Both the position numbers and the translations under genes were made by a program. From Favolaschia claudopus (lineage: Eukaryota; Basidiomycota; Agaricomycetes; Agaricales; Mycenaceae), in contig JAWWNJ010000032.1 in NCBI GenBank assembly GCA_037176885.1, positions 1,612,001-1,676,000 of the forward strand: a stretch of 64,000 bases of DNA. The letters are read 5' to 3'. The notes under the pieces are model-generated. The model made no database searches. It was given only the letters and a program-made list of their open reading frames with translations, and was not told where the DNA came from. Below are positions 1-64,000 of the stretch, in pieces (the stretch's first letter is position 1; each line of letters starts with the position of its first letter).

Positions 1-2690
1 CTGTCCACATCTGCCCCTCAGAGCACTGGCACTGACACCCTGCTGACACCAGTTTCCCTCGTTCCAAGAGCTCACGCCGTTGCTGGTATTCGGTCTTGAA
101 GCCATCTGCTCTTGAGTAGGATCTCGTCTTATGGTCCTCGAAGTACTTTATCAGCAGGTTTCGGTTTTGTGACTCTATGTAAGCAAGCTCATTTGTCTTC
201 CTGATTCATTCATTGCTCACCGCGCTATTGAAAGCTATATGCCACTCGGGAGGCTAGGGACGAGTGTGATGCGACATCAGCCCGATTGTCTATGCTCGAA
301 GCCAAGACAGCCGGGCTCATTGCAGAAGGTCGGACTCGTCGGAGTCCGGTCGACGGTAGACCTATTGATTCGTATGGGGAAGATCCGCAATAGAAGTAGA
401 GCGGGCAGCGGTGGACTCGCTTGCCTTCACAAGGTACGCATGCTCGTCGTTCTTCACTCTGCTTTACCTGACTTCGATATCATATCGTAGGGCTATTTGA
501 ATTCCGTGCGAAGTGTCACACATCTTGTACACCGAGGCATCGAGACTAAGGCGACCGAATGAGAGGAGGGGCGGTACTGAGGTACGCGCGTTTCTCTCTA
601 TCTCAAACGAAACTTTCCTCACAATGGGTGGCCGCAGTATCAGGCATGATCAACTCCGCGCCAGCTCTTTCACATCCATTTCGAAGGGATCCTGTACACA
701 TACGACAGCACCTGCCTCCGCCTCCATCCCCCCTCGTCGTCTCCTTATTCACCGGGGCTGGCCTCCGTCGACGGCCAGCTTTCTAGTCTGCAGACTCTGC
801 AGGCCATCTTAAAGTTACGCATAGACATCGACACGTCCGGAGCGCGAGGTCAGATTCCAGGGACAAAGACGGTGACGAGTTCCATCTGCGCCCTCACCGC
901 CCCTCGGCGACCCTGTCCACCTCACACCGTCTGCACGACGCGCTATGTCGATTCCCGCCAAGCAAGCCCTTGAATCGGGGTCCGGGGTATATACGCGCCC
1001 TCCTAATCCAATACACGCGTATCGATTCTCCTTTCACCGGCCTTGCTCGCTATCGATCGTCTGGCCTCCCTGTCCATTCCATGCCCCTCACCCCTGCCCT
1101 CTCCTCGATGCGCTCTCCGACCCTGCCGTCTTTGCTCCCGCCACCGACAGACGACCAAGTTGCCAACGCCAAAGCACGAAACCACCTTCAATCTCGACAG
1201 CATCTCGGACCCATGCTTCTCCGAGCTGTCGCTTCGCCCGTCTACCGTCGGTCTTGGTGCGCTGCTGATGCCGCTGCAAGCGCCTACGAGGTGGGCGGTG
1301 TGGTTTTCTGTGGGAGAGAGCTCTCCATCAACGCACGGTCAGGGGGGTGAGGTTGGGGTGTGGGTGCGCAGTGAGGAGGAGAAGGGAGATACGACGACAG
1401 CCGGATGTCGCGCTGAGATGGGCTTCATGACGGTGGACGTGGCGGGGGGCGGGAGGAGGGAAGTGGGGGAGTTTGGCGTGCAGGGTACGATGCCTTGGAT
1501 GCTATTGAAGATCGGAGGCGGGTGGAATGGAGGCTGGGGAAACGGGGTTAGAAATGTATGTCTTTCCTCTAATCGCTTTGCTCAATGTCGGTGCTGACGC
1601 GATGAATAGCTTCCATATCGAGGATGGACGTGCGACGCGACGCCGGCGATGATGATGAGGGCGGATCGGAGGTGTCTTATGTGCTCTCCGTCGCCTCCGC
1701 CGCCATTGTCTCTGCCCATCGTGCACTTCTTGATGTGATCTTGAGGTGATCCACCTGCACAAGTGCAGCGCCGACGCTCAGTACCACACGTCATAGAAAG
1801 ATACTGTGGTGCGGGTTAGGCGGGTGCGGGTGCGGATGGGGACGAGGCTGGGGATGCAACTGAGATGAGCGTGGAAGAGGCATCAGGATCGGGGGCTATT
1901 CGACGGAGCGGAAGGAGGATGCTTCGGTTGACGAAGGTATCTCTTTCACGGAGCTGAGGCCTCCAAGTGTGGTTGTGACACGATGGCGCTCGGGAGCGCG
2001 GTGGGGAGCTCGTATTGCGTGCACCCTCGAGGGTGAGGAAGCGAGTGTATCGGCGGGGGGTCTCGCAGGGACGGACGCACTGGAGGCTGCTTCAGGGTTT
2101 ACCCTCCAACGTCCGACTTGTTCTTCCTGCAACCATTCTTCAGCACATTCTACTGCGGGGTCTGCTCCCCATACCGCCCCACCCCTCGATGGTCGATGCC
2201 TCTTCCTTGTGCCAGTCAGCGACGTGGCAGTCAGCACCGCCACATAATATTTCCTTTCGGGGACGAAAAAGAGTTATGTCGATATTCTGCGATATCTTGA
2301 TCTTTGAGGCGGCCTAATAGCTGTGCAGGCGGGATGCGTTAGATGCACGCACAATGTCTTTCCGTCCCCTTTTGGGTCGGGCAATGGGAATTCAAAAGTG
2401 GCGTTGTTGCACCTTTAGACAAAGTGCAACTCATTCCTGGTTGTACTGTGTGATGAATCTCTCGCCATTACCCTCGATCTGAGACCACAACATAGGCCTT
2501 CTACACGGGAAGTATCTGCGGGAAGAGGAGGAAGTAAAGATTCAATCTTACGTCTTTTCGCAGCCGCGGGGTTGATTAATGCGTACTGGAAAATGAGCTA
2601 AAGAAGTGTATTCTAAATGCGCTTGAACCGCGCATTGGCGACCTTTCAGGACTAGCTTGAACGGGTTAATTCAAATTCTATGGTTGGCTT
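1..2690. repeat. Array spacer S1 (left-truncated copy)
   Basis: This stretch is a diverged copy of sequence found again at about 9.3-12.6, 30.8-34.6, 41.3-44.5 and, more weakly, 49.9-52.7 kb. Shared landmarks run in the same order: a block containing TTTATCAGCAGGTTTCGG (about 150-170), the block GCTCACCGCG (about 217), the block ATCATATCGTAGGG (about 478), CACAATGGGTGGCCGCAGTA (about 621), then a GC-rich kilobase and an AT-rich tail with TTTCGGGGACGAAAAA. Short frames occur on both strands but are broken at different places in each copy. I do not call a gene. A once-coding minus-strand gene is possible, because one short minus-strand reading frame is partly kept between copies. Confidence 0.7.
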
Positions 2691-2890
2691 TGCTTCAAGA
2701 TCTTTCGTGAGTTTTTGCCTTCTGCTGCGACGCATAGGCGTGCAGTTGTGGATTCCCTAACTCTTCGGTGCAATCACTTATAACTTGAGTGCTTGAAACA
2801 CGCGGCATCGATGAATCTCGACCACCGAGTTTTCCTCCTCTGCCATTTCTCTCTCGATGAACAACCTTGAAAGCTAACAACAAGACAGGC

Positions 2891-4911
2891 CTATTTCGAA
2901 CAGTACGAATCAATAATATCCTTCACCTTGTGTTCCGCCTTATTGGATTGAACGATCTGCGCAAATGTGGCCCTATTCGCATACATCCTCAACTCCGTAT
3001 GCACCTTCGCTGCGCTTGACGTCTGATAACTTTGAACAGCAGAATCAATATGCGCTTGAGTGAGGCGGCGCGGTGGGGGGACATCCAGTGTTTCGAGGAA
3101 AAGGTGGTCCATGATGAGCGTGAGGTCGCAGATGTAGGCCATGAGGCAACGGAGGGCTTCTGGACTGTGAGGTGGCGGGAGGGGGCATGATGCATACTCG
3201 ATATCAGGGAAGATATTCAAACGATCGGAACTCACGTTTCATTGTAAACAGCCCGGATCCACTTCATGAACATTGTTGAGAGACCGATAGCAACGAAGAT
3301 AGGCGCGGCAGCAGCTGTGATAGCGGTACCGATGCCGATAAGGGCTTGGAAAGGATCGACATTGTCGCTGAGAAACAGGTACAACGAATCAAGAGGTAGC
3401 AGCTTAGAAGACGAGTCTTGATATCACTCACAACCAAGTACGTATTTCCTTATCTTCTGGAACGACAAACTGAATGAGCGAGTACAGCTTCTGCTTGAAG
3501 GTATCGTTGGTGAGAAGCTGGTGGTTGTAACGAATGAGGTTGTTTTATCTGAAAATGAAAATCTTTTGGAGGGTGCTCGTACCTCGTCCGGATCGTTGAA
3601 ATTCCAACTTGCAGTGATTTCGAAATGAATGGTCTTGAGACATGTTTGCAACGGAGAGCCAAACAGCTTCGTAGTTGACGCGAGACCAAGCCAGTATCCT
3701 AGAGAATTGGAACCAGATGCGTGAAACACAATTAAGATACTGAATTCACCTTGCATTCCGATCCTGCAGAGATCTGATTATTTTCGTGGGCAGCATTCAA
3801 TCAACGGCATACTTAATGGAGCTGTCCACCTTCGCGCGAGCACTCGTCCTCTGCGCCACGGCGGTAACAAACCAAACGTTTTCTTTGACCATGTCTTGCG
3901 TAGCTTCGACCAGCAATCTCAATGCTGCCCGATCGACATGCATGCCTTCAGTCAGTCCTAAACAGTCCAGCAATTCGGACAGGTTCAGCCGTCCATCTCG
4001 AATAGATTGAACGCGCATATGCTTACCAGATGTTTGAGCATACCGAACGGAATTAAATCGCTCTAGAGGACGAAGGCAAATCTCTACAAATTTCGTGGCA
4101 CTTCGTTGGGTCACATTTTCGTCGCATTCGTCCGAGTCCATCTCCTCGTCGGTAAGCTCTTGCTCAACGAGACTCTTTAGTTTGTCGAATTGAGTGAACA
4201 CGATGATGAGTGGGACTGACGAATCTTAACTTGGAAAAAGCTCATGGTGTGTATTGGCGATAGCGTACCTTTCTGATGCAATGCGAATTCAATGAGTTTT
4301 TCGTCCCCTGTTTCCAGTACGCGCCCGCCGGCATGCGGAATTTTTATGCAGAGCCTGTATGATATTCTTGAGAAACGATGATCGCAAAGGAATGGGACCT
4401 TTGCTCACCAAACAACATGAACTTGATCCTGAATCGCGATATTTTCCGCACTTCGGGCCTCAAGGAAGGCGATCGCATTCTCCAGATTCGTTACTTGCCC
4501 GGGCTCGAATCCCATAGAGTCGTGTAAAATCAGACGAGGATTATCGGGAGATGTAATCTCATCGTGGATGTTACAAACTCCCCGAGCCTGGTGGGAAACC
4601 ACCTGCAAAGATCGAGGTAAGAAATCAATATTTCGGGAAGGTCACTGGCGACGCTCACTTGCTGCTTGATTCCAAAGACGTGATTGATGAGCGAGGATTT
4701 TCCTGTGCCAGACTAGACCACGGGAGAGCCGTCGGAATGGAAAGTTAGATATCGAGAGTACAGAAAATCCCACCTTTCCGACCACAAGGACTCGCAATCT
4801 GAGGAATCTGCGCGTTAGAGAATATCAGATTGATGAAGGAACTGGCTCGTACTTGGGACATTTAGCCAATATTTTGTCGGTTTCGAGAGGTAATGTTCCG
4901 CCGCCCGCCAT
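2891..4911 (-). CDS. GTPase gene M1: TRAFAC-type G-domain protein with hydrophobic C-terminal segment, 460 aa
   Basis: Twelve exons (complement): 4853-4911, 4774-4807, 4659-4712, 4409-4602, 4269-4354, 4027-4215, 3813-3957, 3750-3763, 3583-3698, 3432-3517, 3236-3367, 2891-3164. They join to 1383 nt with no internal stop, all with GT-AG introns of 45-71 bp. Visible GTPase motifs are the P-loop GKSGTGKS (residues 30-37, cut by an intron after GK), G3 DSMG (77-80) and G4 TQFD (150-153; the usual Lys of TKxD is Gln). A hydrophobic Gly/Ala-rich segment (about 335-356) suggests membrane contact. The last exon is helical and best kept between copies. It resembles an Agaricomycete family annotated only as G-domain or GTP-binding proteins; the cellular role is unknown. 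It lies head to head with P1, 652 bp apart. Confidence 0.85.
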
Positions 4912-5563
4912 TTCTCGTTATCGTTGGAGGAGTGGGTGACTACTGAGGTGTCCGGCAGCATGCGCTAGTTCTAACCTCGTTATCGCGGACCCGGTGTGTC
5001 AGTGTCAGAGCAAATAATAGTCTGGGATGAAATTTCCCACTCCTCGTCCCTCAAGCGCTCGGCATCGAGGACCCGGAACTTCCAAAGCAAGCTGGAGGTC
5101 ATACGACCGGTGGAGCCACCTAAATGCTCTGTACTGGCATTAAGAATGTAACGTGAAGTTCACAGCAAAGAGCACAAGGAAAGAAAAAAGAAGGATTCGG
5201 ATCAAAATCCCAGGCGGTGAGTGGTCGGCATGCCAACTTGATGCCAACGGTTGCTTGGAAGCGTCCACCACCAGCCACCACCCATGGAATGTGTGTTTTG
5301 CCACTTTTCTTTTCCCTCGAGCGGCGTAGAAAGTGCCAAGTAAAGCAGCCCATTCTCCCTGTCGGTCGAAGCTCAAGCTCTGACGAGAAGTATCATGTGA
5401 ACTCGATCTTATCAAGCGCCCAAAGACTATTCAGAGCGAGCCTGGGAGCACAGCGGCGTTCTCTGTCTCGGGACTCTGACACCGCACGTTTTCGGTCATT
5501 TTGACCGTCTATAAGTTGTTTAACCCCTCCCGCGTCGACCCTACCCAGCCTTCCTCCGCGCAT
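4912..5563. promoter_or_regulatory. Shared upstream region of divergent pair M1/P1
   Basis: This 652-bp region separates the start codons of M1 (leftward) and P1 (rightward). On the P side are a 12-mer TATCAAGCGCCC at 5410-5421, repeated at 12706, 19150 and 37990 before the other P genes, the inverted repeat CGGTCA-TTT-TGACCG at 5493-5507, and a TATA-like CTATAAG at 5509-5515, about 50 bp before the P1 start. The same order is seen before P3. Function is inferred from conservation and position only. Confidence 0.6.
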
Positions 5564-8500
5564 ATGGACGCTGTCCTCGACATACGCAGCAAATTATCGC
5601 ACTTCCGCATCCTCATTCTCGGAAGGGCAAATGCTGGGAAAACGACTATCCTCAAGAAGGTCTGCAACTCCGTCGAGGACCCAGAGATCTTCAACCTACG
5701 CGGTAAAAAGGTATGTCGTCGGGTACTGGGCAGGGAGAAATTCTTATTGCATCCACGTAGATCGACCCGTCGATTGTGCAGGAATCGGCAGAGGTATATC
5801 TTAATTTGTATGACTTTTCGTCACTTCAAGATCAATACAGCGAGGGTTGCACAACATTGAGAATCAAATGATTTTCAAGAGCAATCCGCAGTTTATTTTT
5901 CACGATTCGCGTGGATTCGAGTCCGGGTCCGCGGAGGAAATCGACGGAGTCAAGTCGTTTATCATAGAACGTGCTCAAAAAAATACCTTGGCTGACCAGC
6001 TCCACGCAATTTGGTCGGCTGATTTTTTTTCTCCTATGTATTTATACGAACTTCACAGCAGGTATTGCCTCCCGACCGATACAGGCAGGCCACTTCTAGC
6101 AGCAGACGAAGAATTCTTCGAAAACGACATCGCTCGCAAAGGAAAGCCGTTTCTGTTAATTCGTGCCGCACTCATCCGACCAAATCCAAAGTTCCCCTAG
6201 TTGCAATATTCACCAAATTCGACGGTCTCTTGACAGAGGCATTCAACAGGCTTCGAACAACTGGATTATCAATCAAAGATGCCCGAAATCGTCAAGCTAG
6301 CCGAGCAGGAGAATTGCTGGAGACTAATTTTCTAGAGCCTCTCAAGTCAAAGCAATACCCCCCAGCTGGTTATGTCCAGCTTGACGGTGAGTCGTTCTCT
6401 TAGCCTTTCGTCCCGCGTTCTGCATTTCTTTTAGATATGCGCAAGGAAACAAGTACCTGCCACGAACTCATCGAGACAACGGCCAACACTATCGACGACA
6501 AGGCTCTTCAGTTGTTGTTTGTATCTGTGCAGCAAAGTAATATCGACCTCTGTGTACGCTGGGCGGTATCCAAGTGAGTCGTGGCTGTTTCACTTGGGGA
6601 GTGAGTCACCGGTGGCCAATTTCTTTCCCAGCGCTTTCCGCTCAGATACCGCGTATACCGCGTTCCGTAAGTACCGAATGCATCGGCTGGATTACACGAC
6701 CGCTTAAGCTTCCTAGAAATTGTGGACATGACTCTGCGTTGGTTCCCTCATGTGTGGGTGCGTGATTCACGTTCGCCATCAATGTGCTCAGCAAACCTCT
6801 TGTAGACAGTAAGGATGCGCATCACAACAGTCTCCAATGTTCAAAGCAATTGATTTATTCTCGTGCAGTCCGACGAGGTGAATGTTTCAAATCACTTCAC
6901 GCTGACAATTGTGCAGGCGTATTGACGAGGGATGCAGATAGTGAGTGGAAATTGTTGTATTTTGTTGACCAAGCTGAGTAGTCAAAGTATGATGTGAGTG
7001 CCGGGCTTCTTTCCGACGCCACTTGACCCTCTCTGCATAGGATATCGCAAGTATTCCTCGCTGTATGCTAATTGGCTGCGGGTAAACATTTCTACAGTCT
7101 GTGAGTGTCTACATTTTTGCGGTATCTGCTTGCTCCCAACGTCCCTCGATCTGGTAGCTCGTGGTCAGTGCAATCTTTTCGATATCTCTGATTCTTGTTA
7201 TCATATATCTGGTAGCGGGTTAGTGCAATCTTTTCGATATCTCTGATTCTTGTTATCATATATCTGGTAGCGGGTTAGTGCAAATTATGTCGTGGCGATT
7301 CACTAAAGATACTGACAAGGGACATTTCAGTTCGGTGTGAGTCGAATCGATCTTGCTCTCTTAGACTCTCGTCCGAATATCTCTTTCTGTAGATGGTACG
7401 CATTGTCGAATCTCTCAAGTATTGTTGCATACTGAATAGTTGCAGAAAGCAGTACGTATCACCTCCCTTGCCGTTCCACTGAGTATCAATAGGACATTAT
7501 TTTTGCAGGAGGTAAGGGCGCATTTGATTGCTTGCTAGGTTCACCTCCCGACGGATATTACAGAAAGAGGTTTGATCTTTCTTCGAGACTCAGCTTGTCG
7601 CTGAATCTTTTGCAGGAGGTATGTCAAGAACGGTCCTCAATGTCATTGGCACCGATCAGCAACTTTCTAGACTGTATGTGATCTTCCTAGCTGATCAAAG
7701 ATCTTCTCTCATGCATCGCAGAGGGTGAAGTTGAACTGTTGGCTGGACTTTGACGATCAAAACTCATTGTAATGATATTCCCAGACAAAAAATCTTGAGT
7801 TCTGCTTCAAGATTATGCAAGCCAAGTACCCCAATTTCCAGCAGGATCCATTGTCATCAAGACATCAAGTAGTCATGGGTATGTGACATTTAACGACGGT
7901 TAGTCTCTCGTAGACAGACGCTACAACAAAAATTATCCTCGTACCTGCGGTTGTTGTAGTCTGTTGAGAAGGTGAGTCGGCCGAACGGTCGCCCGCCTTA
8001 TTACATAATCAGAAATTTCTTGGGCTCCTTTTCATAGTTTTAAGCGCGTTTTAAGCAAAATTTTGGCTTCACTGACCTTCCTTGATTGGAAATGAACAGC
8101 TTTGTCAGTCAAATCTAGAGAAATTATGCAGGCAACGACGAGATTCAGAATCGGCTGACAAATCCTGTCAAACCGATGGGTCGTTCAATTGGGCTCATTC
8201 GGGCAAGAATATCGTAGGTTTTACTAGATAGACCTGTTAAGATATACCATAGAAGATACTTGGCCAGCAAAAGTTTGTTTATGGAGGTTGCACAACGTTG
8301 AAAGCAAGGGAGCAAGGCGTGGGAATATATTGAAACTCCGACGATTGGTAATAACACGGGCGACCGTGCAAGCGATCGTGGTCAACAACAGACTAAACGA
8401 CGGTGGAGTTAAGAGATCAACCCCGATTAAGCTATATGTATCTGCGCCGAACAAACGTTTTCCGAAGGCTCTGCCAAGTCTCAAGAGTTTGTGCCGGCTT

Positions 8501-8829
8501 TCGAAAACGCAATGGAACACTATGTTGGTTCAGAGCTGGAGACACATGCTCTTCGAGAGTATCACGAGGCGTTTGGCGAGATGGAAAGAACACTGTCTGA
8601 TGTCATTCTGAATGATCCTCTTCGTAGGTGCCCAGTCCTAACATGCCACCGAAGGGGTACTGATGGCATAGGAAGCTTTCTCAACCGACGGGGGTGATTG
8701 GGAGACAGCCATAATACTGTCCGATATTATCGAGAATCATCCTCTTCGTAGGTGCTTAGTCCTCACATTTGTATCACATTTTGACGTCGTCCAGGCATCG
8801 GTCCTTCCGCTCAGGCCGTGGAGAATTGA
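5564..8829 (+). CDS. GTPase gene P1: G-domain protein assembled through a microexon array, about 400 aa
   Basis: Main exons: 5564-5710, 5761-5793, 5841-6013, 6062-6135, 6192-6386, 6435-6573, 6632-6666, 6717-6757, then seventeen microexons (6806-7724), then 7785-7878, 8468-8623 and 8795-8829. The total is 1203 nt in frame. Motifs: P-loop GRANAGKT (residues 20-27), G3 DSRG (82-85), G4 TKFD (150-153). The C-terminal helical part includes the kept motifs FVPAFENAMEHY and PSAQAVEN. The intron before the G4 exon has no GT donor; a GC donor (GCAAAG) at 6136 keeps the frame. The penultimate intron region carries a degenerate second copy of the preceding exon end. The intron at 7879-8467 hosts a 495-bp transposon. 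It matches an Agaricomycete family annotated as G-domain protein; the substrate pathway is unknown. ATG at 5564 follows a TATA-like box and is the start kept in all four copies. Confidence 0.8.
6758..7784 (+). other. Microexon array of P1 (17 consecutive phase-0 exons of 3-12 nt)
   Basis: Read from the end of the exon coding FPHVW (6757), every following AG...GT pair encloses a multiple of three bases: 6806-6808, 6869-6877, 6938-6940, 6982-6993, 7041-7046, 7098-7100, 7158-7163, 7216-7218, 7271-7273, 7331-7336, 7393-7395, 7446-7451, 7509-7511, 7564-7569, 7616-7618, 7671-7673 and 7722-7724. Together these give 81 nt (27 codons, residues 280-306), mostly charged. Introns are 41-60 bp. The donor at 7047 is GC. 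The same order of tiny exons is found in P2, P3 and P4, with kept codons such as S-x-E, I and S-K-Y. No transcript is available to me; the call rests on four-way conservation of splice signals and reading phase. Confidence 0.7.
7164..7273 (+). repeat. Tandem duplication of one intron plus one 3-nt exon (2 x 55 bp)
   Basis: Bases 7164-7218 and 7219-7273 are the same 55-bp unit, differing at one position (GTCAGT versus GTTAGT at the donor). Each unit is a 52-bp GT-AG intron followed by the microexon CGG. P4 has a single equivalent intron, so this is a recent gain in P1 that adds one Arg codon. Confidence 0.9.
7901..8395. mobile_element. 495-bp non-autonomous TIR element in a P1 intron
   Basis: The element is flanked by a perfect 9-bp target duplication AACGACGGT (7892-7900 and 8396-8404). 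Ends are TAGTCTCTCGTAGAC and, inverted, TAGTCTGTTGTTGAC, so the terminal repeat is short and imperfect. P3 has the uninterrupted target at the same place (about 28002), which shows this is an insertion. No transposase frame is present. The 9-bp duplication suggests a Mutator-like (MULE) origin, but hAT-like or other types are not excluded. Confidence 0.75.
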
Positions 8830-11800
8830 TTTGCCTCAGAGGAAAATCTCGCTGTTTGAGAAAAGTTTGAAGGATATACTTACTTGTGCACCAAATCAAT
8901 TTGAACCCCGTTTGAAATCAGTAAGACTGGGCATATGTAAAATTCGATAAACTCGGGAGAAGGGTCTGAAAACGAAGCATCGTGTAACGCGCGTCTGAGT
9001 GGTTGAAGGAATATGAAGGGGGATAGCTGATGAGATGAGATGAAACGAAACAAAACCAGAATTTAGATGAACGTGCTAGTACTTCAAGTTTGCATTCTGA
9101 AGAGTGCTTAATACGACGGTGATCGAAAGACTTTCTAAATTCTTCAGCGATGGGGTGGCGGCGGCTGCGACGGCAATGGAGTCCTCGAGAATTGTGTTCG
9201 CAGCTTCGTGTTCAAACCAGTGCTCAGAAATATTTTCACTTGCACGAATTCAGCTTCCCAAGCACGAAGTTAGCCGGAATAAAAACCCAATGTCAATTAA
9301 TTTGATTGAATTCAACGTGCTTTCATGAAGCACTTTCAGGCAATGTTTAAGCCAAGCCGCGTCGAAACCTACTGTTCGACTTTCCCATCAGAGATCGGCA
9401 AGTTCCGGCGAGCCAATCCTCGAGCTCAAGATGTCTCAAATCCTGTGTTTATTGGGAGGGAAGTATTGTTTAGGATGCTGATCGTATGAGAGGCTCCCTC
9501 AAAGTTGATTATAAATTTTGGGACCGATGAATGGCGTAAGTAGGAAAGCGCGACGTTAGACTGTTTCGTCACGGGTGTGTTTCAATGGACCGTTGCTGGA
9601 TATCACAGTGAATCGACGGTTAGCAATATAGCGCCCGTAATTTAGAGTGCTAGAAACCTCTGGCGTCGTCGACCGTTTAAATCGAAATTTATGCCTTTTC
9701 TTGAAGTTTCCTTGAATTGCCAAGCCAGTTTGAAGCCAGTGCGGGGTTTCAGGGTAACTAGCGCATTCAAAACAGGCTCAAAATTGCAGACAGGATGTTC
9801 TGTTGAACCTAAATCGAGGAGATGACTCGTTTCTGCGATCGCCATGAAGGTTGGGCGCAAAGAGCTGTGGAGCGGGATATTGTTTATGCTTAATATTTGT
9901 TGTGGCTTCCGATCCGGTTTCGGCAATCCCTCTAACCGGCCCCCACACATCTGCCACCTCGTCAACGACCTTGACCACGCCCGGTATCCTCAACGTCGTC
10001 ATCCTCGATGCCGAGCTTGTATGTTCTCCTCTCTGGCCCATTGAATTTCGGCATCATCAAGCCTGCGTGTCGCGATACCAGGTACGCAAGCTTTTTCGTT
10101 TTGCTGATTCATTCAGTGCTCACCGCGATATTGAAAGCTATATCGCATTCGTGAGGGCAGGGACGAGCGTGGTGCGACGCCACCCCGGTCGTCTATGCTC
10201 GAAGCCAAGACGGTCAAACTCATTGTAGAAGGTCGGAGTCTGGTCGACGGCAGATCTATTGATTCGTATGCGGAAGATCCGCAATGGAAGTAGAGCAGAA
10301 GGTGTTGGCCACGGTGGCATTCGTATTTTTCTTCGCAAAGTGGGCATGCGCGTCTTCTTCACTGCTTTACCTGACTTCGCTATCATGCTGTAGGGCTATT
10401 TGAATTCCGTGCGAAGCAGGACACATCTTGTACATCCAAGTCGTCGAGGCGGCTGAATGAGAGTAGGGGCGGCATCGAAGCGTGTGCGTTTTTCTCTATT
10501 CTAAACAAAACTTTCATCACAATGCGCGGCTACAGTATCTGGCTGATGTCAAGCATGATCAAATTCGCGCTGGCTCTTTCACACACATTTCGAAAGGATC
10601 CTGTACACATACGACGGGAGCAGCGTGCACCTCCACGCCATTTTATCTCGGCTTCGTCGCCTCGGTACCGGGTATTCGCCATGGCTGCTCTCCGCCGATT
10701 TCTTGCTCTGCACGACGTCTTGCGCATCGACGTCGACACGTACGAGTGCGCGTGAGGCAAGCTTGCACGCGGATGAAGATGAAGATGAGAATCGACATTG
10801 ACGCTACTTACACCCTGTGCCGTCTCCGCGTCTTACATCGAGAACGCTCGATGCTTCGACCAAGCCAGCCCTGTCCCTGTCTGAGGTACATCCGCGCTGA
10901 ATCCGCCCCACCCCAATCCACGCGTGTGGATTCCCCTTTCCCCATTCCCCATTCCCCTTTCCCCTGCCCCCACCTCAGCCATCGCTATCATCATCAATGA
11001 TCCTCATACCGTTCCTCGTTGACTCGGTGCCCTCTCCCCTGCGTCCCACCTGCCGCCCACAGACAACAAACGACCGAGTGTGATACCAGCATCCACACGC
11101 GACCGCGCCTGCCTCTCCGAGCTCCTGCTTCGCCCGTGTACCGTCGGTCTTGGTGCGCGCTGACATCGCCGCAAGCGCCCACGAGGTGGTCGGTGTGGCT
11201 TTGGGGGGCGAGAGTAAGGCGGGTACCGCTCAGCGTCGAGGGACTGTCAGAGGGGTGAGGCGGAGGTCTGGACGAGCAAGGGAGATACGTCAGCGGTCGG
11301 ATGTCGCGCTGAGATCGGTCGCCATGAAGGTGGAGGTGGGGGCGGAGGGAGGGCGGAGGGGAGTTGGGCGGGGTACGATGTCCTGGATGCTATTAACGAG
11401 CGAAGGCAGGACGAGTGAGAGGCTTGGGAAAGGGGCAGAAAGGCGTAGCGGTGTGTCTTTTCATTTTTGCCTCTCTGCTGGATGTCGGTGCTGACGAGAT
11501 GAATAGCTCTGATAACGACGTCGAGAGTGAGGATGGATGTGAGATGTGGTGCCGGCGATGATGAGGACAGGTCAATCGAGGCACCACCCTCTCCCTCTCT
11601 CCCTCCGCCCCCTGCCTTCAGTCGTTCCGCCCCTCCTCTCGGTCGAAGCGTTCTCGTCGTCGACCATTCGTGTTTGCTCCGGGTACTCACCCTCATGCCA
11701 TCTCTCTCAAGAGGAGACCCCGGTGCAGGTCGAAGCGGGTGCGTCTGCGGACGTGGTCAGGGATGCGACTAAGATGAGCGTGGAAGAGGTATGAGGATTG

Positions 11801-12640
11801 GGGGGAGCGGAGGCCGAGCGTGGGCGTGTGACGACGGAGCTCGGGAGCGCGGTGGTGGGCTCGTCTTGCGTGCGCCTTTGAAGGCGAAGAAGCGAGTGTA
11901 TCGGGGGTGGTTTCGCGCTCGGTCGGCACCAGAGGCACAGGAGGCAGACTCAGGATCTTTCGCGCTCCAGCGTCTCACTTCTTTTTCGTACGGAAACTCT
12001 TGACGCTTTTCCGCTTTGAATTGCCTTCACCGCCGCCCGTTGGAACGGTTCATTCGTTCTGCTTCTCCCGGTCAGCGCCTTGCTGTTAGTGCTGGTCACT
12101 CAACCAGCACCACCACCTCGAGTATTTTTTTTTCGGGATTGATTTGAAAAAATCGTGTCGATAGATCGAATCTCGATTTTGGTGGCCGAGCGGCTCAAAA
12201 GCCGGTTATGCAAGGCGCGTTACATGCAAGGCGCTTTTGAATTTCTCATTTTCCGCCTGCATGCGTACTCCCGCGTGATGCATTCCGCCGATGATTTTCT
12301 CCCCGCAAGAAATTCCTCCTTGGTGAAACCTGGGCGTATTGCGATGAGTGGACTTGCCAGATTGTTGACACAGACGGCATTTCACCGTTTTCTTTTTACT
12401 GGTTTTTTTTTGGCCAATTCTGATCTTCTTGACGTCAACGGCCAAGTCATACGGAAGATGCCGAAGTCGGATGATGCGCCCATCACGTTTCTAGCCTCTT
12501 CGTCCATCTCGATCTTTTGTGAACCTTGTGTGAACCGCTGCGCTGTGCGCAATACACCAGTTCCATCTAGTACCCAAACTCACATGTTTCCCATGTCTCC
12601 CCGGGCCATAAATTTATAAGGCGGCTTGAAGGCAGCTCCA
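8830..12640. repeat. P1 downstream region and array spacer S2
   Basis: The first 500 bp (to about 9330) match the sequence after P3 and P4, including a short plus-strand frame with ERLSKFF at about 9122 that recurs near 28690 and 41093. From about 9330 to 12640 the spacer landmarks of S1 recur: the CGATCGCCATGAAGGTTGGG block at about 9837, the GTCGTCATCCTCGATGCCGA block at about 9994, then a GC-rich kilobase. The 3' tail (12.1-12.6 kb) runs directly into the P2 promoter with no M gene between, unlike the other units. No confident gene. Confidence 0.65.
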
Positions 12641-12705
12641 TTCTCGCTGCCAGTCGAAGTTTCCGAGAAGTGAATTCATTTCACTTGTAGTTGTCTTGTC
12701 ACTCT

Positions 12706-12766
12706 TATCAAGCGCCCAAGTACTATTCATGGCGGGCCTGGGAACCCAGCCCCACACTGTTTATAG
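12706..12766 (+). promoter_or_regulatory. P2 core promoter
   Basis: The P-gene 12-mer TATCAAGCGCCC (12706-12717) and a TATA-like TTTATAG (12760-12766) stand 106 and 46 bp before the P2 start codon, in the same relative order as at P1, P3 and P4. Confidence 0.55.
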
Positions 12767-12811
12767 GCCGTGCGATGTCTCATGAGTCCTATCAAGCCTC
12801 CCTACGTGCAT

Positions 12812-15800
12812 ATGGACGCTGTCCTCGACATCCGTAGCAAATTATCCCACTTCCGTATCCTCATCCTCGGAAGGGCAAACGCTGGGAAGACGACAATCCT
12901 TAAGGGAGTCTGCAACTCCGTCGAGGACCCAGAGATCTTCAACCTACGCGGTAAAAAGGCACGTCGTCGGGTACTCGCCGTGGAGAGCCTCTGTCATTGA
13001 ATCCGCGTAGATCGACCCGTTGATTGTGCAGGAATCGGCAGAGGTATATCTTCATTTGTATGATTTTTCGTCACTTGAAGATCAATACAGCGAGGGCTGC
13101 ACAACATTGAACATCAATTGATTTTCAAAAGCAATCCGCAGTTTATTTTTCATGACTCGCGCGGATTCGAGTCTGGGTCTGTGGAGGAAATTGACGGAGT
13201 GAAGTCGTTTATCACGAGACGTGCTGAGGAAGTTACTTTGGCTGATCAGCTCCACGCGATCTGGTGAGCCAATGGCATCTCCCAATGAATTTATATCAAC
13301 TTCACGATCAGGTATTGCATCCCAACAGATACAGCTAGGCCCCTTCTAGCAGCGGATGAAGAATTCTTCGAAAACGACATCGCTCGCAAAGGAGTATACC
13401 TCACCTTCGTAACTTAGTCACTTCGGCTAAATGTAAGAAACTTCGTGACTTGATGTATATCTAAGAAACTTCGTGAGTTGAGCTCAAATCTGAGAAAGTT
13501 CGTCACTTGCAAATGACTGCCAAGAGCAAACTGCCATGAAGGCCAACTCCTCGGCAAGAATTCGGCACTGTTGGTACCCTTCGCCGTAGTTTGCGCGAAG
13601 GGGACCGACCATTCCCGTCCCCTCCCCTCCCTCGCTTCGCTCGGGGGGTCCCCCGAACCGGGGCCGCTCAGGTCGGCACACTAAAGCCACGTTCGCGCGG
13701 ATCACTCTGTCTTCACCCTAACCTTAACCCGTCGGGGCGGGGTTCTTTTGCTGAATTGCCGGAGTTAGGGCGCGCTCCGCTTGCCCTAACTCCTCGGCAG
13801 TGCATTCATTTGGCCTGCGGCAGTCACAACAAGGCAAGCAGTATGTTTGATGGCCGAAAGTCATAAATTCACATACCAAGTGACGAACTTTCCCAAAAAC
13901 AACCTCAAGTGACGAAGTTTCACAGTTTCCCATCACAGTCACGAACTTTCTCACTTTTAGCCGAAGTGACTATGTTACGAAGATTGCGCGGACTCCTCGC
14001 AAAGGAAAGCCGTTTCTGTTCATTCGTGCGGCGCACTCGTCTGACCAAATCCAAAGTTCCTCTAGTTGCAATATTCACCAAATCCGACGGTCTCGTCACA
14101 GAAGCATTCAACGCACTTCGAGCAAGTGGAAAATCGATCAAAGATGCGCGGAAACTTCAAGCTAGCCGAGCACAAGATTTGCTGGAGACTAATTTTCTAG
14201 AGCCACTCAAGTCAAAGAAATATCCCCCCGCTGGGTATGTCCAGCTTGACGGTGAGTCGTGTCCCTACACTTTCGTCCCCGAGTTCTGTTGAGATGGATT
14301 TGTTATAGATATGCGCAAGGAGACAAGTGGCTGCCACGAACTCATCGAGACAACGGCCAACGCTATCGACGACAAAGCTCTTCAGCTGTTGTTTGTATCT
14401 GTGCAGCAAAATAATATCGGTCTCTGTGTCACCTGTGCGATACGGTCGTGAGTCATTCGTAGCTATTTGCCCTCGTAACTTACTAACTCGTGGGCAATTT
14501 CTTCCAGGGCTTTGGACCGTTTTGCGAAATCAAACACTCTGCTCGGTAAGTATCACAGCCGCATTGGTTGAATTTTAAGAGGGCTGATTTCCTTAGATAT
14601 TGTACAGCCGACTCTGAGTTGGTTCCCTCATGTATGGGTGCGTCTTGAGGTGATTTGTGTTCGCCTTCAATGTGCTCAGCGAATCTTTTGTAGAACGTAA
14701 GGAGTGTTGATTTTTCAAGCACAGTTGATTGATTCTCGCTCAGTCCACCGAAGTGATTAGCTTCAAACACAGACGTATCTTCACGCATATTGATTGATCA
14801 TGCAGATAGTGAGCAGACTTTTTCGTATTCATTACCAGGCTCATCAGTCTCACTGGCAGTATGTTAGTGTCGGGATTTTTTTGGTAACACCAATTGCGAC
14901 CTGACTCCTCTTGAGATAGGATTCAGTAAGTATTCTTCGCCCGTATGCTAGATTTGTCAAAGGCAAACAATTCTACAGCACGTAAGTATACGTACCGTCC
15001 AAATGCTGCGCCATTTGCTTTCAGCCAACATTCCACTATTGGCTAGCCGGTAAGCGTGATCTTTTTCTTGTTCCAAACAGTGTAACATAGCTTGTAGACG
15101 GTCAGAACAACCTGTTTTCCGGCGATGCGTTAAATGTACCCATGAGTGCCATTTCAGATTAAAAATGTGTATGTGAGTCGATTTGTTCTTGCTCCCATTC
15201 CTTCTCGACCGAATGTTTCTTTCTGTAGCTGGTACGCATTATCAAACCTCAAGTATTGTTTCCTACTGAATATGTTCAGGGAAAGCCAAACGTACATACC
15301 ACTCTCGTCTCAGGCTTTCTTCCCCTCACCATCAATGGGATCTTTTCTGTGCAGAGAGTAAGGGCACGTCTGAGGACTTGCTAGATTGACTCTTCACAAG
15401 CTATCCTATAGTTGAATGTGAGCGCTAACATCGTATTGAGACTGAGCTTGCCGCTAATCACTTGCAGTCGGTGTGTCGAAACCGTTTATGAATGTCGCTG
15501 ACATCATGAAACAATTTTCAGACTGTAGGTGATCCTCTCAACTAGTCAAAGATTTTCCCTAATGCATGGCTCACACAGTGGGTGAAGTCGGACCTATCAT
15601 CGAACTTTGATGAAACTTATTTCGTAACATTTCCAGAGCAGAAATCGTGACCTATGCAGTGAAGTTTTGCATGTCAAGTACCCTGATCTGACGAAGGATC
15701 CTATCTCGGCCTCAGCATCGTTTCAATTGATTTTGGGTATGTGATATTCATCGACTGTAGAATCGATGAGGTCAAGCATATTTTAGCTATATGTATCTGT

Positions 15801-16133
15801 GCCGAGCAAACGTTTTCTGAAGGCTCCGCCTACTCTCGGGGTTTTGCGTCTGCTTTTGAAAATGCAATGGAACACTATGCTGGTTCGGAGCTGGAAGCGC
15901 ATGCAATTCAACAGTATAACGAGTCGTCCGGTGCGTTTTCCTTGAAAATGACCACTGAACGGTTACTGATGGGAGATGAAGCCCCATCTAGCGACTGGCG
16001 CAGGAGACGCCAAACACTGTTTGATATAATTCAGAGTCATCCCCTTCGTACGTATCTCCTCCGCACATTCGTTTCACGGTTTGACGTGCTTCAAGGAATC
16101 GGTCCTCCCTCAACTGAGGTTGCAGAGAATTGA
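12812..16133 (+). CDS. GTPase gene P2: G-domain protein with a MITE at its fourth intron
   Basis: P2 is a paralogue of P1 with the same exon plan. The first exon, 12812-12958, codes the P-loop GRANAGKT and is followed by a GC donor (GCACGT). G3 is DSRG. G4 reads TKSD instead of TKFD. The fourth exon ends at about 13385 and the next exon resumes near 14058. Between them lies a 604-bp MITE whose 9-bp target duplication copies the donor site, so the insertion can be removed as part of an enlarged intron. The exons after the microexon array stay in frame, including YSRGFASAFENAMEHY, and end at GTAENs-like VAEN plus TGA at 16131-16133. I see no frameshift or early stop, so the gene may still be functional. 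No M partner lies upstream; spacer S2 abuts the promoter. Confidence 0.7.
13392..13995 (+). mobile_element. MULE-like MITE copy A (604 bp)
   Basis: The element is flanked by the 9-bp duplication CTCGCAAAG (13383-13391, 13996-14004). It starts GAGTATACC and ends GGACTC. The termini form an imperfect inverted repeat of about 60 bp containing TAGTCACTTCGGCTAAA on both sides. Inside each end are 2-3 copies of a subterminal motif close to AAACTTCGTGACTT. The core is GC-rich, with the hairpin-like GGGGGTCCCCC at about 13642. It is identical to copy B in every stretch I compared and of the same length. No transposase; the 60-90 aa frames inside are chance. Size, 9-bp duplication and long inverted repeats fit a Mutator-type MITE. 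Confidence 0.88.
14638..15636 (+). other. Microexon array of P2
   Basis: Homologous to the P1 array. Clear members include AAC (after TGTAG, before GTAAGG, about 14694), TCCACCGAA, ATA, GATTCA, CAC, CCG, CTG, GGAAAGCCAAAC, AGA, TTGAAT, TCG, ACT and TGG, all multiples of three between AG and GT. The GATTCA exon is followed here by a canonical GTAAGT, where P1, P3 and P4 have GCAAGT. Confidence 0.6.
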
Positions 16134-16549
16134 ATCATGTGGGACCAGAATCTCGCTGCTTGAGAATGCTTGAGAGAATGTACTTCGTTGTGTACAAAGG
16201 CCGTTTGATTCCCGTTTGAAATCAGGACAACTAGTAATAAAAATTCGAGAAAATTCCAGGGCTTAGAAATGAGGCTTCCGAGCCTCGCACCTTCGGGAAG
16301 TTGTAACGCTCGTGTGAGTCAAGCCTGAATGAATCGAACTGAGGGGAACCAGACACCTCAACCCATGACGCATTGGACTCAGCATTTGTCCCATCGGCTC
16401 ACACTACTCCTTCTGCTTGGAGTCTGTGGATTTGACTCCTAATCATAGTTTAGGTCGCTACTAGGTGATAAGCCTTACCAAGATTGGGGAGCTAAGTCAC
16501 CGCAACGGTGACTTCGGGACTAGTCAATGAAGCTAACAACAAGACCAAC
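16134..16549. other. Short P2-M2 convergent gap lacking a spacer
   Basis: P2 (rightward) and M2 (leftward) meet tail to tail across 416 bp, with no S spacer. Homology to the sequence after P1 and P4 stops at about 16,335, and homology to the sequence after M1 begins only at about 16,525. The roughly 190 bp between is unlike any other unit and probably marks a rearrangement junction. No gene seen. Confidence 0.55.
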
Positions 16550-18584
16550 CTATTTCGAACAGTACAAATCAATAATATCCTTCACCTTCTCTTCCGCATT
16601 ATTCGATTTAACAATCTGCGCAAACGTCGCCCTATTCGCATACATCCTCACCTCCGTATGCACCTTCGCTGCGCTTGACGTCTGATAACTCTCGACAGCG
16701 GAATCGATATGCGCTTGAGTGAGGCGGCGCGGTGGGAGAAGATCCAGTGTTTCGAGGAAGAGGTGGTCCATGATGAGGGTGAGGTCGCAGATGTAGGCCA
16801 TGAGGCAGCGGAGGGCTTCTGGGCTGTGAGGTAGTCGGTATAAGGGGCATGAGTGTGATAGTGAACATCATGATAGAACGAATGAAACATACGTTTTGTT
16901 GTAAACAGACCCGATCCACTGCATGAACATCGTTGAGAGACCGATGGCAACCAACACTGGTGCGGCTGCAGCTGTGATTGCGGTACCGATACCCATAAGG
17001 GTTTGAAAAGGATCGACATTGTCGCTGGAATAGCGGTAACGGATCAAGAGAAAGCTCGGAAGATTAGTAAATTTCGCTCACAACCAAGAACGTATTTTAT
17101 TATCTTCTGGAACGATGAACTGGATGAGGGAGTACATTTTCTGTTCGAAAGCTCCGTTGGTGAGAAGCTGCGCGTTGTCACGAATGAGTGTGTTTTTGAA
17201 AACCAGGTTGGATTGTCTCATACCTCGTCCGGATCGTTGAAATTCCAACTTGCAATGATTTCGAAATGAATTGTCTTCAGACATGTCTTCAGCGAAGAGT
17301 TCATTAACCCCGTAGTTGACGCGAGCCCATGCCAGTATCCTGGAGCACTACACTCAAATTCTACAAACACAATCGAGACACAGAACTGACCTTGCATTCC
17401 GATGCTGACAGCAAACGACATCATCAGTTTCCACGTGTAACAATAAATTCACAACACACTCAATGGAGCCCTCGATCTTGGCACGAGCACTCGTCCGCTG
17501 GGCTACGGCGGTCACAAACCAAATGCTTTTCTTAACCATGTCTCGTGTAGTGTCGACCAGTGCCTTCAAAGCTCCATGATCAACAGGCACTCCCGAGCCT
17601 TCGGTCAGTCCTAAACAATTTCACGGTTACAACACGCTCAACGACCCCTCGCGTAATAAATGAAGCGCGCCAATGCTTACCAGACGTCCGAGCATACTGA
17701 AGGGGCTGAAATCCCTGGAGCGGAGGATCACAAATCTCTGCGAACTTCATCTCGCTTCTTTTGGCAACGATGGCTTCGCATTCATCCGAGTCCATTTCCT
17801 CTTCGGTCAGCTCTTGTTCAATGAGACTCTGCAATTTGTCGAATTGAGTGAATACGATAATGAGTGGTACTGGCGAATCTTGAATTCGAAAAAGATCATA
17901 GCACGTATCGGTGATGAATGCGTACCTTTCTTATCCAGTGCGAATCGAATAAATTGCTCGTCACCCGTTTCGAGTACGCGGCTTCCAGCATGCGGGATCT
18001 TGATGCAGAGCCTACAGAAAATTCTTGAGAAATGTTCGCAAGGGAATGGGACCCTTGCTCACCAAACAACATGGACTTGAATCCTGGATCGCGACATTTT
18101 CCGCACTTCGGGCCTTCAGGAAGTCGATCGCATTCTGGAGATTCGTGGCTTGCCCAGGCTCGAATCCCATCGAGTCGTGTAAAATCAAATGGGGATTATC
18201 GGGAGATGTAATTTCTTCATCGATCTTACAAATGCCCCGAGTCTGGTGGGAAACCACCTGCAACGATCGCAGTAAGCAGTAAGAAATTGATCTTTAAGGC
18301 AGTCAGTCAGTCACTGGCGACACTTACTTGCTGCTTGATCCCAAAGACGTGATTGATGAGCGAGGATTTTCCCGTGCCAGACTAGACCACGGGAGGGCCG
18401 TCGGAATTGGGACAGTCAGACATCGAGACTACAAAAAATCCCACCTTTCCGACCACAAGGACTCGTAATCTGAGGAATGTGCGCGTTAAAAAAATCAGAT
18501 CGATGAAGGAACTGACTCGTACTTGGGACATTTGGCCAATATTTTGTCGGTTTCGAGAGGTAATGTTCCGCCGCGAGTCGTCAT
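16550..18584 (-). pseudogene. GTPase gene M2, one-base frameshift
   Basis: M2 is a paralogue of M1 with the same intron positions; the start ATG lies at 18582-18584. P-loop, G3 (DSMG) and G4 (TQFD) are readable, as are the hydrophobic segment and the last exon (16550-16801 region). In the exon corresponding to residues 50-114 there is one extra base near 18080-18081: M1 and M3 read GGATCAAGT, while M2 reads GGATTCAAGT. This puts the rest of the protein out of frame. No alternative donor rescues it. Everything else is intact, so the lesion is recent or is a sequencing error; I call it a pseudogene provisionally. Confidence 0.75.
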
Positions 18585-19311
18585 TGCTCGTTATCGTTGT
18601 AGGGAGAGTGAGTGGCTGCTGAGGTATCTGGATGAGCAGGCGCCGGTTCTAATCTGGTTATCGATGGAGTCAGTGTCAGACTAAATGATACTTAGTCTCA
18701 GATGAAATAAGTTCCCACTCCTTGGCGCTCAGTGGCTCAAGCGACGCCGTGCCCGGGGCATCGACTCATCGAGAACTTCCAGTACTTCTAAAGCAAGCTG
18801 GAGGTCATAGGACTGGTGAAACAACCCTAAATCGAGTTCGTGGTGTCTCCCAGAATGCAACGGCGGCGAATTCCCTCCCATTGAGTGCACAATTGGTGCA
18901 CAAGGAGACTTGAAGATTCGGATGTTCAATGCCGAAATCAACATACATATACATATTGCCATGATGGGCACGTCAAGGGCACGTGCCAACCTTGACTTGT
19001 AACCAACCACCATCACAATCGTTTTGCTCTGCCTTGCCGCACAAATTCCTAGTGGACAAGGGGTCTATTCTCGTTATCATACGAAGCTCACCAATTTCAC
19101 GGGAACAACTTTTGGATTCTGGAAGAACTCGTGCTTCACTTGCGACGCTTATCAAGCGCCCGCCCGAACTTCGAAGACTATTCGTGGCGAGCGGAGCTGA
19201 ACGGCGTTCTCTGTCTCAGGACTCTGGCGCCGCACGCTTTCGGTCATTTTGGCCGTCTATAAGTTGTGAAATGCCTCCCCCGTCGACCCAACCCAGCCTT
19301 CCTCCGTACAT
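18585..19311. promoter_or_regulatory. Shared upstream region of divergent pair M2/P3
   Basis: This 727-bp head-to-head gap carries TATCAAGCGCCC at 19150-19161, the near-palindrome CGGTCATTTTGGCCG at 19241-19255 and TATA-like CTATAAG at 19257-19263, the same arrangement as upstream of P1. Confidence 0.55.
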
Positions 19312-20125
19312 ATGGACGCTGTTCTCGACATCCGCAGCAAATTATCGCATTTCCGCATCCTCATCCTTGGAAGGGCAAATGCTGGGAAGACGACTATTCT
19401 CAAGAAGGTCTGCAACTCCGTTGAAGACCCAGAGATCTTCGACCCAGACGGTAAAAAGGTACGTCGTCGGGTATTCGCCGGGGAGAGCCTCTGTCATTGA
19501 ATCCGCGTAGATCGACCCGTCGATTGTGCAGGAATCAAAAGAGGTATATCTCTCTTTGTGTGTTGTCTTTGAAGTTTCAGGAACGATACAGCGCGGGCTT
19601 CACAACATTGACAATCAATTGATTTTCAAAAGCAATCCCCAGTTTATTTTTCATGACTCGCCCGGATTCGAGTCGGGATCTGAGGAAGAAATCGACACAG
19701 TCAAGACGTTTATCACGGAACGTGCTTGGACAAGAACCTTGGCTGACCAGCTCCACGCGATCTGGTCGGCTGATTTCTTCTTCGATGAATTTATACCAAC
19801 TCCACCGCAGGTATTGCGTTCCAACTGATACAGACAGGCCCCTTCTAGCAGCCGATGAAGAATTCTTCGAGGACGACATTGCTCGCAAAGGAAAGCTGTT
19901 TCTTTTCATTCGTGTGGCGTAATTGTCTGACCAGCTTCAAAGTCCCCCTGGTTGCAATATTCACCAAATTCGACGGTCTCGTCACAGAAGCTAACAGCAA
20001 CCTGCGAGCTAGTGGAGTATCACTCAGAGAGAGGCGAAAGCGCCAAAACGAATTAGCGCGAGAGATGCTCGAAACAAACTTTTTAGGGCCTCTCAAGTCA
20101 AAGAAATACCACCCAGCTGGTTATG

Positions 20126-20729
20126 GAGTCCGCGCAATCTTCGTAACATAGTCACTTCGGCTAAAAGTGAGAAAGTTCGTGACTGTGATGGGAAACTGTG
20201 AAACTTCGTCACTTGAGGTTGTTTTTGGGAAAGTTCGTCACTTGGTATGTGAATTTATGACTTTCGGCCATCAAACATACTGCTTGCCTTGTTGTGACTG
20301 CCGCAGGCCAAATGAATGCACTGCCGAGGAGTTAGGGCAAGCGGAGCGCGCCCTAACTCCGGCAATTCAGCAAAAGAACCCCGCCCCGACGGGTTAAGGT
20401 TAGGGTGAAGACAGAGTGATCCGCGCGAACGTGGCTTTAGTGTGCCGACCTGAGCGGCCCCGGTTCGGGGGACCCCCCGAGCGAAGCGAGGGAGGGGAGG
20501 GGACGGGAATGGTCGGTCCCCTTCGCGCAAACTACGGCGAAGGGTACCAACAGTGCCGAATTCTTGCCGAGGAGTTGGCCTTCATGGCAGTTTGCTCTTG
20601 GCAGTCATTTGCAAGTGACGAACTTTCTCAGATTTGAGCTCAACTCACGAAGTTTCTTAGATATACATCAAGTCACGAAGTTTCTTACATTTAGCCGAAG
20701 TGACTAAGTTACGAAGGTGAGGTATACTC
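20126..20729 (-). mobile_element. MULE-like MITE copy B (604 bp, inverted relative to copy A)
   Basis: The 9-bp duplication is CTGGTTATG (20117-20125 and 20730-20738). The sequence is the reverse complement of copy A over its whole length, as far as I can compare by eye, with the same 604 bp. It sits in a protein-coding exon of P3 and interrupts the frame (stop TAG about 30 bp in). Confidence 0.9.
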
Positions 20730-22292
20730 CTGGTTATGTCCAGCTTGACGGTGAGTCGTGCTCTCAGGCTCTCGTCCCCAGGTTCTGTTGAGATGTATTT
20801 TTTTTAGATATGCGCAAGGAGACAAGTAGCTGCCACGAACTGATCGAGACAACGGCCAATGCTATCGACAACAAAGCTCTTCAACTGTTGTTTGTATCTG
20901 TTCAGCAAAATAATATGGGCTACTGTACACTGCGGGAAGGAAAAACACTTCATATGAGTGCGTAAGCACTCAAATCCGAAAAGCCGAACTCAATCTGAGT
21001 GCGTTAGTTTTGGGCTCCATCTGAGCGCCTTTCCTGGCACTTCATCTGAGTACCTTCAAAGCACTATATTTGAGAGCACTGTACTTGATTGCTCCTCAGC
21101 GCACTCAGAATTAAGGCGCTCTGTATGAGCGCTGTTCGGCGAACTTCGTCTCAGTGCGTCTCGGATTTGACATGTAGCGGCTCGGGGGATTCGTTCTCCT
21201 AGCTCCGTGCCCTTATACTATTGGGACAAGAATTTATTTCTTTCAGGTTACCTATATCTCGATGGTTTTCTAGGCAAAAGAAATGTTGAGCTCATGGCGT
21301 TCCACGTCACCGTAAAACTCGCTTATAAAAAGCCTAAGCTCGCTAAATTGTGATAGTACAGTCCAGGAGTATCTACAATACTGAGTATGTAATCTAACAG
21401 GATGCAAAGAATTTGTATTTTGTCGAGGACTAAGGCTAGCGCGAGCGCGTTTCGGCACCAACTCAGTCGATTCGGAGCGAAATGACGGGAGGTCGCGACG
21501 CCGTGCGACTGACGTACGGGGTGTCGGAGATTCAGGGACGTAGCAAACTGTTTGGGATAGCTTTGAAGATGGAGTCGGTCAGCTCCAGGAGTGAACGGGG
21601 AGGAGTGTGGAGGAGAGGGGAATTGAGAGGAGGCGGTGCGGTAACATGGCAACAGGGGGAGGTGACTGGGCAGACAACGTAGCGAGCGGGATCGGCAGAG
21701 CGGTGAAAGATGCGGACTTGAAGGGGTGAGGGGGCGAACGAGGTGTAAGGATTGAAGCGATGGCGGTCTGGCCAGTGTACACGTCGAAACGAGACGAGGT
21801 AGAATGGCAGGGCCATCTACAACAGAAGAAATGAGGTTAGATTGACTTCATCTGGCTATGAAGATGGCATACCTGCACGAAACCAGCCAGCGTTGACTTG
21901 CCGTTCCGCGTTCGTCTCGGCTTGAGTCGAAGAAGGACGTCGGGAAGCGGCGCCGCGCCGCGCACTTTGCTTCAAAAAGGGCTAGTCAAAGGTCGCGTGT
22001 TTGGAGAGCAGCAAACTCGCCGTACGATGCAGCAGCGAGCTCTGCGGCGTTTATATGGCCCTAGTCGGCGACGTAGTGAGAGCAGGAGGACGGCTGGTTG
22101 AGTTGTGAGGTGGGGAGAGTGAGGTTGGGGAGTGTCGAGGGAGGAGGTGTAATTGGACGCGAAGGTACTGAACGAATGACGGTGGATTTGGGCAGCGAGG
22201 CGGCGGATTTAATAGGCGGCGGATGGAAAATGCGGCGGAGTCGAGAGTGAGCCACAGCAAATGCCGAGAGCGGAGGTGACTAGAGTCGACAA

Positions 22293-22517
22293 TGTTGGAA
22301 TATGAAGCCGAAGAGGTCTCGGGCATCCTTACTCAGCCCGAGTACCTGAACATTCTAGATATTTCTTCAAGTTTCTATTTTACTCAGCTACTCATAGTAT
22401 TACTAATATTCCTGGGAGGTATAAATACTCAGTAGATAGAGCACTGTACTTTACTGGTTTGCAAGGGAATACATCACTTACTCCTATTCCAAGCTCAAAC
22501 CATCCGCTTTTTCTACA
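22293..22517 (+). repeat. 5' LTR
   Basis: 225 bp, TG...CA ends, containing a TATA-like GGTATAAATACTC at about 22419. Confidence 0.9.
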
Positions 22518-22579
22518 CAAACCAGTACTAGCCTTTGTGGTGGGCCAGTCTTCAATACACCACCCTGCTTAAATCTCTA

Positions 22580-22690
22580 GGAGCGAACCCTAGAAACCTT
22601 GGGAGCGAACCCCAAGGACGTTGAACTCGGGAGCGAACCCCGAACCTGTTGAACCCGGAGCGAACCCGGAACCTGTTGGAAACCCACGGC
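22580..22690 (+). repeat. Short GGAGCGAACCC repeats in the gag leader
   Basis: Four copies of GGAGCGAACC(C) at uneven 25-35 bp spacing stand between the 5' LTR and the gag start. Each is followed by sequence partly complementary to what precedes it (for example CTTGG/CCAAGG, CTCGG/CCGAAC), so small hairpins are possible. This may be part of an RNA packaging or translation leader. Confidence 0.6.
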
Positions 22691-22715
22691 CTTTACCCTT
22701 CGAATTCTACCCACG

Positions 22716-23546
22716 ATGTCCAATCACGATTCCTCATCACGATTCCCACGTCTCAATGACACCAACTACCCCGAATGGGCACTCCGTATGGAAGCCGAGC
22801 TGGTCCGAAAGGGCCTTTGGAACGGCATCATGGAGATTCCCATCAAGACTGAGGGAAGGACGCGTGAAGAGGTGGAAAAGGAATATACCTCAAAGCATGG
22901 ACAGAGAGACGAAGCAAAGATGGCAGAGGCGAGGGCAGAGATGATTTTGCGGGTTGATGATGGACAGCTGTCGCATATGCGGGCTAGAGACCCGATGGAG
23001 ATTTGGCTTGATTTGCGAAGAGTTCACCGAGCACACGGCTTTGCGACAAGCCTCGCGTTGCGAAGGAAATTCTTGACGGCGAAGAAGAAGGATGATCAGT
23101 CGATGCAGTCATGGATTGGGGAGATTCGGAGCCAGGCATTCACCATCGAGGAGGTGACTGGAATTCAAGTCAGTGACCAGGACAAGATTTTGGCACTCAC
23201 TATGGGATTACCGGCCGCCTATGATCCGGTGATCATCAACTTCGATTCGGCCGCACCCGAGACATTGACTTTCAATGGCGTCGTTGCGAGATTATTGAAC
23301 GAGGAGACACGGCAAGGTGGTGCAGGGATTAAGGGGGAGCCCGAGGCGGCCTTCTCCGCTGGATTCCAGCACCAGAAACCTAACCGCGCTGATGTCACCT
23401 GTCACTTCTGCGATCGGAAGGGACACTACAAGTCGGAATGTCCCGAACGGATCAAATGGGCCGAGGGTAGAAAAGATAACAAAGGAGGAACGGCAGGTGC
23501 CGCTACTGCCATGGTTGAGTTTGACCATTATGATGCGGCATGGTAA
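22716..23546 (+). CDS. Gag-like protein of the LTR element (276 aa)
   Basis: A single uninterrupted frame. The N-terminal part (LNDTNYPEWALRMEAELV, about residues 11-28) and the middle (LRRKFLTAKK, MTMGLP-like) match Copia gag families of the UBN2/retrotran_gag_2 type. Near the C-terminus is a CCHC zinc knuckle, CHFCDRKGHYKSEC (about 227-240), used for RNA binding. The frame ends in TAA 29 bp before the 3' LTR, so no pol fusion exists. The knuckle is complete and the frame is open, consistent with a protein that is still made. Confidence 0.85.
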   Translation: MSNHDSSSRFPRLNDTNYPEWALRMEAELVRKGLWNGIMEIPIKTEGRTREEVEKEYTSKHGQRDEAKMAEARAEMILRVDDGQLSHMRARDPMEIWLDLRRVHRAHGFATSLALRRKFLTAKKKDDQSMQSWIGEIRSQAFTIEEVTGIQVSDQDKILALTMGLPAAYDPVIINFDSAAPETLTFNGVVARLLNEETRQGGAGIKGEPEAAFSAGFQHQKPNRADVTCHFCDRKGHYKSECPERIKWAEGRKDNKGGTAGAATAMVEFDHYDAAW

Positions 23547-23575
23547 ATGATTCCACACTTCGGCTTCAGGGGGAG

Positions 23576-23800
23576 TGTTGGAATATGAAGCCGAAGAGGT
23601 CTCGGGCATCCTTACTCAGCCCGAGTACCTGAACATTCTAGATATTTCTTCAAGTTTCTATTTTACTCAGCTACTCATAGTATTACTAATATTCCTGGGA
23701 GGTATAAATACTCAGTAGATAGAGCACTGTACTTTACTGGTTTGCAAGGGAATACATCACTTACTCCTATTCCAAGCTCAAACCATCCGCTTTTTCTACA
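23576..23800 (+). repeat. 3' LTR
   Basis: 225 bp, identical to the 5' LTR in a read-through comparison, which implies a very recent insertion. Confidence 0.9.
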
Positions 23801-26800
23801 GACAAAGGGGCCATAGATACGGGGGAAACGTCGGGAAGGGATGGAATGGGGAGGTGGGGCCTTGTCGGTGAGTGGGTCGTCTTGAGAAAATTTAGTTAGG
23901 TGAGTTTATTGAGGAGCAAGGCGGGCATCGGGTCGTAACTGACGAAAGCGGTGGGAGAGACGGATGTTGTGGAGAAACTCGCCCGTAGACGATCGAGGTG
24001 AGTGGCGAACTACTTGCAATTGGGTCAAATCTTTGCAGATACAGACAAAGTGGTGGACACACCTTATTTTGCTCCTATGAGTCAATAGCCTCATGATCAG
24101 CATTGGCGTTCATTGGGTGAAGTCGGACGACGCGGACAGGGTTTGCGAGTGCTCAGTGGGTCAGAGACTGTGATGAGCGAATTACGAGGCACCGTGGAGC
24201 TGTAGAAAATTGGCGACGCAGCAAGTGGGAGAGCGCCGCGTCGTGAATGTCGAAGTAGGAGTGACGAGTCATTATAAATAAGCGCAGTCCGAGTCCCTAG
24301 TTCAGCAGCACAGCTTGCGGGGCTAGTCCAGCGAGAGGAGGTGAGGCAAGGATGGACAGACAACGGGCCGCCAGATTCGAGGTGGTGCACAGGTAGGACT
24401 GAGGCGCGAGAGGTAGGGTGTGAGGCATGTGAGTGTAGAAAAGAGGACTCTGCCGAAATCAGTCACTTGTGTGACTGTGACGTCACCTGTGACTGTACGC
24501 GTCTTGCCTTCTCCCACCATCATCGATTCATCGCCGACCATCCAGCCACTCCGGCAACCTCGCTCAATCCTCAAGCTATCCAATATGACTCTCTTACACT
24601 CTGAGCACGCGTTCTGACACGTCTCACGCAAATCAGCCTGAGATCGCTCAAAATCACCTCGGGAACGACATCCGCACCGGGCGCGACTTTGAACGCGTCG
24701 TTTCGATTCAAAGTGACTCCAAGGCACTCAAACGATGAACATCACCGTCTGTGAACCCGCACTGCGCGTTCCAGCCCTCCACCTATGTGTTCTTTGAAGC
24801 ACTTGCGAGGTGTGCAATCCTATGAATCCCGTTTGCTTCAATGACGCGCAGTAGGGACCCTGCCTTATATCGCGAAACATTGTGGAGACGATAACTGAAG
24901 TGTGGTATGTTGAGTCTACGTCTGTAGCTCCTCGAATAGCACACCTGACGTAGCAATCTCAAGCTGACGCGAACTGCACATTCACTGCAGACCATCTGGT
25001 CACTTGACAGGCTTTGCTCCGGTACCCGCGGCTGTCGGCGTTGTCTGATGTAGGGAAGAGGGAAGTCCTGGTCGGGGTGAAAAGGCGACGGTAGTCGGTG
25101 CGCCAGTAATTTGTATTCTTTGACCGCCTCCTCCCTCTTCTTCTATCCTCCTTGGGTCCCCCATGCCCTCCCTTTCCCTCTATACTTCTCTCTCCTCGTG
25201 CCTTACCATCGTCACCTCTCCCATCGTTCTTCTCGCTTACTCTCACACAGTACTGATGCTCCGACACTGCAGTCTCTGCCAATTCCGTCTCTACCGAGCG
25301 TCCCTTGTCGCCCCGTCTGCCGACATACCCCGCGCTGCAACGTAGCGTACGTAAATGCGACATATTCAACCCACCCTCTTCAAGTCTCATCCCGTACATC
25401 TTCACATACCCTTCGTCAACCCTCCTCGCTGCGCTGATTATCACGCGATCGCCGCATTCACCCTCCACACTAGCCGGATCGCATGACCCGACCGCGCATC
25501 TCGAGACACGGTATTCGCCCACCGCCACCTCTCAATGATCTGAGCGCTCAACGGTTGAAATGGTAATTATGTTTTCTTCCAAATGTGGTCCATGTGCTGA
25601 GCGATTTCACCGCAGTATCGGCGGGGGGCTTGCCGTCGAAAATCGAGTGGATAATTTTCTGTTCCGCCGTCTATCTACTGATTCTACACAAAGCCGTCAC
25701 GCTCTCGGTCAACATTAAGTTTCTCCCTTTCACTTGCTGGTATATTTCATCTGATATTTCCCCTTGACACCCTCGATTTCGAACTTCGGCTACATCCAGG
25801 CCACCCCCGTCACTTCTGTGGCAGTGATCGTTCGGTATGCTTTGTGTCCGATGAATTCTATTCGCATCGACTCATGCCCGCTGGGTTTAGATATTATGTG
25901 GATTCAACTGTCAGCTGAGCTTTCTGTTGAACGGAGCGCATTCGCTGACACTTTTGGCACAGCGCTGTTTACGAATCAAGGTCTAGTCAGCCAAAGTTGA
26001 GTCGATGACTGGTTTTTATTAAATGTCGGAATATTGATAGTGTTTGCTTAGATTCTTGGTATACTCAGCTCATGCCGTTTGTCGACACTCATGATCAGGT
26101 ACTTTATCATTGCTCTGTCTGATCTTCTTACTCATGGACGATCACAAGCTTTGCACAAATTCTCATCGCTGTTCTCAACGCCGCTGTCCCACCAACATTG
26201 TCGTGAGTGTTTGAACATTCTGCTAAATTTCCGGAGTTAATGGTTTATCTTACATAGTTGATCTCGTTTATGACTCGTGGCTTACACTTGCGAAGAACCT
26301 CGGCAGCGATGTTCATGGTACTAATGCCTACGTACCGTATGTTGTACCGTAGCCAAATACAATCATTTGTGGAAATCGTAGGGAATTGAATGGTAATGCA
26401 TGTAAGTAGGTCGAAAACTCACATGAAGTGCTATTGAGCACTCCATCTGAGTGCGTTGAAGCACTTATGCTGAGTGCCTAGAAGCGCTCGAATGGAGTGC
26501 TTCAACGCACTCAACTTGAGTTCGTCTGGAGCACTCAGGTACAGTGCTTCAATGACTTCATCCTACTATCGAAATCTGCCGTTTAGACACTTCATCTGAG
26601 TGCGTCGACGCACTTCAGCTGAGTGTTCCAACACACTCCACCTGAGCGCTTTTCGGGCACTCAGATGAAGTGCTTTTCCTTCCCGCAGTGCTGTATCCAC
26701 GCTGCGCTAAACACGTAAGTCATCCGTGCCTATTTCGCTTTGGGAATGAGTAACCGGTGACTAATTTTTTTTTGTAGCGCTTTCGGCTCACTGGCAGATA

Positions 26801-26900
26801 CTGCGTTCGGTAAGTACCGAATGCATCGGCTGGATTACACGACCGCTTATGCTTCCCAGACATTGTAGAGAAGACTCTCAGATGGTTCCCACATGTGTGG

Positions 26901-27894
26901 GTGAGTCTTGAAGTGTTTCATGTCCGCCTTTAATGTGCTCAGCAAACCTCTTGTAGACAGTAAGGATGCGCATCGCAACAGTCTCCAGTGTTCAGAGCAA
27001 TTGATTTATGCTCCTACAGTCCGACGAGGTGAATGGTTCAAATTACTTCACACCAACATCCGTGCTGGCGCAATTGTATTGACCGTATGCAGATAGTGAG
27101 CAAGCATTGTCGTATTTTGTTGATCGAGCTGACCAGTCCAAGTATGATGTGAGTGCCGGGCTTCTTTCCGCTGTCACTTAATCCCTCTCGATATAGGATC
27201 CGGCAAGTATTCTTCGCCGTACGCTAATTTGTCGCGGGTAAACAATTTTACAGGATGTAAGTACATTCTGCGTTTGTGCTATGTGCTTGTTGCCAACGTC
27301 CCGCCATCTGGTAGTCGACAATAAGCGTAAGCGCAGTATTTTTAATGTCTCTAATCATTGTTAACATATATTTCGTAGCTGGTCAGTGCAACTTGTGTCG
27401 TGGCGATTCATTAAAGGTACTGACGAGGGACATTTCAGTTAACTGTGAGTTGAATTGATCTTGCTCTCTTATATCCTCGTCTAAATATCTCTTTCTGTAG
27501 CTGGTGCGCATTGTCGAATTTCAAGTTATTGTTGCATATTGAATACTGGTAGTCGCGGTCCTCGGTAGTACGTATCACCTCATATGCAGTTCCACTGAGT
27601 ATCAATAAGACACTATTTTTCCAGGCGGTAAGTGCGGAGTACTGGATAGGTTCGCCCTCCCGACGCATATTACAGAAGAAGGTTTTTTTTTTTTTTTCGA
27701 ACCTCAGTGTGTCCCTGAACCATTTGCAGGTGTGTTATGAACGGTTCTCATTGTCATTGGCACCGATCAACAACTTTCCAGTCTGTACGTGATTTTCCTA
27801 GCTGATCAAAGATCTTCTCTCATTCATCACAGTGGGTGAAGTCGAACCCTTGGCTAGAATTTGATGATCGAAGACTCATTTTATATATTTCCAG
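26901..27894 (+). other. Microexon array of P3
   Basis: Same series as P1: ACA (26956-26958), TCCGACGAG (27020-27028), ATA (27093-27095), TCCAAGTATGAT, GATCCG followed by GCAAGT, GAT, then later TTAACT, CTG, GCG, AAGAAG, TCT and TGG. It stays in phase although the gene is already broken upstream by transposons, so the breakage is young. Confidence 0.6.
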
Positions 27895-28951
27895 AAAAGA
27901 AATCTTGCGCTCTGCGTCAAGATTATGCAAGCCAAGTACCCCGATTTCGAGCAAGATCCATTGTCAGCAAGACATCAAGTGATCATGAGTATGTGACATT
28001 TAACGACGGTAGAGTTAAGAGATCAACCCCGATTAAGCTGTATGTATCTGCGCCGAACAAACGTTTTCCGAAGGCTCCGTCAAGTCTCAAGGGTTTGTGC
28101 CGGCTTTCGAAAACGCAATGGAACAATATCTTGGCTCGGAGCTGGAGAAACAAGTTATGCAAGAGTACCACGACTCGTTCGGTGGGTTTCTCTTGGAAAA
28201 TGCCACGGAAAGGCTGCTGATGCGAGATGAAGCTGCATCCCGCGACAGGTACGAGGGACGGGAAATACTGAAGAATATTATTCTGAATCATCCTCTTCGT
28301 GGGTACCCAGTCCTCACATGCGTATCGCATCATCATGTTTGTCCAGGCATCGGTCATGCTGCTCAGGCTGCGGAGAATTGGCTTACATCGGACTAGAATT
28401 TCGCTGCTCTAGAAAGCTTTGAAGGTTGTACTTACTTGTGTACCAAATCGATTCGAATCGTGAAATCTGTAAGACTAGCCATAAAATTCGATAACCTCCG
28501 GAGAAGGGTCTGAAAACGAAGCCTCGCAATTCCGTACTTACCCGAATGTGTAATGCGTGTCTGAGTAGTTGAAGCAATGAAGGTGGATAGCTGATGCGAT
28601 GAGATGCAACGAAACAAAATCAGAATTTAGATGTGAGTACGAGTACTTCAAGTTTGCATTTTGAAGTCTCAGTGCTTAATACGCGGGTGGTCGAAAGACT
28701 TTCTAAATTCTTCGGCGACAGGGTGGCGACGGCTGCAACACCAATGGGGTCCTTGAGAACTGTGTTTGGGGTTCGAGATTCAGCTAAAATCCAGTGCCGC
28801 AGGTCTGCGTTCAAACCAGTAATACTCAGAAATATTTTCACTTGCACGAATTCAGCTTCCTGAGCACGAAGTCTGCCGTTTAGTCAAGAAATGCGAAATC
28901 GACGAATGAAAACCCACCGGTAATTGACTTGATCGAATCCGTGCCTTCATA

Positions 28952-30806
28952 CCCAGTGAGAATCCCTTCTGGGCTGGTCTGCCCAGATACGCTCCAATCT
29001 GTGCAATTTCGGGACCCAGATCTGAGCATCTCAGCCCATCCGTCAACAGCTCAGAACAGAAAATATAGACTTTTTTTCTGGGCTGCCCTGCGCTCACATG
29101 CGCAGTTATGCTCAGCTCTGGTTTGCTCTGTTCCTTTCAATTCCACTGGGTATAATCGAATAAATTGCATATAAATTCAAATTCCACTACCTAGTACACG
29201 AATTCCAAACTAGATAAAAATACCCAAGTCCTCGCGCCGCCTCCGACGTGACGGCGACGTCGGCCGCTCCCTGCTGACTCCACATTCTCAAACTGCGAAG
29301 TCGTGTCAACGCGTGCAACAAGAACAACGTGGAAGCTTACCACGCCGGCCCCGTTCCCGTATTCCTACCAGAATCCTAATAGAAAATTAAATGATTTAAG
29401 TCAGGGCGCGATGTTTAAAGACGATACTTAGCTTCGTGGTCTTGCCGGCGACAGTTAGCGGCCTTGAGCGAGTTATTGCAATGGTTGGATCTGCTAAGAT
29501 ACGACTGCGGGATAAATTCAGCGCGATTTGTGGGAACGAAGTCGACATAATAGACTTACTGGTGTTTAGTCGACGTCGCTCCCTTTGCGGATCGCAGGCC
29601 GAGGACCCTGGAGAACATGGATCAATCAGTATGGCGCGCGCCGAGGAAACGGAAACATACCTTTACGCAACGATTGCGCCTAGAGAATGACACGAGGTTA
29701 GATATCGCAATGACGAAACGTACTTGATGCACTTACTACGCAGAACCTACACTCGAATGACTGGATGGGGGGACAACACTACGCTAGAAAGAATTCTTCA
29801 GGCCGATTATCCAAGCGTTATCCAAGCGCTTGGTGAGACTGACCTGTAGAAGGGGTAGTTGTAGCACTTGTGACCGATCCCATACGCGGTGTGGCTGGTA
29901 AGATTCAGTAGCGAGCCCTCGAACTGAAGATTATGATGATACGATCTCGTTACAGCTTTGAATGCGCGCCAGTATAAACGACTGCAGGTGGCAGCTGTGT
30001 GGAAATGGGAGAAATAGTCGGGGACAAGGCGGGCGAGGTGCGGCGCGAAATAGCAGAGGCGGGGGTACATTGATGATGCTTGACCACTGAAGATCTTCAT
30101 ATCGACGGGCTCAAGAGAACGGCGCGCAGGACAAGGGGGCGTCAGGGGGCGTATGGCCGAGAGAGGGGAGCCTTTCAGGTGTGGGGTTAACTGAAGAAAG
30201 GATGAAGAGAGAAGGGCACGCACTTCAAAGAAAAGACCGCCGCTTGTAGGACACCACACCGTTGAGAGAGGGGTACACAGACCACCCTATTCAAAGCCAC
30301 GGCAAATACCTTCACTCTAACACTATCGCGGCAAGAAAGGATGTTGGCGCTGTCGTCGATATGAGCAGCATCGCTCCTTGTTATCTATCGGTTTTTTTGG
30401 TGGCTGGCCGAGTAGCAGCAGATTCTGCGAAGAGGGGCAGAGAACGTGTGAGCGAGGGAGGTATTAGTAGAAGGTGTCGTCGAGAGAGCAGCGGAGGAGC
30501 CGGAGAACGGTGGACAGCGATGAAGGCAAAAGGAGAGGGGAGATGGTGGTGGTACGGGTTCAAGATGCATTTCAGACTCCGCTCGCCGTTCTCCCGCCTT
30601 TCACACGCTGATGTGGCGGCGTCAGACAAAGTCGCACGGTCAACAAAAATGATGACTCGGACTTGGGAGGAATTTTCTCCTGAATTGTGAGTTTATTGCG
30701 ATAAAGATAGAATTCTCATATGTGCACAGTGTAACCGCAGATATGAACAGATGGACCAGAGTTGAGCATATTTGCCCATATCAGCCCAGACGGGATTCTC
30801 ACTGGG
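28952..30806. mobile_element. 1.86-kb CCCAGTG-ended TIR element
   Basis: The ends are CCCAGTGAGAATCCC followed by T/G then TCTGGGCTG, inverted at the other end (24 of 25 matching). It is flanked by the 7-bp repeat CTTCATA (28945-28951, 30807-30813). The corresponding place after P1 and in S4 lacks it. Subterminal CAGCCCAG/CTGGGCTG motifs are frequent. Frames inside (29807-30259 minus, 30262-30690 plus) show no transposase. End sequence and duplication size are closest to hAT-type elements, which make 8 bp; assignment is tentative. Confidence 0.8.
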
Positions 30807-30813
30807 CTTCATA

Positions 30814-33800
30814 TTTCATCTTCAGGCAAGTTTTAGGCGGAGCGCATGATCATCGAAACTTACTGTTCGATTTTCCCATCAGAGTGATCGGTAAGCTCTG
30901 GCGAGCCAATCCTCTGTGTATTGCTTGGCAAGTTGCAAGATGACAATTATATGCGAGAGGCTTTCTCACCGTTGATTATAATTCTTTGGGACCTATGAAT
31001 GGTATATACCCGTTTCGTCGGCGTGTGTTTCGATGGGCCGTTGCCGGATGACACAGGTAATCGATAGTCAGAGAAATAGCGTCTATGTGGACAACTTACA
31101 GCGTCTGGCGTCGTCGACCGTTTAAAATTTATATCGAAATTCAGGCCTTTTCTTGACCGCTCACTGGCAGCTAAGGCGCCGGGTTTCAGGGTAACTAGCA
31201 CATTCAGGACAGTCTCAAGATCGCAACCAGGACTTTCTATTAAATCTGAATCGAGGAGATGACTAGTTTCTGCGATCGCCATGAAGGTTGGGAGCAAAGA
31301 ACTGTCGAGTGGGATATTGTTTATGCTTGATATTTGTTCCGGTTTCGGCAATCACTCTAGCCGGCCTCCAAACATCTGCCACGTCGTCAACGACCTTGAC
31401 CGCGCCCGGTATCCTCAACGTCGTCATCCTCGATGCCGAGCTTGGATGTTCTCCTCTGTGGCCCTTCTTATCAGCAATCTCGCACCCTACGACATGATTC
31501 CAAACCCCTTCCTTCAAGCCACATCTGCGCCTAGCACTGGCACTTTTTCTGACACCAGTTTTGACTCGGCCCTGTAGCTCCTGCCGTTGCTGGTATTCAG
31601 TCGTGACGCTAGCTGCGTTTGAGTCGGATGTCGTCTCATTGTCCTTGAATATCTGCATCATCAAGCTTGCGTGTCACGATACTACGTACGCAAGCTTTTT
31701 CATCTTGCTAATTCATTCAGTGCTCACCGCGTTATTGAAAGCTGTATCACACTCGGGAGGCTAGGGACGAGCGTGGTGCGATACCACCCCTTGGCTAGGT
31801 CGGGAGTCCGGTGGACCTATTTATTCGTATGCGGGAGATCCGCAATAGAAGTAGAGCGGGCAGCGGTGGACTCGCTTGCCTTCACAAGGTACGCATGCTC
31901 GTAGTACTATGGTTCTTCACTCTGCTTTACCTGACTTCGATATCATATCGTAGGGCTATTTGAATGCCATGCGAAGTGTCACACATCTTGTACACCGAGG
32001 CATCGAGAGGCGACCGAATGAGAGGAGGGGTGGTACTGAGGTACGCGCGTTTCTCTCTATCCTAAACAAACCTTTCCTCACAATGGGTGGCCGCAGTATC
32101 TCGCTGATATTAGGCATGATCAAATGCGCGTCAGCTCCTTCACCCCCATTTCGAAAAACAGCACCTACCTCGACCTCCATCTCGCTTCGTCGTCTCCTTA
32201 ATCACCGTAGCTGGCCTCCGTCGACGGCCAGGGCTCTCTAGTCTGCATGGCATCTTGCGCATCGACGTCGACATGTTCTGGTGCGGTGCGCGCCAGGCTT
32301 GATTACGCGGACGAAGACGATGACGAGTTCCATTGGCGCCATCACCGCCCCTCGTCGACACTATCCACCCCACACCGTGTGCGCATTATACGCCAGTGAC
32401 GCTCGACCGTTATGTCGATTTCCGCCAAGCCAGCTCTTGGACCGGGGTCTGGGGTATATACGCGCTGAATCTAATCCAATCCACGCGGCTCGTTCCCCCT
32501 TTCCCCACCCCTGCCTCGCTCGCTATCCATAATCCCGTGGCCTGCATGCCCTTCCTGCCCCTCTTCCGTGTCCATAATCTCGTCGCCTCCGTGTCTCTCC
32601 ATATCCTACCCTGCTCTCTCCCCGATGCACTCTTCGACCCTACGGTCTTTACCCGAGCTCACAGACGACAAACGACTGAGGGTGATACATCCCTGAAGCT
32701 CGACAGCACCCCGCCGCCGCTGCGCATGTCCGAGCTCCCGCTTCCCCAGGAAGCATCGTAACGACCGTCTTCGTGCGTCGTTCTGACGGTATGTCTTCCG
32801 GTGGGCGAGAGATCGCTTCTCGTTGAGGAAGGGTCAGTGGGAGCGAGGTGTAGGTGAGCGAGGGAGATTCGTCAGCGTTGTGTCGATTCCCCCTCCGCAC
32901 CACGCACGTTTGCTCCCGCCGCCCACAGATTGACGCCGTAGCGAATTTTGCCCAAGCTCGACATCATCTCGCTGCCGCTGCGCATGCGCCTTTGAAGTGA
33001 TACCTTTGTACGGGCGAGAGTCGGGCTGGGTATCGGTCAGCATCAGTGAATGACGGGAAGGTGTGAGGTTGAGGTGGAGGTTAAGCGGGGTGTAGGTCTG
33101 GGCGGAGGAGAGGAGGTGGCGGGGGGAGAACGTAGGGTGGTGTGCGGGGTAGATGGTGATGTAGATGTGGGAGTTGGAGTGGGTGGTCGGTGCTGAAAGA
33201 AGCGTAGGATCGGGTGCGAGGAGCAGAGGGGATGAACGAGGACTAGCAGGAGCAAGGGGAGGAGTAGGGTAGACGGGCGTACGTCTTTTTGTCTTTCTTC
33301 ATTGCCTGACCGGTGCTGACGGGGAAGAATAGTTTGCGGGAGACGAGCTGTATGCTGAGGATAGATGTAGGACGCAGTGCCGGCAAGGATTCGGTGAGCT
33401 GCTTCGCTCGTTTACCCATGCCGTCCGCGTCTGCCTGCAGATGTCGAGGCTCCCCTGCCTCTTTCATTCTTCTAGTGGTGTGGAGACCGCGCTCCATCAT
33501 CTCGCATTTCCCATCGTTCGCGACGCTCTGGCATCTGGACCACAATCCGTCCATCGTACAAGGATGCCAGACGTACAGCTGCGCATACTCTCGATGTCAA
33601 TGTATGCCAGGCGTCATTATCTGCTCAGCCTTCCGGCGAGCCCACGAGGAAGCGGTGCTCGTATGGGGGTCAAAGGCGGCGCGAGTGTGGATAAGCTCAG
33701 AGCTGCGGGATACGAATGAGGCTGGGAGGGGTAAGAGGTCGAGTGCCGTGCGAATGTGAGAAAGAGCGGGAGGAGGATGATTTGCTCGAATGAAGAGCAT

Positions 33801-34620
33801 TACTTTCGCGGAGTTGAGACTGTGGGACGACGGAGCCGGGGAGTACGATGGTGGGCTGGTATTCCGTGAGCTCTTGAGTGCGAGGAAGCGAGTGTGTTGA
33901 TGCACTCTTTCGGGAGACTGACGCACTGGTGGCGAATTCGCCATCTTTCGTTCCGGCGTCCCGTTGTTTTTCACACAGACTTTTTCACGCTCCTTTCGAT
34001 TTGAATTCCGCTCTCCCTACTCCCTGCCCAGCGATGAACGCTTTCTTTCTGCGCCTCCCAGTCAAGTCAGCGACATGCGGTCAATCTGCACCGCCACGTA
34101 GTATTTCCTTTCTGGGACGAAAAAGTGGGGTCGATATCTTGGTTTTTCAGGGGGAAGGGGCTTGAAAGCTGGGCAGGCGAGACACTGTAGATGCATGCAC
34201 GAGACGCTCTCGTTTGGACACTCTATTTTTTCGCTGCTGCGCCGCGTACTGTCGATATCTTGATTTTGGATGCATGAGTCAATGACGCCTTTCCATCCCA
34301 TTTTATGTTGGGGGAATTGGCGTTGAGACTTGGTTAATACCGTGGAGGCAGGAGGCAGAAGTACAGATTCTATTTCACCTCGCTCGGACCCCGAAAAGTT
34401 GACGAATGGAGACGTCTTGTACTCGGATTTGATTCACCTGGGTGATCTCTTGCCTTCTGCTGCAATGCAGAGGTGTCCGCGCCAGGCAAAGCCGTGGATT
34501 TGCCAATCCTTTGGTGCGATCGTTTCACAGGTCCCAACTTCAAAGTGTTTGAAACACGAGGCACCGCTGAATCTCGAACCTTTCCTCCTCTCCCATCTTC
34601 CCTGTCAATGAACATTCAAT
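30814..34620. repeat. Array spacer S3
   Basis: Colinear with S2 and S4: the CAGGCAAGTTTTAGGCGGAG block at about 30823, the CGATCGCCATGAAGGTTGGG block at about 31274, the GTCGTCATCCTCGATGCCGA block at about 31418, the ATGGGTGGCCGCAGTATCTC block at about 32082, a GC-rich kilobase, the TTTCTGGGACGAAAAAG block at about 34108, then the approach to M3. Frames are short and differ from copy to copy. No confident gene. Confidence 0.65.
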
Positions 34621-34646
34621 GGAAACTACATAGCAACAAGACAAGC

Positions 34647-36659
34647 CTATTTCGAACAGTACAAATCAATTATCTCTTGCACCTTCTCTTCCGCCCTATT
34701 AGACTGAACGATCTGCGCAAACGTCATACTATTCGCATACATCCTCAATTCGTTGTGCACCTTCCATGCGCTTGACTTCTGATAACTCTCAACAGCAGAA
34801 TCAATATGCGCTTGAGTGAGGTGGCGCGGTGGGGGGAGATCCAGTGTTTCGAGGAAGAGGTGGTCCATGATGAGGGTGAGGTCGCAGATGTAGGCCATGA
34901 GACAGCGAAGGGCTTCGGGGCTGTGCGGTAGCCAGTATAAGAGGCATGGGTATGATAATAAATTTCAGTGAAGATAATAAAGTGAATGCAACATACGTTT
35001 GGACGTAACGAGAGGCGATCCACTCCACGAACATCTTTGAGAGACCGATGGCGACCAACACCGGTCCGGCAGCAGCTGTGATAGTGGTACCGATGCCAAT
35101 AAGGGTTTGAAAACGATCGACATCGTCGCTAAAAAAAATTAGCGGTAATGGATCAAGAGGAAGCTCGGAAGATTAGTAAATTTCACTCACAACCAAGAAC
35201 GTATTTCCTTATCTTCTGGAACGAGGAACTGGATGAGCGAGTATATTCTCTGTTTAAAGGCTTCGCTGGCGAGGAACTGGGTAGTGTCCTGGATGAGCAT
35301 GTTTTTTTTTCCAAATAAGGTTGAATTGCCTCATACCTCGTCCGGATCATTGAAATTCCAACTTGCAGTGATTTCGAAATGAATCGTCCTCAGACAGTTC
35401 TCTAGCGTGGAGCCAAAAAGCTTCGTAGTTGAGGCGAGACCGCGCCAGTATCCTGGGATACCGAACTCGAATTTTGTCAAACACAATCAGGATACAAAAC
35501 TGACCTTGCATTCCGATGCTGAAAACAAAGATACAATCAGTCTCGGCCTGCGACCACGAATTAATGACATACTCAATGGAGCCGTCGACCTTGTCCCGAG
35601 GGCTCCTCCTCTGCGCCACCGTGGTCACAAACCAAACGCGGTTCTCAACCTTGTCTCGTGTAGTGTGGACCAGTGACTTCAAAGCTCCTTCATCCATGCA
35701 TATTCCCACTGAAACATGCTCAAAGACCCCTCGCGTAATGAATGAAGCGCGCCAATGCTCACCAGATGTCCGAACATACGGAAGCAGAGGCTGAGATTTC
35801 CGGAGCGGAATATCACAAATCTCTACGAACTTCTTCTCACTTCTTTGGGCAACGATGGCTTCGCAGTCAGACAACTCCATCTCCGCTTCGGTCAGCTCTT
35901 GTTCAATCCGCGTCTGCAATTTGTCGAATTGAGTGAATACGACAATGAGTGGGACTGGCGAATCTTGAATTTAGACAAGTTCATAGCACGTATCGGTGAT
36001 GAATGCGTACCGTTCTTATCCAATGCGAACTGAATAAATTCCTCGTCACCCGTTTCGAGTACGCGGCCTCCTGCATGCGGAATTTTGATGCAGAGCCTAC
36101 AGAAAATTCTTGAGAAACAATGATCGCAAAGCAATGCGACCTTTGTTCACCAAACAACATGGACTTGATCCTGAATCGCGACATTTTCTGCACTTCGGGC
36201 CCTCAGGAAGTTGATCGCCTTCTTGAGATTCGCGTCTTGCCCAGGCTCGAATCCCATCGAATCATGTAAAACGAGGTGACGATTATCGGGAGATGTGATT
36301 TCGTCCTCGATGTTACAAATGCCTGGAGCATTGTGGGAAACCACCTGCAAAGATCGCAATGAGGAATCAATCTTTAGGGCAGTCGCTGAGGGGCTTACAG
36401 TTACTTGCTGCTTGATCCCAAAGACGTGATTGATGAGCGAGGATTTTCCCGCGCCAGACTGGATCACAGGAGAGTCATTGGAAACAGGAAAGCTAGATAT
36501 TGAGACTAGTATAAAAATCCCACCTTTCCGACCACAAGGACTCGCAATCTACGATGTGCGCGTTTGGAACGATCAGATTCATAAAGGAACTGACTCGTAC
36601 TTGGGACATTTAGCCAATCTTTTGTCGGTTTCGAGAGGTAATGTTCCGCTGCTCGTCAT
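34647..36659 (-). CDS. GTPase gene M3: G-domain protein, apparently intact
   Basis: Paralogue of M1 with the same twelve-exon layout. The start ATG is at 36657-36659, the last exon ends at 34647. The P-loop reads GKSGAGKS, again cut by an intron after GK. G3 is DSMG and G4 TQFD. The acceptor of the second exon lies nine bases further in than in M1, removing three residues in frame. The hydrophobic segment (GIGTTITAAAGPVLVAIGL) and the helical last exon are kept. I followed the frame through each junction and saw no stop. It is divergent from P4, with an upstream region twice as long as in the other pairs. Confidence 0.8.
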
Positions 36660-38153
36660 CTGGTGGGCCTAGTAGTACCAAGGTAGAAGTGGCGGATAAG
36701 GTGTCTGGCTAAGGAGGCTGAGGCGCCGTTTCTAACCTGGTTATCGCAGGGTACACACGTGTGTCAAAGCGAATAACAATAGAACCTTCCCGTCCCTCGA
36801 CGGCATCGGAAACCCGGTGTTTGCGGTGCTTCCAAAGGAAGTTGCAGGTCATATAGTTGGGTCATAGGACGCGTAGAATCTCCCTAAATCCGTTCTATAG
36901 TGCGGGTAAGGATACTGTGCAATCTGCTGTTCGGTATCGCCCGTATCGAAAGTCGAAAGGAACTGCGTTAGTACGGTATTGATTAATTAATTGACCGTTC
37001 TTTAACGAGATGGCGAGTCGGCGCTGCAATATCCCCTTGCAGCGAAGCCATTCTGTCGTCTTCCCTTGAGATACCTGGAATCTAATTTGGTGAGTCTCAC
37101 CAGTGCATGCTATGCCTTTCATATCACTGCGTTCTGCGGCGTGGTTTCCTTCAGATCCCTGCCCATCGTGAACTCGACAAATCAGGAATTAATTTCTGTT
37201 TCTTTCACTCAGCTGAACCAAAGTTGGCCTTTTACTGAGTCAACGCTGCGGATATTCATCTACGGAATCGCTTTATACCTGGGGTGAGATGAGGTGACAT
37301 GTTTCTCCCCGCTTACGACTGGCATGTGTCGACCGCAACTGAAGTCGACCGTGCAGAATTTAGCTTTTCCCAAGCGTTTTCCGGATTCGAATCTTTGCGC
37401 CTTCGATTTTTTTTTCGCGCTGAACTTCGGATTAGGCTCGCCTTCAAATCATCTGCTTCGTCACATTTCTAGTGCCCACCATTTGCCGGAGCGAAGCGGA
37501 GGCCCGTCTTGTCAACGTCTTGTGCTCTGTAAAGTCAAGTGTAAGTCAAGTGTGGGAAATTTTACCGCTACTTAACAGATATAGGCCGTAGTTTACATGT
37601 GGGGCACGGTATTAGTACGGCACACCGCCCGTTCCTTTTAGGGACCATACGGTTAATATATCCTCCTCCTCAGCAGCGTGCAAGTGTGAATTCCACGAGC
37701 TTCCACGAGACTGTCAAGAGCACAAGGAGCAAAAAATTTACATACTTAATACCTGATTTGGCTGTTGCCGATTGAAATCAAAATCAATATGATAGGCATC
37801 GCATTCCAGATTCCCAACCTCGCCAGAGTCTCGACTCGGACCACCACCACACAATGTTCTATGCAAGTTTTATTCGAGTTCTATGGCTTTCCTCCCCCTC
37901 GTCGCAGAAAGCACTGAGCAAGGGGTCTATTCTCGTTGTCATTCGAAGCTGAACGAGAAGCATGTGAACTCTCATTGACCTGTCACTCCTATCAAGCGCC
38001 CAAAGACTATTCAGGGTTGATTCAGGGCGAGCCTGGGAGCGCAGCGGCGTTCTCTGTCTCGGGACTCTGGCACCGCACGTTTCCCGTTATTTTTACCGTT
38101 TATAACTGTGTAATGCGTCCCGAATTGACCATATCCAACCTTCCTCCGCGCAT
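36660..38153. promoter_or_regulatory. Shared upstream region of M3/P4 with an 0.8-kb insertion
   Basis: About 1.5 kb against 0.65-0.73 kb in the other head-to-head pairs. Homology to the M1/P1 region breaks at about 36,890 and resumes at about 37,700 (AGAGCACAAGG), so roughly 800 bp are extra. I could not find convincing inverted ends or a target duplication. The P-side signals are intact: TATCAAGCGCCC at 37990-38001 and TTTATAAC at 38099-38106. Confidence 0.5.
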
Positions 38154-40799
38154 ATGGACGCCGTCCTCGACATTCGCAGCAATTTATCGCACTTCCGCAT
38201 CCTCATCCTTGGAAGGGCAAATGCTGGGAAGACAACAATCCTGAAGAAGGTCTGCAACTCCATCGACGACCCGGAGATCTATGGTCCAGACGGTAAAGAG
38301 GCACGTCGTCGGATATTGGGCAGGGAGAGACCGGCACTGAACCCGCGTAGATCGACCCCTCGATTGTGAAGGAATCAGAAGGGGTATGTATCCCATTGCA
38401 TGACTTTTTGTAATCTCAGGATCGACACAGCGAGGGCTGCACGACATTGAGAATCAATTGATTTTCAAGAGCAACCCGCAATTCATTTTTCACGACTCCC
38501 GCGGTTTCGAATCTGGATCTGCGCTAGAAATTCTCCGAGTCAAGTTGTTTATCACGAGACGTGCTGAGGAACCCACGTTGGCTGAGCAGCTCCACGCAAT
38601 TTGGTTGGTTAATTTCCCTTCGATAAATTTATACCACAGGCCTTGCCTATCATGCCAGGTATTGCCTCCCAACCGATACAGACAGGCCCCTTCTAGCAGC
38701 GGATCAAGCATTCTTCGAGAACGATGTTGCTCGCAAAGGATAGTCATTTTCTTCTTCATTCGTGATGCGCAATGGTCTGACTGACTCCAAAGTGCCCCTC
38801 ATCGCAATATTCACCAAATTCGACGGTCTCATCACGGAGGCAAACAACAACCTACTAACGGGTGGAGTGATATCAATGATTGAGAGGCGAAAGCGTCAAA
38901 ACGAAAGAGCACGAGAGATGCTCGAAACTAACTTTTTAGGGCCTCTCAAGTCGAAGCAATACCCCCCAGCTGGCTATGTCCAGCTTGACAGTGAGTCGTG
39001 CTCCTACTCACTTTCGTCCCCGAGTTTTGTTGAGATGAATTTCTTTTAGATATGCTCGAGAAGACAAGTAGTTGCCACGAACTCATCGAGACAACGGCCA
39101 ACACTATCGACGACAAAGCCCTTCAGTTGTTGTTTGTATCTGTGCAACAAAACAATGTCAATGTCTGCATCAGATATGCCATAAGATAGTGAGTCATTTG
39201 TGGCTATTTCACTTTGCAAGTTAGTAACTTGCGGGTATTTTTTTCCCAGCAATTTGGACTCGGATACATTGTTCGGTAAGTACCAATGGCATTGGCCTGC
39301 TTACACGACTGCTTATGGCTTCGTAGAAATTGTAGAGGAGACTCTGTGTTGGTTCCCTCATGTATGGGTGAGTCTTGAAGTGATGCATGTTCGGCTTCAA
39401 TGTTCTCAGCATGCCTTTTGTAGAAGGTAAGGATGCGTATCGCAACAGCCTCCAATGTTCAGAGCAATTGATTCATTCTCGTACAGTCGGGCGAGGTGAA
39501 TGGTTCAAATTTCTTCATACCCACGTCTGTGCTGGCGTATTGACCAAGTATGCAGATAGTGAGCAGACTTTGTCGTATTTTGTTGATCGAGCTGACTAGT
39601 CCAAGTATGTGAGTGCGGGGCTTCTTTCCGATGCCACTTGACGCCTCTCCATATAGGATCAGGCAAGTATTCTTTGCTGTATGCCAATTTGTCGCGGGTA
39701 AACGATTTTACAGAATGTAAGTACATTCTACGGTGTGTGCTATGTTCTTGTTGCGAATGTCCCGCCATCTGGTAGCAGATAATGAGGGTAAGCGCAATCT
39801 TTTCGATATCTCTGATCATTGTTCACATATAGCTCGTAGCCGGTCAGTGAAACTTGTGTCGTGGCGATTCATTAAATGTACTGACCAGCAGCATTTCAGA
39901 GACTTGTGAGTCGAATCGATCTTGCTCTTTTGGACTCTCGTCCGAATATCTCTTTTGTAGGAGGTGCGTCACCTCGCTTGCCGTTCCACCGAGTATCAAG
40001 AGGACCCTATTTTGCAGCTGGTAAGGGCGCATTGAAGTACTTGTTAGGTTCACCTCCCGAGGCATATTACAGGCTGATGACGAGGTCTGATCTTTCTTCG
40101 AGACTCAGCTTGTCGCTCAATCATTTACAGGAGGTGTGTCAAGAACGGTCCTGAATGCATTGACTGTCCAACAGCTTTCTAGACCGTAATAGTATGTGAT
40201 CTTCCTAGCTGATCAAAGATCTTCTCTCATGCATCACAGTGGGTGAAGTCGACCCTTTGGACTTTGATAATCAAAAGTTAAAACTCACTCTATGATATTC
40301 TCCAGAAAAGAAATCTTGAGCTCTGCGCCAAGATTATGCGAGACAAGTATCCCAACTTTGAGCAGGATCCAGCGTCTCCAAATGTTCAAATGATCATGGG
40401 TATGGGACAGTTAACGACAGCAGAGTCAACCAAAGTGATTGCGATTTAGCGATATGTATCTGCGCCGAACAAGGGTTTTCGGAAGGCTCTGCCAGGTCTC
40501 AAGGGTTTGTGCCGGCTTTCGAAAACGCAATGGAACACTATGCTGGCTCGGAGCTGGAGAAAAAAGTTATGCAAGAGTACCACAAGTCGTCCGGTGCGTT
40601 TCTCTTGAAAGTTGCCACCGAAAGGCTGCTGATGTGAGATGAAGCTTTATTAAGCCGCTTGGAAGATTACGAGAGATCCATAATACTGCGTGATATTGTT
40701 CTGAATCACCGTCTTCGTAGGTGCACAGTTCTTCACATTTGCATCGCATTTTGACGTGCTTTAGGCATCAGTCCTTCCGCTGAGGCTGCGGAGCATTAA
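38154..40799 (+). pseudogene. GTPase gene P4, premature stop near the C-terminus
   Basis: Paralogue of P1. The first exon, 38154-38300, has GRANAGKT and a GC donor (GCACGT). G3 is DSRG, G4 TKFD. The GTPase domain and microexon array are in frame. In the C-terminal exon the codon CGA of P3 (after RLLM) is TGA at 40635-40637, removing roughly the last 40 residues; the former end is TAA at 40797-40799. Because only the tail is lost, a shortened product may still be made, so pseudogene status is uncertain. Confidence 0.7.
39368..40305 (+). other. Microexon array of P4
   Basis: Same series with small differences: AAG, TCGGGCGAG, ATA, TCCAAGTAT, GATCAG followed by GCAAGT, AAT, CAGATAATGAGG, CCG, AGACTT, GAG, CTG, GCTGATGACGAG, GAG, ACCGTAATA and TGG. 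One intron-microexon pair present in P1 (AAAGCA) is missing, with the two flanking introns fused into one. Confidence 0.6.
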
Positions 40800-43700
40800 T
40801 TTACCTCGGACGGGGATCTCGTCACGTCAGAAGGCTCTAAAGATATGCTTACTTGTGTACCAAATCAATTTGAATCCCGTTTGAAATCAGTAAAACGGGG
40901 CATATATAAAATTCGATCGACTCGGGAGAAGGGTCCGAAAACGAAACCTCGTACTTGCCCGAATGCGTAGCGCGTCTGAGTGGTTGAAGGAATGTGAACG
41001 GGGATAGCTGATGAAGTGAGAAGAAATGAAACGAAATCAGACTTCGAGTTTGCATCTCACAATCTAGATCTTGGTGCTCAAGATGGTGGTCGAAAGACTT
41101 TCTGAATTCTTTAGCGAAACGGCGGCAACGACTGCAACAGCAATGGAGTCCCTGAGAACTGTGTTTGGGGTTCGAGATTAAGCTAAAATCCAGTGCCGCA
41201 GGTCAAACCAGTACTCAGAAATATTTTCACTTGCACGAATTCAGCTTCCTTAGACTCAGCCTTCCTGAGCACGAAGTCTGCCGTTTAGTCAAGAAAGACG
41301 ATATCGACGAATGAAAACCCAACGGTAACTGTATTGATTAAATCCATGCTTCCATAGATTACTTTCAGGCAAGTTTTAGGCGGAGCGCATCGAAACGTAC
41401 TGTTCAACTTTCCCATCATAGTGATCGGCAAACTCCGGCGAGCCAATCATTGAGCTCAAATTGTCTCTGAGATCCTGTATCGATTGCTGCGCACGCAGAT
41501 TTCCGGATGAGGCTTTCTCACCGTTGATTATTATAATTCTTTATGAATGGTGTATGAAAGAACGACCGTGTTTCGATGGACCGTTGCCGAATGACACGGG
41601 GAATCTAGGATCAGAAATATGATGCCTATGTAGACAACTTACAGCGCGCTAGAAACCGCTAGAAACCTGTGGCGTCGTCGACCGTTTAAATCGAAATTCA
41701 AGCCTTTTCTTGAAGACTGAAGTTTCCTTGAATTGCCAAGCCACTGCGGGGTTTCAGGGTAGCTAGCGCATTCAGAACAGGCTCGAAATTGCAGACAGGA
41801 TGTTTTGTTGAATTTTAATCGGGGAGATAGCTCGTTTCTGCGATCGCCATGAAGGTTGGGAGCAAAGAGCTGTCGAGTGGGATATTGTTTATGCTTGATA
41901 TTTGTTGTGGCTTCCGATCCGGTTTCGGCAATCGCTCTAGCCGGCCCCCAAACATCTGCCACGTTGTCAGCGACCCCCTTGACCGCGCCCGGTATCCTCA
42001 ACGTCGTCATCCTCGATGCCGAGCTTGGATATTCTCCTCTCTTATCAGCAATCTCGCACTCTACGACATGATTCGAAACCTTGCTTCCAAAGCCACATCT
42101 GCCCCTAGCACTGGCACTTTCAATTTTGACACCAGTTTTACCTCGGCCCTGAAGCTCCTGCCGTTCGACGCTACCTGCTTTGAGTTGGATCTCGTCTTAT
42201 GGTCCTCGAAGTACTTTATCAGCAGGTTTCGGTTTTGTGACTCTATCTATGTAAGCTTTTTTGTCTTGCTGATTCATTCAGTGCTCACCGCGTTATTGAA
42301 AGCTGTATCGCACTCGGGAGGCTAGGGACGAGCGTGGTGCGACACCACCCCGGTTGTCTATGCTCGAAGCCAAGACAGTCGGACTCATTGTGGAAGGTCG
42401 GAGTCTGGTCGATTGTAGATCTATTGATTCGTACGCGGAAGCTCCGCGATGGAAGTAGAGCAGACAGCGGTGGACTCGTTTGCCTTCGTATTCCTTTTCG
42501 CAAAGGTATGCATGCTCGTCATTCTTCATTTTGCTTTACCTGACTTTGATATCATATCGTAGGGCTATTTGAATTCCGCTCGAAGTATCACACATCTCGT
42601 ACATCGAAGTCACCGAGAGGAGGCGACCGAATGAGAGGAGGGTGGTACTGAGGTACGCGCGTTTCTCTCTATCCTAAATAAAACTTTCCTCACAATGGGT
42701 GGCAGCAGTATCTCGCTGATATCAGGCATGATCAAGTCCGCGCCACCTCTTTCACATCCATTTCGAAGGGATCCTGTACACATACGACAGCACCTGCCTC
42801 CGTCTCCATCTCGCTTCGTCGCCTCCTTATTCACTGGACCTGGCCTCCGTCGACGGCCAGGGCTTTCTAGTCTGCATGGCATCTTGCGCATCGACATTGG
42901 CACGTCCAGGTGCCCGCGACGCAAGATTACCCGGACGAAGACGATAACGAGCGCCCCCCATCGCCCCTCACGGCCTATCCCTGTATCGATTCTCCATTCC
43001 CCTGCCCCGGCTTTGCTCGCTGTCCCTACTCCCGCCGCTTCCATATCTCTTCCTCCCCTCTCTCCTGCCCTTTCCCCGATACGCTCTTCGACCCTACAGT
43101 CATTGTTTTCGCCACCCACAGACGACGAGCGCGAAAGCGGGATTCTCCCCTGAAACCCGACAGCATCCCGACGCTGCTGACCATCTGCTTTGCTCCTCTG
43201 CCGTCGGTCTTGGAGTGTCGCTCTGACGCCGGCGCAAGCTCCTTCGAGGGCGGTGTGGTGTTCTGCGTGAGAGACATCGCTCTCCATCGATGCAGGGTCA
43301 GGGGGCGAGATTGGGGTGTGGGTGCGCAGTGAGGAGGGGAAGAAGGTAGGTACGACGACAGCCAGATGTCGCGCTGAGATGGGTCTCCATGACGGTGGAC
43401 TTGGCGGGGGGTGGGAGGAGGGAAGTGGGGGAGTTTGGCGTGCAGGGTACGATGCCTTGGTGCTGCCGAAGAGCGGAAGCCGGACGAGTGACAGGCGGGG
43501 GAGGTGGGGCGAAAGGTGCGTCTTTCCATTCTTCCTCTTCGCCTTGCTTGGTGTCGGTGCTGACGAGATCAATAGCTCCGATGTCGACAGGATGGAGGTG
43601 GGACGCGGCGCCGGCGATGATGATGAGGGTGGATCGAGGTCAGGTGTTTGTACTCCCTCCGCGCCTGCCTTCCGCGATCCTGCTTCTCTTCTCCCTCGTA

Positions 43701-44540
43701 GCGTTCTCGTGGTCGAATTTGTGCTCTCCGTCGCCCTCCGCCGGCACTCGTCGCTCCTCATACTCACCTTGATGCCATCTATCTGCGGAGACACACTACG
43801 GATTCTCGAAGCATCTCACGTCGCAGGATGAGATGTTGCAGTGCAGGTAAAAGCGGGTGCGGGTGCAGACGTGGTTGGGGACGGGATTGGGGATGTGGAT
43901 GATAACGAGACGAGCAAGAGGCTCGAGGAGGAGCTGTCGCTTGAATGAAGAGCATTTCTTTCACCGAGCCGAGGCAGGAGCGTGGCTGTGAGACGATGGC
44001 GCTCGGCAGCGCGGTAGAGACCTCGTATTGGGCGCGCCCTCGAGGGCGAGGAAGCGAGCGTATCGGCGGGGGCCTCGCAGGGACTAACGCACTGGCGGCC
44101 GCTTCAGGCGTTGCCCCTCCAACGGCCGACTTGTTCTTCACACAACGATTTTTCACGCACCTTCTACTGCGGGATCTGCTCTTCATACCGCCCCACCCCC
44201 CGGCGATGGTCGATGCCTCTTCCTTGTGCGCCTCTCAGTCAGCGACGTGGCATCTCGGTCAGCAGCACCGCCATACATAACGAAATTTCCTTTTTGGGAC
44301 GGAAATGTCGCGTCAATATTTTTTGATCTTTGGGAGTGAGCGGCTTAAAAGCTGCCCAGGGGCGGGACGCTGTAGATGTATGCATGAGACGCCTGCTGTT
44401 TGCTTGTGCATCTCATTTTCTCCCCATCCCTCATCGTACTCCTAAGTTGATGCACTTGCGCCAACACAATTTTAATGTCCGCAGGAAATTCTCCATTGTC
44501 TGGCTTGCATGTTGAATCGGTTGCCTGGCCTTTTTTTGGT
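40800..44540. repeat. P4 downstream region and array spacer S4
   Basis: Matches the sequence after P3 and then S2/S3 through all landmarks; the tail resembles that of S2 (TTTTTTTGG and the block near 44,530). A 394-codon minus-strand frame (42610-43794) lies in the GC-rich part but has low-complexity composition, is absent in the other copies and shows no motif. No confident gene. Confidence 0.65.
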
Positions 44541-45262
44541 GATATCGAGCTTCGCATCTTCGAACCTCTTGCCCTCGCTTGACCCCCCAATGTACAGAAC
44601 ATAATCGATTCTTCATTGATTATTTTGGATAAGTCTTCATCGGAGGAATAGTCTTGCGTGGCCCGTTCCATTCAAACAACTATCTGCGTTCTTTGCAGCA
44701 ATAATCTTGACCTTCGACCCGGATCGCCCCCGCAGACATGTGCGCAGCTCATGCGAACGAAAAGCCCGAATCTTCGAGAAGGAGAAACTCGTGAACTTTC
44801 TTGCTTTGAGCGACGCTCGTGGTGCTTTTGGAAGCCGAAAATTCACTGGCGAAATTATCTTCACACTCACCCCACCCAGTACCGGTGTGTTGCGGCTCTC
44901 CCAATTCACTCTATCGAGCGAAGCTGAGCACCTGCCAAACCACATACGGCGCCAAGAATTTCGTGCGGCACATATTCGGAAACGTGAACCTCTCTGTTTG
45001 CAGTGTTAAATTCGGTTGTAAGTTCATTTCGTCTTATCTTGAGTTGAGCTCATTGCTGATTATCTTGAGCCTTAGGATCTACCGTCATTTCCATGACAAT
45101 TTTCCAGTACTCAGTGAATTTGTTTCGACTGAAGTCATCATTGGGGTGTGTGGTCGACGCCGACCACGTTTTCCGAAGTTGTTGCGGATGAGTCTGGGCG
45201 GTAAAGAGTATATAAATCACCGGCCATGCATTTTTCACGTCGCATCTCGCTCAAGGTTCGGT
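44541..45262. other. Right edge of the array, no confident gene
   Basis: Array homology ends here. A 100-codon plus-strand frame (44707-45009) shows no family I recognise and no clear splice partners. Confidence 0.4.
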
Positions 45263-45848
45263 ATGGTCGTCAACATGCACAGGTTCGTAACCTTTACTTC
45301 TCCCTTAGGTCGTGCAACTGCACTTGGACACATCACCCATTCTCATTCTTCTTTACATGTTCCGCTCTACAGCATCCTCTTCGCCGTTTCCTCGCTTCTC
45401 CTCGCAGCCTCCGTCTCCGGATTCACCATCTCCGCCCCCGTCAACGCGCGCGCCGGCCACCTCACCGATATTCACTGGACCTACCAGCCAGATCGCGATC
45501 CCGCCACTTTCAATTTATTCTTGACCAACGCGAGCTATGCATTCAATGTGCAGGCAATTTTGGGGGAGAATCTGAGGAGTGAAAGTGGTGAGATTACTGT
45601 GGTAGTACCGGTGACGGTGAAGGCTGGGTGAGTTTACCTTGGATTCCAAGCGACGATTCAAGTCGTTTTGTTTTTTAATTTCAACTGAATTGGTGAATTA
45701 GAGAGGGATATGCGTTGCTTATGACGGAATCTACGTATGTTTCTCGAGTCCTGTTGTTGTTTCGTTTATTTGTATCTGAATTCTTGACGCCAGAAATTGG
45801 GATTGGATTTTGGCTTCCAGCCCGACATTCTCGATTGCTGCGGCTTGA
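45263..45848 (+). CDS. Small secreted Kre9/Knh1-like protein, 120 aa
   Basis: Exons 45263-45282, 45373-45627, 45702-45734 and 45794-45848 join in frame; introns are 90, 74 and 59 bp with GT-AG ends. Splicing the first intron produces a clean signal peptide (HSILFAVSSLLLAASVSG) that is lost if the intron is read through. The mature part (FTISAPVNARAG, then IHWTYQPD, LFLTNASYAF) matches the N-terminal Ig-like domain of the Kre9/Knh1 family (Ser-Thr-rich GPI-anchored membrane family in fungi). It ends in FSIAAA with no Ser/Thr-rich tail or GPI signal, so it is a domain-only, probably secreted form. Known members affect cell-wall beta-1,6-glucan; that role here is inference. A second in-frame ATG at 45275 is an equally good start. 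Confidence 0.8.
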
Positions 45849-46006
45849 AGGATCCGGTCAAATTAGGGGTGCCACGAAATATTTTGTTTGTCGGCAGGGT
45901 TTCTGTATCTATTGCGAAGAACTGGTGTGACACCATAGGCGCATGTAAGGTTGATTGTTCCCGATAGGGCGGGGCGGCGTACCGAAGAGTATCGTCTCGG
46001 CCCGAG

Positions 46007-47805
46007 ATGAAAGAAGCCAGCAAACTCCACGCGAACGTGCCACCTGACAGATCAGATACGGAGCAAATATTCCCTCACAACTCTTTGTTTCTTACGCTCA
46101 TCCCTTCTCCCGCGACGTTGGTCTCTGAGCCGTATTGGCAGCGAAATCTCTCACTTATATTTGGGTCTCTGGGCGCAAAATCGGCCCATTCCTGGCATCT
46201 GCTCTTCATGGATCTTCCCCAAGAATCTGGAGATACCCTTGCTCTGCGCTTCAAGAACCGGATCTGGTATACGCTCTGTGTACTTGAGATTGGCTTGTGG
46301 TCAGATTCCGTCACCACTGCACATGTTCTTCGGGCAGTCCTCAATCCCAATGACATTCTGTGGGCATGGGAAGATGAGGACGAAGCCGAAATCCAAAACC
46401 TCATTGACCACACTCCGGAGACTGGGCGCTGGTGGCAGCCAAAGCAAGAAGAGGAACTGATCCGCTGTGCTTTGAATGAGCTCGAGGCACGCATTAATGA
46501 AACCCAAGCTCAAGTTGGTCGTGGTGTACTCGGGCATTTGGATTCACGGACCCGCCTTCGATTCATGACCTGGCTCTTACTTGTGATGTCGTCGGTTGCT
46601 TCTACTGAATCCGCCCACATCTCCGTAACTGGCTTAATGAACCGCTGGGGTCTGTGCTGTGTATCCCAGGTCAGAGATGACCAGAACCAGGAGCAGTGTG
46701 AAATCTGTCACACAACACAAATCTTGGACTGCTGGCTGGAAACTATGCTGCTCTTGTACACAGTAAACGATCTTGAAGCAATGCAGGGGTATACCCGATG
46801 TCACTGCTTTTCCAAGTGAGCTTTGACAATCCATTAACCTATTTCGTATTTCCATGCTGATTGTTGATAGAAAATTGAAGGAGGTGCCTTCACAGCCCCA
46901 AGATTCAACAGAGAAACAATCAGAACACAGTTTTCTAGCTCATCGTCTGATGTTTGGGATCTTTGTCCCCGTATGGCCCAGTATTCTTTGGATGCTGTTT
47001 CGTATGACAGCTCTGGACCAAGCAGATCCGCTGCCGACATTTCTCTCCCTTCTTCATGGAACAAACCATAACCTTTTTACATGGGATTACACCGACTTGA
47101 CATGGATTCGAGCCCGAAAGAATCTGAATGGATCATTCATCCAGAAATGGCATGAATGTGTAAGGGAGATCAGAGGGAGAACCTGGACAGAGATTGCTAA
47201 ATTCACAAAAGTAAATGGACAGCGGCAGCACTGGACTTCTGAAGACTGGGGAGATCAAGACAACAGCTTGCGCCTGCACACATTCTCTCTTTTGGTCTCA
47301 GACAAACTGGAAATCCCAGATAGTCTAAAAGAAGTGTTTGATCCAGGGCTTTCATCTCCCCCGTGGGCACAGTTTTCAGTCTGGGATAGTGCAATTCAGT
47401 CCGAGTACCGACCACAAGGATTGTATGATTCAAGAGTTCCATCTCAAGACTTTTGGACAGAAGAGAGTTTGGGCCAGTGGCTTTTGGGTCAAACACTGAA
47501 TCTATGCCATGATGTGTGGGAGGCACATTGTGAAGAGGGTACAGCAGTGGAGAGGGTGTATTGGATGTATTATATCTTGAAATATTGGCAGGTGGGCTTC
47601 TATCCTGGGTTTGGAACATTCTTTACTCAAATTTGCTCCAGAAATTTCTACCTTTGTGTGGCTTTCACCTGGTTGTTTGTGTAGTACCTTGGCATATGTA
47701 AGGAATCTATTGATATTTACAACAATATCAAACTCACCCCTTGTCATATCACAGACACCAGTCAAACTGGCATCCAAAGAACTACCTACATCAGCATGTA
47801 TTGAC
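46007..47805 (+). CDS. Unrecognised protein, about 560-580 aa
   Basis: Exon 46007-46815 joins 46871-47591 across a 55-bp GT-AG intron and stays open throughout; a further short exon from 47685 reaches a stop by about 47805. The protein is rich in Trp, Leu and acidic residues, with no signal peptide and no motif I know. One stretch (RLMFGIFVPVWPSILWMLF, after the intron) is hydrophobic and could be a membrane or core helix. It lies just upstream of a kinase relic on the same strand. Start choice (46007) is the first ATG of the frame. Long, clean coding frames with a good intron make a real gene likely although the family is unknown. Confidence 0.65.
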
Positions 47806-47997
47806 ATCATGCATTCACTATCGCGCACATTTTGAGTCACTCATCAAATTTTTGAAAGCTAATGTTCAATTATTTGCAAGTATTTCAAACCAACACTGAA
47901 GCTTTCCACTGATTGAATTCTGTAGGAACCCACTCAAAAGAATCCTTATAATTTGCATAATCATATCACCAGATGCCTTTTCCTACAAGGTGTTCAT

Positions 47998-49424
47998 ATG
48001 GTTCGCTTTCTAATGGATGATGACAACTACCAAGAGCTCTTAAAAACTCGTGGCACTAATGCTCAGGCCCTTCTTGATATGTTGCAGGATGTAAGCTTCA
48101 TTACTTTTTGCTATCTCAAACTCTGTCTAAATCTGTTGATTAGTTTTTGGATTTGGAGTCAACCTTGCATGTTCGTCCAATGCTATTCAAGGCAATGTCT
48201 AGTCTTGCTCGTGCATCTGGCCTTTATCCTCAATGTTTTGCGCTTCTCCATCTGACAATAAATGGAGGTCAAGTGGGAGGTGGAGCCTATTCTGATATTT
48301 GGAAAGGAGAACTAGATGGAAAGGGTGTCTGCATGAAAATCATGCGGATTTTTGAGACAGCAGATATGCAGGTTGCATTCAATGTATGGGCTCTTTCTTC
48401 TTGCTCAATTCTATCCCAAGAGGTCTATACTTACCATTCAATGCATGTAGGAATTCGGTTCTGAAGCATTGATCTGGCGCCAGCTCTCTCATCCAAATCT
48501 CCTGCCATTCTTGGGTGTCTATCACCACCACAATCGACTTTGTCTGATCTCTCCATGGATGGATAATGGAAATATTCTGACATTCATACGAAGAGATTCA
48601 CCTGACACAGACAAACGACTATCACTTGTAAGTTGCTTCTGATTCCATTTTCCTGATTGAGCATACCATGAATAGATTTTGGACGTTGCCTTGGGTTTGC
48701 AGTATCTTCATGCCCATGGAACAATTCACGGAGACTTGAAAGGGGTACGAACACAATTTCTTACGCTATCTCGTTCCATTTGCTTAGCAGCATGATTGTC
48801 AGCTCAACATTCTTGTAACACCTTCTCACAGAGCCTGTATTGCGGATTTTGGACTATCTTCGCTTGCCAGTGCTGTAACCCTCCAGACTGGCCGCATCCA
48901 GTGTTCAAAACCATCGGGGAACTCCCCGCTATTATGCACCTGAATTATATGAACGAAATGGACGTAATTCATTTTGCCTCTGACATCTACGCTTTTGCGT
49001 GTGTTTGTTACGAGGTATGTAACACTCTCACATCTCATTATGAGCTGAGCACTCAAAATTGTTCAGATATTGACAGGACAACTGCCCTTCTATGAACTGT
49101 CAAATGATGTGCAGATTATGTTTGCTGTTCACAAAGGCGAGCGACCTATACTAACACCAGCATGCACTGGTACAGCTGCTCTTGATAGCCTTTGGACCAT
49201 ACTACAAGAATGCTGGGGACGCAGATGCAAGCAACAGGCCCACAATTTCAGACATCATTATCAAGCTCACATCAGCACCAATTAATGCTGTTACTACATC
49301 ATCTACCGCAGACTGGGAGGACAAGATCACTGCACGTTTCCGCCGTTCATCGACTCTGGGCCATACATTACCTTCTGTCAGTCAGATTGACCATATGATG
49401 TTTGGAAATAGGCTTGTCACATGA
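47998..49424 (+). pseudogene. TKL-like protein kinase with three frame breaks
   Basis: Exons 47998-48090, 48144-48383, 48451-48627, 48676-48744, 48803-49014 and 49067-49424. Kinase landmarks in order are the Gly-rich loop GGGAYSDIWKG, the lysine in VCMKIMR, the helix-C glutamate in GSEALIWRQLSHPNL, HGDLKG/LNIL split by an intron, ADFGLSS, GTPRYYAPEL, and FASDIYAF. The last two and the ECWDADASNRP region lie in different frames from their neighbours, each needing one base less, near 48916 (GGGG), 48959 and 49214 (GGGG). The N-terminal helix before the kinase matches the usual Agaricomycete TKL layout. Either a recent pseudogene or assembly errors in G runs. The catalytic Asp and Lys are present. 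Confidence 0.75.
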
Positions 49425-49859
49425 ATGGAAGTACAGTTTCTTTGGTTCAAAATAGTATTTAGTGTAGCTTTCTAAATTTACTATAGATCAACATAGATTC
49501 TGTTATTTTTGCAGTGTTTCTTTTGGCTCAGAGAGCTGCTTGAAGGTCAGGTCGGGTTTATTGTGCTTTTCCGTGATCTGAGAAATTTATGAGTCGAGAG
49601 AGAACTTCAAGAAAAGCTTCAGAAAGATATAGTGCTCCGGGGGGACAGCGATCAAGCACCGAAATATGCCAAAATTTTGGAGATATCTGACGCAAAAATC
49701 CAAATAGTGTTCGATTTTGCGAGTACGTACCCGGCATGTCCAACCTTTTAATATTTATCTTGAACACTTTCAAGTCAAATTCAGTTCAATGCGCATCACG
49801 GGCCACCATTCAAAATTTCAGGAAGTCTGTGCACCAAATTGATGCCAATTTCAGGTAAT

Positions 49860-52690
49860 AAGGCTCTTCCTACATTCGAAATCGAGAGAAGATGGCCTGT
49901 GGATTCTGGAATCCAAATTCAAACACTTGGTTGTTTTATTGGTTGTTTACGTCAACATTTCTTCGGCACTTGCTTCCGACCGGGTTTTCGGCAATCACTT
50001 TAACCGGCGCGGGCCGAAACATCTGCCACGTCGTGACTCGTCGTCGTCGTTGCCAACGACAATGGACATTGACTCAGACACCCCCCACATTGTCGTCCTC
50101 GATGCTCCTCCTCTCATCATCCAAGGAGGCACACCACCGAGTCATTCGAAATCCTTGCTTCCAGCATCTAGATTCCAGCACTGGCATCATGATTCTCTGA
50201 CGCTAGTCCTTTCTCAAGTCTTTCTCCGTTTTTTTTGCTCTTACTTCCCGCTGTATTTGATCTTGAAGCTCTCTGCTTCTGAGTTGCATCTCGTCCCATC
50301 TCTCTCGGAATGCTCTATCACCAGTCTTGTGTTCGTGACAATAGGTAGGCAAACTGTTTCGTCTTGCCGATTTATGTCCGTGCTCACCCGATACCGAAAG
50401 GCTGGATGTGATTCGGAAGGCCAGGGATGACTGTGGTGCGATACTACCCAGGCTGTCTATTCTCGCGAGAGTCTGGCGGGCACCGGGTCGACTTCGTATG
50501 CAAATGATGCGTGAAGTAGAGTTTTCAGTCACCCTCGAGTTTGTCTTACGAAGGTAATTCAAGCTCATTCCTTACTCTGCTTTTCCTAACCTCGTTATCA
50601 CATCACCCAGTGCTTGACATCCCGCGTGCGTCTCTTTCTCTTTTAGGTCTTTCCTCACAGCGCGCGACTACTAGCCCCTATCTCACGAGTGAGTGATCGA
50701 CACATTGCTCCAGCTCCGGTAGCTTTTGGAAGTACCTCCGATATGCACATACCACGACATCCACCGTCCCTCTATCCCCCGCATTCGCCCAATCGCTGGA
50801 TTATGTCTCCCCCTATGCGCTGATGCAGGACCGAGGCCAAACGCCTCCATCGCATGACACGTATCATGCCGGTGAACATTTGGCGGGCCAGCCAAGAGGC
50901 CCAGTGGTGTGCGCTAAATCCCCGCGCCCGCACCTAGCGCTGCCGACACATCCATCCCTTACTATCCATCATCCCCATCCCGTTCCCCCATTCACTCCGT
51001 GTCCCCTTCATCTCCCCCCTCCGCTGCTATTGCGCTCTCCGTCCCACCCACATTCTCATGCCGCACTCAAACGACAGAGTGTCTCACATCGAGCAATGGG
51101 TGGCAGAACGTCACCGCCGCGCCCTCTATCGTTCTCATCCGCTCCTCGACCTCGCTCTTCCCCGCCTCGTCGTTCGTGTCTTGATCACTCTCGTGTTACC
51201 TTCGCGCGCCGACGAGGTGATCGTAGGCGCTTTTCATCGGCGTGACTGTCAGGTACGCTCATGCCTGCCCCGAGCTTCGCTCCTCGTCAAGGAATGACAG
51301 GAAGTTATCCGGTGTCGATGCGGTGGAGGTCAGTGGAGGTGTGCGTCGAGGAGAGGAGGCGATGGTGGGTGGAGGAGAAAAACGAGTATGTGCAATGTGG
51401 GGGGTCCTACCCGCCCGGCGACCTCACAATGGGATGGGATGCGGAGTGCATGTGGGAGAGCGGGTGGGGAGTAGCAGTGGTCGCTGCTGTCGCCGCTGAA
51501 CGAGGAGGTGGGCCCAACGAGGGCAGGAGCACGCTGGGAGACGGGGAATAGCGGGTAGAAAAGGATGGATCGGCTCATCGGGTAGGTATCCGGGATCGGT
51601 ATGTCCTTCTCGTCTTCTTTCGTACCTGACTGGCGCTGATGCGAGGAGTAGCTTGTGGGAGACGGGCTGCACATTCCTTTGAGCACCAAAGACGCGGTGC
51701 CGTCGGGGATTTGGCGAGCTTCGTGCGACATCGCTCCGTTTCCCTCAAGTATTCGCGTCACGTATGCACGGACGTCGAGGTTTTCCTATCTCGTCCTCCT
51801 GATACGCGTGGGTCGTTCTTTCGGTTGCGTGTAGACGCGCTCCACGGTCTCGCATCTCCCATCGACGTCCGCGACGCACTCGCGTCTTGTTTCTTGATTC
51901 ATTTCTCGTACCTGTATGCCAGACGCGCGGAGCCACGCATCTTGTCGCCGAATGCTCGTCGTCTTAATCTGCTTAGCCTTCGTGGCGCGCCCATGAGGGA
52001 AAGGTGCTGCGGTGTCGGTTACAAAACAGCGCGGCAACGGCGGATATGGCTGGGGATGCGAATGTGTCGGGAAGGAGCAACCGGATGGGGAGGTCGAGGA
52101 GGAGGGGGGTGGAGGATCGCTGTAATGAGCATCCCGTCGACGAAGACGGCGGTGTCTTGAGAATGACAGAGCTCGGGGAGTACGGCGCTGTGATTTGTGG
52201 CGCGTGCACCTTCAAGCGCGAGGAAGGGAGTTTATTCGAGACTTGTCACTGATGCAGCGATTCGTTGGGACTGCTTCCACTTCGGAGTTCGCCCTCCCCG
52301 CTTCCTTTCTCCTCCATCGCTGCGCTCCGAGTCCCGAGATGTTGTCGGTTAGTCGGTCAGCGCTGATCAGCACTGCCATATTTCCATTTCGGGACGGAGT
52401 GAAAGAAGTTGTGTTGAAGTCTCGATTAGATGCATGTGAGATGCCTTCTCGTCTGATGTTGTGTTGTGGAATGAGAATTTTTCGGTTCTTATCTCGGTAT
52501 TCCTGCCTTCCTCTGAGCGCTCACGCTGAAGCTGTGGATTCGCCAACTTTTTGGTGCGATCGCTTCACAGCTTCTAACATCAGAGTGCCGAAAACATGAG
52601 GCATCGATCACTCTCGACCCACCAAGCTTTCCTCCTCTCACAATCTCCCTCTCGATGGGTGCCTCCCTCTCGACGTCGCAAGAATCGTGA
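49860..52690. repeat. Diverged spacer copy S5
   Basis: Outside the main array but shares spacer landmarks: the GGTTTTCGGCAATCAC block at about 49983, the CATTGTCGTCCTCGATGC block at about 50089, the GC-rich kilobase, CATTTCGGGACGGA at about 52384, and the GGTGCGATCGCTTCACAG block at about 52552 that matches 34514 before M3. On the minus strand 50203-50568 encodes a charged, likely coiled-coil stretch (RWDEMQLRSRELQDQIQREV) whose counterpart in S1 and S3 is recognisable but broken, so a minus-strand gene may once have been part of the unit. Confidence 0.55.
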
Positions 52691-52699
52691 GATTCTATC

Positions 52700-54831
52700 T
52701 TGGCCATCGGTATAGAAAGCCAAAACATGTCCTTCTGCCCTAGGGTTCAGGCTTTGTTCTATCAATGCCGAAATGTCACAATAAACGGAGGGAATTTCCC
52801 GTTTCAAACTCAGAGCGGCGAGCCCGAGTTTGAAAGTGCGCTATCTTTTTGGAAGTATTTCTACTGCACACATAAACTTATTATGGACTAGATTTTCAAC
52901 GAATTCCCCTGGGAGACGTCATCTTGCGGGAAAAGTCTGTTGTTCAAAGGTTGGGGCGGACGGGGAAGGCAGTACGACGCGTCCATTCCGCTAGACTTTT
53001 TGGATTAGACGGGGCCATGACTGCTGCCATATTTGAGGGGGGAGAACGTGAAAGAGGTGTGGTATTCAAATAAAATTTCTGTCTACGTATAATTGCAGCA
53101 TCTTTCGTATTCTAGGAATGGGACAATTACATAGCGACACATTCGAAATTACGGTGAGTAGCGTACCTGATACACGATGATTCGAGTTATTATATTGCGA
53201 GCACAGACATCCAAACGTCTTTCAACTGTTTGGTATCTCTCACTCAAAGGATCTTCATGCCGCAATTTACCATAACGGTGAGGGGTCTTCATTCGCATTT
53301 CTGAACTCACTACCTGAGTTTCCTCATTCAGAACATATTCCTCTCACTTGTGTGCGCAAATCTTACAGCGCAACGCCAACTCACGCAATCTATTTCGAAT
53401 TATTGGTGGTATGAAACATCCCAACGATTGGTGTCGACTGACGATCATAGCGATCTACCAGAAATCGGAGTTCCTGGTACATGGTTCTTAAGTCAAATTG
53501 AGCTACCTCTCATACAGACACAAGGCTCATGCGCCATACATCCAATATGTATGCAAGATATCTATTTTGGTCAAAATTTGCGTGCATTTCTTCAAGAATA
53601 CTTACAGCTTACATGGTTTTAGTGCTCGACGAAATGTACGACTTGGATACAACCCTCCGGGCTTCTGTGCATCGAAATAGCTCCGTCTTCATCGAGTCTC
53701 ATGAGGGCGATTACAAGTTCAGTTCATCCAAGCCCGTCCATTCGAGCCCCCAACTACCTGACTCGCGAACTTCCGGAAATGATTAAGTTCATTACACTTG
53801 AACACTATCACCAGTCGCTGCTCAAACTTCAGTTTTGCCAATATATAACAATCCCCCTACCGAAGGACTCGACGGTTCGGCCGTTCAGTGTAGTAGCCCA
53901 AGTAGAAGGAGAGTTAGAATTCCTGACGGTCGCGTTCCTGGATCAATCGGATGACCAACAACTGGAATGGAGGCTCCAGACGACGTTACAGGCACAGGTT
54001 ATGCTGAGCGAATGGAGCCGGTATTCTCGCTATTTTTTCTGTGATGGACGTTGGACTTACCGTAAGACCACCCGCAGGATAAATGCTCGTGAACTATACC
54101 TTGAATGCTGCTCCCACACGGAGACCGAGAGCTATTTCCATCTTTGGGCCTGCTACAGTACAGCGCAGGACTCGATTATCGCTGCATATCTGACTCAAGC
54201 AAACTTTGTGCTGTCTTGCGTCGACAACGATCCTGATCCCCAGGCATATTGTACGTCAAGCGAAATCTGTGTCCCATCTTTTCTCATTGCACAATTTGCC
54301 CCAGCCTTCGTCGCTTCGGTCGAAGCTCACATTAAATGTACGTATATTGCGCAGCAATTTCCAGCGGCCTACCTCTTCCTGCCTCCCCAATCCGCATTCT
54401 TGACCTCGGATCGCACTCGAATTCAGTACCCGAGTTTGACCCCATTCTGGTCGCGCGATCCAGGCGGCGGAGAACGTCTCTCACAAGAAGAAGCTGTTGC
54501 TCTTGGTCTCCCAACTATCGAGATTGAAATTGAAGTGAAACATGCATTACTATGCGACGGAGTTCACGAAGCTCTTCGTGAATTCTATATTGGCAAAGGA
54601 TTTGATCCCGACACTACACAAATTGCAAAGCACCTGAATGTACAGGTGATGCAGTTCCCAGAAGAGGCGGATCCCTATCCCCTACGTTGTAAGTTCGACC
54701 ACTTTTTGACTCGACTTTCAGCGATCTAACTCGTCTCTCTTTCAGGGAGGACTCGATACCATTGGCTCGATACTTTGGGTGACCCTTATAAGCCTCTCAA
54801 CCTTCTCACATGGGAACCTGAGACTGATTAG
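52700..54831 (+). pseudogene. Broken member of an uncharacterised Agaricomycete protein family
   Basis: The first exon 52700-52835 contains NVTINGGNF, the N-terminal signature of a large orphan family in mushrooms. Exon 52892-53056 gives FQRIPLGDVILRE and VRRVHSARLFG. Further exons give HPNVFQLFG and DLHAAIYHN. The long exon from 53701 gives ITLEHYHQ, FWSRDPGGGERLSQEEA and GKGFDPDTTQIAKHLN, typical of the family's C-terminus. A last exon after an intron at about 54693-54746 ends at 54829-54831. Frame is lost by one base between 53056 and 53116, and again around 53400, so the 5' half is broken. Function of the family is unknown; the early part resembles a kinase-like N-lobe, but that is my impression only. 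Confidence 0.65.
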
Positions 54832-55636
54832 TTGGAAGAATTTGTCTGCGATCCTCGACCTGTCACGGTTCGTTCGCGAACTCGTTGCTTATATATTTTG
54901 ATCCCTACTCTTCTTGTCTTGGCTTGGGCTTACTCCCAGCTAACCAAATATATGTCTATCTAAGTCCAGGAGTGGTCCTGGACTTTGGAATTGAGTAAAT
55001 ATGCGACGTTAAGCCTCGAACACCTTTGCCAAACATGATTGATTCAAGAAATTGTTGTTTAGGTAGATTCAAACTTCATCTGGCTATGAGCAGGTAACTG
55101 AGTTAGGGAGTTGGGAGTGAGTTAATCGAGTGTACGAGGAAGTATTCAACGAATGAGGATTGATGCTGACGAGGTGCCTGGATTCCAGACGCGATCCCGT
55201 CACGCACAGCAGTAAAACGATTTTTGCGAGTTTGAGAAATCCAATATTGACAAGCTGGGCGTGGAATATTTAATGAAGGTTTTAGGGACATCATAAATGC
55301 GCGTTAGAGCCGGTATGCTAAAGAGGCAAACCGCGCAACGCCATCGATCGCGGTCACGTGACCGCGATAGTTCATTTTCTTCATCGCGATCGTAGCTAGA
55401 CTCGTTGAAAAGAGTCAGCTCTCGGCAAAATAAACATGGACGCATGAATTCGCAAGGACTGCAAGTTATTCATTCATTTGTTTCTTATTCTTGGCAATGA
55501 CACTAGCGAATTGCTAGCGAATAGACATCGGCATTATAAACAAAGAGCAAAGCAAATGGAGGACGAATGTCGAACTCCAGAGAAAAAATACAAGAACACG
55601 ATCACTCACGACAAAAGCCGACTCTCATCCCATCAA
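54832..55636. other. Convergent intergenic region with a perfect 22-bp palindrome
   Basis: No gene supported. At 55347-55368 lies a perfect palindrome centred on CACGTG (half-site ATCGCGGTCAC). It sits between two genes pointing toward each other. Confidence 0.6.
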
Positions 55637-56449
55637 TCACAACTTCCTCCTCTTCTGTACATACAAAAACGCGACGAAAAGCTCATCCACCAACGCATCA
55701 CCGAACTCCTCGCTGAGCTCCAACGACGCGTCCTTCGCTTCGCCGACGACGCCGAGTGATTTGGCGTGGAAGTTCGCGACGACGGTACTTGGTTCGTTCT
55801 GCAATTCCATCTGAATTGTGATGGTTCGAGTGAGTATGAATGAATGGGTACGAGGACGAATTTATGCCGGTGCAGAGAAGGATGAGGAGTCGGAGGAGGA
55901 GGAAGACGAAGAACTCACAGTGGTCCCGAACGGCTTGTACCTGCAGCGGAATTCGTGTCCGGTAGAGGAGGTGTATCCCAATTCGCTGCAAACTCATTCG
56001 TCAACGGGGTGAACCACAACTTACAAGGGAAGCGGAGAAGGAAAGGTATGTGGGACGAAGAAAGAATATATTTAAGAAACCCCTACGTACAGCCCGAATA
56101 ACCCAAACCCAACCGACCGAAACCGCTCCTCGCTGCTAAACTCCGCATCCCCAATGCGGATGGTCGTGGGCCCGACGACTTTCCACAGGATTTGCGCGAG
56201 GAAGCCGAAGCGCGCCTGAGGCGATGCGGAATCCGCGTCGCGTTCTAGATCTTTCAAGTTTTGCCCCGATGACGATTGAGAAGGCGGGGACACGCCACGG
56301 TGAGGCACGTCGTCTGCGAGGCGGCGCGTAACAGTCGTAACCGTATCGTGCACTTTCATCTCGGTGTGTACTCTGTACAGCGCGCGGCCGGAGGAGGCCT
56401 CAAGGTAGGTTGCGTTGAGCGGGTTTTGCGGGGTTATCGTGAGGTGCAT
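55637..56449 (-). CDS. DUF6593 family protein, 199 aa
   Basis: Three exons (complement): 56091-56449, 55919-55985 and 55637-55810, introns 105 and 108 bp, total 600 nt in frame. The N-terminus (MHLTITPQNPLNATYLEASS) followed by ALYRVHT, the middle IRIGDAEFSSEERFRS, then TGHEFRCRYKPF, VANFHAKSLGVVG and a terminal FLYVQKRRKL follow the pattern of DUF6593, a basidiomycete-enriched beta-rich domain of unknown function often found in many copies per genome. Length is normal. No signal peptide, so cytosolic or nuclear by default. The second exon would be missed by simple ORF calling. Confidence 0.85.
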
Positions 56450-56927
56450 CCGAGTCGCAGCGAGTCAGAGTAGAGTCGGAGTAAAAGTAGAGGAGAGGAG
56501 AGTGGGCGGCTGCGGATTTCGATTGCGTGGGGTACGGGCGATTGAAGATTCTGGCTGGCAGGAATTTATGTACCTACGCACCTGTTGACATTCTCCGCAG
56601 CTGCGCGAACGATTCGACCAATGGCAGAATGAGTCGAGATTCTTATCCTTCCACAGTACGAGTCTGTTCAAAATAAAATCGCCGTCGTATTCACATCATA
56701 GCGCAGGATCCGATTGAGCGCTCGTACTGAGGATTAACATGAGATGAGCCGTTAAGTTCGAGTGGTGGAGGAGGGAAGAAGTGGAGTGAAGTGCAGTGAA
56801 TTATGGCTTGCTTAGTTCCGACGAGGATAAATATTCTGAATGCCAACGCTCAATGATTCTGGATCTCGACAAAAGAAATTCGAAAATACATGTCACGAAC
56901 CCGTCAATATCGATGCGTCGCACCTAC
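56450..56927. other. Intergenic region between DUF6593 and SDR genes
   Basis: Upstream of the DUF6593 gene and downstream of the SDR gene. No gene seen. Confidence 0.5.
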
Positions 56928-57905
56928 TCATTTCCCCAGCGACGCCTTATACGCCCTCACCCCCTCCAACAGCCCCACATCCTCCCTCAACCCCAACTCC
57001 CTTGCCCTCCCCACATCAAACCTCTCCGGCCAACCCAAACAAATCCTCTCCGTCCCCTCATCCACCTCCTCCCTCACCAACCCCCTCGCCTCTGCCCCAC
57101 CCACCTCCTCCAACACATCCAGCATCTCCCTCACCCCCACCGTGATCCCCGGGAGATTCACCGCGCGGCTCATATACTTCTGAAACCTTTCCTCCGGGAC
57201 GTCTTTAAGTAGGATGAGGTTGTGCACGACCGTGCCCGGGGAGCAGAGCCATACGTCCAGCCCTTTGTCGACGGGGAGGATGCTGGGTTGGCCGTTGAGA
57301 GGTTCACGGAGGATGCCGCTCATCCAGCTGGAGGCGGCGCCGGTGGGCGCGCCGGCGCGCACGACGACGGAGGGGAGGCGCGCGATGCGCGCGTCGAGGA
57401 TGCCGCGGCGGGTGTAGTCCGTCAGCAGCGCCTCGATCATGAGTTTTTGCGTGCCGTAAGACGTCTGCGGGAGCGGGAGGGTGTGTTCGGTGAAGGTGCG
57501 CGTGGGGCTGGCGGTGGAGGGGGGGCCGTAGATCGCACAGGAGGAGGTGAAGATGACTTTCACCGGAGGGGAGGAGGGGTGGAGGCGGAGGAAGTCGTAG
57601 ATGTGGCGGTGGGCATCGAGGTTGACTTTGTAGCCGAGCTCGAGGTGGGATTCGCTGGTGGAGGACATGACGCCGTGCAAAGCGTAGATGGCGTGCCAGG
57701 CGGGCTGGGAGGAGAGGAGGGAAGCGACTGCGGTGGGGTCGGTGAGGTCGGCTTGGATGGAGGTGGTGCGGGAGGGGTCGGGGGAGGAGGGGGAGACAAT
57801 GTCGGTGAGGGTGAGGTGGTAGTCGGGGGCGGCGGCGAGGAGGGCGGCGGCGAGCTGTTGGGCGACGAAGCCGGCGGCGCCGGTGATCAGGATGTGGCGG
57901 GTCAT
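56928..57905 (-). CDS. NAD-dependent epimerase/dehydratase (extended SDR), DenD-like, 325 aa
   Basis: Single exon. The N-terminal nucleotide-binding motif is TGAAGFVA (residues 8-15) with an acidic residue at the end of the second strand (TLTDIV, Asp35), favouring NAD. The catalytic residues are Ser121/122 (FTSSCAIYG) and Y150xxxK154 (SYGTQK). The segments RRGILDARIARLPSVVVR and SSWMSGILREPLNGQ are characteristic of the D-erythronate dehydrogenase (DenD) branch of the family, so oxidation of a four-carbon sugar acid is a reasonable guess, not proven. I start at 57905 rather than the upstream in-frame ATG at 58061, because the 52 extra residues are low complexity and precede the nucleotide-binding strand. 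Very GC-rich coding, which creates long antisense frames. Confidence 0.85.
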   Translation of the reverse strand: MTRHILITGAAGFVAQQLAAALLAAAPDYHLTLTDIVSPSSPDPSRTTSIQADLTDPTAVASLLSSQPAWHAIYALHGVMSSTSESHLELGYKVNLDAHRHIYDFLRLHPSSPPVKVIFTSSCAIYGPPSTASPTRTFTEHTLPLPQTSYGTQKLMIEALLTDYTRRGILDARIARLPSVVVRAGAPTGAASSWMSGILREPLNGQPSILPVDKGLDVWLCSPGTVVHNLILLKDVPEERFQKYMSRAVNLPGITVGVREMLDVLEEVGGAEARGLVREEVDEGTERICLGWPERFDVGRARELGLREDVGLLEGVRAYKASLGK

Positions 57906-58522
57906 CGTTGTCGTTGTGGTGTGAAGGAGGGAGAGCGCGGAAGAGCGTCCCGGGCTGAGAGTTTTGCCGGGAGGACACATGACACCCACGCTGGAATAGA
58001 AGCACGAAAAGAGATTGAAAGACGTGTTTCGTTTTGAACTGTGCAGTTCAACAGAGTTCAACGCACCTCAGGGAGATTACTCTACCGCTTCATTGTCCCA
58101 GAATTTCCACCGATTTTATTTGAATGATTTCGCCAGAAAATTTAGACTCGCAGTGGTACATTCGATTTCGAGGGAGAGCTACGTCCACATTGGAGGGTTA
58201 TCGTGGGCATAGCAGAGCTCCGTTACTTATCGCGGAAGATCCATCACCGTCGCGGCGTCGACATGGTGGTTGTAGGAGAGCACAAAGGACGCGAGAGCCT
58301 CAAAAACAAACAACCGCAATTCGACCGGCACGGCTCGGGACGGCAACTTCCGTCCCTGTTGTCTCTTTTCTCCCATCCACCTCGACAGCGACTCGGGCAT
58401 ACCCGTCTCTTCCGCTGCCTGCTGAACATTCGGTGTCAAATTTCGGAAAAAACAAGATATTTGTGTGCAATGTGCAGCAAGGAACGGCGTTGGGGTGACT
58501 AGACGATCGGAGTAGTGCACAG
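57906..58522. other. Intergenic region upstream of the SDR gene and tRNA
   Basis: Contains the ACAACGACAAC-type leader of the SDR gene (minus strand). No further gene supported. Confidence 0.5.
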
Positions 58523-58614
58523 GCATTAATGGGGTAGTGGTAACCTGGGTCGTTGCCATATGTTGAATGCCTAATCGTTTCGACCCGCCGGGGGTTCGAT
58601 TCCCCCTTAATGCA
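58523..58614 (+). tRNA. tRNA-Gly(GCC) with a 21-nt intron
   Basis: Acceptor stem GCATTAA/TTAATGC with discriminator A; D stem GGGT/ACCT around loop AGTGGTA; anticodon stem GGTCG/CGACC with loop TTGCCA-T; variable loop CGCC; T arm GGGGG-TTCGATT-CCCCC. The anticodon is GCC. Intron 58559-58579 sits at the canonical place after position 37. CCA is not encoded, as usual in eukaryotes. A T run (58635-58639) follows as a polymerase III stop. Confidence 0.93.
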
Positions 58615-58632
58615 CTGTCTTGGATCTCTCTT

Positions 58633-58639
58633 CATTTTT
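58633..58639 (+). terminator. Pol III T-run terminator
   Basis: ATTTTTG 20 bp after the tRNA end. Confidence 0.6.
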
Positions 58640-59029
58640 GTTCCCCTTCGTGTTAGCTTTTTCCCCCAGAGTCAGACTATCTAGATCTACTGTACCGTGT
58701 CGGACTGAGGACAAGGTTCCGAAGTTCAAGAACTTCAAGAGTTTCCTACTCACGATGAACAAGACATGAAAGAGCCCGAAACCTCAGAGTTCTGCGACGC
58801 CTGAGCGCTGAGTTCGCGGTTCTGCCAATGGCCAACCAGATTCGGAGTCTCAAATTCAACCTGCCTTTGACGTTCGAACATGGGGTGGTTCTGAGCTGTT
58901 CGCGGCATATGCAAGCTCCTTTTCTTTCATCATTATGTAATCTCAACTCATCCTTGTGTGAGTGACGACTCGGATTCATACATCTTTGAGTGTTTGTTCC
59001 TCTCCCGGCGCTTACTGTAAGCTTCTTTT

Positions 59030-59906
59030 GTGTTTCACTCGCAATACATTGAAAAACGAGCGGTTCACAGCGAACTTCGAGCTTTACCTCCTCCAACTGA
59101 CACGCGTTATGTACAAGCCGTTCAGTACCTCCATAAGTGCCTCTCCCTCTTCATTCTCCCCATCCTGCTCTGCAATGGCATATCAGCATACGTCTTCGAA
59201 CTCAATCGAGACATCGCAATTCATATGGAACCACAAGACGAATACAAACCAACCCCCGGGCCCCCTCGTTGCAATTCGCGAACTGCTATACCAGTCGCCG
59301 GCGAAGCGAAGCATTCGTCGTTGGAGGTTGGGGAGGAGTACTAGTTTGAGGATTGGGAGACGAGATTTGATTTGGGCAGTGTATGTTCCTCTATGTGCGG
59401 TAGATGAATCGGCATTGGTACATGATTTTGCTTTGCTTTGATATTAGTTCAACTGAGTTTTCCGTACCTATGATTATGGTATAAAGGCATCCTCCGTTTT
59501 CGGAATTCGTTCCATGCCGCAAGCAAGATTGCTGTCATTGAAGTACCCATATTAGATCGAGGTCGCCGATATCGAGGATGGAGATATCGTCGATCGATAA
59601 TCGTTTCCGAACGAGGAAAGTATACTTACAAGGAGCGCCGCATGATTCTGTATCCTGATTGAACATCCGAACAAAACTGACACACAAGACAATCCAGTAG
59701 AAGTCGTTCGAGTGCTAATACCAAGAAATCGAAGGTTGGGCATTCTGCAGTTCAACACTCCGGTTCCAGCATTAGAACATGAATTATACGTACACAGGAG
59801 GTCCTGTTCTCAGTCAGCGGGGACTCGGTCAATCAAGTTGATTATCTGCAAGATGAAGGCAATGCGGAGGGTTACAAAGAAGGGAAGATTAAAACGGCGG
59901 GTTTGA
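59030..59906 (+). other. Possible second DUF6593-like gene, unresolved
   Basis: Plus-strand frames include IIVSERGKYTYKERRMILYP (about 59597), then PVEVVRVLIPRNRRLG and PVPALEHELY (from about 59694), then LIICKMKAMRRV after a possible intron (about 59788-59836). The order resembles the C-terminal half of DUF6593 proteins (a YxW-like strand, PVAxF strand, basic end). I could not join them in one frame or find the N-terminus, so this is a weak call; it may be a relic. Confidence 0.3.
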
Positions 59907-60111
59907 CGATGTTTTCTGTGGGGCTCTCAGAAGACCCGACGTGGCGGATCAGGTTTCACTGCGCGGGCGTTGAATTCCCAAGAAACTGTTCGAAAGCGAA
60001 ATATGAAAAATTCAACCCATCGCTATTTCCCATTACACCGACTATACAATACCGTTGTACTTGACCGCCATAAATCTCTCTTCCCTTTCTGTGTCTCTGG
60101 TTCGTACGCTC

Positions 60112-61716
60112 TCAGAAATTCCCCGCAACAGCACCGATAACCGAGAAATCAGCGCATTCGGGGCTACCGAATGTGATATCGTTGAAGTACGGGCCTTAAT
60201 TCACGGGATGGTCAGTCGAGGGGCAATGAAGGATAAATAGCGACAGAGAGAGAAACTCACCAAGATGGTTCACGACGTTGAAGTTGATCAAGCTGTTGCC
60301 GGTGGAGCAGTTTATGTTGTCCTGTCCCTCGCACGCGACGAGGTCGGTTTGGTCACCGTTGATGTGGATTTCTCCGCTACAGGTAACAACGAAGCGTCAG
60401 CGGATGAATTCGACTTGAGGAAGGGATGGAAAGGAGAAAACGCACCTGGAGTGCTGGAATCCGAGCGACTTGGGGGGAACGATGGGCACGGGGTCGTGTT
60501 TGTTGGTTACGAAGGTGAGGCCGAGCTACATCGCAGATAAATAGTCAGGTGTATTTCGGCGAGAGCGAGAAGCAAAGGTAGAGGAACGGGGGGAGTGAAG
60601 AAGGGGGAGCAAGAAGTGGTGAAAAACCAGCGAGCCGAGCCGAGCCAACAACGCACCTTGCTATCAAGGAAATCAGCCCAGGCCTTGTTACCACCACGCG
60701 GCATCCCAAAGGTCGTCACAGTAACGTCGACATCGGAGCCAACGTTGTCTTTGATGAGGGCGCCGGTCATGGAGGCCAAGGCAGCGCCTACGAGGAAACA
60801 CAAATGAGCATACGGTTGATTGGATTAGTCAAGACGCACCGAGACTGTGTCCCGTAACCAAGACCTTCTTCACACCCGTGCTGGCGAGGCCAGCCTTGAC
60901 ACCCGAGAGAAGACCGTCCGCGGTGCGCTCGAACGTCTCTTGGAAGCCGTCGTGTACTTGGATGTCGGCTGCGAGGGTAAAGAAAGAAAGCATCGTTGTT
61001 AGTCGCGCATTCACGGGAGCGGTGTGAGCAGGAGGAGGAGAGAGAACAGGACGTACTGCCTGCGGCTTCGGGGAAACGAGAGGCGTTGAGGGCGACGAGC
61101 TTGAATTTCGCGTCGTTGATGATGGAGAGGCTGGAGCGAATGACCAGGAGTTAGCGCATATGCTGCGACGAGGGGGGGGGGAGGAATGAGGACTGACAAT
61201 TTGAAGGGATCGGTTCCCTCGTGTGCTACGACGAGAGTCTCTTCCTGAGTGTCGTGTGCAATGAAGTCTGGTATCATGCATAAGTAAATTCATTTTGTAA
61301 GTAGAGCGAGGATGGACGTACAGAGCGGCACGAGACCCGCATCTATCGAGAGCTCATGAGCTTCATGAATTCGAAGACCAGAGCAGTAACGCGGACTCAC
61401 CACCACCAGACTGCAAAAACTTAATCCCCTTCAACTCCTCACACGGCTTCCCGCACTTCCACGCCGTGATCTGCTCGCTCGGGCAATATGCAACTCGCGA
61501 GAACTGGGCCGGACGGACAAGGTTCTTCGTAATGTCGTCAGTCGATACAGGTGTCGGCTTGTCCGAGGAAGAATCATCCGAAGTGGAGGGACCAAGGCCG
61601 ACGGCGGAGGAGATTTTGTCGCCGATGGAGGAGAGGTCGATTCCGAAGAGGGGTTTCGGGGTGGGGAGCGAGAGGACGGAGGGGAGGAGGGGGAGGAGGG
61701 CAAGGAAAGCGCGCAT
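60112..61716 (-). CDS. Secreted class 3 lipase (alpha/beta hydrolase), 339 aa
   Basis: Nine exons (complement): 61401-61716, 61322-61342, 61198-61267, 61057-61130, 60840-60968, 60657-60787, 60446-60525, 60261-60376 and 60112-60194; 1020 nt in frame. A signal peptide occupies residues 1 to about 17. The nucleophile is Ser202 in GHSLG, the acid is probably Asp258 (NKHDPVP) and the base His311 (NHLGPYF); the VVAHEGTDP strand before the oxyanion region is typical of fungal Lipase_3 proteins. It likely cleaves acylglycerols or related esters outside the cell. Exon 2 is only 21 nt. TATA-like sequence is about 200 bp upstream. Four Cys after residue 77 suggest disulphides. Confidence 0.92.
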
Positions 61717-61919
61717 TGTTGGTTGGTTTGGAGGGATTGAGTGGTCGGTTGATTAAGAAAAAGGAGAGGGTGTAGGAAGGGCAAGTACTAAAATGGCGCT
61801 GCCAGGGAGAAGGTGAAGGGCAAAAGAATGAATGAAGAAGACGAAAGAAAGAGAAATGGACCGGGCAGCGGTGAAGCGGGGAGGGAAAGGGAGAGAGTCC
61901 GTTGGTCGTGTGAAGGAAA

Positions 61920-61927
61920 TTTATATA
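61920..61927 (-). promoter_or_regulatory. TATA box of the lipase gene
   Basis: TATATAAA on the minus strand, 204 bp before the start codon. Confidence 0.5.
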
Positions 61928-63213
61928 CGATCGGCTTGGTATCCTGGCCAACACGCCGCGTGGCGAGAGATCATATATCATCAAACCGGATTTTGGGATG
62001 GATGTCGGCGTCGCAGGGATGATTCTTGAAGACGAGTCCGAACCTTTGGGTGGGCTATGCGTCGACCTTTCATACTCAAAGCGCAAATATTAATGTACAC
62101 TCAAGACTTCGTCGAGACTCTCGAAGATATTTGAACTGGAGGACCTGAAATGGACTGAAACAGTCAGATAAGGTGGATCTGTCAATCAATTGTTCCGTGG
62201 GCGTCGTGATTTCCAGCTCTTCCGACTTACCTTTTGGTGGTGGTGGGCACCGACCGGGTTCCCACGATTCATCATTGATCTGACAGATTATTCCCACTAC
62301 CCAGCCCGTACTCAGGAAAAATGTTTTGGGCCGTTTGTAAATTGTCGGCGTTTCGAGTGATTCTCTTATGGGTTGCTTCTGGACTGAGGCGCTGAAGGCT
62401 AGCAGCGGATGCCACTCTGATTCTTTCGAATCTTTTTGTTTTCTTCGTGGACGGTTGGTTGACGAGCAACAAGAGACGTTGGAAACGATCGACGGAGAGA
62501 GTTACCCCGCGGGGCACTGGGGCGTTCGGGATCTTCGAAAAAATGAAGCGAAAGGATCAAGAAAGGATCTTCAGTCGGGCAGTCCCGGTTTCGTCCCTTT
62601 TGTGTACGGGATTGCTGGCGGTAGACTTGATCTAAGGGTACCAGACGATGAGCCGTGGATTCGATGGCAAACAGCGACGTGAAGACCAACAGCATACCTT
62701 CCGTTGCGGCAAAAGCAGCGGAAAGGGCAAGGTGCAGGGTGATGGTTGACGCCAAGGAAGGAACTGGAGCCGCAAATCTCCCACGATCACGGACCATGAT
62801 GGCACGTGAGATTCTGTTGAATTTGCGCTTTTATCAAGTTTTTATAATCTGAGAAGACTAATCGGAGGGCACGCAGATATGAGCCCAATTCTCCAAAGCC
62901 CGTTTCCTAATCTGGTGTTAAGTAGACTGTGTTTGACACGGCTTCTTTGGTTGGAGTTCTCATTCATAAAATTGTTGAAGTTCGCACAAAAAAAAGTAAA
63001 TTCAGATGACCCTTCATGAGTAAGATGATGATACATTCAATATTTACCCAGACACAGCCCAAGAAACCAAACATTGAAGGGAGCATATCAAACAGGTATC
63101 AAAACTACAAGGAGGTTCATTCTGCTTCGATGAACCTCAGCATAGAGAAACAGACATGGTCTAGGAGCTTGAAGCATCCAGAACAGCTCCGAAAATCGAC
63201 AATCAACCTCCGA
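61928..63213. other. Intergenic region, no confident gene
   Basis: Overlapping short frames around 62.37-62.80 kb on both strands show no motif or splice-supported extension. Confidence 0.45.
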
Positions 63214-64000
63214 CTACACAGAGGCAAGCGTAGGTGTTGGGGCCTCCACTTCTGCAGGTTGTGTCTGCTCTGGTTCATCCTGGGCAGAGTGATTCATGAT
63301 CCTACTCTTTGCTGCACCTGGTGTGGCTGCCATGGTTGAGCGATTCTCAGCGCCTCTCCCAGCCTCACTTCTGTAATCAGGAGGTAGTTCCACCACTTCC
63401 TCTGCCTCTGTGATAACGGTAACAGGTGCCTGCCCAGCATCGTGGTGGAGCACATATGCTCTGGTAGGTCTAGTCCATACAGATGATGAGTGTGAGGGTT
63501 GTCGCCGATTTGCTTGCAATGTTGGGGCAGGAGACGTGCGCTCTGACATGCCACTAGGAGAAACAAGTTGGCTTTGACTGCCAGGGGACACCTGATTGTT
63601 TGTGTTGCCAGAGAGGGCATCATCACCAGTTGTCCAAGATAAAGTTGTTTGATCACTGGGTGACTTTTCGGTGTTATATCCTGTCCACTTGTATGCCTCA
63701 ATGTGAGAATGATCTTGGTTGGTTTTGCGAGCGAAGAAGCGGATATAGAGATAGCATAAGAGACAAGCAACAATAGCTGCCCCAAATGCACCTCCAACGC
63801 CAGCGCCAACAGCTAAACTGTGGGCTTTGGAGGATGGACTGTGATGGGCAGAAGGAAAGTATGAATTAGGTGGATAATTGATTTGCAGTTGATGACATAC
63901 ATAGATCCTGGTGCCACTAGAATGTATTGTTGAATTATACAAACAGAGTCAAGACAAGAATGACTCACAGCACCCATTTGGTCCTCCACCTCCAGCATGC
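63214..64000 (-). CDS. Single-pass membrane protein, C-terminal part (continues beyond the window)
   Basis: Exons (complement) 63969-64000 (partial), 63901-63916 (16 nt) and 63214-63838, introns 52 and 62 bp. The spliced frame runs GGGGPNGCLAPG, then SSKAHSLAVGAGVGG, a 23-residue hydrophobic segment (about AFGAAIVACLLCYLYIRFF), a basic stop-transfer (ARK), then about 170 residues rich in Ser, Thr, Pro and Gln. The layout (extracellular region outside the window, one helix, disordered tail with PPDY near the end) is that of fungal type I surface proteins or Mid2-like sensors. The family cannot be named without the missing N-terminus. Confidence 0.7.

Follow-up and report, generated by a model that had tools for sequence, protein, structure and literature searches.

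A run of 15 to 17 consecutive phase-0 microexons, mostly of a single codon, predicted in a family of GTPase genes of Favolaschia claudopus

The DNA analyzed here, referred to as the window, is a stretch of 64,000 nucleotides within a Favolaschia claudopus contig (C32) of 1,966,961 bp, part of an assembly of 264.6 Mb; the genome paper gives a size of 265 Mb (PMC10905254). On its plus strand lies P1, a GTPase gene in which exon 1 (5564..5710) carries the start codon and the P-loop motif GRANAGKTT. An NCBI protein of F. claudopus shares 95% identity with the P1 query across 76% of the query. The first part of the gene contains seven ordinary introns of 47-58 nt as modelled. Intron 4 (6136-6191) and its copies in the related genes show no obvious GT donor; a GA-AG reading was considered, but the intron may begin six bases upstream with a GC donor (GCAAAG, 6136), a GC-AG reading that fits eight of nine places, the L009 locus having GG. 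Exon 8 (6717..6757) ends in the residues FPHVW with a phase 0 donor and has an identity of 0.839 among five copies. The array studied here begins at the next base and occupies 6758..7784 (+), where 6758 is base 1 of its first intron and 7784 the final base of its last. According to the gene model and splice-chain searches, this segment holds 17 exons of 3-12 nt between 18 introns of 41-60 nt, flanked upstream by the W of FPHVW and downstream by an exon that starts TKNLEFC.

The microexons of P1 measure, in order, 3, 9, 3, 12, 6, 3, 6, 3, 3, 6, 3, 6, 3, 6, 3, 3 and 3 nt, so that 10 of 17 are one-codon exons, and their 81 nt (27 codons) would encode the peptide TSDEISKYDDISLVRRFGMKAEKEETR. In the gene model, all on the plus strand, the series opens with ACA (6806..6808, also included in the NCBI model P0001), TCCGACGAG (6869..6877), ATA (6938..6940), TCAAAGTATGAT (6982..6993) and GATATC (7041..7046), the last followed by a GC donor (GCAAGT), the single exception to GT in this array. 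The next members are TCT (7098..7100) and CTCGTG (7158..7163), both hypervariable when copies are compared, then a CGG (7216..7218) that intron comparison assigns to a unit duplicated in P1, and a second, variable CGG (7271..7273). Microexons 10 to 14 are again hypervariable by copy comparison or in the curated table described below: TTCGGT (7331..7336), ATG (7393..7395), AAAGCA (7446..7451), which differs in length between copies and is missing in P4 and L014, GAG (7509..7511), where eight copies have eight different codons, and AAAGAG (7564..7569). The series closes with GAG (7616..7618), ACT (7671..7673) and AGG (7722..7724), the last being TGG in the seven other copies. The original prediction had described 17 successive phase-0 microexons at this place, with 27 codons in exons of 3, 6, 9 or 12 nt and introns of 41-60 bp. 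These sizes match the P1 gene model, and the succession itself is supported by the splice signals, by exon lengths in threes that emerge although frame was not imposed, by its recurrence in nine copies, one of them split, and by a shift in evolutionary rate.

Homologous arrays are present in the three other P genes, as the original prediction had stated. On the plus strand of the window, P2 holds 16 microexons (14638..15636), P3 holds 15 together with one AG-GT junction enclosing no nucleotides (26901..27894), and P4 holds 15 (39368..40305), each supported by chain searching, alignment and the curated table. Another four complete copies are found in other parts of the genome (L011, L012, L013 and L014), giving eight in total, and a ninth (L009 3459-3928 / L010 2680-3480) is cut in intron 6 by a large insertion. 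The microexons on either side of this cut look intact by eye, and one AG-GT junction is empty. By contig, six copies are on C32, two on C81 (one of them split) and one on C1. A gene flanking the arrays (window 56900-58100) also occurs on C81 (92% identity) and on C1 (90%), indicating that the assembly holds more than two versions of the region, and the copy number of array genes appears to differ between these versions. In P3 (window 19312-28002), the G domain (approximately 19312-20932) lies apart from the array at 26901, and a Copia-type gag-like ORF with a zinc-knuckle motif (22716-23546), an apparent retroelement insertion, sits between them. Among the matches listed, at least six of the nine array genes have a divergent second GTPase-like match (29-37% identity) a few kb upstream, mostly one exon long, with examples in the window at 4402-4590 (-) and 36147-36452 (-) and others on C81, C1 and C32. 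In four distant relatives (L015-L018), the best array candidate scored 24.1, short of the threshold of 30, but no motif was found there by which to recognize the homologous place.

We searched each complete copy for the best chain of introns between two fixed edges, allowing introns of 38-72 nt and exons of any length up to 18 nt, without using the reading frame. Chains were scored on fungal donor, branch and acceptor preferences, with matrices of consensus values. Across the eight copies, 115 of 127 exons in these frame-free chains were multiples of three. With a small per-base charge on exons and zero length allowed, the number rose to 123 of 127, a figure that includes six exons of zero length, versus 3226 of 9123 (35%) in dinucleotide-keeping shuffles under the same settings. 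Real chains scored 124-151, whereas the shuffles that gave a chain (150 shuffles per copy, of which 48-89 gave none) averaged -2 to 12 with a maximum of 54.7, which excludes chance as the origin of the series. A local scan of both strands of the 64-kb window for chains of at least four introns and a score of at least 30 returned P1-P4 only, at 117-144; the same scan of 20 shuffled windows (40 strands) gave four chains past the threshold, the best at 38.6.

One reading per copy was then fixed by homology among the copies in a curated table, which by its making favors multiples of three. In this table, the 127 exons comprise 79 of 3 nt, 21 of 6, 12 of 9, 10 of 12, two of 15, one of 18 and two of zero length. 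The 135 introns of the eight copies are 41-65 nt long, with 129 GT and 6 GC donors and a G at position +5 in 117; with GT or GC..AG borders, a fungal-type donor and a fungal-type length, they have the features of U2-type spliceosomal introns. The exon lengths of different copies differ by multiples of three in all 115 comparisons, in part because the table was built that way, compared with 88 of 310 for intron lengths. The predicted linkers have 22-30 residues and contain no stop codon in any of the eight copies (213 codons). They start with x-(S/Y)-x-(E/A)-(I/K)-(SK)-Y-D and end with T-W in five of eight, and their middle is unlike from copy to copy.

This variability was compared with that of the introns in six close copies (P1, P3, P4, L011, L012 and L014). 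Microexon identity was 736/1105 (0.666) in columns labelled from P1, under which exons 7, 8, 12 and 14 draw misaligned or intron letters from some copies, versus 8652/10488 (0.825) in intron cores, 0.887 in donors and 0.968 in acceptors. None of 2000 random sets of size-matched intron blocks fell as low as the microexons, and microexon combs slid by 10-34 bases in either direction never fell below 0.770. The idea that codons are kept while the introns drift is therefore reversed among the close copies. What stands of the claim that coding meaning is preserved concerns the first five exons, which mostly read x-S-x-E-I-(SK)-Y-D, together with the last few, with identities of 0.69-1.00 for exons 1-5 and 15-17, but not the hypervariable middle (0.31-0.62 for exons 6-14). 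Comparisons with the distant copies P2 and L013 showed about equal differences in exons and introns (0.583 and 0.588).

Two further measures avoid the problem of columns labelled from P1. In the curated codons of exons 6-15, pN was 0.551 versus a pS of 0.150, the latter lowered because G is favored ahead of GT. In a rate test on the array-intron tree, 63 microexon columns (without exons 8, 12 and 14, and with exon 4 cut to its shared TAT) fitted twice the intron rate (2dlnL 29.4, p 5.9e-8), and exons 6, 7, 9, 10, 11, 13 and 15, grouped with a cut at exon 6 chosen after the data were seen, fitted 3.5 times that rate (2dlnL 44.3, p 2.8e-11). Three disjoint pairs of copies compared with the array introns gave p values of 0.0024, 0.00053 and 0.16 for all microexons (combined 2.7e-5) and of 0.0012, 0.00057 and 0.022 for the middle ones. 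A rate above that of introns, falling on codons, points to selection on the protein, and indirectly supports the view that the microexons are translated under diversifying selection, which would be the cause of their divergence.

The most serious alternative, which we nonetheless consider unlikely, accepts that the microexons are spliced in but attributes their fast change to relaxed constraint beside slow array introns, or to a mutation bias at splice junctions, rather than to diversifying selection. The array introns are indeed more conserved than introns 1-7 (difference 0.177 versus 0.245 in five copies), so that the excess measured over array introns is inflated; moreover, the place of the linker is disordered in a structure model of the homologue P0004, and the third base is partly fixed by the G before GT (in the curated table, 59 of 125 exons have G as their final base). 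Yet against the faster introns 1-7 of five copies, all microexons still fit 1.5 times (2dlnL 9.4, p 0.0022) and the middle ones 2.5 times the intron rate (2dlnL 24.6, p 7e-7), although in one of two disjoint pairs the excess is not significant (all microexons, p 0.30 and 0.023; middle microexons, p 0.10 and 0.0085). Furthermore, microexons 3, 4 and 17 are conserved at the same kind of junction, against the expectation of such a bias. Upstream in the gene, exons 1-6 show the opposite trend (identity 0.81-0.91 versus 0.757 in introns 1-7), and exon 7 (6632..6666, 35 nt) is hypervariable too, with an identity of 0.563 versus the same 0.757 in five copies.

A second alternative is that the segment of about 1 kb is removed whole as a single large intron, the AG..GT triplets being relics of duplicated introns. 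The original prediction held that in-frame joining of the flanking exons requires splicing of the array, but this did not hold up: both edges of the array are phase 0, and skipping it entirely also preserves the frame. In addition, three Mycena models (P0009, P0016 and P0121) join FPHVW (or FGHVW, FPHVY) straight to the C-terminal helices with no linker, and the P0048 model has a linker of a few residues only. Orthologues lacking these residues had been named beforehand as evidence against the array, and on paper this is partly what the Mycena models offer; they are nevertheless not decisive, being products of automatic annotation, and among the matches listed (the best rows of two lists) the C-terminal motif is absent from 120 of the 132 relatives. 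The latter count also suggests that the family may be widely mis-annotated. Under the single-intron explanation, triplets should drift at the intron rate and lengths should not be tied to three, whereas the triplets diverge faster, threes emerge without a frame rule, the 213 codons are free of stops, and donors and acceptors are better kept than intron cores. Among the NCBI models, P0001 (for P1) has the 3-nt exon ACA and the next microexon before running into an intron, the inclusion of ACA being contrary to a single intron, whereas P0003 (for P4), which keeps only one 12-nt microexon and skips the others, speaks against the array. On balance, removal of the whole segment is very unlikely. 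The least probable of the three alternatives is recursive splicing, in which the sites would be ratchet points that remove one long intron stepwise with few or no codons kept, since this process is described for very long introns (PMC13149111) and the array region is just 1 kb, and since the empty AG-GT junctions in its favor number only 2 of 127 curated sites (another was seen by eye in the split ninth copy), against 125 that keep 3-18 nt and carry the rate signal.

Among the matches listed, short JGI contigs were the source of eight relatives, five of which reach FPHxW. Two of these five continue with residues that resemble the first microexons, ANFEYD in P0015 and TNAEYD in P0004, and their contigs are only 1006 and 1669 nt long and thus presumably cDNA; in the other three, the continuation is unlike the microexons. 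In P0015, ANFEYD is followed by VC and a stop, as expected of a retained intron. Along with P0001, these two proteins lend thin and indirect support to the inclusion of microexons in mature RNA, while the other three count against it. A protein search with the linker and C-terminus as the query region returned two F. claudopus models only. Separately, in the annotated protein P0132 of Mycena olivaceomarginata, approximately 27 repeats of nine residues (TEHAAIPAG type) occupy the place of the P1 array, with FPHIW before them and the C-terminal helix after them.

In the structure model of the homologue P0004 (76 rows, pLDDT 82.7), a G domain is followed by helices that extend to FPHVW and then by a coil of low confidence at approximately 279-306, and a helical C-terminal domain starts at 307. 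As the coil falls at the place of the array, the array would encode a flexible hinge between two folded domains. An earlier model from nine sequences was poor (pLDDT 61), its Foldseek search was weak, and it was discarded. The fold matches tie between IRG, septin, EngB and G-alpha proteins, are confined to the G domain and do not single out a family. Homologues score below the Pfam MMR_HSR1 cut-off (P0004, 20.3 versus 21.9; P0009, P0003 and P0016 lower), and precomputed PF01926 annotation marks some relatives. A PDB sequence search returned only short P-loop matches, mostly to Arf-like proteins.

One event of array growth was found. In P1 only among the eight copies, a 55-bp unit consisting of an intron and CGG is tandemly duplicated (7164..7273, +), as judged from the alignment and from array introns 8 and 9, which differ at one base (z 15.6); a whole codon was thereby gained in frame. 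Beyond this duplication, comparison of the array introns in P1, L012 and L013 gave nothing convincing for a common origin, the best pair having a z of 4.5 (P1 introns 10 and 14, 153 pairs) and the best pairs of the other two copies 3.3 and 2.7.

We thus regard it as highly probable, on the basis of these sequence comparisons, that P1 and its relatives are GTPase genes in which an interdomain linker of 22-30 residues is assembled from 15-17 consecutive phase-0 microexons and is hypervariable under diversifying selection. The latter part of this reading follows from the middle codons outpacing the introns, by 2-3.5 times for array introns and 1.5-2.5 times for introns 1-7. Most microexons would be included in the mature RNA, each of them, usually a single codon, lying between short introns of the ordinary spliceosomal type. 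Exons of one codon are usually regarded as difficult for the spliceosome, and a 3-nt exon is unlikely to carry both splicing machineries simultaneously. The introns would instead be removed one by one by intron definition, probably sequentially, so that once one intron is gone, the triplet would become the end of a normal exon. The array may grow by duplication of an intron-plus-microexon unit, as in the one case of P1. Because all microexons are phase 0 and multiples of three, any subset could be skipped without loss of frame. A bolder reading, which we put forward tentatively as rather improbable, is that the array generates diversity one codon at a time, alternative splicing of a single gene yielding very many linker variants that unit duplication and diversifying selection renew in a recognition or immunity-like GTPase. 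That the linker sets specificity in such a recognition role is speculative and the least certain part of our interpretation.

Coding positions also outpace introns in families with accelerated exons, as in venom-type evolution; whole ordinary exons are affected there, whereas the exons concerned here are single codons. In the texts available to us, the nearest analogues of the array are the micro-exon genes (MEG) of Schistosoma mansoni and the bicycle genes of aphids, both by likeness of gene structure. MEG encode secreted proteins, and their very short exons, most of them a multiple of three in length, come in runs of 10-20 that are difficult for automatic annotation, with exons of 6-81 bp (3-81 in the abstract), mostly 15 bp, and introns of 0.1-5 kb (PMC10526429). 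The P1-type array is likewise a run of short symmetric exons, but most of its exons are 3 bp, its introns are 41-65 nt, and it forms an island inside a GTPase gene. Bicycle genes, putative plant-gall effectors of insects, contain numerous internal exons that are unusually small and share one phase, and they are under strong positive selection on the protein (PMC9168663). Small one-phase exons and, probably, diversifying selection are shared with the array, although bicycle exons are almost all phase 2 and, in the portion of that paper at hand, not described as codon-sized, whereas all modelled array exons are phase 0.

Among fungi, cytochrome P450 genes of Phanerochaete contain microexons of 2-10 amino acids beside introns of 45-55 bp (PMC1184071), and Xlr2 of Trichoderma has one microexon of 20 nt (PMC11121469); the available parts of these papers describe neither an uninterrupted run of 15-17 nor an excess of divergence over introns. 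This accords with the original prediction, which knew of isolated microexons in fungi and of no run of this density. Elsewhere, human RPS24 carries a row of three microexons measuring 3, 18 and 22 bp (PMC12686416), and plants have 1-nt exons and adjacent pairs of microexons (PMC8831610), so that the parts of these sources at hand describe at most three in a row, compared with 15-17 here. No comparable run of one-codon exons was found in the literature searched, which mostly lies outside subscription journals and preprints, and the run of tiny exons in P1 appears denser than those found described.

Taken together, 15-17 tiny exons in a row, 79 of 127 being 3 nt long, appear to be read in eight complete copies of a fungal GTPase gene. 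If they are, these genes would offer a direct test of how exons smaller than the footprint of the splicing machinery are recognized in species whose introns are short. The faster change of the triplets further ties an odd gene structure to diversifying selection, as reported for bicycle genes, hinting that the link between microexon arrays and fast-evolving proteins may be a recurrent one.
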